DNA of 64,000 nt, taken from the NCBI GenBank assembly GCA_020736575.1, contig JAGPYM010000023.1, forward strand, positions 555,292 through 619,291. Direction: 5' to 3'. Made by a program: the position numbers and the translations under genes. Positions within the stretch are counted from its first letter, which is position 1. Each line of letters starts with the position of its first letter. Under the pieces are notes generated by a model. The model searched no databases. It was given only the letters and a program-made list of their open reading frames with translations, and had not been told where the DNA came from. Shown here piece after piece: positions 1 to 64,000 of this stretch. Origin of the DNA: Thelonectria olida (Eukaryota > Ascomycota > Sordariomycetes > Hypocreales > Nectriaceae).

Positions 1-129
1 TGTCCATCTTCGTGATGACGGATTCTCGTGCGTTTTCGAGCTCGAACTTGGCCACGTTAGGAGATTCTGGAATCTAAGAAGTAATTCCAGAAAGACCAAT
101 TGCACCATCCCAGAACTCCCGACGCCTAT

Positions 130-560
130 TGATCATAAAGACTATTATCACAGCCAAATTCAGAGATTTAGTCTTTGTTCGTGGCTACTTCTGCCTCTTA
201 GAAAACATGATCGCGAAGCTATAGTCTTAGGATTGCTGCAATCTAACTCTTTGGCAAGGCTGGCTTGATATTGGAATCATCCCTACTAGCATGGTCATGG
301 TAAGCGCAGAAAGGATGGAAGGCCCTGAACTACCGAGCTGGGAAACTAGGAATGGGTTACAGTGATCCAGGGCATTTATGACGAGGATTCAAGTAAATCA
401 AACACTTCAATAAACACATCAAGGATCGATCTATCGCTCGACATTGCCTCTTGATCTTCGATGGGCACAAAAGTCACCACTCCGCCGACTTCGGGATATT
501 CTGCAAGAATAACAAGGTCTTTACTTTTTGATCCACTCGCTTACAGTATAGCGAGCACGG
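130..560 (+). pseudogene. pogo/Fot-type transposase relic
   Basis: Degenerate remnant of a pogo-family DDE transposase. From about 208 onward the DNA can be laid along the transposases at 9495-11149 and 16810-18465: an equivalent of the first catalytic block (YNFDETGF) is recognisable near 235-270, the segment around aatgggttac is at 351-360, and the second catalytic block (Asp-Gly-His-Glu-Ser-His) is near 460-480. About 150 bp between 380 and 390 are missing relative to the intact copy. No frame stays open and no terminal inverted repeats are visible around it. The left limit is a guess because similarity fades toward the window start. Confidence 0.7.
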
Positions 561-1124
561 ATACTGTAGATGAAGAAAAAAACAACTCACCGAACAGCAC
601 AGTGGCACTGGGACGTCCGTGGCCCGCAACAGCCACCAAACCTTGCATGGAATTGTCAGATATAAAGCACTGTGACATTGCTCTAAGTGGGGATCCTCAT
701 TTTTGTACATAGTATGGTGCAGTTGGTAAAATCTAACAAGTTGCTGTCCCGGCGGAACTTGCCCCAGTAATGCCAATCTAGGGTCAGCCCGGAAAGGCCC
801 GCCGTGCTTATAACCGCTTTGCTTATCTTGTAGTAAGCTAGCGTGCACGGATATCTTCGCTCATATGGCCAAGCGCCACCGTGGCGCTAGAATATAGACT
901 TCGCTAGTATTCCCCGCAACCAAAGGTGCCGACAGCAACTCCTACAAAGCTGATTTGTACCCTGTGATATGCATAGTGCAGGGGCACGACGGAATATGCC
1001 GAAGAACCTTCTGGTAATACGATGAAACGGTGATATCCATCGGCCGCTTTGAGTTGGCTCGTGCACCTACAACTTTCCATGTAGGGTAACTGCGACGGCC
1101 GAACCGTGGTGTAGTTTGTTTCTG
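561..1124. other. no gene recognised
   Basis: Short ORFs occur on both strands but none has a recognisable domain, good splice context or a plausible protein composition. It may be further decayed transposon DNA. Confidence 0.5.
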
Positions 1125-1350
1125 ATTTAGGGACCACTTTCTGGTCCTTCGCCTCCCAGTGGCCTTGATTAATGAGCTCAATCAGAATATACACCTATCT
1201 TTAAAAATGGAAAGCGACCAAAACTGGACTCATTGGTCCTGTTTCGTGACTATTGAGTCCAGTTTTGGCCCCCCTGCTCATCTTCACATGACGAAGCTTG
1301 AATCACGATTTCGTAAATTAACATTTCAAATTGGACTCTCCGGTTAACGT
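1125..1350 (+). repeat. dispersed hairpin repeat, copy A
   Basis: Shares blocks with 35090-35215 (copy B) and 52000-52240 (copy C). The diagnostic core is an inverted repeat, aaactggactca then tgagtccagttt, with arms at about 1220-1232 and 1255-1267, followed by a conserved tail containing acatgacgaagcttgaa and tttcgtaaattaac. An upstream block (ccactttctggtcc) is shared with copy C. It has no coding content and is most likely a MITE or the end of a larger unknown element. Confidence 0.75.
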
Positions 1351-1376
1351 ATGTGATAAGCATGTGTCAGACAGTA
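1346..1376 (+). repeat. pogo-like terminal-repeat relic
   Basis: The string taacgtatgtgataagc resembles the terminal inverted repeat of the pogo element at 16712-18571 (acgtacatgataagcgagtc). No partner end is visible in range. It directly abuts the hairpin repeat copy A. Confidence 0.45.
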
Positions 1377-1690
1377 CGTGTATTCGGTCCATTGATCCAA
1401 ATCAGTGTATTCATGTTGTGTGTTCTCGTTAAGTGTCTGCCCCTGAAAGATCTGCTGTTCATCATAAGACCCTTGACGCGCACGTGACACCCCAGCATAT
1501 GCCTTCTGTTCAACAGCAGGCAAGGAGGCGAATTAGAACACCTGAGGTAGAAGATTCAGAATAGCTTGTTTTTCCTTTGTTCTAGCTGGTTAGTTTTATG
1601 ATATTTTGAAATTTTATTAGTTATTATATATAAAAACCTTTTAAATGAACAAATTGGGCCTCTTGGTTGCTGTTTTATATGCATTTGAAG
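1377..1690. other. AT-rich tail next to LINE ORF1
   Basis: No gene seen. The part from 1560 to 1690 is strongly AT-rich and lies just downstream of the stop codon of the minus-strand LINE ORF1 fragment, so it may be its 3' tail or target DNA. Confidence 0.4.
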
Positions 1691-2773
1691 TCATAGGTTG
1701 ATTTTAGCTATCGTGTAAGTGGGCCGGTCCGTTAGACCCCTGATCCGTAAGTGGGTGGTCTGACTTACTACCATCGATCCATATACCTTGGGGTTGACCT
1801 TTCGACTCAACCAGGCCACTTTGGCAATCTGGACTTTATTCTCCTGGCTCAACGTTTCCATTGCTCCAGGGAGGGCCTTGAATTCCTGGTCAAAAACGGC
1901 CGTACGGTTCATGCTGTCAATTTTAACTGGGTATAGTTGGTCTCGAAGGACTCTTGCACCTGGGGCCTTCCTGGCTTCGAGGATGGTCTTGATCTTTTGC
2001 ATTTCTTCTTCGTTCCTACTAATGACCCTTAGGCGGTTGGCGTTCCGTCCATCTCTGGTCACTGCGACGCATCGCCAGTGGGGTTGGTCGCTCGACGTTC
2101 GCATTTCCTGCTCAACAGTCTTGCGAATTTTTGCCGGTGTAGTGTCTCCAGTGTGATCCTCGGGCACTCTGGACGTGTCCACTGTGCAGAACACTGGTTC
2201 TGGAGTTGCCGACCGGGCCGTAGATGAAGATTGGTTGGACATGCTGACGGGTGTCATCCTAGCTGCGTCTGCGTATGTCCGAGACGGCGATCGCGGTGCC
2301 TCAGCCTTGTTCAGTGTATCTAGCTGTAGTCGGGTCTGCTCTAGCTCACTGCAAACCTGGGTGAGCTGCTCTCGAGCTTGCGATAGTTCTTGTGCCATCT
2401 GAGCCGTGGTCCTATTCATTTCCTCAGCCATGCGGTCCCTGAGCTTGGCAAACTCGAGCTGAAACTCCGCCTTCATCGATTCCATTCTCTTATTGAACCC
2501 CTGCTCTAGGAGTCGTTTCAGACCCTGGGTCGCCTCGATCATGCTACCAGCTGCCTTAGGCGTGGCCCGTTTCTTCGCTCGGGTATGACTCAGAGCTCCC
2601 TCACTGCTTTCCTCTTCCTGCCATTCTATATCGCCTTTTTGCTGCTCGGATTCCATTGCCCTCGTCGTTCTGGTTCTTTTACGCAGGGGACGATGATATC
2701 CCCCGCCCGGAACGGCCGGTTCGCCCTCCATGACGGTGATGACGTCTGAAGCGGGGTTCCCAACACCAGACAT
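1691..2773 (-). pseudogene. LINE (Tad-like) ORF1 fragment, open frame
   Basis: A 360-aa open frame starting at ATG 2773. The N-terminal half is basic and then coiled-coil-like (Leu/Glu/Gln-rich, residues about 80-155). A short RTYADAA segment at about 165 and a C-terminal ORF1 nucleic-acid-binding-like region follow (VKIDSMNRTAVFD near 285). The same order is seen in ORF1 of the LINE at 42951-44658 (RTYASVAA, then the conserved block). Unlike that ORF1, this one ends before any CCHC zinc knuckles, and no EEP or reverse transcriptase follows. It is therefore a 3'-lost or internally deleted LINE piece, although its reading frame has no stop. Family assignment rests on resemblance to fungal LINE ORF1 proteins; it cannot transpose on its own. 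Confidence 0.7.
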
Positions 2774-3919
2774 CCGCCAACAGCCTGAATCTCCGCCAAG
2801 CGGCCACCAGGTATTTCAAAAGTTATAAAGAAGATAAATAATGAGATTTCGAAGAGTCTGATCGCACTCTCCTTATCTAGGATTCAAATCCTTCCTCATG
2901 TACATGATTCATTTTACACTTATGGGCGTAATCGGTCTCCTATCTTGCACACACCGATGATTTTAAGCGCGGACTTGGGGTACTTGGAGTACATAAAGAT
3001 ACATCCTAGCAGCCAAAAGTGGACAAAAAGCCTGAAAGAAAATAGCTCAATTTGATGACCGGCAGCTTCTGGTAAGTATCTTGAGGTACCCACAAGTAGG
3101 CAGAGAGTCCAAAAATGGACCAACCTCCCCCACAGTATAGACTAAAGAGGAACGCAGCTACAAAAAGAGACACCGAGCCTTAAGATTAAGCATTTGTATA
3201 AAGTTTGCTGATCGCCAAACTTCCCGTTTCAATAGCCCCGACTAGGCTCCCTTCGAAATAAGCATAGATATAATCACGTTTAACTAGATTGAAAATTACA
3301 GCACCGTACTTTGCAGCCCCTAGGACTGCCTTAGTCCTGCATATTGCACAAATTCATGCCAATAACTTCATTAAACCGACATAAGAAATTATGCTTCTGC
3401 AAAGGAACTCACGTGGAAACAAAAGAATGCAGCTATGTGAGTTTGAAGACACGGCTCTGCACCTGAAGACTGTATTTGCGGGGGAATCATGTGGTCCATC
3501 ACGTGATAGGTATTGAACAAGAGGACAAGGTCTCCTCTGTGGCGCATCTTCCTGACGTGATGTGACGATCGTCATGCTAGCGGGACCAATCTTGAGATCG
3601 AGCCCCAAATTGATAACGGTTCGAGCCAATGACGACTACCGGTAGCCCGGAACGCACTCCCGTTTGTGGCCTATGACTATGGAGACGAGTGGAGTAATTA
3701 TTCCCAGAGACCAAATCAAACTTTACACGCTCATCGTGCCGACTATTATTCCGTTCTTCGTGAGATCTGTCTCCGCAGGAAACGGAAATCCCACAACCCC
3801 GCAACTAATATCCCTCATCTTCACACTCGGGACACGGGCCGAAGCCATATCCTGGGCTAAACCTTGTTTCGCAAGGGTCGTTGTGAAGTTGAACCTATTA
3901 CTATCAAAGCCTCCCAACT
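2774..3919. other. intergenic, upstream of the NLR gene
   Basis: No convincing gene. Short overlapping ORFs on both strands (3354-3860) lack domains. The last few hundred bases presumably carry the promoter and 5' leader of the NLR gene that starts at 3920; no motif is clear enough to assign. Confidence 0.5.
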
Positions 3920-6900
3920 ATGAGAACTCGACTCGAACGCCCAGATCTTTACACTATCGGATGGATTGCTGCTCTTCCTATCGAGCGAGCAGCAGCGACT
4001 GCATTACTCGATGATCGCCATGACGCGCCCGAAGGCTTTGACCAACACCAATCCGACGGGAATTCCTATACGTGGGGCCGGATAGGCGAACATAATATTG
4101 TGATCACTTCGCTTCCCGCAGGAGTGTATGGAACCACATCTGCAGCAACTACCGCATCGAACTTGATCAATTCCTTGCCTCATATTCGGATCGGTTTGTT
4201 GGTGGGCATCGGGGGAGGCATCGCTCAACCCAATCGAGGCCGAGATATCCGACTGGGTGATATCGTCGTCAGTCAGCCTGAGGGCACTTCTGGTGGAGTG
4301 GTGCAGTATGATCTAGGGAAGGCGAAGTCAAATCACACTTGGGAGCGAAAGGGTTCTCTCGACAAACCTCCTCAGGTTCTTCTCCACGCGCTAGCAACTC
4401 TACAGGCTGAGTATGAGACGGAACCATCCAAGATTCCAGAACTGCTCCGAGCGATGTGGAATTCCAAACCGCATATGACAGGGTCAAGGAACAACTACAC
4501 TTATCAAGGGATTGAGAACGATCGGCTATTCATATCAAATTATGATCATGTCGGTGGCAATACTTGCGACACATGCCAACAATCCCAGGAGGTCAAGCGT
4601 GGTCAGCGGGACACAACCGACCCAGAGATTCACTATGGAGTTATTGCTTCCGGAAACACTCTCATCAACGATGCCGCTGCTCGGGACAGTGTTTTGGAAG
4701 TCGCTGGGGAGCAGTGCATGTGTGTCGAAATGGAAGCTGCCGGTATGATGGATCACTTTCCATGCCTCGTGATCAGGGGGATATGTGATTATGCTGATTC
4801 GCATAAAAATGACCGATGGCAGCGATATGCGTCAGCTACGGCGGCCGCATTCGCAGTGGAGCTCCTTGGTTTTGTTCCCACCAGGCAGCTTGAAGCGACA
4901 CGAAGGGTCATTGATGTGGTCAAATCGAGTTAGTTCCCATATCGAACTGTGGATGCTCGTTTGTTTACAAAGTTGAAGTTAGCAGAAACCTGGAGAACAT
5001 TCAATCGACAACAAATGATACGAAGGAAGAAGTGCAAGGTCTCCGGTGAGGTGGAAATGCTCTCTATTTGCGGGGCTCTAATAACTGACAACGGTCCATT
5101 TAGCATCAGAATACTTGATGTCGACCGGAAGATGGTGCTCGATCGCCTTCCTGCTGCCGCCGATGCCGGCTTCGACTCATATTCCGAGGGATCCAACCCT
5201 ACTTGCTTGGAAAACACCCGAGTTGATCTTCTCCGCAAAATATCCGAGTGGGCTAACAATCCCGATGGGAAGACAATTTTCTGGCTGAATGGGATGGCTG
5301 GCACTGGCAAGTCCACCATATCCCGCACAGTCGCTCAGTCTTTCGCTGCGTCCGGCCACCTCGGCGCTAGCTTCTTCTTCAAAAGAGGAGAGGCTGACCG
5401 AGGGAGCTTGTCCAAGTTCTTCACGACGATAGCTTCCCAGTTGGTTGTGAGGGAGCCTGCCATCGCCCCTCAGGTAAAAGCTGCCATCGATGCCGACCCT
5501 CACATTTTTGGAAAGGCGGTATCAGAGCAATTCGACAAGCTTATCATGCAGCCGCTGTCAAACATGCCTCAAGACACTCGGAGAGCAACCACCCTAGTGA
5601 TCATTGTCGACGCCCTTGACGAATGCGACTGGGACAGAAATTTCGACCTGATCATCCCAATTTTTTGTCGCGCGAAGACTCTGCACTCCCCGCGGCTAAG
5701 AATTTTCGTTACTAGCAGGCCGGAATTGCCAATTCGTAATGGTTTTAACGATGTTAAGGGCACGTATGAGGATCTTGTTCTCCATCAAATACCTACGCCC
5801 GTTATCGAGCACGATATTGCCTCTTTTCTAGAGCACGAGCTCGCGACGATCAGGACCAAGTACAATGGATCCGTGTCCCACGACCGACAGCTGCCGCCTA
5901 ACTGGCCCGGCGAGATGAACGTTCGGAACCTTGTAAAGATGGCCATTCCCCTCTTTATTTTTGCTGCAACCGTGTGCCGTTTCATTGCCGATCGGAATTG
6001 CGGGAATCCCGACAAACAGTTGAAGGAAGTCCTGGAGTTTCAATCAGAACAAGCATCACAGCTTGATGCAACATATCAGCCTGTTCTGAATAAGCTGATC
6101 AATGGCCTGGCCGCCAAGCAACGGGAGAGGGTTATTGACCGGTTTCGCCATGTTGTCGGTTCTATCATTATTCTGGCAAGCCCCTTGTCAACATCTGCCC
6201 TCGGAAAACTTCTTAATGTGCCGAAAGGCACGATCGACGACCAACTAGACCTTCTGCATCCCGTCCTGAGCATTCCATCATCGGATCAATCTCCCGTGAG
6301 GCTGCTACATCTCTCCTTCCGTGACTTTTTAGTGGATCCTGAGAAGCAGGGAGAGAACCCGTTTTGGGTGGATGAAAAAGACACTCACGAGAAGATGGCT
6401 ATAAACTGCCTGCGTGTCATGGATGAGCACTTGCATATAGATATATGCCAGCTCGTGCGACCGGGAACAAGCCGCTCATCCATTAGTGCCCAAGATATAA
6501 ATTCACGCATTCCGCTAGAAGTGCAATACGCATGCCTTCATTGGGTCTACCACATGCAACAAGCAGGAATGGTGGTTGATGATAACAGCAAGGTCTACGG
6601 ATTTTTGCTGAACCATTTCCTCCACTGGTTGGAAGGATTAAGCCTGATCGGAAGAGCTTCAGAAAGCCTTAGCATTATCAAGGTTTTGCAATTAGTTCTT
6701 CAGGTAAGTAGTTATTAGATAGTAAAGTGATAGAACATACTGATAATATTACAGCCGGAGGGGAGCAAAAAGCTAGTAGACTTTCTGCAAGACGCTTTGC
6801 GATTAATCCGTACCAATCTGTCGACAATAGATTCCAGGCCTCTTCAGATCTACTCTTCCATTCTTGCCTTTACGTCAAAGAATAGTACTGTGCGACAAGT

Positions 6901-9013
6901 TTTCAAGGATCAAATCCCTAAGTGGATATCTCTAGCACCAGAACCAGAAGACAATTGGGATCAGTGTCAACAGATCTTGGAAGGCCACAGCCACGGGGTG
7001 TGGTCGGTGGCCTTCTCGCCTAATGATGAATTGGTAGCCTCGGCGTCTGCCGATAAGACTGTCCGGCTCTGGCGTCGCGATGATGGCAACTGCATCCAGG
7101 TGCTCCAACATAGGAAGATGGTGTGGTCGGTGGCCTTCTCGCCCGATGGCGAACTGGTGGCCTCAGCGTCTGAGGATAAGACCGTCCGGCTCTGGGATAT
7201 TAATGATGGCAAATGTGTGCGGGTGCTCCAGGGCCATGAGAAAGAGGTAAGATCGGTAGCCTTCTCTCCCGATGGGAAACTGTTAGCCTCGGCCTCTGAG
7301 GATAAGATCGTCAGGCTCTGGCGTCGCGATAATGGTATGTGCATTCATATACTCGAGGGCCATGAAGACCGGGTGAACTCGATAGCCTTCTCGCCTGATA
7401 GCGAACTGGTAGCTTCGGCATCTAGCGACGAGACCATCTGGCTCTGGTGTTGCGATGATGGCGAGTGCATCCAGGTGCTCGAGGGCCATAGCACCTGGGA
7501 GGGGGCGGTGATTTTCTCTCCTGATGGCGAACTGGTAGCCTCAACCTTCCAGTTGCTCCAGGGGCACAGGAGAGGGGTAAAGTCGGTGGCCTTCTCACCC
7601 GATGGGGAACTAGTGGTCTCAGCTGCTGGCCAGACCGTCCGGCTCTGGTGTCTCGATAATGGCGAGTGCATCCGGGTGCTTGAGGGCCACAGAACCTGGG
7701 TGGACTCGGTGGCTGTCTCGCCTGATAGCAAACTGGTGGCCTCAGCCTCTGAGGATAAGATCGTCAGGCTCTGGCGCCGCGATGATGGCGAGTGCATCCA
7801 GGTACTCGACGGCCACACAGTGGCCTTCTCGCCTGATGGCGAACTGATAGCCTCAGCGTCTGGCCAGATCATCCGGCTCTGGCGCCGCGATGATGGCTGC
7901 AATAATAGCCGCGACGATAGCGAGTGCTTCCGGGTACACCAAGGCCATAAGGGCTGGGTGACCCGGGTCGCCTTCTCGCCCGATGGCGAACTGGTAGCCT
8001 CAGCATCTAGCGATAAGACCGTCCGGCTCTGGCGCCGCAATAATGGCAAGTGTATCAAGGTGCTCGAGGGACATGAAGAAGAGGTATACTGGGTGGCCTT
8101 CTCCCCCGACGGCGAACTAGTGGTCTCGGTGTCTCAGGATGAGATCACCCGGCTCTGGCGTCGCGATGATGGCGAGTGCGTCCTAGTGCTCGAGGGCCAC
8201 ACAGTGGCCTTCTCGCCTGATGGCGAACTGATAGCCTCAGCGTCTCGCGATACGACTGTCCTGCTCTGGCTCCGCGATGATGACCGCGATGATGGCTTCG
8301 ACGATGGCGAGTGCATCCAGGAGCTCGAGGGCCACGAGGGCTGGGTGAAGTCGGTGGCCTTCTCGCCTGGTGGCGAATTCGTGGCCTCAGCATCTAGCGA
8401 TAAGACCGTCCGGCTCTGGGATATTAATGATGGTAAATGTATGTGGGTGCTCCAGGGCCATGAGGAAGAGGTAAGATCAGTGGCCTTCTCGCCTGATGGC
8501 AAATTGGTAGTCTCAGCGCCTGATGAGGGGCCCATCCGGCTCTGGTGTTGCAATAATGGCGAGTGCATTCAGGTGCTCCAGGGCTATAAGGAAGCTATAT
8601 ACTCAGTGGCCTTCTCGCCCGATAGCAAACTGGTGGCCTCGGCGTCTGACCAGACGTCTGTCCGGCTCTGGCGTATTGATAATGGCGAGTGTGTGCAGGA
8701 AATACGCGGCATTTCGACGTTCGACCTTCACTTTGATCCTAGCAATTCATGCCTTCTGACTGACGTCGGCGCCATCCCTATTCAGAACTGTGTTTTATCT
8801 GATGGAAATGCTTCTACACTCTTAGCTAAACGCTTCGATAGTGTTGGCATTAGCGAAGATGGCTGCTGGGTACTATGGCAAGAAAGCCCATTATTTTGGT
8901 TACCGCTACCATTTCGCTCTTCTTCTTGTTCAGCCGTCTATGGATCTACTGTTGCACTTGGTTGTGACTCAGGGAGAGTCATTATTATGGCATTTAGAAA
9001 TCCAGCGTTCTAG
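3920..9013 (+). CDS. NLR: PNP-NACHT-WD40 protein, four exons
   Basis: Fungal NOD-like receptor of the PNP-NACHT-WD40 class, a STAND NTPase likely sensing non-self and assembling via NTP-dependent oligomerisation. Predicted exons are 3920-4928, 4979-5045, 5104-6703 and 6755-9013, giving 1644 aa. Introns are 4929-4978 (donor GTTAGT; acceptor 4972 also fits), 5046-5103 (donor GTGAGG, CTAATAACTGAC branch) and 6704-6754 (GTAAGT). Without splicing, a TAG at 4931 and a GTG-started frame at 4949 wrongly suggest two genes. Residues about 10-325 form a nucleoside-phosphorylase domain (YTIGWIAALPIE near the start; GLLVGIGGGIA). NACHT follows, with Walker A GMAGTGKST at about 421-429 and a Walker B-like VIIVDALDECDW. 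WD40 repeats occupy about 965-1545, and a short non-repeat tail follows. No internal stop remains after splicing, so it appears intact. It is bordered downstream by a transposon nest. Confidence 0.9.
6970..8705 (+). repeat. homogenised WD40-coding tandem repeats
   Basis: About 14 units of roughly 126 bp (42 aa), each with the pattern GH..V.SVAFSPDGELVASAS.D..VRLW. Units are near-identical even at the DNA level. Some are shortened: the unit near 7490-7560 has lost its RLW half, and the units near 7815 and 8200 run from GHT straight into VAFSPD. This is the signature of recombining, high-identity WD40 arrays known from HET-E/HET-D-type allorecognition NLRs; the link to that role here is inference. 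Confidence 0.85.
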
Positions 9014-9192
9014 AGTAGTAAAGTCGCAATAGAAGTTGAACCCTTTTTCTTTTCTCTTTTTACTTCAACCTTTCTAGTTTTACAGCTTCCATATATATGC
9101 TAGTATAAAGAAACCAAACGTCCTTTTGGGGCGGTTCCTTTAAGATTGAAGTTGACATACACGCAAACCAAATAAAACAAACGAAATAAAGA

Positions 9193-9240
9193 TAACGTAT
9201 ATGATAAGCGAGTCGGACAGACAAGTGAGCCGGACATTGT
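9193..9240 (+). repeat. solo pogo-like terminal repeat
   Basis: The block acgtatatgataagcgagtc followed by a second, degenerate agtgagccgg unit matches the left end of the pogo element at 16712. It sits 8 bp before the copia LTR, so the retroelement may have landed in or beside an older pogo copy. Confidence 0.55.
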
Positions 9241-9354
9241 AAAATACTGTTAGATTGGATCTTGTACAGAGCATAGGACCGGGGGTGGTCACGTGGTGAC
9301 CACCCCGGGGCCGCGTCAGGGCCTGTGAATGGCCTGATGTATATAACGTGCTCC

Positions 9355-9437
9355 ACAAGCGAGTGTCCCATACAAGCGAGTGTCCCATACAAGCGAGTGT
9401 CCCATACAAGCGAGTGTCCCATACAAGCGAGTGTCCC
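9355..9437 (+). repeat. 17-bp subterminal tandem repeat, five copies
   Basis: Five head-to-tail copies of acaagcgagtgtcccat at the left end of pogo copy 1. The right end (11216-11247) has only two copies in inverted orientation. Pogo copy 2 has two related units per end (aagcgagtcgg). The unit is probably a transposase-binding site that expanded on one side. Confidence 0.8.
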
Positions 9438-9494
9438 AAAAATCCCTCAACCTCTCCTATTTTCAATTGATCAATTGATTCTTGACCACCAAAG

Positions 9495-11149
9495 ATGTCT
9501 CAATCAAATGATGAGGCGAATATTATTCTTGCTCTTCGTGCCCTTCAAAATGACCCAAAATTACGTATCCGACGCGCCGCATCAATATACCAAGTCTGTC
9601 ATTAGAAGCTAGGTCGCCGCCAGAGAGGCATACAGTCTCAACGCGATACTACCCCCAAATCACGCAAGCTATCTGATCTAGAGGAACGGATCATTATTCA
9701 ATTCATCCTCGACCTAGATTCGCGAGGGTTTCCCCCACGACTGCGTGGTGTTGAAGAAATGGCTAATCGACTGCTTGCTGACCGCAATGCATTACCCGTT
9801 GGCAAGAACTGGGCTTCAAACTTCATTAAGCGGCATACAGAGCTTAAGATGCGTTTCTTTCGCAAGTATGACTATCAGAGGGCTAAATGTGAAGACCCGA
9901 CCGTTATTCGCAATTGGTTCGCGCTCGTAGCGAACACAATCGCAAAGTATGGTATCACCCTCGCCGATATCTACAACTTTGATGAGACCGGCTTTATGAT
10001 GGGTATAATCGCAAGCGGAATGGTCGTCACAGGCACAGATAGACGTGGAAGACCGAAATCAGTCCAGCCCGGAAACCGAGAATGGGTTACAGTCATTCAG
10101 GCGATTAATGCGGAAGGCTGGGCGATCCAGCCATTCATCGTGGTTGCAGGCCAATATCACCTCGCCAACTGGTACCAGGAAAGCAACCTCCCGGGCGATT
10201 GGGCTATTGCCACGACTCATAATGGCTGGACTGATAACGAGACGGGTCTCGAGTGGCTAAAGCATTTCAATCGGCATACAAGCATCCGATCAAATGGTCG
10301 GTATCGTCTTTTGATCCTCGATGGGCATGAAAGTCACCATTCAGTCGACTTCGAGAAATATTGCGAGGAAAACAAGATTATCACGCTTTGTATGCCGCCT
10401 CATTCGTCTCATCTACTCCAGCCTCTTGATGTTGGGTGCTTTGGGCCGCTGAAAAAGGCATACGGTCGAGAGGTTGAGCATTTGATCAGATGCTCTATCA
10501 CCCACATTTCGAAGACCGAGTTCTTCCTAGCCTTTTACGCCGCCTACCAAGCTACCATGACGACAAGCAATATCAAGGGAGGTTTCAGAGGAGCCGGGCT
10601 CGTTCCTTTAGACCCCGAAAGTGCCATATCAAAGCTTGATGTGCAGCTACGGACTCCAACGCCGGTTGAGGAAGAGGTTAGCCTGCCTGGGCCTTGGGTC
10701 TCTAAGACCCCAAAGACCGTCCTCGAGGCCACTTCTCAGACTGAATACCTTGAGAGACGAATCAGAAGGCATCAGAGCAGCTCTCCAGCCTCTATTCTAG
10801 AGGCACTTAAGTCATTTTCTAAGGGAACAAAGGCAATAATGCATCAAATGGCATTATTGGGGTCTGAGAACCAAATCCTTCGACAGTCAAATGAGACCCT
10901 TAGCAAGCGGCGCAGAGCAAAAAAACCCGCCTACGTAATGGAGGGAAGATGACTGTAGATGAGGGAAGGGAAGCAATTGATCAAATGGATATTAATATAC
11001 AGGTACAGGCTGAATCATCGAGAAGTGGTGGTCAAGGCGGGTCGGCGCGACTGCAGGAAGGCCGCTGTGGAATATGCGGCAAGGCCGGTCATAACAGAAG
11101 AACATGTCAAATTGTTGTTTATATATCTGGGGAAGAGGATAGCAATTAA
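9495..11149 (+). pseudogene. pogo transposase, one stop and one frameshift
   Basis: Transposase of the pogo/Fot type. Frame from ATG 9495: psq-like HTH (about residues 9-35), CENP-B/Tc5-type HTH domain (about 60-130), then DDE_1 catalytic core with YNFDETGF, LILDGHESHHS and LQPLDVGCFGPLKKAY supplying the three acidic residues. An in-frame TAG at 9603-9605 (codon 37) interrupts the N-terminal HTH; a shorter product could start at ATG 9759. The catalytic frame ends at 10952. The C-terminal zinc knuckle (C-x2-C-x4-H-x4-C) continues in the -1 frame at 10949-11149. In copy 2 the equivalent A-rich tract is one base longer and the frame runs straight through, so copy 1 has lost one base in its A7 run at 10919-10925. 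Confidence 0.88.
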
Positions 11150-11366
11150 ATTCAATTGATTAAATGCTTTATTATGTCTTAATCTTTAATCTGGTCTTAA
11201 AGGTTGAGATTTTTGGGACACTCGCTTGTATGGGACACTCGCTTGTGGAGCACGTTAGGGGAAGATGAACACTCGATCGATCAGGGAGGAGACCTCCCAG
11301 AGACATAACAACACACGCATAATACATACGATCAAGTCATCCAAGTGCCACGCTAGCTTTCCGACA

Positions 11367-11385
11367 ATTAAGAGTCTCATACGCT
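11367..11385 (+). other. copia primer-binding site, tRNA-Lys type
   Basis: The 19 nt directly after the left LTR (attaagagtctcatacgct) are the reverse complement of agcgtatgagactcttaat. That string has the layout of the D-stem/anticodon-arm part of a tRNA with anticodon CUU (Lys). Priming from an internal tRNA cut, rather than the CCA end, is known for some Ty1/copia elements. The tRNA identity is from memory of tRNA-Lys sequences. Confidence 0.65.
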
Positions 11386-11426
11386 ATATTACTAGTCGAT
11401 TGAATACCTAACTGAGGACGGATCGC

Positions 11427-12661
11427 ATGCGAGCACTCTCCGAACACTCGCCGAGAATAATGACGACAAATTCGACCACCAGACTCGTCACAGGACAAGA
11501 TTGGATCACTTGGTTCAAAACACTTAAGACGAAGGCCAAGAGAGAGGACCTTTGGGACTTCCTTGACCCTACGAAGACTAACAAGCCGGAGCTTACACCT
11601 ACGGCACCGACTCCCCCGGATATCACGAAGTTCCGCAAGAAACACGCGTCGAGCAGTCGCGGAACGCTCACCAACACCCCGTCGACCTCGACCCAAAGCA
11701 CCGATACGATCATAGCCCAAACGGATAACGACGACCCGACCTTCCAAGAAGGGGATGACATAGCTATCCAAGCCCAAGACGTTAACGAGCTAACGGAGAA
11801 AGGTCTCCGAACATATAACGCGCTATGGACCAACTACGAGCACCGCAACAAGCTATACTTGCAAACAGTTAAGAAGATAAAGACCATTGAAGACTGGGTT
11901 ATGGATACGATCGATGAAACCCACTCCCGGCACCACTGCTCGGATGAGAAGTCCCTAGCCGAGTGGATTCAATCGCTTTATGACGAGTTCTCCCTTGCTG
12001 AAGACGAACGCAAGCAGAAGGCTCGCCGAGTGTACCGCGAGATACTGGCCGAACCGAGCCTAAAGAAGATCGCAACTTATCAAGCAACTAGCGAGTGGCT
12101 TACGCGTTGGAGGAACGCTATTAACGAAGCCCAGGATGTCAAGCTCCAAGAGGCAACAGAGCCTGATCAGTGGCTCAATGACTTGACTGGCGCCCTACGA
12201 TCTACTCCAATGGAGTCGTGGATTAACGCCTATAGCGTAACCCAGACCCTCCAGGTCAGAGGGTCAGAGCCGGCACGCTCACTGTTGGGCCGGTTACGGC
12301 GGACATTCGCAGAGCGATCGGCAACCAGCCGGAGCCTCTGAGAAAAGCAAGAGTTGCTCACGGAGCTTTCCACGGTGGAGGTAGCCAAGGAGAAGGAGAA
12401 GACGATTACTCGCAGGACGCTCGGCGAAGGGGCGGCAAGAAACGACAAAGGGAAAGCATGGGAGGCGATAGGGATAATAAGTGCCCAGCCTGTTACCTCT
12501 TCCACCCGCTTGCAAAGTGCTACTACGCCTTCCCCGAGAAGAGGCCAGAAGGCTTCAAACTAGCTTCATGGCTTAAACGCAAGGTGGAGAAGCGGATCGA
12601 AGAGAATGAAGACAATCTCGCTGATCGGATCCGGAAGATCAAACTGGAAGGGTCCACGTGA
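11427..12661 (+). pseudogene. copia gag with zinc knuckle, frameshifted
   Basis: Gag-like capsid precursor. ATG 11427 (or 11460) opens a frame of 304 aa ending at 12341; it is charged and helical, with a long Lys/Glu-rich centre. From about 12290 the ancestral frame seems to switch to the +2 frame, which runs in Gly/Arg-rich sequence to a zinc-knuckle-like motif CPACYLFHPLAKC (C-x2-C-x3-H-x4-C, about 12484-12522) and stops at TGA 12659-12661. That TGA sits in the same frame as the protease downstream, so a read-through codon has become a stop. Function is lost. Confidence 0.75.
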
Positions 12662-15600
12662 CTCAGACCGGTAGGCTCCTGTAACGCGAACGCTGCCCTC
12701 GCAGTCGGCGAGCACTACCCGTTGCAGGACTGTGTTCTCTTAGACTCAGGAGCAACACTACATATCTTCCGCGATACATCAAGGATGAGGAACTTAAGAG
12801 CTGCCCAACTAGGAGATTTCTTCTGGTCAGGGACTCAACAAGTGTCAATTGACGGATACGGGGATGCGACTATTACCCTACAGTCCGCCGACGGCTCGCC
12901 GAGGAAGCTCACAATCTATGACGTTGCCCTGTGTACGGCTCTCACCACCAACCTCATATCCTTCTCGAAGTTGAGAAAACGAGGCCTCTGGTGGGATACA
13001 AGACCGGGAAACAACTGTCTCAGAAGATCAGATGGGACCTTCCTTGGAGCCATCGACGAGCGGGAGGGACAACAAATCCTAGAATGGAAAGAGAGTCAAC
13101 CGATCACATCGAACGATCAACGAGCGCTCGCCGACAGATCAGCGGCGCTTCTTACTAACCAACCCCAGAAGAGACGCAAGCACACATCGTGGACTCACAG
13201 ACGACCCCTCTTAGGAGACACCCTTACGTGGCACCAACGGCTAGGTCATCCAGGTCCTGATGCCCTTCGGTGCCTGACAAGCGCCTCAAGGGGCGTTAGA
13301 CTGAAGATGGAAGAGCCCGAGGGACCTCAAAGGATCACTACCGTCGACTGTGATGCATGCGGTGTGGCGAAGGCTCGCCGAGTGATCAGACGGGCTCCGC
13401 GAGAAGCTACAGCCAGAGCGAGACCAGGAGACCGCATGGCCCTCGATTTCCACCCGATGACCCAAGGCTACGCTGGTTACACATCAGTCTGGATCTTTAC
13501 GGATAGAGCCACCGGTTATTCATGGGACTACTACGCAACCAGTTGGTCAACGCCCGCCCTGTGCTCGGCGATTACTCGATTCCTTAAGATGCTAGGTAGA
13601 GGTCCAATACTCCATCAAAGTCAAAGCAATCGAATGCGATAATGAGATTACGGAAATACATCCACGAGTCGCAGAATTGCTAAGTGATCGGGGAATACTC
13701 GCCGAGCCCTCGGCGCCCAATACCCAGGCACAAAATGGAGGCGCGGAACGCGTAGCCGCTGTCATCATACAAAAGAGCCGTGCAATGCGTGCCGGAGCTA
13801 AGTTACCCGAATACCTATGGCCAGAGTCAGTAAAGGCAGCTACCTATCTATATAACCGTACGCCCTCAGTGCACAGGAATCGGAAGACTCCATACGAGCT
13901 TTTCCACGGCCAATTCCGCTCCGACGAGACCGCGAGGCCCGACCTCTCGCACCTTCGAGCCTACGGCTGCAAAGCCTTTGCCCTCACAGCTGACGCACAG
14001 CTACGAAGGAACCGACTACAGAGACAGTCACCAAGAGCCTGGATTGGCTTCCTAGTTGGCTACACATCAAGCAATTCCTTTAGAGTGTGGAACCCACTAC
14101 AAAAGGAGGTCTTCACCACCCGGGACGTCTCGTTCAACGAGCGGCAACTGTTCGACGGGCGCTCGGAGAGCCTTCGGGACGATCTGCTAAAGGAAGACCT
14201 GGAGGCCATCCAAAGGCGAATCCAAGAGCTGCTGTCAATACAAGAACACACAGAACAGTGGGTATCGCAGCCGCCGGATGACGAGGCAGACGAGATCCAA
14301 GATGGGTCAGAGGAAGGTCACTTCGCTGAACACTCGGCGAGTGACCGGGAGCAGGAGGAGTCTGAAGAGACATCTGAAGGATATACAACAGCTAAGTTTG
14401 AGTTACTTCCTACTCCTCCACAGTCGCCGCCTGCCGCGTTCTTCCACACCTTGGCCGCTGGTCTCGGTGTGAAGGGGCGTGAGGAGGGAGAGGCAGACGA
14501 CGAGATCAGTTGCAGAAAGGTTGGCAAACAGCCGGCGAGACAAAGGATCTCCTTCAAGGCAGCATTCCTAGCCGGGAGACTCCAATCACCAAAACACCGC
14601 ACGAGCAACCGTCGAGGGGTCCACGGCAGCCTGGCCAGCTCTGTTGGATCACTTGATGAAGGAAGCGAGACTCAGCCTCAGATTAAACCAGATATAGGAA
14701 AGTGGTGTGCCAAGAGGGTTAGTAGCTCTACAAATACTGTAGGAAAGCTGAAGGCTCTGCGGGAGAGAAGCTCTATATCTGGGGAGGTAGGGCAGCCCTC
14801 TGTCGGTACACATTGGCGTATGCTAGAGCCGCTTCCTAGCTCGCATGCGAATGTAGCCAGTCATCCGTACCGGGATGCAATACTTACAGCTGAGAAGGCA
14901 CATCTACAGAGTCACGCAGAGTCACAATCGTGGATCGAAGTCACTAAGTCTGCGGCGAAGGGTCGCCGAGTGCTCGGCTGCCACTGGGTCTATGTCTATA
15001 AGCTCGATAAACACGGCAGATTCCAAAAGATCAAAGCACGCCTCGTGGTCCGCGGCGACCAGCAAGCGATCGATAGCCGAGAGACCTACGCAGCAACACT
15101 CGCGGGCATGTCATTCAGGACCCTCGTGGCCCTAGCTAACCGATTCGACTATACTATGTTGCAATACGATGCAGTCAACGCCTTCGTACATGCGAAGCTC
15201 GATGAAGAGATTTATATGGAAATGCCCAGAGGATATCAGAAGCCAGGGAGGATCCTGAAGCTGCAGAAAGCCCTCTATGGTCTTAGACGATCGCCCCTTC
15301 TGTGGCAAAAGCACTTCGAGAAGGGCTTGCTACAGGCGGGCTTTCGCCGAGTGCCCGGCGAGGACTGCTGTTGGCTCCACGGAGATATCATTTTCTTCTT
15401 CTACGTGGATGACTGCGTCCTCTGCTTTCCGAGGCAGGTCAAACCCCGAGCAATGTCACTAATAGAAGACCTGCAGAAGACCTATCATCTAGAAGGAGGC
15501 AAGCCTCTACAGTGGTTCCTAGGCATCGAAGTAATCCGAGACCGTGGAAACCGTCGCCTGTGGCTCTCACAGTCCTCCTATATTGACAAGATGCGCCGAC

Positions 15601-16475
15601 TGCTCGCTGATCACACGCCGAGACTACGAGCGATGACTCCTATGATACAGGAAGAACTGTTGCCCTACGAAGAGATCGCTAGCCCCAGAAGCGTCAACCT
15701 TTATCAACGCAAAGTCGGAACGATTATGTACGCAGCCGTGATGACCCGACCGGATGTGGCGTTTGCAGCAAGCCGGCTAGCTAGGTTCAACCAGAACCCA
15801 GGGCCACAGCACCATCAGGCAGCTGATCGGGCCCTATGGTATCTCATCGAAACACGCGGCCTTTCCCTCGAATATGGCACGATCCCCGGATGCGAAGAAG
15901 ATGGCTTACAAGTGGCTTCCGATGCGAGTTTCGCGGACAACTCGGCAGACCGTCGGAGCTCACAAGCCTTCGTCATGAAGCTATTCGGAGGGATCACATC
16001 ATGGAGAGCGAACAAACAGGATACAGTCACAACATCGACTACGGAAGCGGAGCTCCTAGCACTATCCCAAGCAGCCAAAGAAGCCCTCTTTGCTAGTAGA
16101 CTCATCTCTGCCTTGAGAGTCGACTTGTCCTCGCCAACTGCTCGCCGAGCAATCGCTTCGCCCTCGAGAGTCAAAATCGAATGCGACAATAAGCAGACTA
16201 TTCGACTAGTCACCGCGGAGCTCGTGCAGTTACGAACAAAGCTACGGCACGTCGACATTCACAACCACTGGCTGAGGCAGGAAGTGTTGGAGGAAAGAAT
16301 TGAAGTTATTTACACCCCGTCAACGCGACTGCTCGCCGACGGCTTGACGAAAAGCCTGCCTGGAGAGGCATTTGCCAAATTCGCTCAGCAACTCAAGCTC
16401 GCAGACCTCTCTAAGATATTAGAACAACGAAGGAATGATGAAGGATCCAGCTTGACGGCGATGCCCTCAAGCTGA
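12662..16475 (+). pseudogene. copia pol: protease, integrase, RT, RNase H
   Basis: Domains in copia order. Aspartic protease: LLDSGATLHIF at about 12736. GAG_pre-integrase zinc finger: WHQRLGHPG, then CDACGVAKARR. Integrase: MALDFHPMT, and SAPNTQAQNGGAERV after a frameshift. Reverse transcriptase: YDAVNAFVHAKLDEEIYMEM and FFYVDDCVL near 15395. RNase H: SDASFADNSADRRSSQAF, STTEAELLALS and LADGLTKSLP. The frame changes by one nucleotide between about 13580 and 13620 inside the integrase core, splitting the gene into 12722-13642 and 13677-16475. RT and RNase H are in one intact frame of 932 codons. The purine tract aagctgaagggg just before 16483 is the likely polypurine tract. Confidence 0.9.
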
Positions 16476-16482
16476 AGGGGCG

Positions 16483-16684
16483 TGTTAGATTGGATCATGT
16501 ACAGTGCATAGGACCGGGGGTGGTCACGTGGTGACGCCCGGGGCCGCGTCAGGGCCTGGGAATGGCCTGATGTATATAGGGGAAGATAAACACTCGATCG
16601 ATCAGGGAGGAGACCTCCCAGAGACACAACACACACATAATACATACAATCAAGTCATCCAAGTGCCACGCTAGCTTTCCGACA
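16483..16684 (+). repeat. right copia LTR
   Basis: A 202-bp LTR from TGTTAG to CCGACA, matching the two halves of the left LTR. Differences are mainly transitions plus a 4-nt indel near 16532. Confidence 0.93.
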
Positions 16685-16711
16685 GTTATATTTAATAAAG
16701 GGAAAAATATA

Positions 16712-18571
16712 ACGTACATGATAAGCGAGTCGGAAATACAAGCGAGTCGGAAAAAAATCCCCCAACCACCTTCATTTTCCTTTAATCAATTATTTCTCAA
16801 CCACCAAGTATGCCACAATTAAGCAAAGAGAAAAATATTATCCTCGCCCTTCAGGCTCTTCGAAACGACCTAAAATTACGCATCTATCCCGCTGCAAGGA
16901 TATATAAAGTCCCGCCTAGCACCCTCTATAATCGATATTATAGCAAACCTTCTCGAGGCGATATTATCCCGAATTCACGCAAACTATCCGATCTAGAGGA
17001 ACAGATCATTATTAAATATATTATCGACCTAGACTCTCGAGGGTTTCCCCCTCGGCTTCGTGGTGTGGAAGAAATGGCCAACCGACTGCTCGCCGACCGC
17101 AACGCATCACCCGTCGGCAAGCGCTGGGCTTCCAACTTCGTCAGGCGACAACCAGACCTAAAGACGCGTTTTAATCGTAGATACGATTATTAGAGGGCTA
17201 AATGCAAAGATCCGGCCATTATTCGCCATTAGTTTAGGCTCGTGGAGAATACAATCGCGAAATACGGTATCAACCTAGCTGACATCTACAACTTTGACGA
17301 GACTGGCTTTATGATGGGCATTATTGCAAGCGGAATAGTTGTCACGGGCGCAGAAAGACATAGAAAGGCGAAATTAGTGCAGCCTGGAAACCGGGAATGG
17401 GTTACGGCCATTCAGGCGATCAATACCGAAGGCTGGGTGATCGCGCCATTCATTATGGTTGCGGGCTAATATCACCTTGCTAATTAGTACCAAGAAAGCA
17501 ACCTCCCGGACGATTGGGCTATTGCAACGACTCATAATAGCTGGACTGATAATGATATAGGTCTTGAGTGGCTCAAACACTTCGATCAATACACCAAGGC
17601 CCGATCAACCGGTCGCTATCGTCTTCTAATCCTTAATGGGCATAACAGCCACCACTCGGTCGACTTTGAGAAATATTGCGAAGGCAACCACATCATCATG
17701 CTGTGTATGCCAGCTCATTCGTCTTATCTACTCCAGCCTCTTGACGTTGGGTGCTTTGGTCCGCTTAAAAAGGCATATAGTCGAGAAATCGAGCATCTGA
17801 TCAGGTGCTCGATAACCCATGTTTCCAAGACCGACTTCTTCCCGGCCTTTTGTGCCGCCCATGAAGCTGCGATGATAAGGAGTAATATTGAGGGAGGTTT
17901 TCGAGGGGCGGGACTTATTCCCTTGAACCCAGAAAATGTCATATCGAAGCTTGACGTGCAGCTACGGACTCCAACACCGATTAGAGAGGAGGTCGGCCTC
18001 CCCGACCCTTGGGTTTCTAAGACACTAAAGATAGTGCTTGAGGCTAGCTTACAGTCTGAATACCTCGAAAGACAAATCAAAAGGCATTAGAGTAGCTCAC
18101 CTGCGTTTATTCTTGAGGCCCTGAAGTTATTGACTAAGGGAATAAAGGCAATAATGCATAAGATGAGCTTATTAGAGTCTGAGGTCTAGGACCTTCGACA
18201 GTCAAATGAGACCCTTAGCAAGCGGCGCAGAGCGAAAAGAACCCGGCTGCGAAATGGAGGGAAGATAACTGTAGGTGAGGGGAAGGATAAGATTAATCAG
18301 AAAGACGTTGATGCGCAGGTGAGGGCGGAATTATCGAGAAGTGGTGATCGGGGAAGGTCGGGGGCGGCGAGGGAAAGGCGGTGTGGAATATATAGTAAGG
18401 CTGGTCATAACTCAAGAACATGTCAGATTGTTATTGAAATATCTGGAGAAGAGAATAGCGATTAGTTTCAATTGATTTAAGGCTTTATTTTGATTTTATC
18501 TAGAATTCTATCTGGAGGGTGAGGATTTTTTTCCGACTCGCTTGTATTTCCGACTCGCTTATCATGTACGT
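16712..18571 (+). mobile_element. pogo/Fot DNA transposon, copy 2 (dead)
   Basis: An 1860-bp element with terminal inverted repeats beginning acgtacatgataagcgagtc, flanked by TA (16710-16711 and 18572-18573). It is a diverged relative of copy 1 with a different outermost TIR but the same gene plan. It lies 27 bp beyond the copia right LTR. Confidence 0.9.
16810..18465 (+). pseudogene. pogo transposase with six in-frame stops
   Basis: A single frame can be followed for 552 codons from ATG 16810 to 18465, with the same domains as copy 1 and a continuous join into the C-terminal knuckle. Stops lie at 17191, 17230, 17467, 17485, 18088 and 18187. By comparison with copy 1, each stop replaces Gln (CAG/CAA) or Trp (TGG), so each is a C-to-T or G-to-A change. 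One knuckle Cys is also changed to Tyr. This pattern is what RIP produces in fungal repeats. Confidence 0.88.
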
Positions 18572-18573
18572 TA

Positions 18574-19375
18574 TAGAAAGGAATATAAAAGATAGAAATA
18601 GGAAAGAAACCCCTTTTTTTCTTCAAGTATATTAATATTATAATTAATATTTACTTATAGCTATACTAAGGCTAGTCTATTATAATAATATTAATTAATA
18701 TAAAATTAAAAATAATTAATAGTTATAAGTATTTATATATTATAAGACTTTAATTTAATAGGCACTTTACTAGTGCCTGCTAGATTTCCTTATAGCGTAT
18801 TAGGGCTTATACTATTATACTAACTAATGTATAGGTTGGCCTGTTCTGTCACGGCCTGGTCCACTGTGCAGGGCTTAAAAGAGCTGTTGTGTGCCACTGT
18901 AATTGCAACCAATGCGATTATGACCAATCTTTTGCCCTATGGTATAGCGGTCTAGCGCAACCGTTACATGTTCCTTAGTTGTGGCTTGAGGCCGGGTCCG
19001 TGGCGTGGGGTCTGTGGCTTATTGTCAGATATTAGGGTGAATTATGTGTTATTCATCTTGTCTGTGTCCTCTCTTGCTGCTTGAGGTTTCAGAGCAAGCT
19101 TTATATGCCTTTTCTGTGCTATGTGGAATCAACTGGAAGCTGCTTGCTAAGCCTGTGGCAATAGGTGGCAACTGTCATCTTTGATGACAATATTTATCAG
19201 CCTTTCAAGCTATTTCCATGAGCTTCCTTTTGCCACTATTCAACACTTATGGTCCTTACAGATCAGTGGCTATCTGCTCTTGGTTCTGCAGCTTGGGTCT
19301 AGGTTTGTCTCTTTCCGCGGGCTCTGTACTTACAGTTGATGCATTGACAGCTATCTACATGTTGTATAGAAGGAC
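18574..19375. other. AT-rich block then gene-free DNA
   Basis: 18600-18840 is dominated by A/T (many taatatta-like strings) and may be an old RIP-mutated repeat. 18840-19375 has more normal composition and no convincing ORF. It contains the 3' flank of the minus-strand gene that ends at 19376. Confidence 0.5.
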
Positions 19376-21238
19376 TTACGTCCATGACGCTCTTCTCTTG
19401 GTTCCAGGCTTGGCGGGTTGTAGGCTGACGTCTTCCGGCCTTTCCTTGCAGCGGCTCGTCACTCGAACTCCTTGAAGGACATGTCTTATCCGCTTTTCCG
19501 TGTCCCCTGTCCGGATATCTGAGAACGGCCTCTCATCATAGCTCCGCATCCGCCGCAGTTTCACTCCAAAGTCCACCAGTGGAATTAAGGTCGTCGCTGA
19601 CATCCGTCTGTAAATCATAAACCCCCACAAAACCACTATCCAGCAAGAGATGAGTGCTACCGACTGAAGCACAATATATGCGGTATAAGGAGCTCTGTTG
19701 ATGATAAATCTTGTAAATGGCCGGCTAATAGAAGCCATCACATGGAATTCCGCTGGCAGGTCTGGCGTTTGGCCGCTGGGCTCAGCGTTTGCCACAGCTG
19801 GGTTACCGTTGTTATTGGCGGTAAACTCCCACAAGATGAATGCTATGATGCTCTTCAGCATCCTATAAGCATCTGCCTTCCAAAAGGTTTGGTACGCATC
19901 TGACCCAGCTATCCAAAACCCGAAAGCCACTGAGGACTGAACTGGCAGATTTGCGGCTGTGTAATTCAACAGCCACCCGACTGCTAGACTCAAAGCCTGA
20001 ACATCGGGTCGCGACTTTGCTTCCTTGGTGGTTAGGGTCGAGACCGATAATATCGTGTTATTTTCCGCCCCGTTGATGCTGGAAGCTGTGTAACTGGATA
20101 CCGAGAACGTCATGGTCACGTTATGTGCTGACCCTGATTCCCCAACCAGGCATTGTCCGTTCTGAATGCCGCCCTTACAGAGGTAGATGCCTAAAAGCAG
20201 AATGAGCGAGATTGGATCGTTTGAGGACAGAAAAATAAAACCAGTGGCAGTCCATACCCGCTTTGAGTGATTCATGATGGACGGCGCTGTCGCTTAGACA
20301 GAATTGTAATCCGACCCGGTCCTTGCCGAATACTGCGCAGTCGGCAGACGAGAAGAAATTGTCTTGTGAGCTCAATCCCTCAGCAAAATCAATTCGCATT
20401 GCCGGCGCGCTCTCGATACTAATGACTGAGCCGTCTGGCACGGTGCTGTTTAGCTGGGGCCACATGAGATAGGTCCCACCGGGTAGAATATATGAATCGC
20501 AAGGGATCATGGCACCAGCGCAAGATGATGGCTTTAGAGATACTGAGAACTGAGGATTATAGATGAAAGAGTATGAGCTTGCAAGTGCGAAGTATGGGAT
20601 CGTGGTATTGAAGTCCCTCAAAAAGGGGCCAACAAGGGATCCGTTGAAGGGCCCAGTTCCAGCGAGGACATCAAAGACGTCGATTGGATAGTACGAGGTG
20701 ATGACAGAGGTGTTGACTATAAACTCTTGGTCAGCCCTTGCGAGGCCTGACTGACTAAATGAGTTGTACTGACTAAAGAGTATAACACTGCCAATGGTGG
20801 TGGCAATGAAAAGAAAGAGCCTAGTCGTCGGGTTAGTACTTGCACTTCGAAATCAACGCCGTCATCCTACCTTGCCAATCCACCAGCACCAGTCGCCCAT
20901 GTCGTCGTTCTCGAACACATCAGCTTCGCGATACCAAAGGGTCCCGTCGTCGGCGAGAGGATTAGTAAAGTCAAGATTCGAAAACCCGTCTCAGAACTGG
21001 CCAAAGCCCACATAGCTATTTCGAACGACGCTGCAACAGCGCTTGTGGTGGCCCACGAGGTGATAGCCTGAATTACACGTAATATGGTGATGGTGTTCGC
21101 AAAGGATACGTTGAGTCTCGATTGGATCTCGTATGCAGCCTGGTCCCCCGGTGTAGGCGCCAAGGCCGTTGATGCAAACCAGGCTGTGACGACAAATGCC
21201 ACCGTGGCGAACGCAGTCCAAGTCGTCAGCGCGATCAT
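19376..21238 (-). CDS. multi-pass membrane protein, uncharacterised
   Basis: Predicted exons on the minus strand are 21238-20871, 20820-20258 and 20190-19376, giving 581 aa. Intron 20821-20870 has a donor GTAGGA and a textbook TACTAAC branch; intron 20191-20257 runs from GTATGG to TTTTAG. Frames join exactly at both. I chose ATG 21238; the longer open frame to 21283 would need a TTG. Hydrophobic segments: residues about 1-23, about 50-80, one at the start of exon 2, and a strong one near the C-terminus (about residues 460-485) before a basic cytoplasmic tail. The large loop between the third and last segments is rich in Ser/Thr and N-glycosylation-like sites, so it is probably extracellular. 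It resembles a family of uncharacterised Pezizomycotina membrane proteins; no function is assignable. Divergent from the gene at 22034. Confidence 0.75.
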
Positions 21239-22033
21239 CTTGAAACTTGCTATGAAAGTGCTTGGGTTGTGATTGTATGTCAATGAGAGACAGCTGATGG
21301 AATGCTGAGGTTCTCATTCCTAAATTGGGGTTTATAAATCACATGCCTGCGGCCTGATGCCAACACATCCATGGCTAAGGCCAAGACGTAAACCCTACGT
21401 AAACCCTACGTAAGTGATATGTAGAAGTGCATGATTAGAGTTTCAATCTCCTTGTGCGAACGGAAGACTCTAGCAGGTCAGTTGACCCACTGTTAGATCA
21501 CTAGTTGCCCTGATTAGTATTGTGGCTTAATAAAGTCATCGCTGTTATGGTCTTATGAGTAAGAAGCTTGCGGCCGTTGCGAATTGCGGTGTTAAGTTAA
21601 GTACCGTCTAATGCCCTAGGATCCTTGCAAGTGACCGCACTGGGCGTCCACTGGAGACATTCTAAAGTTATGGCTGAAGGTTCTGGTGTCGCATTGCAGG
21701 ATGGAGGGGAATCGGTAGGCGTTAGAGGCGCCCAGATCCTCAGCGCGCAAAAGTCTGGGCTCAGACTAATCAGAGCTCTTGTTAGTCGCAATACCTTATC
21801 CTCTACTATCCTCCGTCCGAGAAGTTAGTAGACTCCTGATAAGACCTTATCAGTCATGCTCCCTACCCCTTATAGCAACCACTAACTATTGGAGCCATAA
21901 CAGTGGAGCGAAGTACGCCTTGGAGGCTTAAGTAGCAGCTCCCTTCCACTGTCAGCAGACGCTCTCTCCCTCATGGAATCCGCCCAACTTGCCCAATCCT
22001 TGAGCTTCCCGTGGAACGGTGAAACTTTCAAGC
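21239..22033. other. shared upstream region of two divergent genes
   Basis: No gene found. A short direct duplication, aaaccctacgtaaaccctacg, lies near 21389-21410. The region presumably holds promoters for the genes at 21238 (minus) and 22034 (plus). Confidence 0.5.
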
Positions 22034-23057
22034 ATGATGCAGTCGGTCCTGCCGAAATTCCTCATTGCTCTTTCTCTCCAGAGAGTCGGATGTTGGAGAC
22101 CGTCGGGACCCACGGCTCCCCCATTGAGCGACAATCGGACGGCACCAGCACCAACGCAAGCTCCCCTGCGTAGGGCAGATTTCGATCCGGAGGGATCTAC
22201 TTTACCTCCGTGCGCTCAATTGTCTGGCGACGCGAGTATGGAGGGTATACTTCCTCTTCAGTCCTCTGGCTGCTAACTTGCTCCTCCCTAATTACCTAGG
22301 TGTATCAGATTATATCTTCAACTGCCCAGCGGACCAAATATGTAACATATTATACCCAGAGGGCAACTACTGGGGCTGCTGCAAGGAGGTTCCCGTTCCG
22401 GGATGTATCACGTTGAATTGTCCGACGTATAGCTCATGTATCGACTCGACTGCGCTGGGCTGTTGCGACTCAGACTGTATGACTGATTCAGGGATTTTGA
22501 AATGGTTCGTTATGAACTTTGCTCGATTGCGCTATTCTCTTTTTCCCAATCCGAGCTAACTAGCTTGCAGCTCCGGCTCTGCTAAACCTTTCTGCGCGAT
22601 AGGCAGTGCGTCCATGAGTACGTTGACGGGCGGACTTACATCATCCCCGCCACTCACGACATTGAGCCAGTACGCATGTGCAGATTATCCGTACACCTTA
22701 CATTACACGGTTTTTGAAGACTATCTAGATATTCAATTCGTCTGTGCGCCCCCATGGGTCACGAACCCTACGTCTCTTGCTGCCTGGAGCAAGTCAGCAG
22801 CGCCCGAAGTTAGCGCTGGTATGATTCAGGACTTTGCAGACCCATTTGATCAGGTCGTCGCTAGGGTCAACTTCTCGGCGTCGACCGTCTTGTCATCAGC
22901 GAATTGCACAATAGCTTTCGTCCCGACCGTGCAGATACCCACTGCAGCGTCTGCAACTAGTACGACCAGCTCAGCGGGTGTTAGACGGGCAGTTTCGCCG
23001 ACGAACATCGTGTATATCCTCTCTCTACTTTTTGCCGGACAGTTCTTGTTATCCTGA
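22034..23057 (+). CDS. secreted Cys-rich protein, possibly GPI-anchored
   Basis: Predicted exons are 22034-22244, 22300-22504 and 22571-23057, giving 300 aa. Introns are 22245-22299 (GTATAC to CCTAG, with gctaac/ctaatt branch candidates) and 22505-22570 (GTTCGT to TTGCAG, gctaac branch). ATG 22034 opens a moderately hydrophobic leader (VLPKFLIALSL), a weak signal peptide. A Cys-rich module follows (paired CC, CIDSTALGCCDSDC), then a Ser/Thr/Ala-rich stretch and a hydrophobic C-terminus (YILSLLFAGQFLL) ending at the stop, the usual layout of a GPI-anchored wall protein. It resembles the Cys-rich secreted proteins common in ascomycetes; no partner or ligand can be named. The first exon is the least certain part. 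Confidence 0.65.
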
Positions 23058-23983
23058 ATCAAGCGATTTTGTCAGCTTGTTTTTATCTATTGGTGGCTGG
23101 GATGTGAATGTTCTTCTTGTCAGTAGCTTCCGCTGGGTAGCGCTAGTTTTCTTCTTCTTCAATCAATACAATATGCACATTTCAACAATATGGTCCAATA
23201 CCAAGTCTTGAGACATGTATGAGATAAAAATGAACTTTCCTTCCCGATTTTTTCTGCATGTCCCCAAGCCTAATTCCCAGCCCTATTCACCATCTTGCCA
23301 AACTCTCGCTTTAATGGTTGTCAAGGCCACAGAGAGGCTCAATAAGTTCTATGATCAGGTTAGACTGTGAAAGAAAGAGTGGGGTGGGCTTTGTAGAGGT
23401 GGAAATATCCATTGGACGGAGATGGTGAGGTAGGAGCCCGGTAAAAATAATTGCTGTTTCGTGAATTGGAGGGCGGTTGACTGAACATTTCTTCTTGTGT
23501 CAGTGGCTGGAGCAAGCAAACTCCGCTCCCGAACGCCTAGAGCTTTGCAGTATAATAATAGGTTACATAGTAGGCGGAACAAATCTGCAAGGTTGTTGGT
23601 CACCAATTAGGTGCTTAATGCTGACAGTGACAGCATTGACTACGAGGGATACATGTGATGTTAGACTCGACTCGCTGAGATACGACATGGCCAAAGTTGC
23701 ACACTGTACAAGCCACATTAAAGCCATGCAATTGTGGTCTGTTTGCCTATATGCTACAAAGAAATATCTTGCTGTTTCATGCGCCTCTGACCATCATCTC
23801 ACCGCGGTATGGCCTGGAGTATAGCCAGTTTGAGTGCAAAATCAACGGAGCGCTACCCAGGTGCAGCCCAACTCCGCGGTGTGGGCCAAGCAGTTTTATA
23901 CGTATCTCGGCCACTTGTTGACGCATCTATCGTCGTATGACAACTCCACGTCGCTGGCCATAGTGATGAAGTTCGCCGTTATG
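23058..23983. other. no gene recognised
   Basis: Only short ORFs. It lies downstream of the minus-strand TPR gene, where its CHAT domain would have been; I see no CHAT motif here on either strand. Confidence 0.5.
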
Positions 23984-26107
23984 TCATACCAACGACTTGA
24001 TTGCTGTTGGAGAAACTATAATCGCGTCACTTCGAAGTATTGTAATGTTGACGACGACGATGCTCCCCCCGGCGGCGCACTCTTGCATCTCTGCCATTTC
24101 CTGGCCTAGCATGAAGCGCTCGTGGCCAGCAGTCCCTCTGATCTCCCGAATGCATGCGTCGAGCTCAGCCAGGGCTTCAAGACGGCGAATTCGCAACTGT
24201 GCCTGTATTGTGCCTTGCTCCACTTGACGGAGCGGAGTGTTGACTTCGTCTCGTAGTCGCTGGTATCGGCGAGCAATATCGGGATGTTGCTGTTCTAAGA
24301 TGGACAAATCGCTGTGGGCGTCAACCAGCTGGCCAATGATCACAGCACGGCCCTTCTCGAGATACCGAAGGGCGTCAGCTGGTTGGTTCGATTGAAGAAG
24401 GAAAGCGCACAAGTCAGCGGCGACGCCGCTGAAAGTCGAGATGACGAACTGCTGATCGGTCCGGTCCAGCAATTTCGTATTTACGCTCGGGAGTAGGTCG
24501 ATAATATTTTTCCCGAGGCCGATAGCGATATCAGTCTTGTGTTGAGGAGCGAGGAGTCTCAGACACCGGGCACCAGCTCGGACACGCCAAAAGGGAATGG
24601 CGGTTTGACAATGCCAAGCATCTTCTAAGTTCGACGAAGCTTCTTCCAAATCTGTCCGCTCATACCGGAGCTCAAGAAAAACTCCAAGGCTATTCAACCA
24701 AGCTACCCGGTTGGGATGATCGTCCGGTGTCGAGTCCACTACTTGTCTTGCAATGCCGATGGCTTCTTCTAAATTCGTCATCTTGCCTGTCCGCTCATAC
24801 CGGCGCATAAGAAATGCTCCAAGGCTATTCAACCGGGCTGCCCTCTCGGGATGATCGTCCGGTGTCAAGTCGACTGCTTGTCTTGCAATGCCAATGGCTT
24901 CTTCTAGATCCACCATCTCGCCTGTCCACTCATCTCGGCGCTCGAGAAGATTTCCGAGGCTATTTAACCAGGCTGCTCGGTTGGGATGATCGTCTGGTGT
25001 GGAGTCGACTGCTTGTCTTGCAATGCCAATGGCTTCTTCTAGATCTACCATCTCGCCTGTCCGCTCATATCGGCGCTTAAGAAATAATCCAAGATTATTT
25101 AACCAGGCTGCCCGGTCGGTATGATCACCCGGTGTCAAGCCCACTGCTTGTCTTGCTAGACGGATGGCTTCTTCTAGATCTGCCATCTCGCCTGTCCGCT
25201 CATATCGGCGCTCAAGAAAAACTCCCAGGTTGTTCAACCTGGCTGCCCGGTCATGATGATTGTCCGGTGTCGAGTCGACTGCTTGTCTTACTAAACAGAT
25301 GGCTTCGTCTAGATCTGCCATCTTGCTTGTCTGTTGATACCGGAGATCAAGCTTGATTCCTAGGTTGCTCAACCAGGCTACCCGGTCGGGATGGTCGCTT
25401 GGTATCGAATCGACTGCTTGTCTTGCTAGACGGATGGCTTCATCTATATTCGTCATCTCGCCTGTCCGCTGATACCGGCCCTCAAGCTTGCTTCCTAGGT
25501 TGTTCAACAAGCCCGCCCGTCTGGGATGATTGTCCGGTGTCGAGTCGACTGCTTGTCTTGCTAAACGGATGGCTTCTTCTAGATCCACTATCTCGTCTGT
25601 CCGCTCATACCGGAGACGAAGCTTGTTTCCTAGGTTGCTCAAGCAGGCTGCCCAGTCGGGATGGTCGTCTGGCGTCGAGTTCACAGCTTGTCTCGCCAAA
25701 CTAATAGCTTCTTCCAAATCCGCCATCTCGCCTGTCCGCTCATACCGGCTCTCAAGCTTGTTTCCAAGGTTATTCAAGTAGGCTGCCCGGTCAGGATGGT
25801 TGTCCGGAGTCGAGTCGACAGCCTGTCTTGCTATACCAATCGCATCTTCCAGATCCGCCATCTCGCCTGTCCGCTCATACCGGCTCCCAAGAAAAAGTCC
25901 GAGGTTGTTCAGGTGGCTGGTTAGGTGAGGGGAGGTATCTGGAATTATCATCAAACTCAGTTGAGCAGCCTTAACAGCTAAATGAATGTCTGACACGTCC
26001 CCAGTCTCCTGGAACTTCTCGTATGCCTCTATCGCAATGCCTAATAAAACGCTAGGCATATCTTCCGCGTCGATACCTAGTTGCTGGAAAGTTTGCTGTA
26101 GATCCAT
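23984..26107 (-). CDS. TPR protein, CHAT domain lost
   Basis: A 707-aa single-exon protein, paralogous to the gene at 29209. N-terminal region of about 75 aa (LQQTFQQLGI, shared with the paralog), then nine full and one partial TPR-type repeats of 45 aa (RYERTGEM.DLEEAI..ARQAVDSTPDDHP), then the conserved helical linker (DAWHCQTAIPFWRVRAGA; LRYLEKGRAVIIGQL). It stops at VSPTAIKSLV, just where the paralog continues into its CHAT domain, so it keeps the repeat scaffold and lacks the protease. Its repeats are more diverged from one another than in the paralog, suggesting it is not being homogenised. It may be a broken copy, or a regulatory decoy that competes for the same ligand. Its upstream block is conserved with the paralog. 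Confidence 0.85.
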   Translation of the reverse strand: MDLQQTFQQLGIDAEDMPSVLLGIAIEAYEKFQETGDVSDIHLAVKAAQLSLMIIPDTSPHLTSHLNNLGLFLGSRYERTGEMADLEDAIGIARQAVDSTPDNHPDRAAYLNNLGNKLESRYERTGEMADLEEAISLARQAVNSTPDDHPDWAACLSNLGNKLRLRYERTDEIVDLEEAIRLARQAVDSTPDNHPRRAGLLNNLGSKLEGRYQRTGEMTNIDEAIRLARQAVDSIPSDHPDRVAWLSNLGIKLDLRYQQTSKMADLDEAICLVRQAVDSTPDNHHDRAARLNNLGVFLERRYERTGEMADLEEAIRLARQAVGLTPGDHTDRAAWLNNLGLFLKRRYERTGEMVDLEEAIGIARQAVDSTPDDHPNRAAWLNSLGNLLERRDEWTGEMVDLEEAIGIARQAVDLTPDDHPERAARLNSLGAFLMRRYERTGKMTNLEEAIGIARQVVDSTPDDHPNRVAWLNSLGVFLELRYERTDLEEASSNLEDAWHCQTAIPFWRVRAGARCLRLLAPQHKTDIAIGLGKNIIDLLPSVNTKLLDRTDQQFVISTFSGVAADLCAFLLQSNQPADALRYLEKGRAVIIGQLVDAHSDLSILEQQHPDIARRYQRLRDEVNTPLRQVEQGTIQAQLRIRRLEALAELDACIREIRGTAGHERFMLGQEMAEMQECAAGGSIVVVNITILRSDAIIVSPTAIKSLV

Positions 26108-26219
26108 TTTTGGCGGAGGGTGTTAAAGGGACCTAGATTGATGGAGAGCAGCCATTGGGGCTGTGATCCTGTCGGGTTTATCAGACCAGTGCGCAAGCGT
26201 GCTCTGGTGCTCAGGGCAG

Positions 26220-26385
26220 CTGAGGTGTCACTCAGCCCAGAGGCCACGTCACTGGGGCGATTTTTGTGGCTGGCAATTTCTGGCCCAGCCCCAAGCCACC
26301 ATCACCGTGAACCAGCCAAGGCAGACATCGGCGGCCTTGAGATGAGAGCCAAGGCACGAATACGACACCCATGCAGGCCTAGCGA
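26220..26385 (-). promoter_or_regulatory. promoter block duplicated in both TPR genes
   Basis: The minus strand here matches 28935-29100 (for example gtgacgtggcctct and ggccgccgatgtctgc, about 85 nt apart in both). The block ends about 110 nt before the start codon in both genes. Conservation outside coding DNA suggests the duplicated segment included the promoter. Confidence 0.65.
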
Positions 26386-26849
26386 GAAGCTACCTAATGA
26401 GATAACTCGGAGAGGTGAAGCATTGAAGGCCACCGTCTGCATCTGGCTTGTAAGCGCTATCCTCTGTTTAGATCGGCTTGTATTCTACCCCTGTTGGCTG
26501 GAGACCCAGCCATCTTATCATCTGTACACAGCTCAAGATGGTTACACAGCTCATTGCAAAGGCAATCGACGTGCGACGCAATATTGGCATGAGTTTCGAA
26601 TACATCACAAACTGATTTGCTGACATTCTACGTACTGTCACGGGTGATAGGAGGTGCCATATATGTGGCAAACACCCGGCGTATTGGGATTTCTGAAATG
26701 GTTGGTTGATATCATTGTCGAACCGAGACCCCAAGTCTCATCTTGACGAATCACGAAATTGCCGCAGTGTGTACAGACTAGGACTTGGATATACGCGTTG
26801 ACTGACTATTGGCGCGATAACGACTTTCCATAAAACTTCATTAGTAACC
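26386..26849. other. no gene recognised
   Basis: Continuation of the region upstream of the CHAT-less TPR gene. No trace of the 277-aa gasdermin-like gene, which occupies the equivalent place at the paralogous locus, is visible. Confidence 0.5.
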
Positions 26850-27166
26850 CTACAGAGGAGCATTTCAAAAGTCTTGTCCCAATCTCAAGCCACAGTTTGA
26901 GAGCAGCCAATCAGAGCTGGGCTAAGTACATAAGATACTTCGTGCGTCATGACATCCTACAAGCTCGAAAGCTATAGCACATGAAACGCCCCCTATCAAA
27001 TTCCTACAGGCGTCCTTAACCTCTGAAGGCTCCTAGAGACATAAAGACTCTAAAGGAGGTGCTAAGCAGACCACCCTTAAGGCCATGTATCCCTAGGTAA
27101 CTGACAAGGGTGCCAGGGTGTGGCGTCGTTAGCTTGGGACAAGACTTTTGAAATGCTCCTCTGTAG
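26850..27166. mobile_element. MITE-like element with 33-bp inverted repeats
   Basis: A 317-bp segment bounded by perfect 33-bp inverted repeats (left begins ctacagaggagcatttcaaa; the right end is its complement). It has no coding capacity. Flanks (gtaacc and caagcc) show no obvious target duplication, so the superfamily is undetermined. Confidence 0.75.
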
Positions 27167-28069
27167 CAAGCCACCTGCTGCCGTTCAGCCTTCCCACGTC
27201 TTTATCGCACCAGTGAGGCTGCGTACACGGCATGCCTGGAGCTAGGAAAGGATCATGGGACTGCGTGGGGCGAACCATGGCTCAGCTGCACGAGCCAACC
27301 AACATTAGCGGCCAGTCTAGAACACGGCCACGTTCAAATCACCAGGAGCACGGCTGGATACGCATGGCAGTCTCCAATATCATTTTGCTACATACTGTCT
27401 ATGCACAACTCCACACGGAGCTGGTAGCCTGGAGGAACATACAACGTACACGACGCGGCGCGACAATGCGGCAATGAATTCAAATGAAGTGGACACGATG
27501 GAGTAGCAGCCGCCGTCCCGTCCCACGCTGCAGGCAGATGTGACATAAGATTTTAGATTATCGCCCCGCATGGACGAGCCTAACCGAGAGCTAGCGACTG
27601 CTGTCCTGGCATCTAGCCCACCCGTAAATTCCCTTTCCTTCGCGTTAGCTCTGCTCCCAGCATGACGTATTGGCCTGAGGTGCGCCCGCGGAAAACCGGC
27701 CCTCGTTGAGGTTTGAGCAGCTCCCTCCTATTGAGGTTAACCGGCCGCGGAAACGCTGCGGCTCCCGCCGTCTTCTTTGGTACCAGCCCTCTTCGCAAAC
27801 GTCGGACATGAGCTGCATTTGCCGTCTCCAGTGGATGCTTTCAGAGTGTTGTCAGTTAGGATATGGCGTTCTAGAATTGCATTGTGACACGAGGCCGCCG
27901 TCGCCACTTGACGGGGTAATCCCTCTACAGTTCAGATGAGGTCGCGGGATTTGCATCACAGACACACTGCGCCCGTGCGGGAATTGGAATTGCAGCAACA
28001 AGTTATAGGCACGACGTGAAGTCAAATCTCGATACAATCAAATGGAACCTAAGCGTCTGCATCGGGGCA
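27167..28069. other. no gene recognised
   Basis: Short ORFs only. It separates the MITE-like element from the 3' end of the gasdermin-like gene. Confidence 0.5.
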
Positions 28070-28903
28070 TCATTTCTCGAATGAACGCATGAATATGGCC
28101 TGGTTTCCCACGACCTCCTTATCCCAGTCTCCATCCAAGCCGTTCACTTCTGTCAATTCAACCTCAATTACATCATCCTCGCCGTCCTCCTCATCCCTCG
28201 ATCTCTCCATCGATGACCACTGACGCACACCCGACAATCGAGAGTTGTCGACATGCTTGCTGGAGAGCCATCTGTGGCAAAGCTTGCGATACTCCAACGC
28301 GCATACCTGTTCGCCAGGTGCCACGAATTGCGATGTCGCTCCATCCGAGCCCTGTTGATGGACCCCAACACTAGGGTCAAGCAGGCCCCCGATCGGCGCA
28401 ATGACTCCAGCTGCAGTCAGGGACAGGGCAGCTGGAACCGTGGTCTGGCCGCCAGCGCTGTTTCCCATAATCGACGCCTGGCTAATACTGGCATCCATGA
28501 CTGTGCGATAACCGACTATCATGTATATATCTTCACCTCGATCTATTGCTCGCTCGATCCAGCCTCGGGTGGCGGCTAGGCCTATCGCTTCGTCAAACCA
28601 ACTATCGGAGTTATCGAGAGTGTAGGTCTTCACACGATTCGTGGCCACACGAATCTTCATGTTAGCGCGCTTGGAGAAGCCAGCGGAAAGCAGAGATGTG
28701 AACGACGCATTGAAGGCAGAATGACTGGCCGTTTCATGTTCACCAGTGTAGGAGTCGAGGTGTGAAACTAGCACGCGGGGTTGACCTTCAGATGGAGGAT
28801 CATGGTGGTTCTGGTGGGGATGGTCGATTCTGGTGACGAAGCGGCCAAGTTTGACGGAGTCCTGTGGCAGGAAAAAGGGTGTGAGGATGATGCTTCGCGT
28901 CAT
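28070..28903 (-). CDS. gasdermin-like pore-forming effector (candidate)
   Basis: A 277-aa single-exon gene (ATG 28903), head-to-head with the TPR-CHAT gene at 29209. Layout: N-terminal strand-rich part (VKLGRFVTRI), a basic middle (SAGFSKRANMKIRVATNRVKT), a conserved-looking WFDEAI...GWIERAIDRGEDIYMIVGY block, then LSLTAAGVIAPIG and PGEQVCALEYRKLCHRW, and a strongly acidic C-terminal tail (residues about 235-277). The order helix, GE.(L/I)Y..(V/M) strand, then a P-G-x-x-(V/L)-A-(Y) strand is reminiscent of the gasdermin N-terminal domain, and length and a short tail fit fungal gasdermins of about 250-280 aa. Published fungal gasdermin genes often sit beside protease genes, including CHAT ones. 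Seen: sequence pattern and position; inferred: membrane pore formation after removal of the tail. A GNSAGG string recalls HSL-type esterases but other esterase signatures are absent. Confidence 0.6.
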   Translation of the reverse strand: MTRSIILTPFFLPQDSVKLGRFVTRIDHPHQNHHDPPSEGQPRVLVSHLDSYTGEHETASHSAFNASFTSLLSAGFSKRANMKIRVATNRVKTYTLDNSDSWFDEAIGLAATRGWIERAIDRGEDIYMIVGYRTVMDASISQASIMGNSAGGQTTVPAALSLTAAGVIAPIGGLLDPSVGVHQQGSDGATSQFVAPGEQVCALEYRKLCHRWLSSKHVDNSRLSGVRQWSSMERSRDEEDGEDDVIEVELTEVNGLDGDWDKEVVGNQAIFMRSFEK

Positions 28904-29208
28904 GTTGCCTGTGGTACAAAGTTGAAAATCCCCCTAGGTCTGCGTAGGCATTGTATTTGTGCCTTCGCTCTCACCTCAGGAGGCCGCCGATGTCTGCGTT
29001 GGCTGGTTAGCAGTGATGGTGGCTTGAGGCTGAGCGGACTAAATGCCAGCCGCAAAAATCGCCCTAGTGACGTGGCCTCTGAGCGAGACACATCTCAGTG
29101 ACCGAGAGGTGTCTGCGCATGTAGCTATCGCTTTCGATAACCCCGGCAGGACCCGAGTCCCGACGCTGTTCTGCAACAATCGAGATTCCCTCGACACTCA
29201 CTGCCCAA
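28904..29208. promoter_or_regulatory. bidirectional promoter of the effector/TPR-CHAT pair
   Basis: 305 bp between two divergent start codons. The part 28935-29100 is conserved with the block upstream of the TPR paralog (26220-26385). A shared promoter would co-express effector and protease. No TATA box or specific binding site can be named with confidence. Confidence 0.6.
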
Positions 29209-32200
29209 ATGAATCTACAGCAGACTTTCCGATGGCTAGGTATTGAAGAGGAAGTTATGCCGAACTGTTTATCGTTCTTCAAGACAGGGGTGTACCAGAG
29301 ATTCCGGAAGACTGGGGACATGGCCGCAGGCTGGTTGAATAACTTCGGAAACAAGCTTAGTCGACAGTATAACAAGCTTAGTCGCCGGTATAACAAGCTT
29401 AGGAACCGGTACGAACGGACAGGCAAGATGGCCGACCTAGAAGAAGCCATCAGTCTAGCAAGACAAGCAGTTGACTCGACACCGGACGACCACCCCGACC
29501 GGGTAGGCTGGTTAAACAGCCTCGGACTTTCTCTTGGGGCACGATATGAACGGACAGGCGAGATGGCCGATCTAGAAGAAGCCGTCAGTTTAGCAAGACA
29601 AGCAGTTGACTCGACACCGGACGACCATCCCAACCGCGCAGGCTGGTCAAATAACCTGGGAATTTCTCTTGAGCGACGGTATGAACGGACAGGCAAGATG
29701 GCCGACCTAGAAGAAGCCATCAGTCTAGCAAGACAAGCAGTTGACTCGACGCCGGACGACCACCCCAACAGGGCAAGCCGGTTAAACAGCCTTGGAATTT
29801 CTCTTGTGATACGGTATGAACGGACAGGCGAGATGGCCGATCTAGAAGAAGCCGTCAGTTTAGCAAGACAAGCAGTTGACTCGACACCGGACGACCACCC
29901 CGACCGGGTAGGCTGGTTAAACAGCCTCGGACTTTCTCTTGGGGCACGATATGAACGGACAGGCGAGATGGCCGATCTAGAAGAAGCCGTCAGTTTAGCA
30001 AGACAAGCAGTTGACTCGACACCGGACGACCATCCCGACCGGGCAAGCCGGTTAAACAGCCTCGGACTTTCTCTTGGGACACGATATGAACGGACAGGCG
30101 AGATGGTCGATCTAGAAGAATCTATCAGCTTAGTACGACAAGCAGTCGACTCGACACCGGGCGACCACCCTGACCGGGCAGGCAGGTTGAACAACCTAGG
30201 AAACAATCTTGGTCGGCGGTATGAGCGGACAGGCAAGATGGCGGATCTGGAAGAAGCCATCGATCTAGCACGACAAGCAGTTGACTCGACACCGGACGAC
30301 CACCCCAACCGCGCAGGCTGGTTGAATAACCTGGGAAACAAGCTTAGGAGCCGGTATGAGCGGACAGGCAAGATGGCCGACCTAGAAGAAGCCATCAGTC
30401 TAGCAAGACAAGCAGTTGACGCGACGCCGGACGACCATCCCAACCGCGCAGGCTGGTTGAATAACCTAGGAACCAAGCTTGAGAGCCGGTATGAGCGGAC
30501 AGGCGAGATGGCCAATCTAGAAGCAGCTATCAATTTAGCAAGACAAGCAATTTACTCAACACCGGACGACCATCCCAACCATGCAGTCGCGTTGAACAAC
30601 CTCGGTACCTATCTTGGTCGGCGGTATAGGCGGACGGGCAAGATGGCCGACCTAGAAGAAGCCATCAGTCTAGCAAGACAAGCAGTTAACTCAACACCGG
30701 GCGACCACTCTGACCTGGCAAGCAACCTTAGGAGCCGGTACGAACGGACAGGCGAGATGGCCGACCTAGAAGAAGCCATCAGTCTAGCAAGACAAGCAGT
30801 TGACGCGACGCCGGACGACCACCCCGACCGGGTAGGCTGGTCAGAAAACCTCGGAGTTTCTCTTGAGCGACGGTATGAACGGACAGGCAAGATGGCCGAC
30901 CTAGAAGAAGCCATCAGTCTAGCAAGACAAGCAGTTGACTCGACACCGGACGACCACCCCGACTGGGCAGGCTTGTTGAATAACCTAGGAGACAAACTTA
31001 GGAGCCGGTATGAACGGACAGGCGAGATGGCCGATCTAGAAGAATCCATCAGCTTAGTACAACAAGCAGTTAACTCGACACCAGATGACCATCCTAAACG
31101 GGCAAGCAAGTTAAACAGCCTTGGAATTTCTCTTGTGATACGGTATGAACGGACAGGCGAGATGGCCGGTCTAGAAGAAGCCGTCAGTTTAGCAAGACAA
31201 GCAATTTACTCAACACCGGACGACCATCCCAACCATGCAGTCGCGTTGAACAACCTCGGTACCTATCTTAAGAGCCGGTACGAACGGACAGGCAAGATGG
31301 CCGACCTAGAAGAAGCCATCAGTCTAGCAAGACAAGCAGTTAACTCAACACCGAGCGACTGCCCTGACCAGGCAAGCAGGTTAAATAACCTAGGAAACAA
31401 GCTTGAGAGCCGGTATGAGCGGACAGGCGAGATGGTGGACCTGGAAGAAGCCATCGGTATAGCAAGACAGGCTGTTGACTTGACACCAGACGACCATCCT
31501 GACCGGGCAGGCAGGTTGAATAACCTAGGAAACAAGCTTGGTCGGCGGTATGAGCGGACAGGCGAGATGGTGGACCTGGAAGAAGCCATCGGTATAGCAA
31601 GACAGGCTGTCGACTCGACCCCGGACGACCATCCTGACCGGGCAAGCAGGTTGAATAACCTAGGAAACAAGCTTGGTCGGCGGTATGAGCGGACAGGCGG
31701 GATGGCGGATCTGGAAGAGGCTTCATTGACTTTACAAGATGCTTGGCATTGTCAATCCGCCATTCCCTTCCATCGTGTCAAAGCCGGTGCCCGATGTCTG
31801 AAACTCCTCGATCCTCAACGCAAGACTGATATCGCCATAGACCTCGGGAAAAACATTATCGACCTACTCCCGAGCGTAAATACGAAACTGCTCGACCGTA
31901 CCGATCAGCAGTTCGTCGTGTCGACTTTTAGTGGTGTCGCCGCTGACTTGTGCGCTTTCCTTCTTCAATCCAACCAGCCCGCTGACGCCCTTCGGTATCT
32001 CGAGAAGGGCCGTGCTGTGATTATTGGCCAGTTGATGGACGCCCGGAGTGATTTGTCCCTCTTGGAACAGCAGCATCCCGATATTGCTCGACGATACCAA
32101 CAGCTCCGAGACGAAATCAACACCCCGCTCCGTCAAGTGGAACAGGGCGTAATACAGGCACAGTTGCGAATTCGCCGTCTTGAAGCCCTGGCTGAGCTCG

Positions 32201-33351
32201 ATGCATGCATTCAGGAGATCCGAGGGACTGCTGGCCACGAGCGATTCATGCTAGGCCAGGAAACGGCAGAGATGCAAGAGTGCGCCGCCGGGGGAAGCAT
32301 CGTCGTCGTCAACATTACAACATTTCGAAGTGACGCGATTATAGTTTCTCCAACAGCCATCACAACACTTAATCTGCCAAGACTGGCTGCCGAGGATGCA
32401 AGGGCTTGGCTGGGCAAGAAATGGACAGGCCGCAGATCAGAACGCGCACAAAAGAACAGGGAATACCTCGATTATCTGTCCTGGCTGTGGGGGATGTGTG
32501 TCGAGCCGATTCTTAACGAAGTTTGCCACAGCCACGACACGGTGAACAGCCTGCCGAGGATATGGTGGATCGGGACCGGCCTTGCCAGCTCGATGCCTTT
32601 TCATGCCGCGGGAATGCATTCTGCTGATTCAACGGACAATGCGTTCAGCAGAGCCGTTTCGTCCTATACTCCGTCTATCAAAGCGCTTGCGCATGCACAG
32701 CATCGAGCTAGGGCCACAGCTAGTGTTAAAGGATCGGTTCTGATTGCCACCATGCCAACTACGCCAGGCAACGCTTCATGCCCTGACCTTCCAGGTGTTT
32801 CTGAAGAGAAGAATCAACTGATGGGCGTGATTAATGGGCGTCTTTCTATACAATATCAGGAGTTGCCTAGCGTGGAGGATGTTGTTGAGAGCCTGCGGAA
32901 CTGTTGCATTGCGCACTTTGCCTGCCATGGATTTACGGACCAGGTGGATCCTTCCAAGAGCGGACTGATCTTGCAAAGTCGGGGTGAACAGGACAGGTTA
33001 ACGGTGCACACAGTGTCGCAGTTGAGCCTTGGGAACGCACAGATAGCATACCTATCAGCTTGCTCGACGGCGGAGAATAGGTCGGCACGGCTATCGGATG
33101 AGGTGATTCATTTGGTGAGCGGGTTTCAGGTATCCGGCTTTCCGCATGTAATTGGGTGTCTTTGGCCATCGATCGACCGGGTTTGTGTGGCAGTTGCAGG
33201 TAGATTTTATCAGTCGCTGCTCAGGGGAAAGACGACTTGTTGGGACGGCCGAGAGGTGGCTTTGGCACTCCGGGATGCTGTGATGGAGGTGCGGAAGACG
33301 GAGTTGAGGATGCCGCTAGCGTGGGCGCAGTTTGTTCACTTCGGTGCATAG
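29209..33351 (+). CDS. TPR-CHAT protein, putative caspase-like protease
   Basis: A 1380-aa single-exon protein. Residues about 1-65 are a short leader with a local triplication (NKLSRQY, NKLSRRY, NKLRNRY). About 17-18 TPR-type repeats of 45 aa fill residues 66-840, one (near 30,700) shortened. A helical linker follows, then a CHAT domain from about residue 1060 to the end: YLSWLWGMCVEPIL, PRIWWIGTGLASSMPFHAAG, HFACHGF with catalytic His 1240, and LSACSTAEN with catalytic Cys 1285. CHAT is a caspase-fold peptidase domain of the separase/caspase clan. TPR-CHAT proteins act as ligand-controlled proteases, for example the Csx29 partner in type III-E CRISPR systems. Both dyad residues and the frame are intact. 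The divergent gasdermin-like neighbour is the natural candidate substrate (inference). Confidence 0.9.
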   Translation: MNLQQTFRWLGIEEEVMPNCLSFFKTGVYQRFRKTGDMAAGWLNNFGNKLSRQYNKLSRRYNKLRNRYERTGKMADLEEAISLARQAVDSTPDDHPDRVGWLNSLGLSLGARYERTGEMADLEEAVSLARQAVDSTPDDHPNRAGWSNNLGISLERRYERTGKMADLEEAISLARQAVDSTPDDHPNRASRLNSLGISLVIRYERTGEMADLEEAVSLARQAVDSTPDDHPDRVGWLNSLGLSLGARYERTGEMADLEEAVSLARQAVDSTPDDHPDRASRLNSLGLSLGTRYERTGEMVDLEESISLVRQAVDSTPGDHPDRAGRLNNLGNNLGRRYERTGKMADLEEAIDLARQAVDSTPDDHPNRAGWLNNLGNKLRSRYERTGKMADLEEAISLARQAVDATPDDHPNRAGWLNNLGTKLESRYERTGEMANLEAAINLARQAIYSTPDDHPNHAVALNNLGTYLGRRYRRTGKMADLEEAISLARQAVNSTPGDHSDLASNLRSRYERTGEMADLEEAISLARQAVDATPDDHPDRVGWSENLGVSLERRYERTGKMADLEEAISLARQAVDSTPDDHPDWAGLLNNLGDKLRSRYERTGEMADLEESISLVQQAVNSTPDDHPKRASKLNSLGISLVIRYERTGEMAGLEEAVSLARQAIYSTPDDHPNHAVALNNLGTYLKSRYERTGKMADLEEAISLARQAVNSTPSDCPDQASRLNNLGNKLESRYERTGEMVDLEEAIGIARQAVDLTPDDHPDRAGRLNNLGNKLGRRYERTGEMVDLEEAIGIARQAVDSTPDDHPDRASRLNNLGNKLGRRYERTGGMADLEEASLTLQDAWHCQSAIPFHRVKAGARCLKLLDPQRKTDIAIDLGKNIIDLLPSVNTKLLDRTDQQFVVSTFSGVAADLCAFLLQSNQPADALRYLEKGRAVIIGQLMDARSDLSLLEQQHPDIARRYQQLRDEINTPLRQVEQGVIQAQLRIRRLEALAELDACIQEIRGTAGHERFMLGQETAEMQECAAGGSIVVVNITTFRSDAIIVSPTAITTLNLPRLAAEDARAWLGKKWTGRRSERAQKNREYLDYLSWLWGMCVEPILNEVCHSHDTVNSLPRIWWIGTGLASSMPFHAAGMHSADSTDNAFSRAVSSYTPSIKALAHAQHRARATASVKGSVLIATMPTTPGNASCPDLPGVSEEKNQLMGVINGRLSIQYQELPSVEDVVESLRNCCIAHFACHGFTDQVDPSKSGLILQSRGEQDRLTVHTVSQLSLGNAQIAYLSACSTAENRSARLSDEVIHLVSGFQVSGFPHVIGCLWPSIDRVCVAVAGRFYQSLLRGKTTCWDGREVALALRDAVMEVRKTELRMPLAWAQFVHFGA
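29406..31715 (+). repeat. 135-bp TPR-coding tandem repeats
   Basis: About 17 copies at exact 135-bp spacing (for example ttgactcgac at 29471 and 29606). Many copies are identical over long stretches including third codon positions, and blocks of several repeats recur as larger units (the segment around 30540-30700 is repeated around 31200-31360). This points to recent unequal exchange or gene conversion. Confidence 0.88.
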
Positions 33352-33627
33352 AATTCTGCCGTGAAGTTGCCATAAAAGAGATAACTGATATCATTTGCTA
33401 GAGGACGTCATTGACAACGCAATGCACCCCGCAGCTGCTAATAATATAAGGGACGGCAGCGGCACACTAGAGCCCGCGGGAGCTATCGGATCTTGGCAAG
33501 AACGGGCGTTGCAGCCCCCAGAGTCGGGGTATTATCCCAGATCGAATCCTAAGACGCCGAGCTAACAAAGCCTAGTTAATTCTGCAATTACCATTGAAGT
33601 GGAGGAAGGAGCAAGTCCAGAAACCCA

Positions 33628-34125
33628 ATGGCTCTCCAAGAAAAGCCGAACCTCGCAACCGTCGCATCTCGGATTCAGAATCAGGCAGAGGAAGACCAGG
33701 CCTGGGAAGGTGTGAAGAGGGCCAAATCGGAAGCCATGAAGGTCGACATGGCGGCACAGAAAGATTCACAGCGATGGCACACTCACAAGGCGAAGCGTAT
33801 TTTAATGATAAGTATTGCTACGGCAAAATTGGAGGTTGCAAAAGACCGACAGGAGTCGCGTAAAAGGCGTGGCGATCTCTACGAATTTCATTCGGAGAAC
33901 GTTTGGCTATGTGGGTACAAAGAGGGATGCTGCTCGCCAGACGATTCTCCTGCAGTGGGTGATGGAGCAAGTTCCTATGATCGAAGGAAGATGAACCAGT
34001 CTGAGGCGGACGGGGTGGGATCCCGTGCAACGGGTGCAAAGAGGACGCTGGCCAGTAACGAAGGCGATTCGGGGAGGCGAAGCCCGAAAAGACAGAGGCT
34101 TGGCCATCGGGAGTTGGGCTCCTAG
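33628..34125 (+). CDS. hypothetical ORF, 165 aa
   Basis: ATG 33628 opens a hydrophilic, Lys/Arg/Glu-rich frame with a nuclear-localisation-like SPKRQRLGHRE near its end. No domain recognised. It lies just before a PNP-domain relic in another frame, so it may be the decayed 5' part of the same former gene rather than a gene of its own. Confidence 0.3.
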   Translation: MALQEKPNLATVASRIQNQAEEDQAWEGVKRAKSEAMKVDMAAQKDSQRWHTHKAKRILMISIATAKLEVAKDRQESRKRRGDLYEFHSENVWLCGYKEGCCSPDDSPAVGDGASSYDRRKMNQSEADGVGSRATGAKRTLASNEGDSGRRSPKRQRLGHRELGS

Positions 34126-34202
34126 AGTTCACGATCGAAACAGTCGGGCGCTAGGGGTTCGCGCCGGTCGATGGACTTGGCTCGGGCGCCGCGGCGGTAG
34201 GA

Positions 34203-34511
34203 GTGTTATCAACGCATTTGCAGTTTTGCCCTCCTACGCATCTTCGTACTTTCCCTGGCCTTGTAGCGCTCCCACAGGTTTCCGACGCTCGCGAGCGTGT
34301 GTGGATGCTCTCTACCAATAACGTCGTTCTTGCCCTCCTGCTGCACATGGGCAAGACCAACGCCGCCAGCGCAGCCGCCAGCATACGATCGACCTATAGC
34401 GGCTTGCGACTGGCCCTCCTAGTCGGGGTGTGCAGTGCTATGCCTCGCGGCCGAGGCGGCGAAATCTTGTTAGGTAATGTGGCTCAGCACCTGCAGAACG
34501 CTATTGCTTGA
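34203..34511 (+). pseudogene. PNP (nucleoside phosphorylase) domain relic
   Basis: The frame contains LRLALLVGVCSAMPRGRGGE preceded by ASAAASIRSTYSG, matching the conserved core of the NLR-type PNP domain (compare GLLVGIGGGIA in the gene at 3920). The rest of the domain and any NACHT region are missing. It is a remnant of a second PNP-containing NLR-like gene. Confidence 0.65.
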
Positions 34512-35089
34512 CTTATTTCGTCTACCCTCTTGATCTTATTTCGACCCAGGTCGATCAATACAGCTAGGACTTTGCCGCCATACCCAGGCCCGGGACATAG
34601 TAGCGCGACTAGTACCATGCTGTGTATATGCCGTGTTGGCGCTCGGGTGGGCGTCTCCACTGCCCCGAGGGATGGTGTGGACGTGATGTGCACAGGGTAG
34701 AGCGGGCATGTGGCAACGCAATCATCCCGGGGCGCGTTTAGTGTCGCCAACACGGCCCTGCCCTGCTCGCGTTCGCGTCAACCCCCCACAATGCGGCAAC
34801 CGTTCTGGAGCGCGGTTTTGGCCTTTGTTGTTAGACATCCTCCTTTAGCAGCCTGTCGTCAGATTGTTGTTCCCAGAGTGTAGTCGCAGCAAAATGGCGC
34901 CAGCAATTGCCTCGCTACGCGCCACGTCACACTTGAAGTGTATCTCACAGGTAATACAGGGTAGCCTTGTGGATTGGCTGATCTTATGTGTGGTGTTGAC
35001 TGCCAGAAGGCTGTGGCCCGCAGCTCCGCCCAAGATGAGCCCAGACTTGCGATTGCGCCGTGAATGCTTCATAACGACGTTCAGACAGT
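34512..35089. other. no gene recognised
   Basis: Short ORFs without domains; GC-rich at first, ordinary later. Nothing to support a gene. Confidence 0.45.
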
Positions 35090-35215
35090 AGCAGGGGTCT
35101 GAAACTGGACTCAGTGGTCAGGAAGGTAGACCACCGAGTCCAGTTTCGGACCCCCGCCCATCTCACGATTTCCTAAATTAACAATTCAAATTGCATTCCC
35201 TGATTAAACCTGGAA
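35090..35215 (+). repeat. dispersed hairpin repeat, copy B
   Basis: Shows the core hairpin best: gaaactggactcagtggtc, an 8-nt loop, then gaccaccgagtccagtttcg. The tail cacgatttcctaaattaac follows. It is related to 1125-1350 and 52000-52240. Confidence 0.8.
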
Positions 35216-35307
35216 CCAGTGTCTGCTCCGTAGCACATCCAGAATCATCATACCGTTATGATCGGTCTCTGTCGACTTGCTTCTAATCAGTGTTACATTT
35301 TTTCCAG

Positions 35308-35422
35308 GACAGGTTAACGGTGCAAACAGTGTCGGAGTTAAGCATCAGGAACTCACAGATAGCGTGCCTACCAGCTTACTCGACGGCGGAGAATAGGGCG
35401 GCACGGCTGTCAGACGAAGTGA
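35308..35422 (+). pseudogene. CHAT domain relic, catalytic Cys replaced
   Basis: 115 bp closely match 32991-33105 of the TPR-CHAT gene (gacaggttaacggtgca, gctt.ctcgacggcggagaat, aggt/aagtga at the end). The catalytic Cys codon TGC is TAC here, so the SACST motif reads PAYST. No other part of a TPR-CHAT gene surrounds it. It is a broken fragment of a third copy, or the lost 3' end of the CHAT-less TPR gene. Confidence 0.8.
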
Positions 35423-35750
35423 CAATGACGAATCTTCTTCTTGAAATTACTATACCGCCATGACGACTGTGCCGGAGATTTCTGCTTGTACACGTAAGAA
35501 CTTGAGTTGGGTGTGGGGTGTTCGTCGTTGGTTGCTAGCCACATTGATTGGTCTTCTAGCTACGAAAGGAAAGATACCTCACGAAATTTCCACAAAAGAT
35601 TCCGCGATGGGAGATTGTGGTCCATCTGGTATGATTTCCCATCTTGAGTTAGGTGGGCCACGAGAATGATGTATGGTATTTAAGCCGCCCAGGACAGCAC
35701 GTTTTCCACCTTCCGACAGCTGGCTTTTACAGTATGCTGACAGAAAGAAC

Positions 35751-36488
35751 ATGGATCTCAATCGCCAGGCTCCTACGGCCAATGCAGCACCGACCGGTGA
35801 AGAGCTCAGAACCCTCCTGGAGACGAACATTGGGCATCTAGCTGAAGTCAATAAAACGTTCGCCATTTTGCAAGCTAGCCTCCAGTCAACCATCAGGAGC
35901 CTGGATGCTGTCCATGCCCAGCTAAGGACTCAACCTGTCGCTTCTGCACCCGCATCGTCTCTGGACGTCGAACCCCCCACCCTTGATCGAGTGTCAAACA
36001 GCAACGAAATTGACAACATTGTCCCGACAGCCCAGCCTATTGCACCCCCTTCTCAAGCCCTCCTCGACCAAAGTCGAACGCTTCCACAAGGGAGCCCAAC
36101 AGTCTCCACACGACGCAAGAGGGTCAAGAGATGTCGCAGACGCGCGCGACCTGCGGCCGCTTCCCAACATCCTGCAACGCAAAATCGCGATGACCAGCAA
36201 ATGTTACAGTTCATTGCCGGATTGGAAGCCTTACTTAAAGAGCAGAACGTTTCCGAAACGACCCCGACAGTTGGTCGCGTTGGCTCTAGTCGTCCGACCC
36301 GCTCCACTATCAATCGGCCAAACAGAGCACTTCAGGAGTTGTTAAGCGGAGTGCTCCCTGATTCGCAACTCTCCAGTGCTACAACACGGGTTGTCCAGCA
36401 TACAGACAGGCACGATGTCATGGCTCATTCATTCCCCGAACAAGAGACGATGTATTCCTTTCACATCGACCTCTTGCCCACGGAGTAG
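35751..36488 (+). CDS. hypothetical protein, 245 aa
   Basis: ATG 35751 (an in-frame ATG at 35673 would add 26 aa). The N-terminal part is helical and possibly coiled-coil (residues about 15-60), the centre is Pro/Ser/Gln-rich, and a basic cluster TRRKRVKRCRRRAR at about 145 looks like a nuclear localisation signal. No known domain. Downstream, another frame (36500-36620) contains a gene-like string (YEGFVPINRRKPSEF) that could be a further exon, but I could not find a splice that joins cleanly. Confidence 0.45.
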   Translation: MDLNRQAPTANAAPTGEELRTLLETNIGHLAEVNKTFAILQASLQSTIRSLDAVHAQLRTQPVASAPASSLDVEPPTLDRVSNSNEIDNIVPTAQPIAPPSQALLDQSRTLPQGSPTVSTRRKRVKRCRRRARPAAASQHPATQNRDDQQMLQFIAGLEALLKEQNVSETTPTVGRVGSSRPTRSTINRPNRALQELLSGVLPDSQLSSATTRVVQHTDRHDVMAHSFPEQETMYSFHIDLLPTE

Positions 36489-36767
36489 GCTTGGAACGAA
36501 TGGTGTCAAATTGTGTCGACGACTTGACAAGGTCAATTTGTATGAGGGGTTTGTGCCAATAAATAGGAGGAAGCCTAGCGAATTCGCCATTAATGACAAT
36601 GAGCTGTCCAAAGCCTACTAAATCCCCTAGAATTAGCTACCTGCAAGATAGCGTTTGGTGAGGGAACATTGTGTATATCCCACTCCAAGAGGAGTACCCT
36701 AAATCAGCTTGCCTCGTGCTTTCATGTTCTCTCGTACCCCAATTACGATCTTGTCTTGTGATGTCTT
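36489..36767. other. short gap with possible extra exon
   Basis: Contains the unassigned frame 36500-36621 mentioned for the preceding gene; otherwise no feature. Confidence 0.35.
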
Positions 36768-37496
36768 CTAATTATGTAAGTGCTTAGTGAATCCTGAAGT
36801 TCTTCCTACATGCCCAGAACTACGAGCAATCCCCCGCTTGGGCTTCCGGGCCGGAGCCTCCGGAGCAGACTCGTTCTTGGCCTCGAACTTGATAAGCTCT
36901 TCGGGCGCAATCTGCGCGAGTTTGCTCCCATACTCCCAAGTTGACTCGCTGCGACGATAGCCAACCCACTGAACCTGGTACCTAAAGTCCTTCTTGGCCT
37001 GGGGTCGCGTAGCCCGCTTGAGGATGCGGAAGACATGATACACATCAAGGCCAGTGGCAGCATCACGTCCATCGACACCGTCCCAATACTTGTAAATAAG
37101 CATGGGCACCTGTTGCTGGAGGCTCCATTCGGACTCCCAAGTCTGCTCACCGTTCGCCCACTTAACCAAGATATCTACAGTCGCATTGGCTTCGTCGACA
37201 CGATGAGCCTCGAACGATTCGATCTCGGCCTCGCCAAGATCTGCAAGGATATTACGCGGGGCGCTAGGCGCGGCTGGGACGTCTTTTTGGATCTCGGCGA
37301 TGGAATCTGGTTCGGGTTGCTTTTGAGGTATTTGGGGATCGATCGAACCTTCTTTCGGAGGAGAAATAGGTTCGGTAATTTCGGGGTCGGGCGCCGTAGC
37401 GAGGGCAGTGGTATTGACGGCTCGCTCGTAATTTCGATCAATATCAATATTGCGGATGATATCGCGACCGATGCTGCTATGCCGGGCGGGCGTCAT
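36768..37496 (-). CDS. chromodomain protein
   Basis: A 242-aa frame from ATG 37496; the frame is open further upstream (past 37600) without an ATG in frame, so an upstream exon is likely. The N-terminal third is acidic/Pro-rich and disordered-looking. Residues about 95-135 resemble a chromo-like fold (VDILVKWANGEQTWESEW). The segment DFRYQVQWVGYRRSESTWE (about residues 185-203) is a clear chromodomain with its aromatic and Trp-Glu positions. The C-terminus is basic. Two chromo-type modules with a helical spacer recall the cpSRP43-like chromodomain proteins annotated in many fungi. Role probably in chromatin or protein binding; not a transposon integrase, since no integrase precedes it. Confidence 0.65.
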   Translation of the reverse strand: MTPARHSSIGRDIIRNIDIDRNYERAVNTTALATAPDPEITEPISPPKEGSIDPQIPQKQPEPDSIAEIQKDVPAAPSAPRNILADLGEAEIESFEAHRVDEANATVDILVKWANGEQTWESEWSLQQQVPMLIYKYWDGVDGRDAATGLDVYHVFRILKRATRPQAKKDFRYQVQWVGYRRSESTWEYGSKLAQIAPEELIKFEAKNESAPEAPARKPKRGIARSSGHVGRTSGFTKHLHN

Positions 37497-38316
37497 AGCT
37501 TTGCAACGGCGAAGCTGAAACGGAGTCTGAGAATACAACTTCGAAAGACGCAAGCTTTGACTTAACGCTGAATCACGTTGGTCAGGAGAGGCGCGTGCCT
37601 GCAGGGCGCGGTGGGGCGATTTGACGGCGCCTAGGCTGGAACTCGTAGCGCAGTTTCATCGGCTCACCACAATCACAGAGCCGACGAATTGTGACCCGGC
37701 AAGGTGGAGAAAAGTTCGGGTTTGACATTGTTGGCGTAGTAGAACGGGAAGAACGACGATATTAAGCAAGCTCAGCTTTTGAAATTAAGAGCTTGCATAA
37801 CGGAACCTCTAGACGCGTTGACGCGTTTTCAAAGAAATGTACCCACTAGACTCTCAGGTGACACTCACTGTGGCTAGCTCATGGGTACGATATCAGCCAC
37901 AGAGGATACCTCATCTGGTGAAGTGCGACTAGCATTGCTCTCCCCCACCACGAATGTCGGTCCATTTCTGGACTCTTCACTGACTTCTTGGTACTTGATT
38001 GAGGGTTCAAGCGTCCACATCTTCCGAAAGATTACTCTCGCTAGAAACGCCCTAAAGCCAAGGCGTGATGAAGGCGAGCACGTGACAGACTCCTTGACAA
38101 AGCCAAGCCGCCAATCATATCAGTTGTTCAGTGACCTCCCCACTTTAACGCCCACCATCCTCAAAAGAAAAAGAAAAAGTTTGATGTCCTTATGTACCAG
38201 AGATACCATCCTGCCACCGGTATACATCAGGCTAACATGAGAGTTAGGAGAGCAAAATCAAGCCACGAAGTGAGTCTCAGCCTATCACAACCATCGGCCT
38301 TACCTAGTATCAAACC
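37497..38316. other. intergenic
   Basis: Holds the 5' side of the chromodomain gene and of the gene at 38317. A 119-codon ORF at 37881-38240 has no recognisable features and is left out. Confidence 0.45.
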
Positions 38317-38790
38317 ATGCCCGTCGACGAAGATCAAGCAGTCCAAACCCAGTCGCTGGGAGACATGGACGAGATATTGACCAGATTCGAACGTTCAGCA
38401 GTTGGTTCTCAATGGAAATATGAAGGCTCAGGTGTTTCAACTGTAGATAGACGTGCGGAAGATGTGAAGACTGTCAGTCGAGAGCTCAGGAGGGCACTCA
38501 CGGATGCAGGCCAGGTAAAGCTGCTACTATATTGGGAAAGTATATGGTTAACAGGTGTGAAGATCCCGCCCAACGCTGACCGAGTCGGCGCAATCGTTCG
38601 TGCAGAAGGCCCATGTTCGATCAAGTTGAAGGACAACACTCACGTTATCGTGGTTGCCGTGCATGGAGTCGGCCGAGAACCCAGGGTTGGCGAAGTTGCT
38701 CTACCCGCAAAAACCATCACACATGTGCCTGATGGTAATATCACCATCGATGATAGCACCACAGTTTACCTCGTTCTCCTCGGAAGTTGA
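38317..38790 (+). CDS. hypothetical protein, 157 aa
   Basis: ATG 38317. A soluble, mixed-composition protein with a helical N-terminal half (about residues 1-70) and a strand-rich C-terminal half (HVIVVAVHGVG; STTVYLVLLG). No family recognised. It converges on the gene at 38800 with 9 bp between the stop codons. Confidence 0.5.
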   Translation: MPVDEDQAVQTQSLGDMDEILTRFERSAVGSQWKYEGSGVSTVDRRAEDVKTVSRELRRALTDAGQVKLLLYWESIWLTGVKIPPNADRVGAIVRAEGPCSIKLKDNTHVIVVAVHGVGREPRVGEVALPAKTITHVPDGNITIDDSTTVYLVLLGS

Positions 38791-38799
38791 TGTGGCGTG

Positions 38800-39848
38800 T
38801 CATCTCTCTGGAGGCCACATATCGAAGCCCATTGACATGATATGCACAGCATCAAAGCTATGCAGTCCTTGGATTGTGCCCGTATTCTCAACAAACCCAA
38901 GCGGTTCATCGAAGTTCTCCATCATCATCGTCTCAGCATCAACAAAGTTGACCGGCAGTGCAGAAGCTAACTCGGTGGAGTCCATCGAATGTCCTTCTGC
39001 CCACTCGTCTCGATAAGACGCCTTCTGCCTTTCATGTTGATCTCCATCGTCCCAATGCTTGTGCTTGAGCTGATTTTCGGCGGATGTACTGGGTTCAAGG
39101 GGGAAGGGGAGGGTGTTAGGATCAGGGCCAGACGAGTTAGTCCTTTCTTCTTGAGATGACGAGACCTGAAATCCTTCTTCCGGGAGTCGGGGGGTATCTG
39201 TTCTGTACTTCGTTGGCGGTTGGGGGCATTTCTCAACGCGATCTTCCCACTTGTCTTCTGCAAACCAGTCAGCGAATTATTACACTCTTTCGGATGCACA
39301 TTGGACTTACGTGATGGTGAACGCTTTCTCTTGCGGCTGGTCCAGTCTCGAGGACCCTGGACAAAGTTTTTCCTGGTAGGCCGATGATCTTTTTGGTCTT
39401 TGTTGTAATCCGCCATGTGTATCATGCGCAAAACATCTTTGTGCGCTTCGATCGTTTCTGTTGACTTCAAGACCGACACCAATACGTCGTCTTCTAACGT
39501 CTTAATCCACTCGACAACCTTCCTGTTATTTCTGGCTGCTAAAGCATAAGCAACAACTGCCCTTGTTCCTCCCGTTTGGAAGATCCTGGCCTCAATGGTG
39601 CCCTCATCCAGGTTCTTTGCGGAACGAACGATCGAGATAAGGTTATTTGGTTGTCGCTTTGGATCCAACTGAAGAGCACGACGAAAGTCGTTAATGAGGT
39701 GGAGGCGAGTGAAATCATGTGTCTCGAGTGGGATTAGAACGAAGCTCCGGAGGAAGGCTTCCTTTGTGCCATCCCGAGCTTTCTGAACGGCAGATGCTAT
39801 GTCAAGAATCTGGTCATCCCAGACAGCACGAATATCGGGGAGAGACAT
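38800..39848 (-). CDS. hypothetical protein, two exons
   Basis: Exons 39848-39311 and 39257-38800, giving 331 aa. The intron 39258-39310 has a perfect GTAAGT donor, gctgac branch and TTGCAG acceptor; without it the frame runs into a nonsense tail. ATG 39848 is preferred to the upstream in-frame start at 39941, which would lie in repeat DNA. Residues about 1-150 are helical (ILDIASAVQKA, LINDFRRALQL). A basic NLS-like RKRKRSPSR sits before the intron, and the C-terminal part is acidic and disordered-looking. No known domain; possibly nuclear. Upstream lies a 31-nt tandem repeat. Confidence 0.65.
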
Positions 39849-39892
39849 TGCAGGTGAGATGTGAGACAACAGAAAGACGCTTGGTTGGAAAA

Positions 39893-40042
39893 GTTGGTGT
39901 CTACACCAATTCTTTTGCAAAGTCGTGTGTGTTTCCACCAAGTTTTGTAAAAGACACGTGTTTGCACCATGTTTTTATGAAAAAGCTGTGTTTGCACTCA
40001 TTTTCAAGAAAAACCGGTGTATGCACCATATTTGTTTCGGGT
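39893..40042. repeat. 31-nt degenerate tandem repeat, about five copies
   Basis: Units share gtgttNgcaccaNgtttt followed by an A-rich run; spacings are about 31, 31, 31, 29 and 26 nt. It sits directly upstream of the minus-strand gene starting at 39848, in its promoter or 5' leader. Confidence 0.7.
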
Positions 40043-40368
40043 AGGTGGCTAACCATAATTGGCTGAAAATTGGTGCTAAGACCAACGCGTCCCCCAGGTA
40101 CTTAACTGTTGAGTCTACTGTACCTCCTCTAAGCAGTGTACGAGGCTTACTTGAGAGCAAATATACCGACTACTTTTTGTATAGAGTACCTTCAAATTAT
40201 TAGTTAAGTGCTTCTATTTATGTGTTCAGTCTCGTACGACATGATGGGACTAGGGAACGCTCTGGCTTGGCGCTTGGCAATACTGGTTCATATTTTATTA
40301 AGTCGTGCAAGGCAGCCAGTTGCCTTATCGCACTTGACCTGTGAGGGACTTTACTCATCTTCGTCAAT

Positions 40369-41842
40369 ATGGCTGAGCCACATGCCGACATTCTCGTGAG
40401 TTACTTGCAGTCTGAACGGCGACATGGAAGTGACACAGATGACAGGCGCCCGAGACGACTGAGGACGGCGAGGTGTGTTCCCAGCTCAACCTACCCCCCG
40501 AGACGCCATCTATTAACCGTCTTTATGATCTAGACCGACCATGACTCCTTCGTTGGCGAGGTAAAATTGCCTTATCACTAAAGAACGTTCACGAGTGAGA
40601 CTTGTTAACATCATCCCATTCGGCAGGATCCTGAATCCTCTACACGCAGCTTAAGCAGCTCCATTTACAATTACCGACAGGAAAATGGGAGAACGTACCA
40701 CAAATACCAAGACGGAAGTAAGTTTTCGGTACTCAGAGTATCCATAACTTGGTTGTGGTAATACTAAAGGAATACAGAATACAATCTTCCTAACGACGAC
40801 CTCGAGCAAGAGAGACTAGGTCTGTCTGTTAAAGTCGGACGAATTCCTCCAAGCTAACAGATTAAAGACTTACAACACCATTTATTTCTTCTGACTTTTG
40901 ATGACAAGCTCGGTCTTGCGCCACCAAATGACCCCGATTCCAACGTCAACCACGTTCTCGATCTGGGTACCGGCACAGGATTATGGGCCATAGACTATGC
41001 CGATGAACATCCAGAGGCTGATGTTTGCACATCGCTCCCTTTATGCGTACTCTAAGCTGATAAACTGAAAGGTTATAGGCATCGACCTCTCTCCTATCCA
41101 ACCTGCCTTGTATGACATAATGCTTCCAAATCGATTCGCTTGCTAACAACCGCTAAGTGTGCCCCCGAATGTCCGGTTTCAAATTGATGATGTAGAACAG
41201 GATTGGACCTTCGATCATGATTTCGATTACATCCATAGCCGATTGATGACGTCTAGCATCCCGAGTTGGCGCAAGTACCTCCAAAAAATCTATAAGTATG
41301 TGCGACCATATCAAGAGGGCAGGAGACTAATATTCTGACCAGCAATCTCACTCCGGGGGGATATGTTGAGTTACAGGAAGCGGATCTTTTTGCGAAATCG
41401 GACGACGAAACCCTTACGAAGGATCACGCGCTATCGAAGTGGCTACAGCACCTTGACGATGCGTCCATCAAGCTCGGCCGCCCTTACCAAGATATCTCGA
41501 AGCTCAAGGGTCTCATGGCCGATATTGGGTTTGTCGATATTGTTCAGACCTATAAAAGGTGGCCAATGAATACTTGGCCTCGCGATGAAAAATACAAGAT
41601 TCTCGGGGCATGGAACCTGGCGAATATGAACAATGGCCTGGAGGCATTCAGCATGGCACCATTGACGAGGGCTCTACGCTGGAGAAGAAATGAAGTCGCC
41701 GTGTTCTTGGCGGATGTCAGAAAGGAATTGAAAGACAAAAGCATCCATGCTTATTGGCCTGTGTGCGTAGTCCATTCCGTAGTAAATTTCCTCACTAATC
41801 AGCTCCAGATACTCCATCTATGCCAGGAAGCCTGCAGTTTGA
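40369..41842 (+). CDS. LaeA-like SAM-dependent methyltransferase, nine exons
   Basis: Rebuilt from frame-consistent splices; exons 40369-40395, 40534-40560, 40627-40717, 40778-40819, 40868-41022, 41072-41109, 41158-41295, 41343-41762 and 41803-41842 give 325 aa. Introns are mostly 40-66 nt (the first is 138) and several have gctaac or tactaa branches. The N-terminus has the family pattern SSSIYNYRQENGRTYHKY then LPND..E.ERLDLQHHLF. Class I methyltransferase motif I is VLDLGTGTGLWAIDYA, followed by IGIDLSPIQP. Post-motif NLTPGGYVELQE and a C-terminal YSIYARKP are also typical. LaeA-like enzymes include the global regulator of secondary metabolism and many paralogs of unknown substrate; this looks like one of the paralogs. 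No frameshift is needed, so the gene appears intact. The two smallest 5' exons are the least certain. Confidence 0.82.
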
Positions 41843-42527
41843 GGTGCTTAAGGATGGGAGATTCTCTAACGTATAGTTGTCGGATAATTATAATATCATC
41901 TAGTGACCCTGAAAATCAGCTTGCTTGATAGAGGAACGTGTGGCCTCACAATGGGCCCCTTGAGGCTGTGATGTGCTCTTTGTGGTAATTCAATACGTTA
42001 ATGGACCGTATATTTTGTATTTACCTACGCTCTTATGCAGTAGGTCAGAGTGAAATGTGGTTGTAGACGCGGTGCGCGGAGGCATACTTCTACCAGCTTA
42101 ACGAAATTTGCAACAATCCACAGTCCTTGCCTAGATGACTCCTCTTGTAAGCAGAATTGACGGCCATAGATACGTGGAAGAGAGCCAATTTCCGTTTGCG
42201 TTAGCCGCCGAATGGTAACCTAGGATGAGAAATGTGCAAGAGTGATAGGAACTCGCATAAGCGATGTTGTACCTTCCTGCTCTTAGTTCACCGCCAATCT
42301 ATTTCTGTATGCAAGTATCAGGGATCAAATTCCTCAGGGAGCTTTCACTTAGGAAAGGACCGCCGCAGCCTTATTGAGTAGACTGGTATAAGGCCAGCCC
42401 CGCGTGCAGACTTCAGTGGTTAAACATACACACATACCCATATAGGAGCTGCCAATTTACTCAACCCTCGATTGCTCTAGGTTTGAGAGGTCACCAATGA
42501 CAACATGACCAAATTAGCCGACCATCG
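41843..42527. other. no gene recognised
   Basis: 3' flank of the methyltransferase gene and gene-free DNA before a Myb-like scrap. Confidence 0.45.
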
Positions 42528-42677
42528 GAGGACGACCTCCTCCGCAAGATGAAGGAAGGAGAGAGGCTTGCGTGGCCCGAGATCCACCGGCGGTTTAATG
42601 AAACATATCCAGGGCGGTCGGCCCAGAGCCTGCAAGTCCATTATTCTACGAAGCTCAAGAATCGGGGGAGGTCCTAA
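42528..42677 (+). pseudogene. Myb/SANT-like DNA-binding fragment
   Basis: A 49-codon frame ending in TAA encodes a helix-turn-helix-like segment (EDDLLRKMKEGERLAWPEI, then GRSAQSLQVHYSTKLKNR) typical of fungal Myb-like domains: Trp at the proper spacing and a Tyr/Lys-rich third helix. No start codon or upstream exon could be fixed, so it is either a terminal exon or a remnant. Confidence 0.5.
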
Positions 42678-42950
42678 CGTGTTAGTGGCGGGTGTCAGGT
42701 AGTTTTTATGTTCACTTGGGACATTTTAGGCATGGCTGGAGTATTTAGTGGGGTCTTTTAGTCACATGACAATGGCATTAATGCAAAATGATTCTCGAAC
42801 ATTGCAAGGTGATTGTCGTAAGAAAAACTTTTCACAACAGCGAGAACGAATTTTTGAAACAACAGCCCAAACAGCACTCTCACGCCTCTCCAACGAGTCA
42901 ATTGAATAGCCTGAAGTCTAGCGCATCGCCCAGTGCGTTTTCAGACGATC

Positions 42951-44658
42951 ATGGCGACTTCGTGGCCCCAAGAGGTGGCATGGCCAGCCGAATTCCGCGA
43001 GCACGCCACGCAACTCGGCAAATACCTCAGGGACGCCCTCTTGTGCATCGAACGCGCGAAAGACCAACCTGTCCCCCATGACCTAGCCAAGATCATGGCC
43101 ATGGGCGCACTATCCCTCGTCAATAAGATCCACAACATCCCAGACCTCGGCACTGTACATGACGCACTACAGATGGTAAGAACCGAATCGAAGATCGCGG
43201 CGGAAAGCACGATGCAGGCTCTCAACGATATCAAGACGGAACTCAAACAGGCAGCGAACACGGGCCAGCAGGCATTAGAAGGAATACGCGAGGGCCACAA
43301 AACACAGAACGAGACGAAGGCGGCAGCCAGAGAATCGATCGATATCGGCAGAACAGTCATGACAATGGTGAGAGAGATCAAGAACGCAGACCAGCACAAC
43401 CGCCCGAGCTTGCCACGGACCTACGCATCTGTAGCAGCTGGTAATGGGCTAGCTACTAGCATGCACAATCCACTGAACCAAAACAAGGCACCACATGCGC
43501 AAGTGCTCCGAGAGATCACCGTGAAACATTCGGAACCCACTCACCATAGCCAGCCTACGGGCGATGAACCCCCGTAGCCTGAAAGCACACGTAGACCGTG
43601 CTATAGAACAAAGCGGAAACGAGCATATAGAGAACATCAAGACGGTGTCAACTAACCAACTCAAAAGCGGTGACCTTAGCATCAAGACGGCTGCGACCTC
43701 TGACATGGAGGTACTCCGACAGTTCGCTGAGGACTGGGAGCACCGGCTCGGCAATGGAGCAACAGTGCGCATTCCAACATACGGAGTTCTTGTTCACGGC
43801 ATCCGTACCAGCTCGATAGATGTGAGCCAACTTGAGGACACCAGAGACAGCATTCTCCAGGAAAACAGACCGTTCATCCCGAGCGCCGAGATAAAATACA
43901 TAGGCTGGCTCACGAGGAAATCTGCGGAAAAGGCTGCTTCCTCGATTATCATTGAGTTTACAAGACCCCAAGACGCCAACAAGATCATCGACGAGGGCCT
44001 GATCTGGCAAGGGGAGGTCTTTCAGTGCGAGCTGTACAACAGGTCGTGCCGACTGAGGCAATGCTTCGGCTGTCAAGGATATGGCCACATAGGAACCCAG
44101 TGCAAGGCAACGACGAGATGCGGCTACTGCGCTCAAGAACACGCGTCCCGTGAATGCCCTGTCAAATCCGACAGGAGCGTACCCAGAAAGTGCGCCAACT
44201 GTAAAGGTCAACACGAGGCCTGGAGCAACCAGTGTGCAATCAGGAAGGAGGAGATGGCCAAGGTCAAGGCCGCATACGCCGCACGTCCCAGGTACCACCT
44301 AGAGCCACAGAGCAGCATGGCAGTCAGCCAGGCGAACCCAACTGTGAGAGCCCAGGAGGAGCCGATCGGACGAATCATCCGGGAGGGAGCGCCATCTCTC
44401 GCACCTGGCCGCAGTCAGCAGAATCGGCAAGGAAGAAGCAGGTCACCGACGAAGAGAGGGCAAAAGAGAGCCAACCCTGGAAGCAACGCAGTCGCCCCGA
44501 ACGAGGTTGAGAACGAAATCACAGTCAACACGGGCAGTCAACGGCCCCAAAGAATCATAACGCCATCTAGAAGGGCACTGGAAGCCCTCGATGCAAACTC
44601 GGCACGACTACACGGCACCTACCAAGCGGAGAACATGGACGTTGACAACCGTGAATGA
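42951..44658 (+). pseudogene. LINE ORF1 with CCHC knuckles, one frameshift
   Basis: ATG 42951. The N-terminal half is helical (coiled-coil-like Ala/Glu/Lys region about residues 60-145), then RTYASVAA. At about 43520-43525 (gtgaaacattcgg) one extra A shifts the frame; the continuation is in the frame of 43564-44658, with the conserved block (RIPTYGVLVHGI, IGWLTRKSAEKAASSIIIEF) and CCHC-type knuckles (CFGCQGYGHIGTQC, CGYCAQEHASREC, and a third Cys/His cluster). It ends at TGA 44656-44658, overlapping the ORF2 start. ORF1 protein normally coats the RNA and chaperones target priming. Confidence 0.85.
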
Positions 44659-47600
44659 GACACACGGAATCACTCTCAATATTACAGTATAACGTCAGAA
44701 AATCGAGAGACATCGTTATGGCTACCCTCCTACGGGACCCAAGGGTAATGAAATTCGACATCTTAGCCATCCAGGAACCATGGGCGAATTCCTTCATGCA
44801 CACCACACACCATCCGGCAAAAGACCAGTTCCATCTATGCTACCCCCAAAATGAAGGCGGAAGCCCAGCAAGGGTGTGTCTGTATATCAACAAACGCCTT
44901 GATCATTCAAAGTGGCAATTCGAGTCGCACGGTCGGGACCTTTGCACAGTAACGATAACCTTAGGACAAGGAGACGAGATGAGAGAGGTCAAGGTGCACA
45001 ACATTTACAACCCCGACCAAACGGCGGAAAATAGGCGAAGCGTACTACCTCAACTGCGAAGGGTGCTCGACTCGGCTCGACAAACAGAGCAGATACTAAT
45101 CGGAGACTTCAATCTACATCATGAGTTGTGGGGGGGCTCCCATGTCCCTAGAACAGAGGCAGAGGCAGAAGATCTCGCCGAGATTATGGAAGACTATAAC
45201 CTCACAAACACTCTGGCACCAGGCACTATCACGTACGAAGAAGGCAAAAGGCAGACAACAATCGATCTCTGCCTGGTCACCCTCGGCCTGGTCGATCGGG
45301 TCATCAGATGCGAAGTAGACCGTAGTCTCGACCACGACTCAGACCACTTGCCGATCGTCACTTCCCTCGACATGTCAGTCAAGCAACTCAGCAGAGAACC
45401 CACCAGAAACTGGAAATCGATAGATGAGAAGAGATTCAGGTCTGCGGTCCTGGGCAAGCTGCCGCCGCAGCGAAGACCGAGAACCCGAAGCGCGCTTGAT
45501 CGGTACGTGGGGGAAATAGTTGCAGCGCTGAAGAGTGCGATAGAGACAGCAGTGCCCCAAAGGACATGGTCACCTAAATCCAGACGCGGCTGGGATGAGG
45601 AGTGCACGCGAGTGCTGGCAGAGACCAAGCGCCTCAGGCGACTTCACAATCTCTACCACACGGAAGAAACATGGGAGGCATACCGAGCGGCTAGAAATCA
45701 CAAAGGCAGGGTAATCAAGAAGGCACTGCGAAGAGCGCATCGAGATAATGTTGAGAGAGCTTCAGAGTCACCAGAGGCTCTCTGGAGAATGGCAAAATGG
45801 GCTAGAAACAGAACCACTCAGGCACCAGAGGTAACACCTACACTACAGCACCCAGACACCTCTCAAATGGTCTCAGACCCAGCGGAAAAGGCAGAGATCT
45901 TCAGGAAGGCATTCTTTCCCTCCCCACCGGAAGCAGAGATTGGCGACATCGAAGACGCGACTTACCCGGACCGGATAACGATGCCGCCCATTACAGAACA
46001 AGAAGTGGAGAGAGCCATGCAAGAAGCCTCGCCGCTCAAGGCTCCCGGCCCTGATAGCATCCCGAACAAAGCATTGCAACTAGCAGCGACATGGATTAAG
46101 CCTCACCTGTCGGCGATTTTCAACCAGAGCCTCAATCTCGGTTACTGTCCACAACACTTCAGGGAATCGACAACAGTTGTACTGAGGAAGCAGGGAAAGG
46201 ACAACTACACCATTCCTGGGTCTTACCGGCCGGTAGGGTTGTTGAACACCATAGGCAAGATCATGGATGCCATAATAGCAAACCGACTGAGCTATGTGGC
46301 GGAGACACATAACCTGCTCCCCTCAACCCACATGGGAGGCAGGAAGATGAGATCCGCCGAGCATGCCGTGCATCACATCATCGATAAGTTCTATGAGGCG
46401 TGGAACATTGGCCGAGGCCAGGTAGCCAGCTTGCTATTACTCGACGTCTCCGGTGCCTTCGACAACGTATCACACAAGCGGCTCCTGCACAACCTACGGA
46501 AGAGGAAAATTGATGAGAAGACTGTTCGGTGGATATCGAGTCTTCTTGAAGACCGACACACCAGGATCTCGATCGATGGATTCAGAACCGAGCGACACAG
46601 AATCTCGACCGGGACAGTACAAGGCTCGCCGCTCTCACCAATCCTCTACATTTTCTACAACGCAGATCTCATCGAGAGCTGCAATCAAGCAGAGGACACC
46701 ACCTCTACTGGGTTCATTGACGACGTGGCGATCCTCACATGGGGAGGTACGACGACGGAAACATGCAACAAACTTCAAGGAGCACTCCAAATAGCCGAAC
46801 AGTGGGCGAAAACCCATGCGTCAGTCTTCTCACCCAGCAAATTCCAACTCATACACTTCACCAGGGCACGCACGAGAATAGATATTCAACACCCACTGCA
46901 AACGGCATGGGGCGAGATCCCGGCAAAGCCGACCTGCAAATATCTAGGACTCATCATGGATTCTGCGCTGCAGTGGAAGCCCCACGTAGACGAAATACGG
47001 AGGAAGGCGACGAAAACAATCTCAGCCCTAAGTAGCCTGGGTAGCTCAATCTGGGGCCTTACCCTCCAAGACATGAGGAAGATCTACCGAGGGGTGGTGG
47101 TGCCACAGATCGTATATGCATGCTCTGCATGGTCAAACTCAAACTGGAGAACGCGAAACATGCCGTACACAAACAAGACACTGGCACAACTGCAAAGTCT
47201 GCAGGCACGGGCAGCCAGGGCGATTTCTGGTGCCTTCAAAGCTACGTCAGCCCCCGCCCTGGATGTCGAAACACATCTTCTGCCCATCGAACATCAAATC
47301 TGGAAGCACAACGCGGACTGTCTGGGAAGAATCGGCTTTGGGGGACAAGAATCCCAGCACAGTGCAGATGGTCTGGGAGGAGGAAAGACAAAAATGAGCC
47401 CACGCAGAGCAATACAGAAAGCCATACAGGACGAACAAGGGTTCGAGATGGAGAAAATGGAAGTAATCACCCCACACGTCGTCCCACCATGGTGGAGAGG
47501 CCCAAAAACGTTCATCGAAGAGAGCGTCGAGAAAGCACAAGCGAGACACCAGTACGGCATCGGCAATGAGCCAAACGCTATACACATATACACGGATGGA

Positions 47601-48268
47601 AGTGGCATCAACGGACACGTGGGCGCTGCGGCAGTGTGCACGACGACCAGTCAAAGCAGGAGCGCCTACATGGGCGACGACACCGTATCGACAGTGTACG
47701 CCGGCGAACTCCAAGGGATCTCCCTGGCTCTCCAGATCGCCCAGGAAGACAGAAGCCAAGGCAATATCAGAAAGAAAATCTTGATCTACACAAACAACCA
47801 AGCAGCTATCAGGTCGGCGGCGAGGCCCAGGGGCAAGAAGTCCACATTAAAAATGTGGTCGCGCAGAGTTGTCAACGACAGATGGAAAACGCAGTGGCGA
47901 CAGGAAACCAGGGGCCGGACAACCTTGAGGCACACACCGGAGCCAACACCAAAAGTACTTCAGCCACACAAACACTTCAGCAAGAGGCAGAGCGCCATTT
48001 ACATCCAACTCCGGACGGAAAAGATTGGGATGAACGACTTTCTCTTCAAACGAAGAGTGCCAGGGGTCACCGATCCGAGATGCAACTGCGGCGAAGGGCG
48101 GCAGACAGTAGCCCACACCCTACTTCAATGCAGGAAGCACACCACACTTCGAAACCAGGAACTAGGCCAATTTCCAGGACGCCAAAATCTCCGGACACTA
48201 CTGAGCGAGCGCAAAGTAGCAGCAAAGGTCGTCAAGTTCATGGAACAAACCCAGATCCTTGGGCAATT
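42951..48268 (+). mobile_element. Tad-like LINE retrotransposon
   Basis: ORF1 (nucleic-acid-binding) and ORF2 (EEP endonuclease, reverse transcriptase, RNase H) in the usual order, joined by a 4-nt ATGA overlap at 44655-44658. The 3' end is cut by a hAT element starting at 48269, and no poly-A or simple-repeat tail can be identified. The 5' end probably lies somewhat upstream of 42951, but the boundary is not visible. Confidence 0.88.
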
Positions 48269-48323
48269 CAGTGTTGCTAATAATATGGCAATAAAACAAT
48301 ATATTGCAATACATACGATATGA
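44655..48323 (+). CDS. LINE ORF2: EEP endonuclease, RT, partial RNase H
   Basis: Open frame of 1222 codons, its last 18 lying in hAT DNA. N-terminal endonuclease: LQYNVRKSRD, LAIQEPW, LIGDFNLHH and SDHLPIV with the expected Asn/Glu/Asp/His. Reverse transcriptase: KAPGPDSIPNKA, SYRPVGLLNTIGK, LLLLDVSGAFDNV, TGTVQGSPLSPIL and the catalytic FIDDVAIL near residue 688. RNase H starts with IYTDGSG (about residue 976) and ELQGISLAL, then TNNQAAIRS, but the segment with the last catalytic His/Asp (a HW.PAH.G....AD-type motif) is absent: the frame goes from RPRGKKSTLK to VVNDRWKTQW, an in-frame loss of several dozen residues. A C-terminal Cys/His motif (CNCGEGRQTVAHTLLQC) remains. Long uninterrupted ORF, but RNase H is probably inactive. 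Confidence 0.88.
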   Translation: MRHTESLSILQYNVRKSRDIVMATLLRDPRVMKFDILAIQEPWANSFMHTTHHPAKDQFHLCYPQNEGGSPARVCLYINKRLDHSKWQFESHGRDLCTVTITLGQGDEMREVKVHNIYNPDQTAENRRSVLPQLRRVLDSARQTEQILIGDFNLHHELWGGSHVPRTEAEAEDLAEIMEDYNLTNTLAPGTITYEEGKRQTTIDLCLVTLGLVDRVIRCEVDRSLDHDSDHLPIVTSLDMSVKQLSREPTRNWKSIDEKRFRSAVLGKLPPQRRPRTRSALDRYVGEIVAALKSAIETAVPQRTWSPKSRRGWDEECTRVLAETKRLRRLHNLYHTEETWEAYRAARNHKGRVIKKALRRAHRDNVERASESPEALWRMAKWARNRTTQAPEVTPTLQHPDTSQMVSDPAEKAEIFRKAFFPSPPEAEIGDIEDATYPDRITMPPITEQEVERAMQEASPLKAPGPDSIPNKALQLAATWIKPHLSAIFNQSLNLGYCPQHFRESTTVVLRKQGKDNYTIPGSYRPVGLLNTIGKIMDAIIANRLSYVAETHNLLPSTHMGGRKMRSAEHAVHHIIDKFYEAWNIGRGQVASLLLLDVSGAFDNVSHKRLLHNLRKRKIDEKTVRWISSLLEDRHTRISIDGFRTERHRISTGTVQGSPLSPILYIFYNADLIESCNQAEDTTSTGFIDDVAILTWGGTTTETCNKLQGALQIAEQWAKTHASVFSPSKFQLIHFTRARTRIDIQHPLQTAWGEIPAKPTCKYLGLIMDSALQWKPHVDEIRRKATKTISALSSLGSSIWGLTLQDMRKIYRGVVVPQIVYACSAWSNSNWRTRNMPYTNKTLAQLQSLQARAARAISGAFKATSAPALDVETHLLPIEHQIWKHNADCLGRIGFGGQESQHSADGLGGGKTKMSPRRAIQKAIQDEQGFEMEKMEVITPHVVPPWWRGPKTFIEESVEKAQARHQYGIGNEPNAIHIYTDGSGINGHVGAAAVCTTTSQSRSAYMGDDTVSTVYAGELQGISLALQIAQEDRSQGNIRKKILIYTNNQAAIRSAARPRGKKSTLKMWSRRVVNDRWKTQWRQETRGRTTLRHTPEPTPKVLQPHKHFSKRQSAIYIQLRTEKIGMNDFLFKRRVPGVTDPRCNCGEGRQTVAHTLLQCRKHTTLRNQELGQFPGRQNLRTLLSERKVAAKVVKFMEQTQILGQFSVANNMAIKQYIAIHTI

Positions 48324-50963
48324 TATGCCCTATCCGATATTGTGCCAATACAATATGCAGCTTGCCATATTGCCACAATACAATATCGGGATGTCCATAT
48401 TGGCAATATATTGTTTGTATTGGCTTGTCTCTTTAGAGGAAAAGTTCATTTGTTTGTTGACAAATTGACCGACTGACACGCGATGACGCGCGAAAAAAGG
48501 CGTAATGGAGGTGTCAACTGAGTATTATAGGGTAGCAGTCGCCAACACCAACCCCCCCGCAACCCCGCTGTTGTCAGTGCACAAAGGAGTAGAGAAACCT
48601 CGATGCCTAAACAACGCCTTCTGTTTGTTCAAACGTCGCGACGAAAAGTTTCGTCAGTATCAGACGACATTTCGGAACTCTCCAGCCAGCAATTGTGTGA
48701 GAGCCAAACCTCTCAATGCCAATCATCGCGACCTCGCACGGCTTCCACAGCTTCGTGTGCTACGCCAAGAACATCATGGGTCTTCTCTCATATGCCAGAC
48801 GAGGAGATCGAGACGAGATACTACAACCAACGTACCGGAAAAGAGGAATGGCGTTGCAAGCATTGCGACTAAACGTATTCCTGTTCCGGTGGAACCGCGG
48901 CCCCGGCTAAGCACCTAACGGACCCGCCTCCCGACGGTCACGGTCTCCCCAAAGGCGCGCCCCGAACAGCAAAGGTGACAAACATACGGACTATTCTCGA
49001 ACAAGCTCGTGTTACGGCCGAAGAGAATCCCCGTAAACGCCGCAGACTCAATGATCAATGTGGAGGCTCGATCGACCCAGACCAGCTCGAAGCGTTATAT
49101 GTACGATTCATTACTGCGTGTTCGCTCCCATTTCGGCTTATAGAGTGCCCTGAATTTCGGGCACTCCTGGCCTATCTCAATACCGATATCGATACTTGGC
49201 TTCCAGACACACATGAGACCATCAAGAAATGGATTATGCGGCAGTATGAAGCTCAGAAGGAGAAGGTCAAGCAGCGCATACAATCGGCAAAGTCAAGGAT
49301 CCATATCAGCTGCGATCTTTGGACTTCTTCCAACTCTTTGGCCATACTAGGCATAGTCGCTCACTACGTTACGGAAGACGGTCAGCTGGAACACCATATT
49401 TTGGCGTTGAAAGACATCGACAGTGACCACGACGGTTCTCACCTCGCTGCGGCAATTTTGGAAGTGGTTGACGAATGGGGTTTTGCTTCAAAGCTTGGAT
49501 ATTTCGTGATGGACAATGCAGGCAATAACGACACCATGATGAGATCCCTTTCTCTTGGTCAGTACAACTCACTGTTTCTCCTGATTGGCCCTAATAACAT
49601 TCACAGGCCTCCTACGCCGATATGACATCCAATACGATCCCAAAGCTCACCGACTCCGCTGTCAAGGCCATATTATCAACCTCGCCGCCAAAGCCTTCCT
49701 CTTCGTTACCGACAATGAGAAACTCGAACACGACGATACTGGTCTGCATAGTGTGACCCTAAAACATATTGAAGCGTGGCGGCAAAAGGGTCCTCTTGGC
49801 AAGCTTCACAACTTCGTCGTCTTCATCCAACGAAGTGTTCAGCGCACCCAAAAGTTTCTTGCTATTAGCCACAACCGTAAGCTTGCGCGGGACAACGACA
49901 CACGATGGAGTTCGTGGTATAATATGCTGCGAGCAGCCTTGAATCTCAGAGACGCAATTGACGGCTACTTCAACAAATGGATGGAAGCAGATTGCGCTGG
50001 AGACGAGCTCTCTTCAGAGGACTGGATCATCCTCGAGAAGATCAAGTCCTTTTTGGAGAAGCTGAAAATGACAACCAAGGCTCTCGAGTCATCGTTTGCA
50101 ACTCTCGACAATGTCCTCTTGGCTATGGACTTCGTCTTGGCACAATTTGAAGCAGGGAAGGAGGCACATATCGACGATCCGATGATGGCACCAATGTACA
50201 ACTCGGGCTGGGCGAAGTTGGACAAATACTACCGTCTTACTGATGAATCGCCTGCCTACGTTGCGGCTATCGTGCTCCACCCTTCGCATAAATGGCACTA
50301 CATACAGGAGAACTGGAAAAAAGAGTGGGTTGAGTCATCAAAGAAGCTGATTGAGACGCTGTGGGACGAATATAAACCCGTGGAATCACCTCTTCCTCTC
50401 TGTGAGGTCCCGTCGACGACTACGAACGAGTTCTTGAATTGGAGGAACAAGCACCTGCAGCCATCGCTCATCACGGACGAGTACGAGCGTTATTGTAAGT
50501 CTGAACGAGTTTATGGGTTTACAAGCGCCCTTGCATGGTGGCTAGAGGAGACGCAGCAGAAAAACTACCCCAGCCTGAGCAAGATGGCTGTGGATATACT
50601 GTCAATCCCTGCAATGTCTGCGGAGCCCGAACGACTCTTCTCTGGGGCAAAGATAACGATTACGGACCGTCGAAATCGACTTGGGAGTGATATAATTGAA
50701 GCATTGGAGTGCTTGAAGTCATGGTTTGGGATACGAGATTTGCAAGATGGCGATATTTTAGATGCGGCAGTTGAATGATGAAGGTCACGTGTAATATATG
50801 GGATATATTGTCACACTGCCAATATATTGGGTGCTTGGCAATACAATACAATATCGATCATTCCCATATTGCGTAATACAATACGCACCTCTTGACAATA
50901 CAATAATATTGCGAGGGGGTCCATATTGCCAATATCGTATTGTTTATATTATTAGCAACACTG
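48269..50963 (+). mobile_element. hAT DNA transposon
   Basis: A 2695-bp element with 18-bp terminal inverted repeats CAGTGTTGCTAATAATAT at both ends and subterminal clusters of caatat/atattg. Expected 8-bp target duplications do not match (gggcaatt left, gtaataaa right), which suggests later deletion or recombination at one side. It interrupts the 3' end of LINE ORF2. Confidence 0.9.
48603..50778 (+). pseudogene. hAT transposase, one stop in BED finger
   Basis: Two exons, 48603-49557 and 49607-50778, joined by a 49-nt intron (donor GTCAGT, ctaataac branch, CACAG acceptor), 708 codons. BED-type zinc finger: WRCKHCD, stop, TYSCSGGTAAPAKHL; TAA at 48870-48872 replaces what is normally Gln/Lys. 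The RNase-H-like core has SCDLWTSSNSLAILGIVAHY and YFVMDNAGNNDT, then DNDTRWSSWYNM in exon 2. The C-terminal hAT dimerisation region reads ILSIPAMSAEPERLFSGAK. Everything but the single stop looks intact, so death is recent or the BED finger is dispensable. Confidence 0.88.
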
Positions 50964-51999
50964 GTAATAAACATAGTTAATTGGTGTTAGTATCGCCCGG
51001 ATTTTGGTTGCTAAATGTTGTTGGTTAGTGAGTCATCTAGTTTGCATCAAGTCTCATCGTATCCATGGCGAACTTGATCGCCACCCGTACCGCCTGCAGG
51101 TTGGGTGCCCATTTTGGCCCATCCGATGCTGCCTTTTCCCCCAAAGGAGAATGAGAGATTTCCCATCTTTGCTTGTCCGACCCCTCGCATGCCTTCCCGC
51201 TGTGCGTCCCACTTTGGGCATCAAAATAGAAGGTCATCCACCGTTTCTGCTGCTCGTCTGCAATCGCATAGTAAGGAGAGATGGCGGTATGGATGGATGC
51301 ACGAAATTTATTTCAGCCAGGATAACTAACCCTAGATGTTCTTTTCACATGGGCTGTGGTGGTTTAAAGTGGCGCATGAATTTGGGTTGTGGCTTGACGT
51401 GGCTTGAAGTGGCTGAAAAATCTTGATGTTCAGGCACGGCGATCGTGGTGAAGACGGCTCGCACGGACCGCTTGGTGGTCCGAGTTTTCGAAAGGAGGGC
51501 GCGGAAGAAAGAACCTTTCGTCTCTTCGTTCCTCAAGCATACCCGCCTTCACGTCTTGTCTTCAGTCCGTCCTCATGAAAAACTCATCCCTCAGATTGCA
51601 GCTAGTCTAGAATAATGACTGCTGCGATTGTTTTATTCACTCTCAATGTCATACTTAAAGCCTCTGTTGGGAGGATTCTCGCCTCGCCATCGGCCATCCA
51701 TTATTGACTCTAGATAGCCTTCGAATGGGCAAGACGACACAGAGCAAAACCAAGGCAGGGATTCGATGAAAGTTCCTTAATTAATTATTACCTGCGATGA
51801 TCTCACCGCTTCAGATTGGCATTGTGCATTAGTACTATAAAATTTAGAAATATTTTGCTCCCTTACTGTACTACTTTTCTTAAGCATAAGAGTTTGAAGC
51901 CCTGGTCCTGCCTTCGGGTCCTTTCGTGTGAGCTAGCTAAGCCTTGGCCCCTTGATTCGGCCACTCATAGGTTGCTGCGACGCAAAAATGGGAAATCGT
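50964..51999. other. no gene recognised
   Basis: May include the displaced 3' end of the LINE just after 50963, but no motif confirms that. ORFs at 51004-51426 and 51816-52188 have no domain. Confidence 0.4.
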
Positions 52000-52240
52000 T
52001 GGCGGGAACCCAGTTTAAGGACCCTGTTCCCGCTCCGCTGCCCCACCCTGAACAATCCGGGGAACATCCGGGCCACTTTCTGGTCCTTCGGCCTCCAAGT
52101 GCAGGGACGGAACCGGACCCAGTGGTCAAGAAACAGGCCACTGAGTCCAGTTCCGGACCCCTATCTATCTCCACATGACGAAGCTTGAACCACGATTTCG
52201 TATATTAATAATCCAGATTGGATTCCCCGGTCAAGCCTAC
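52000..52240 (+). repeat. dispersed hairpin repeat, copy C
   Basis: Longest of the three copies. Inverted core ggaaccggacccagtggtc with ggccactgagtccagttcc, then cacatgacgaagcttgaa and the AT-rich tail shared with copies A and B. It ends about 80 bp before the start codon of the MADS-like gene, so it could supply promoter or leader sequence. Confidence 0.75.
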
Positions 52241-52318
52241 AAGTTCCGTCAGGATCGAATCAACCATTTAAACTTTCCGTGCTGTCACATCCAGAATCAC
52301 CTTATCGCACAACTTAGT

Positions 52319-52721
52319 ATGAATAACGTCTCGCCTTCTTCATCACCTTCGCTAAAAAAGCGAGATCGTGGAAACGAGAATTTTGCCCGAGCAACCCAAC
52401 GTTTAATGAAAAGATGTAATCAGATGAGTCGTCGTTATGAAACAGATGTTTACGTTGTGTTGCGTCGGAAAAACAGGCACTATGATTATAACTCTACTAC
52501 CGATCCTTCATTTCCCACTCCAATAGCTGAGATTGTATGTCTTATTACCTTGGCGTTCGCCGTGCACTTGCTTACTGTCAAAGGAGCGAGTTTATCCTTT
52601 GGCTGTGAGAAGGGTTCCACAGCATTTCCAAGGGCAAAAACAAGGGGGGGAAGGAAGCACTAATGAGGCGTCAAACGATGGTGGGGAAGATAGCCATGCA
52701 GCTGTAGAAACCAGAGCGTAG
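52319..52721 (+). CDS. small MADS-like protein, two exons
   Basis: Exons 52319-52534 and 52584-52721 (intron 52535-52583, GTATGT to CAAAG), 117 aa. Residues about 15-60 resemble the N-terminal part of a MADS/SRF DNA-binding domain: RGNENFARATQRLMKRCNQM with basic helix, then ETDVYVVLRRKNRHYDYNS as the central strand, then PTPIAEIERVYP. The C-terminus is Gly/Glu/Asp-rich and disordered. Such short MADS-like proteins form an expanded, poorly known group in some ascomycetes. A second member is at 62183. Confidence 0.65.
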
Positions 52722-53812
52722 AGAATTTGCATCTTTGTGGTAGCGTTTAATGCAGAACTCTTTTAGTGTTGGTGAGCAGCACTGGTCAAAGAGAAAAAAA
52801 ACCAAAAACAGTGATCTAGAATGGGTTGTAGTAAAATCTAATTGGGTACGCTGCTTACGTCTACAGTTTTTTTGGGCGGCTGGTGCTGTAGGGTATGTGA
52901 ATAAAGAACAGCGGCCACTGGCGGCAAAATGAGATGACCAATGAGCACATCCCACGCCAGCAAAAGGCAGCCCAACCAACCAACCACATCACCGCATATT
53001 GCAAAGCCCTCCTCAATGAAATCACGTGCAGACACACGTGATACACGCGTAATACGCCTCGCTTGACCTGAGAGGGAGGGCGCTTGCTCCGGGTCTATGT
53101 CTATGGCCAGAGCCTCCCGGTACCCCTGAAATGGGGCATAGCGCGTCGCAGGTGCGTTAGGTAGCTTGCTAATCGCAGCACGTGACGACGATCATTAAGG
53201 CCCTGGCTCGGCTTCGTTGGCAAGGGGCGGGCCGCTCGGCCCGGGACCGATCCAGCGGCTAAGGAACCACGAAAGTGTTCGGCAATCCAGGTGTGTCAGC
53301 AAGCCCAACCAACACAGAGATTAAGAACAGCAATACGAGCAGACCATGGCATGCGGTATGTGAATCCACAATCAAAACCGCCAGTGTGTGGAGCCCAAAC
53401 CACACTTGAAAATAGAGCATAAGATGTCTGTTTCAAAAACCCCTTGGGCAACTCCCAGGACCTCTAAAACCATCGCCTCATTGAAAATGAAGAGGCCCAG
53501 GCGTGCCTTCCACACAGCGCCCGTCAATTAAGGAGAGCCGCCAATGAAATCAGCAGGTTGGGATAAAATATAATAAGAAAATTTCATAGTTAATCTTAGA
53601 ACACTCCAGACCCTCGACCACGAGATGATAAATCAACAAGCTATTGAAACCCGGCACTCGACCCTCGATGCCCATTTCCCTAGGGCAATGACCGCTTGTA
53701 AAACTGGAGTAGAAAGAGACATGAACTTGCCGTAAGCGTAAAATATTCGGCTGCTTGAGGCTGGAGCAACAGGGGGCGTCAAGGTCCGACCTGGGAGCGC
53801 GAGTAATGACCA
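52722..53812. other. no gene recognised
   Basis: Only short ORFs on both strands. 53190-53280 is locally GC-rich but folds into no RNA I can name. Confidence 0.45.
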
Positions 53813-54647
53813 TCAACAAGGCTGTGGTAAAGATGAGTAGCTAGGGAGAGACGGGGCCAAGCTCGGTTGTCCACCTGAATTCAGGGCAATTTCTGAATGA
53901 TGGCTGGGTTGCCGACTCTCTGGAGGCCGATATCCTACTATCGAATTGATCATGAACAGGATGCCATATGGCGATACCAAGTTCGGGAGGTTTCCAGTAG
54001 CCGAAAGCGCAATTGCCGTCGCTGAGGCTGCAATAACAGCAACACTGATACCCATGGAATGGATAACCATATGACAAGGCGCTTGGTTCGATGATTTCTT
54101 GGATGGTATCATGTAAAGAGTGTAGGCGGTAACCAATACGGTTGCAACTTGAGACGTAAGTGGTATCACATATGCCACTTCGATGGGAATCGAATCTCCA
54201 CGAACGAGTGAGAAGATGACAATCGAAACGACTGCAACACATTCGAGGGTTGCCGTACATATCCACCACGCTTCCTGCCCAACCGCCTCCGCGAAGATAT
54301 AGATAATCGCAGTGACCTAGATCATCATCTCAGATTAACAATGCTGCAACCCAAAGACTTCAACTCACCTGAGTCGTGGCAATTCCCCATAAGGACATTG
54401 TGACTAAGAGGTTGTGCACAGATCTCGCAAGAACCCACGGGAGCTTGATCCCTCGACTGTTTTCTAGGGAAAACAGGATCAAGACTGCCAGCTCCAGTAC
54501 GCCCCAAGTTGCCAGCAAGCCTTTGAGGTACTTCTCCCGCCACCACAATGCATTAAACTTGACGCCGATGAAAAGACAGACGCAAAATATCGAAAGGGCG
54601 GACAGCAGGTAGGCGTCACCTCTCTGATATTTAGTAAGACCGTCCAT
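53813..54647 (-). CDS. seven-transmembrane-like protein
   Basis: Exons 54647-54369 and 54316-53813 (intron 54317-54368, GTGAGT to GATCTAG), 260 aa, frames joining at a codon boundary. About seven hydrophobic segments: YLLSALSIFCVCLFIGV, WGVLELAVLILFSL, LLVTMSLWGIATTQVTAIIY, CTATLECVAVVSIVIFSLV, VIPLTSQVATVLVTAYTLYM, ISVAVIAASATAIALSA and YGILFMINSIVGY, then a short Ser/Pro-rich tail. Topology fits small fungal 7TM proteins of unknown function. No GPCR signature is clear. The start Met gives a short cytosolic or lumenal N-terminus with no signal peptide. Confidence 0.7.
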
Positions 54648-55119
54648 GTTGATAGAAACGAATCTGGCAGTAGGGAATATGAATCGCAACCGGCATGGAG
54701 GCACGATGGTGAAGGGCCACGCCGGGTCTTATTTATGCTTGCAACCTGAGTCTGCAGCAAGAAAATGGCTCCACTACACCAGACAGCGCGTGATTAATGA
54801 AACAAAAGGACCAACACGAAGATGGTTGTGTGCCTCCACTCCCTCTGGGTTGCCAATCTCAGGGGTTGGGGGGATCATGACTGACTGTAAACGAACGCCG
54901 CGGTGTCCGGGGACCAGAGTCACGCCCACATGCTCAAGTGGATCAAGTTGTACCTTGAACGCGCGAAGCCCTTTGAAGTCTTCCAAGATGATGCTGTCGA
55001 GGTTGTCCTTAGGGGAATTACGAAGTAATGGGTGTGGCATTGCTTAACCTCCATGACGGCAGACTAAATACAGTAAGGACTGACAAGCGCCTCCTCGACC
55101 TCTGTTTCGTCTTCTCATT
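54648..55119. other. intergenic
   Basis: Contains an 88-codon minus-strand frame (54774-55040, ATG 55040) with a smooth composition but no known domain; it might be a small gene or an exon of something decayed. Confidence 0.35.
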
Positions 55120-56639
55120 CTAATCGCGTTGACTCTTACGACCATCCTTCGACGCCCCTTTCTTGGCCTTCTTTTCCTGGAGGAGATCATCCGCCCATTG
55201 GTCGCAGTGCTCTATTGCAGTAGCCGGGGAATGCCAGTGCCGCAGAAGGTACGACATGATCTCCGCCGGGCTGAACTCGGACTCCGGTACCTTTGCGGCA
55301 AATGCGTCCACTTGTCTCTCAACTTTTCCATCACAACCTTCCTGTTGACTAACCTCTGCAATATTACTTTCTGGTTGTCCAAACATGAAGCGGTAGATCT
55401 CCTTGGTGATGCCTCTATCAGCAAGCTGGAACTCAACCTTCAAGTCAACTCGACCAGGCCGGATCAAGGCGGGATCTAATTTTTTGGGATGATTGGTTGT
55501 CATGATGAGAACTCGATCTTCCTGGGAAGCGACACCATCGAGTGCGTTCAGGAGGCCTGAAAGAGTCACCCCTTCTTTCGTGATCTCGTGTCCATGTCGC
55601 TGTCTAAATCCTCAGGGCCAGACTCCCTAGAGCATGTGGCTCCCGCTGCGTCAATATCCTCTAACAAGACGACACATCTGTCTGGAAGCCCAGCAAATAG
55701 GCCCTTCAGCATTTGATCATTCGTGCTGGGGATGCTGACGACGTAGATATCCATATCCAATTCACCGGCAATTGACAAGCTGAAGCTGGACTTTCCGGTT
55801 CCAGGAGGGCCATATAAGAGATATCCTCGTTTGTAGGGAATTGAATGTTCAGAATACCGGCGTCTGGTTTGAGGGTCGAGAAAATCTCTAAGGTCTCTGA
55901 TGAGAGGCTCCTTTTGCTTTTGGTCGAGAATAACTGTCGAAAGAGGTCGAACAGTCACTGCTTTCTCCTTCCTCCAGCGATCGTCGCGGTGTCCATGGAT
56001 GGTCGTCTTGTTCTTTGATTCGTTGAGGTATTCAAGTCGACAGTCTTCCAAGAGGCCTTTCAGGATCCTTGAAGATCGCCCTACACAGGTGACGGAGATC
56101 TGCTCCTCTCGATGGAAGCCAACATCCACCTGTGTAGTCTGGTAGAAAAGCAAGTTTTTCTTGTACCAGAAGCAAAAGGAACCTTCCCAGGGGGCATATC
56201 GGAGAGCTTTTTTGGTGCGGGTGTCATGGCCTTCATGAGCTTCTTGCTTCGTCCTGACTTTGGCGAGAAGGGAACGAGCGGCATCATCCAATCCACGAGA
56301 TGAGATCCAGGTTTGTATCATGTCGTACGTTTCGTCAGAGTGTTTGATGTGGACCGTCGATGCTTGCAGAGGTGAGCCCGGGTCCTGTCAATTCATTTCC
56401 AAGGACTTACTGAAGTGTTCAATGAACCACGATCTCAATTGAAACACATACGGTTTCAAGAACGCAGCCAATGCAAAGACGCACATCAGATGAGTATAGC
56501 CAGTCAAGTTGCCACTGAGGGCCTGGCTGACGGTACTGGTGATGTTTGTGAAGCCAGGAAGGAAGAGATCCAAGACCGACATCTGTTGGAACAGTGCCTC
56601 TTGGATGAGAGGAGGGCTGATGTTGCTGAGAAGCGTCAT
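55120..56639 (-). pseudogene. BCS1-like AAA ATPase, frameshifted
   Basis: Exon 1 56639-56411, intron 56363-56410 (GTAAGT to GCAAG), exon 2 from 56362. N-terminal hydrophobic segment (MCVFALAAFLKPYVF) then the BCS1 N-domain (SSRGLDDAARSLLAK; the FWYKKNL and RRYSEHSIPYKRGYL regions), as in mitochondrial-type BCS1 and its many fungal paralogs. The AAA domain has Walker A GPPGTGKSS (about residues 261-269) and Walker B CVVLLEDIDAA (about 310). The frame then breaks: in a G4 run (55569-55572 on the plus strand as CCCC) one base appears to be missing, giving an early TGA at 55566. The next frame carries the rest ([33 protein letters not shown]). One frameshift separates it from a full protein of about 500 aa; assembly error is possible. 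Confidence 0.8.
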
Positions 56640-57568
56640 GACGAACAATGATGTTGAGAGTGAAGGATCGCAAAGTGTGAGACTTTGGAAGTGATGTGGG
56701 GAACAAGAGGGAAACAAGCACCATCCCAGGGGGAACATCGGCATTCTTATTCCTTTCAGAGTTCCTTCAATGGATCAGCCGAGATGGAAACAGGCTGCGA
56801 CGTCAACAGCGCAGATGTGAAAGCAGGCCGCATCAAGAGCGGCCGTGTTCTGTAGGCATGCAGCCAAGCGTGCTCATTGCAAGACACTCTGCAAGAGCAA
56901 TCAGCCTGCGAGCCACATGCAGTTCCCTATCCGATTTAGCTCCGCATCAGTCTCAGCCGAAAACGCCGCGTATATCGCAATCACATCCAGTTGGATGACC
57001 TTGCATGCGAACCCATAATGAACACCAGAGGGGGATGTGCTCTCCTACTAGCCACCGGAGGAAGGGAACTGTTGGTACCAGGGTTTTGAATCTTTGGCCC
57101 CCAAAGTGGATTTGACAACGGCGCTCTGTTGTCTCTCCCCAATGCGTCGACTCCCCGCAATGAGCCTTCATCAATGAAGAGGAAGCCGATGAACAATCCA
57201 CCAGTCATGATAATGGCGATCACGAAACCAACGAAGCATGAAGACGGAGAAGGTGGCGATGGTTCGGGTAAGGAGGAGGCTGATACTTATGACATCAAGC
57301 CAGTAGAGGCCGATAGCGCACATTAGTAACTGACATTGTTGTCCATTTTTTGACTTTTCTTGGCAACTGATGAGATAGATCTATATAGAGTACATACCTT
57401 AAAGTACATAGCTTCTTGAAGTTTAAAGAGAGACTATGCGTAGAGAGGAAGAGAGTTGTGCTCAACACTGTACCTGACTGGTTCCAGTCACGCGCTATAC
57501 GCAATTGTAAACACCCAACCCTACTACGTTTCTTACCTGGCTGAAGCCCACTTTCTCAGGCTGACACA
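56640..57568. other. intergenic
   Basis: Upstream of both flanking genes (divergent). ORFs at 56953-57326 are short and unremarkable. Confidence 0.45.
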
Positions 57569-58693
57569 ATGGTCGTTCAAGGCTGTCTACTGGTAGGTAG
57601 CGTACCGCTCGAGAGTACTCAGGAAGCGCTACGATATTGCAGTGAGGGCCTCCGGGGTCTTCTGCAGCGCTTACCTGACGGGGAGACCGAAGAACGAAAC
57701 TACTTTGTTAAGTTTCAAGCATCGAAGTTTCCTGCGATTATGCGATCCGGATTCGTTGATAATGCGCCAGCAACGAAGACTGATTTCACCGACGAACAGC
57801 TGGCTCAAGGCCAGCGTGAGGTAGAAGAGACAGACCTAAAGACTGGATACGACGAAGCAGCGATCAAGAGCTACTCGGTGTTTAGGCAGCTCAAGGCAGA
57901 TGGCATCATCGAACAAGACGTCAAGTTTCAAGTGTCACTTCCTACTGTACCATCGCCAACGTAGTTGGACTACTCATTGAGGAAGATTTTCGTCCTCTTG
58001 TGGAATTTATCTATGAAAAGGCACTTTTCAAGGCACTACAAACAATTCAGGATGTCATACCCCATGAAGACCTTGCCATTCAAATTGATCTGGGTATGGA
58101 TATGGCCTACTGGGAAGGGACAGTTTTCAAGCCATGGTTCTCTGACAGACGATATGTCATTGACTACATTGGGCGCATGATCTCGTGTGTTCATCGCGAT
58201 GTTGACCTTGGACTCCATTATTGCTATGGTAAGACATACACGCAGTTTGATGTGGGACATAAGCTCACGCGCAATAGGCGACATGGAACACAAGCACTTT
58301 GTTGAACCGACGTCCCTTAGATCCATCACAGATCTCCATCGACAAATCGCAGAAGTAAATCTGCGATCCATTCAGTGGATCCATTGCCCTGTTCCTCTGA
58401 GTGCAATGGGAAATCTTGAGGACTTCTTCGCACCCTTATCAACACTAGGTCGGTATTTAGATCAGACAAAGTTATACCTTGGACTCGTTCATCCCCACGA
58501 TCTCGAAGGCACCAAAACAAGGATCGCAGCCGCCGAAAAAGTCCTAGCTGAGTTTGGGGTAGCCACGGAATGCGGCTGGGGAAGAATTACACGTCCAGGC
58601 GATCTACAGAGTATTATGGATATTTGTCGAGAGGTCTCAGGCTGCTCCGTGACAAAGGGCGACGAGGTCTGCGAGACACGAAGCAAAGGTTGA
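57569..58693 (+). pseudogene. MetE/UROD-superfamily-like protein, frameshifted
   Basis: ATG 57569 begins VQGCLLVGSVPLESTQEALR, then LLQRLPDGETEERNYFVKFQ, the start typical of fungal proteins related to cobalamin-independent methionine synthase / uroporphyrinogen decarboxylase (UROD/MetE-like). At about 57940-57962 (after VSLPT) the frame shifts, with a TAG at 57962; the continuation NVVGLLIEEDFRPLVEFIY is in another frame. An intron 58229-58277 (GTAAGA to AATAG) joins cleanly into GDMEHKHFVEPTSL and the C-terminal ATECGWGR motif, ending at 58693. Expected role is a methyl- or carboxyl-transfer TIM-barrel enzyme of unknown substrate. No splice I can see repairs the central break. Confidence 0.7.
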
Positions 58694-59662
58694 GCACGAA
58701 TAGTTATCTGTGAAGATACGATAATGGAGCTTGCATTCAGTCATATGAATTGATTCAAACGAAAGCCCCGTGACTTGGTCCCATGTCATCGTACACCGGA
58801 GCGTGAAAGAATAATCGCATTCAATTGTGAGCTTACTCTCGATTCTGATTTCAAAGATCGTGGCTATTGAATTGATCAGCCCTGCTCTTGCGAGCTGAGA
58901 GGATGGCAAACAGCTACGTGGAGATGGACAGGTCGTGCGAGTTGTACTGCACCCTCCTTGTCCAACCGAGTACTGCAATTACTACTGTCATATGGGTGAT
59001 TCATGGTTCTGCTTCTTCACAGATTTTACTTTCACGGACAATTTGTTAGGTCACTTATGTAGCCATAACTATCACAATCATATTAAGAGGATGCCGGTTT
59101 TGATCAGGGAAGTGCATCATGTCTGCGAAAGTCTTTCGGTCGAACGCCCACTTACGAACCATGCCCGCTATCATTACAGGACGGGGTTTCGCTGATGACA
59201 CTCCATTACTAATGAAAACTGACCTGGGGCGGGGGGGAGAGGGGTGGTTGGTCTCGTAGGATCCACTTCTGGGCAGGCTTGGAGGGGACAAAACTGACTT
59301 TCTTCCACCTATTGACCCAAGGACCAAAAGTGGAAGCACACATCATATGGTCCAGAAATGACCATGATCAAACTTGCATGTTCTGCAGCCAGAGCACCAG
59401 GCTGAAACTTCTTTTCCTTAAATCTCCGATCCTCATACATAGCTGTCTCTCCCTACTGCCTCCGAGTGACGATGCATTTGTTCCTTCTCCCCTTTGCTTC
59501 GCCCCCCGTCCGAAGATGATGAAACGAAAAGGTTATCAGTTATGTTAAAAGATCTAAGTTGCCTACGTCTGAGAGGAGCACAGCTCCTTACATAGTATCC
59601 ACATCCCAGCCACCAGCAGATCGGACCATCTTAGTCATACGGTCTCAACAGAAGAAGCCGCC
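58694..59662. other. no gene recognised
   Basis: Short ORFs only. The stretch before 59663 ends in a good start context (gccgccatg). Confidence 0.45.
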
Positions 59663-60533
59663 ATGATTAGACAGCAGGCTGAGAAGAGACCGCGTCCTAC
59701 GATCCAAGAGACGATTCGGAAGAGAGAGCTGGCTCGGAAGAGAGAGGCGATCCAGAAGAAGAGGGAGGCGATCCAGGCCGAACTGGCTTCCCAACCGAGC
59801 TTCCAGCGTGCTGGCCTTGACTTTCAGCATGCTCAGCATGCACAATACGCACAGCAGTCACAGCAGATGCCGCTGTCGATGGCAAACTCCGTGCCCCAGG
59901 TTCCGCAAATCTCTCCCGACGAGTACGACCTGGCTGGAATCAGCATAAACGAGCTGATGTAATTCCAGCACCATATCCTCCGTCGCCTTTCTGACTTGAT
60001 TTAGGCCTACCGACGAAGACCACGAAGCAGAGAACGAGGAGACAAAGCAGAACATCGAGACGATAATGCTGTTGCTTGAATCCAATGGCAAGAAGCTAGA
60101 CATGTGGGTGCTGTCGGCCGAGCCACGAGGGAACACTAATGACAGGTAGAACATCTGGCAGGGCGCTTCAAATTTCGGCCAAGGAGGTAACCAAGTTCGT
60201 CGCATCTACCCTGAAGAGAGCGGAAACAACTGCTGACTGCGACAACAGCTCACAAATCAGAGACCAAAGGTGAGTCGTCACACCGGTGATGACGCCTACG
60301 CTACTTTTCTGACAGCATTACCTGCATAGACTCTCCAATCTTGAGAAGACGTAAGCCTATACTGGCTAGCAATAAAAAGCAGGAGCTCACATTCCACCAG
60401 ATGCATCGCGAAGTTCAGCGAGGTGGGAGCAGCCGTGAAGGAAATAGGAACAAGTGTGAAAGAGATTAGTGGCACGTTTGGTTCAACCGGGGACCAACTC
60501 TTGTTCGACCCGACGACACTGTCGAGTTCATGA
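59663..60533 (+). CDS. uncharacterised protein, five exons
   Basis: Exons 59663-59958, 60005-60103, 60150-60269, 60330-60350 and 60401-60533, giving 222 aa; all phases agree and each intron is 46-60 nt (donors GTAATT, GTGGGT, GTGAGT, GTAAGC). Residues 1-40 are a highly charged Arg/Lys/Glu helix (TIQETIRKRELARKREAIQ), followed by a Gln-rich stretch (HAQHAQYAQQSQQ), an acidic DEYDLAGISINELM and long amphipathic helices (TKQNIETIMLLLESNGKK; VGAAVKEIGTSVKEI). I do not recognise the family. Composition suggests a coiled-coil scaffold or nuclear regulator. The exon of only 21 nt is the weakest part. Confidence 0.6.
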
Positions 60534-61323
60534 GTCGACTTTCGCACTGGGACGGAAAGCGAGCCTTGGGGGGGCGGCTAAGACCAGCGAGGTCGACCCA
60601 GCAATGTACATATACTTGATGCGTACGATGAGCACCGCGATCAGTTTGATTTGCAATGTGAATACTACTAGTAGACACGTCCACACAGTCACTGTTTCTT
60701 TGTGAGCATGCATATGCCGTAAAGTGCAGCTTGCACGAGGAACGATCAGCTTGCTATCGTCGCGAGCTCGTCAGTAGCGGATCAAGGGTAGCGAGGCCAA
60801 CTGATAAGCCGTTACTGGCTGTGGTTTAGGTAGTCGTCCGATGGTACTGCACATGCGACATAGCGCGAGGTACGAAGTACGAAGGAGCAAACATTCATAT
60901 TTAACGTTGCGAACTTCTACGGCAGACACGTCGGTCTAGGACTGGCCGAGTTTGATGATTTCTTCCGTCACGTATGAGTCGGGAACCCGCACCTTGTGTA
61001 CTGTACCGTACTGTATTGGACATCGAAACGCTTGCTAATACGGAGATGTATGTACTGCACTATGTAGTTATTTCGTCCAAAATACCAAGATTCGCATCCA
61101 TTTCCCGCCAACCACTTTCAGGGGCGAGCATCAGCTTGTTAGTTTCACCCGCGGTGCTCATCCTGCGCAGAATACAGGGAAGGCCGATCCATGTTGATCG
61201 CTACCCTGTAGGCGTGCGCACGATGGCTACCGGGGCTACTTACACCGGACACCACGAGAAGGTCAGCTGATTCAGTCCTACTGCTATTTGAAGCAGCATC
61301 CAATGTGCTCACTGGAGGCAGGG
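60534..61323. other. no gene recognised
   Basis: Nothing gene-like on either strand outside frames that read into the minisatellite. Confidence 0.45.
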
Positions 61324-61720
61324 AAGCATCTGAACGGTATTGGCCATCGTCCAGGCATTGCATGGCAGCATCACAGAGTGGCATCTGAACGGCATTGGCA
61401 TCGTCCAGGCATTGCATAGCAGCATCACAGAGTGGCATCTGAACGGTATTGGCATCGTCCAGGCATTGCATAGCAGCATCACAAAGTGGCATCTGAACGG
61501 TATTGGCATCGTCCAGGCATTGCATAGCAGCATCACAGAGTGGCATCTGAACGGTATTGGCATCGTCCAGGCATTGCATAGCAGCATCACAGAGTGGCAT
61601 CTGAACGGTATTGGCATCGTCCAGGCATTGCAGAGCAGCATTGCAGAGCAGCATCACAGAGTGGTGGCACAAAGTGGCATCTGAATGGTATTGACATCAT
61701 CCAGGCATCGCAGAAATGCG
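61324..61720. repeat. 54-bp minisatellite, six copies plus degenerate tail
   Basis: Exact 54-bp spacing: tcgtccaggcattgca occurs at 61347, 61401, 61455, 61509, 61563 and 61617, then decays to about 61720. Because 54 is a multiple of three, one plus and two minus frames stay open across it (for example an 18-aa unit CLDDANTVQMPLCDAAMQ on the minus strand, within an open frame 61145-61672). No start, splice or domain supports real coding. Confidence 0.9.
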
Positions 61721-62182
61721 GAAACGCTGGCAGGAGACATATAGCTCCACGTCACAGCTATGAGGTTGGAAGTCCCTGACCTGGAAGAAGAGAGAAAGCC
61801 GGCCAGACAGCTGCTGCGCGCGAGGGTTTTATATCCGCAAAAAGCTATGACGTTTTTCTCCCACGTTGGCCGTCTCCCTCCCATCAGGTGGGGCTGGATC
61901 GCTGAGGAAATGATTGAATAATCGTACGTAAAACCTCCCATCTAGCCCCCCACTCTACTGGATCTCTAACGACTTACCGTAGCAGGCCGCTCGACGGCAA
62001 CTTATGGACACTCGCCTATCGGAGGGGTGTCGATCCAGTTGTGGACGAACTGGCGTCCCCTTTTGACCTCACAACCACATGTAGCTGTATGTATAAACCT
62101 GCAGTTGTGCCCAAATATGGGTCATTCTACGGCTGGAACAGGTTGACGACCACGTCGAGCGTCGTCTGGACAAGATCTCCCA
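61721..62182. other. no gene recognised
   Basis: Intergenic DNA between the minisatellite and the second MADS-like gene. Confidence 0.45.
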
Positions 62183-63013
62183 ATGGGTGCGGTACAGCAG
62201 AACGAAGAGGCGAGGCGGAAGGCGAAAGTGCGCAAGAGCGGCCCCAGTCTTCTGAGCAAGACACAGCAGCTGGGCAAGCTGGGAAACGTCTTTGCGCTGT
62301 GCGTGTACTGGGACCCGACCAAATGCCGCTATGCGTACGCCATGCATATTCCGAAGAACGGGCGCGTCCCGAAAATGGACAGCATCGTGAGATGGATCAC
62401 CCGCAGGCAACGCATGCATAGTTGAGCCACGCTGACTGCCCATGCAGGCCAACCGACTCATCTCCGCTCGACCTTCGCAGCGAGAGAGACGAATGACACG
62501 GAGCGTCCGCAAAGATGCGGCGCCCAAGCAACCTGCAACAGATGAGATCGCAGTCGAGGTGGATGGCGATCAGGTGGTTGGATTCATCTCCCAGGACGAT
62601 GATGAGATAAGCATGGCGGCTCTGGAACCACGCGCGACCCACATTTCCCCCGAAAGCCAGCCGGACCGCGGTCTTCGATCCGCGGGGGGCAATCGCAATC
62701 GCCGCTGTCGTCCGCTGCGAGCCTGCACGGCCCCGCAGCGGAAGATGACGCCGATGCGAGCGGAGAAGAGGCTGAACCGTCACCCGACGGCATCAACGCG
62801 AGCCCGGATGTCCAACCTGATTCAGGGCCCGACTGTTCCGAAGGAGTCGAGAATGCGCCGGCCGAGCGGCGAGCTTGGTTTCCGGGCAAAGCCTGGCGCG
62901 ACCAGGCACGGCGTTTGTTGCGTTTGCTGGATGAGGCGCAAATGGTCTATGCAAGAGATCAGCAACCACAAAGGCCACGGCCACGGTCTTCGATAATGGA
63001 CATTATTAATTGA
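62183..63013 (+). CDS. second small MADS-like protein
   Basis: Exon 1 62183-62386 (68 codons), intron 62387-62447 (GTGAGA, gctgac branch, ATGCAG), then exon 2. Residues about 10-65 resemble a short MADS-type domain (ARRKAKVRKSGPSLLSKTQQ, then NVFALCVYWDPTKCRYAYAM, then PKMDSIV). After about 62560 the frame that looks natural changes: the acidic EEAEPSPDGINAS and the final WFPGKAWRDQARRLLRLLDE lie in a different frame ending at TGA 63013, so a second intron (perhaps 62572-62609) or a frameshift is needed. The alternative is to stay in the first frame to 62996, which gives a less natural Arg-rich tail. Confidence 0.5.
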
Positions 63014-63031
63014 AAGGGCAATGCCGTCTTC

Positions 63032-63060
63032 TACTGTACAGTACAGTACAGTACAGTACT
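63032..63060. repeat. 5-nt microsatellite
   Basis: Tandem gtaca units (about five) ending in gtact; a simple repeat just downstream of the MADS-like gene. Confidence 0.85.
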
Positions 63061-64000
63061 GGCATCTTCGTTTTCGTTCCCTATTCTTCCTGCGCATGCC
63101 TGACCACCGTTGACCTGTTGAGACCGTATGACTAAGATGGTCCAATCTGCTGCTGGCTGGGATGTGGATATTTAGTGAGCCGTGCTCCTCACAGACACAT
63201 GTAACTTAGACCTTTCAATATCACCACATAACCCTTTTTGTTTCATCAGGTTATGAGCCCGGAGGGCACCATCTTCCTCCAACCGCAAAAGCTGAGTGTC
63301 TTCTGTCTTCCATTTTACTTTCCCTGGACAGCACAAGAAGTCGAAAGACTTCCTTTCACTGCGCATGCACATTCAGCTTACCTGGACCTACCTCCTTCTT
63401 TGGTTTTCGCAGAGTTTGCAAATCAGCTGATAAGATATGTCTAGAAATATCTCGAGAAGGAGCCTTTAACCACTGTGTCCAAGACACCAAATTCTAACCA
63501 TCGGCCCCAAATCACCGAGGGATTCTCAGACCACAGCCTGGCCGATAAGCTGACAGATCTTGACCAGCCCCTCGGTCTGCCAGTCTTGACCTCGAGATGA
63601 ACGGTATCACGCGAAAGTCGCCCGTGAGGACACGTCACGTCCCGTTATTTTTGTTCACATTGCGAGGTGGAGCCAGCCAACGGCTGGAAAATCAGCCTAC
63701 TCAGGCTGACTCAGATTATGCAAGACCGTCCGAAGTGGTGTGTCAGATGGTCGAAATCAGATTATTGCCCCCTCCCCAGACAATGGGAGTGACACTATCA
63801 ATCTTACTCCTTCGGAGCGCGAATCAGATGACTCCGATCTAATAAAAACTCTTGCAGCAGAGATCGCCTAACGAAGACAAGAAGACTCCCAAACCCTCGA
63901 TCTAAAACCTGTCGAAAGCTGTCTGTCCCCACTGTACCTCGATCACCAGCCTCTCGGAAAAATCGCAATGTCACTTTCAAAGGAATCGCTCAACCTCGTT
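63061..64000. other. window end, possible partial gene or retroelement
   Basis: No clear gene. From about 63770 one plus frame reads LTPSERESDDSDLIKTLAAE, a TAA at about 63869, then a further open stretch running off the window end. Composition recalls the start of a retroelement gag or an acidic leader of another gene, but there is too little to assign. Confidence 0.3.

Follow-up and report, generated by a model that had tools for sequence, protein, structure and literature searches.

Gasdermin genes of fungi are known to form two-gene clusters with protease genes, and in these clusters proteases of the CHAT or cysteine class hold a share of about 17-19%, according to excerpts of the literature (PMC10197012, PMC12881547, PMC10989679). 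One of these three sources, a review, credits Clave et al. 2022 with having found a TPR-CHAT protease to activate a gasdermin of Podospora anserina. HET-Q1 of the same species consists of 278 residues and loses its 40 C-terminal residues upon cleavage after Phe238 (PMC10989679); its gene is located beside that of HET-Q2, an S8 serine protease. RCD-1 of Neurospora crassa is activated differently, namely by meeting an antagonistic variant, which a review, as far as excerpted, describes as co-expression of two variants. On the protease side, one allele of hetB of Aspergillus fumigatus is reported in an excerpt to be a CHAT gene (PMC11138114). A CRISPR effector acts as the switch of the TPR-CHAT protease of Craspase (Csx29), whose substrate is Csx30 rather than a gasdermin; in this enzyme, a Lys takes the place of the Arg-binding Asp of separase and cleavage occurs after Leu (PMC9729208, excerpt). 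Separase itself cuts after [D/E/S]-hydrophobic-ExxR, while Slk19 is cut after DxxR (PMC12609080, PMC6858450, both in excerpt).

A gasdermin-like gene next to a TPR-CHAT gene

Within the 64-kb stretch of Thelonectria olida DNA analysed here (referred to as the window) a single open frame at 28070..28903 of the minus strand encodes a gasdermin-like protein of 277 aa, the predicted pore-forming effector, and a single open frame at 29209..33351 of the plus strand encodes a TPR-CHAT protein of 1380 aa, the putative sensor-protease. A preceding sequence-only reading had described both as a head-to-head pair, and its coordinates proved right: 305 bases separate the start codons of the two genes, which are on opposite strands. 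This intergenic region (28904..29208) presumably constitutes a two-way promoter, and similar regions of 300 bp split the pair at two other loci. As in the fungal gasdermin-protease two-gene clusters of the Q2L type (CHAT class), the gasdermin gene is found within 10 kb of the CHAT protease gene. That fungal gasdermins are often encoded beside protease genes had been stated as background in the sequence-only reading, and the reviews, as far as excerpted, describe just such clusters. Hence, the gasdermin/CHAT pairing as a kind is already known and the pair in the window is a further case of it; it shares with the described clusters a multidomain CHAT gene as neighbour of the gasdermin-like gene and, as predicted for the pair in the window, the release of the pore former by cleavage, but concerns another species and other loci, and what the sequence adds here are the fixed [E/D]xxR motif and the variable TPR positions. 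Long open frames antisense to the TPR array (e.g. 29064-30533) look like by-products of the repeats.

The predicted fold of the 277-aa protein is that of a gasdermin. A Foldseek search of the PDB returned gasdermins at ranks 1 to 29, with low TM-scores by query length (0.19-0.35 over these ranks), VIA-align backs the assignment, and both programs give RCD-1 as the closest structural match. Residues 146-187 of the model have a pLDDT under 50. Both strands which had been taken to follow the gasdermin order, GEDIYMIVG and PGEQVCALEY, are there. Fungal gasdermins measure about 260-280 aa and end in a short tail rather than in a large inhibitory domain; with its 277 aa, of which 41 form the tail, the protein fits this description, and the homologues are alike in this respect. 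Of the two comparisons that had been proposed for this protein, the one by structure thus stood, while the profile HMM found no match among solved gasdermins: neither the single sequence nor a 68-row profile retrieved any at E ≤ 10. HMMER detected no sequence similarity between RCD-1 and the 277-aa protein, and Pfam yielded no family over the cut-off, just a sub-threshold DUF. Homologues of the protein itself are numerous (185 at E ≤ 1, of which 120 are listed and 67 entered the gasdermin alignment). From the model and by analogy to HET-Q1 we consider the protein a fungal gasdermin which would insert into membranes, oligomerise and kill cells.

In the 1380-aa protein TPR families (PF13374, 1.2e-83) precede a CHAT domain which matches PF12770 at residues 1088-1379 (4e-41; 141.8 bits against a curated cut-off of 24). 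Linker helices and CHAT protease domain (31786..33348, plus strand) were modelled as one piece, the fold of which resembles those of the Craspase TPR-CHAT protein, to which the CHAT part comes closest, and of separase. For the CHAT domain on its own phmmer returned no solved relative; such relatives were reached with profiles. The claimed catalytic dyad of His1240 (codon 32926..32928, plus strand; motif FACHG) and Cys1285 (codon 33061..33063, plus strand; motif SACST) is present and occurs in 45 of the 45 aligned sequences, i.e. in the window sequence and 44 of the 120 listed homologues. The likeness to separase ends at the profile level: the C50 profile (PF03568) has three matches in the genome, including a strong one on contig C155, and none of them is the window gene; the protein may at most work like separase and, judged by profile, is not a C50 peptidase. 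An hhalign comparison with one separase, the genome's own (probability 54%), in which the position of the Arg-binding Asp was derived from what we take to be the number of the catalytic Cys of the Chaetomium enzyme, aligns this Asp with Val1327. The nearest conserved acid is Asp1323, found in 44 of 45 aligned sequences, and the Craspase alignments name no clear counterpart. It seems that the Asp which binds the P1 Arg in separase is not kept in the CHAT domain of the window.

The acidic tail and a candidate cut site

The short acidic tail noted from the letters could be confirmed, with a net charge of -12 after Arg236. It comprises residues 237-277 (41 aa; 28073..28195, minus strand), may act as the inhibitory piece, and nearly equals in length the 40 residues lost by HET-Q1 according to the excerpt. 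Tails of the listed homologues mostly measure 38-53 aa, and every tail longer than 25 aa is acidic. Directly ahead of it, the protein reads S-M-E-R-S-R up to Arg236. The Glu-x-x-Arg at residues 233-236 (codons 28196..28207, minus strand) is proposed as the cleavage motif: when the 120 listed homologues were examined, 113 of the 115 which have both positions turned out to carry [E/D]xxR at this place, the two exceptions being one ExxK and one YxxR. By its sequence and its position before the acidic tail the motif resembles a separase site. We predict, with fair confidence, that the CHAT protease cuts the 277-aa gasdermin after Arg236. The excerpts of the review literature give no cut site for CHAT-paired fungal gasdermins, and a mention in Clave et al. 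2022 is possible; within this scope no earlier description of a fixed [E/D]xxR site in such gasdermins was found, and the site appears to be new from sequence.

The alternative to be weighed most seriously, though we regard it as rather unlikely, is that the CHAT protease cuts elsewhere, for instance near residues 219-222 or Trp229, and that [E/D]xxR belongs to the tail as an element for docking or folding. In the tail region, the conservation of Trp229, Asp244, Val248 and Trp260 is about equal to that of Arg236; the CHAT domain seems to lack the Asp by which separase binds Arg, as outlined above, and Craspase, its closest fold, cuts after Leu. The sole other [E/D]xxR of the protein, at residues 219-222, is kept in 69 of 118 rows, and its presumed counterpart recurs in 62 of 80 rows of the family of a relative with an S8 protease as neighbour (see below), for which reason it is probably structural; the conservation in both families indicates that a [D/E]xxR can be retained for reasons other than cleavage. 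What speaks against cleavage at another site is that no motif except 233-236 combines the separase-like pattern with a constant position in almost every relative, immediately ahead of the acidic stretch.

The S8-neighboured relative is a distant one, a frame of 278 aa on contig C132 of the same genome. It matches the 277-aa protein with E 0.246 when the whole genome is searched, with 24% identity over 236 residues and an E of 1.5e-5 only when the search is confined to a few loci, and with 37.9 bits when the profile of the 277-aa family is used. About 450 bases upstream of this gene and on the same strand an S8 subtilase frame (PF00082, 9.6e-13) is located, so that the locus (L017:20-1956) shows the HET-Q1/HET-Q2 layout. 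The pair in the window likewise has a gasdermin of near-equal size beside a protease, but the latter is a CHAT cysteine protease with a proposed P1 Arg, in contrast to the serine protease HET-Q2. Judged by single-sequence search, the link between the 278-aa relative and the 277-aa gasdermin is weak, and the 81 matches of the relative have no identifier in common with the 120 listed homologues. In its family some [E/D]xxR further down is present in 28 of 80 rows, and at residue 238, which we equated with Phe238 of HET-Q1 on equal length alone, 78 of 82 rows carry V, I, F, M or L.

Recurrence of the pair and variation of the TPR array

Ten matches to the 277-aa protein exist in the genome: three full-length copies, one half copy, three short fragments, the distant C132 relative and two weak ones. 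The full-length copies are that of the window and those on contigs C98 (96% identical) and C81 (95% identical); the half copy, near 450 kb of contig C82, covers the first 150 residues. A TPR-CHAT gene adjoins four of these four full- or half-length copies. At C81 and at the half copy the two genes diverge from each other across 300 bases. The 10-kb stretches around the three short fragments contain no CHAT match. In total, the genome harbours at least 38 CHAT matches, some being pieces of one gene, and for four of them the coordinates place a full- or half-length gasdermin copy at a distance of no more than 10 kb.

Some of these loci deviate in their architecture. The C98 module (L019:2697-9380) is rearranged, with a remnant of a divergent TPR gene, a full gasdermin gene and then a complete TPR-CHAT gene of the same direction, to which a separate, partial copy of the intergenic region belongs. 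In the gasdermin copy at L021:3177-3653 (minus strand) the resemblance to the family is lost after some 150 residues and the frame ends after 158, the TPR-CHAT gene beside it being apparently intact. In the window, a second TPR-CHAT gene at 23984-26107 (minus strand) ends before the catalytic half; as the stretch upstream of it (26167-26386) is similar to the one that precedes the gasdermin gene in related loci, it appears to be what is left of another module. About 19 kb from the pair, at 3920-9013 (plus strand), frames for PNP_UDP, NACHT/NPHP3_N and WD40 repeats follow in a row, which is a typical make-up of fungal NLRs. Transposable elements occupy 9759-16475 and 44655-50778 (DDE_1 transposase, copia-like RVT_2, LINE-like RVT_1 plus endonuclease, hAT dimerisation domain).

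The presence of three full-length copies with 95-100% identity to the window protein could also be taken to mean that the gasdermin is activated without any cleavage, by an antagonistic variant in the manner of RCD-1, with the CHAT protein being a scaffold or acting on another target. RCD-1 is the best structural match and responds to the co-expression of two variants, as stated in the review excerpt. Yet the dyad is intact in every one of the 45 aligned sequences, acidic tail and [E/D]xxR are conserved, and the pairing with a protease recurs, so that we consider activation without cleavage improbable.

The pairing extends beyond this genome. Among the matches listed, seven gasdermin/CHAT pairs with consecutive locus tags are found in other ascomycetes (HIM_10684/10683, HIM_06574/06575, PCL_09503/09504, PCL_09506/09505, QQS21_002008/002009, V495_04961/04960 and B7463_g11075/g11074). 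In addition, of the 66 gasdermin rows whose contig measures at least 5 kb, 27 agree in contig size with a listed CHAT match (120 of the 1370 found are listed, 119 of them usable for this comparison), which on megabase contigs is not equivalent to proven adjacency; synteny in other fungi was judged through locus tags and contig sizes. Over 27 pairs the divergence of the gasdermins correlates with that of the CHAT proteins (Mantel r 0.77, with 0 of 2000 permutations as high), a correlation which may reflect species phylogeny only. From this set P0054 was dropped due to two CHAT candidates on its contig, while P0005 was kept though its contig also has two. The expectation that the pairing would be met elsewhere was thus borne out, as homologues often have a CHAT neighbour both in the same genome and in other species, and this recurrence together with the 185 homologues renders the pair more than chance. 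Mere chance proximity within a region rich in repeats and duplicating genes, as might be suspected from the number of CHAT matches in the genome and from several transposable elements in the window, is hardly credible in view of the consecutive locus tags in other genera and of all four full- or half-length copies being paired.

The TPR array of the window gene (29407..31718, plus strand) contains 16 clear copies of a repeat of 135 bp (45 aa), compared to 13 at C98, 11 at C81, 4 at the half-copy locus and 9 in the truncated gene at 23984-26107. It is most variable at repeat positions 34, 35, 41, 42, 44, 45 and 16 or 31. At the seven most variable positions, picked for each gene from the other four genes, uncorrected pN/pS amounts to 1.01-1.85 versus 0.26-0.58 elsewhere in the repeat (five genes); these genes are paralogues which may exchange sequence, so that the tests are not independent, and one of them has just 4 repeats. 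The common positions 34, 35, 41, 42, 44 and 45 would fit one helix face, and the repeats appear to behave like diversifying sensors. For fungal NLRs it has been described that repeats of great similarity evolve in concert and that selection acts on their exposed residues (PMC10197012, excerpt). An earlier description of variable TPR positions in a gasdermin-paired CHAT protease was not found in the excerpts of the review literature.

Proposed mechanism and implications

The gene pair, the predicted folds, the catalytic dyad, the recurrence of the pair, the conserved motif and tail and the variable TPR positions are what we observe, and they make it very probable that the locus is a two-gene module of programmed cell death, in which a tail-inhibited gasdermin is cut by a TPR-sensing CHAT protease. 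Cleavage and its site, pore, ligand and a role in non-self recognition or defence are predicted components of this module. The gasdermin would be kept inactive by its short acidic C-terminal tail until a cue binds to the variable face of the TPR array. This binding would, as the class of the protease suggests, switch on the caspase/separase-like CHAT domain to cut the gasdermin presumably after Arg236, whereupon the tail would leave. The freed part of 236 residues, as suggested by its fold and by HET-Q1, would insert into membranes as a pore and kill the cell or a compartment. The sequence-only reading had arrived at a cell-death module as well; the predicted gasdermin fold and the frequent CHAT neighbour among the homologues speak in its favour, and its ligand gating and release by cleavage keep the conditional form given here. 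The function of the module is likely non-self recognition or defence, and a review among the three sources named at the outset, as far as excerpted, calls the cues and the regulation of fungal gasdermin proteases open.

Taken jointly, the observations allow for a tentative reading, to which we give slightly less than an even chance: CHAT immune proteases of fungi would have kept or re-evolved the separase type of substrate reading, protease and P1 residue would have been swapped together, and the TPR array would represent a receptor that evolves fast. CHAT-paired gasdermins would then be marked by a [D/E]xxR cut site, almost invariant and placed just ahead of the acidic tail, while the sister family, with its member beside an S8 protease, would lack this site and have a hydrophobic residue at the residue number of the HET-Q1 cut; the number of TPR repeats and one helix face would change by concerted evolution. 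In a bolder step, gasdermins with [D/E]xxR could also report runaway separase, since separase in the same nucleus reads ExxR.

For the gasdermin/CHAT family the question is reduced to a precise and cheap test involving one arginine of the effector and one cysteine of the protease, and the variable TPR positions point to the place where a ligand is expected to bind. If true, the prediction would connect separase-type specificity with an immune protease of fungi and would provide a sequence rule to tell CHAT-cut gasdermins from others in genomes.
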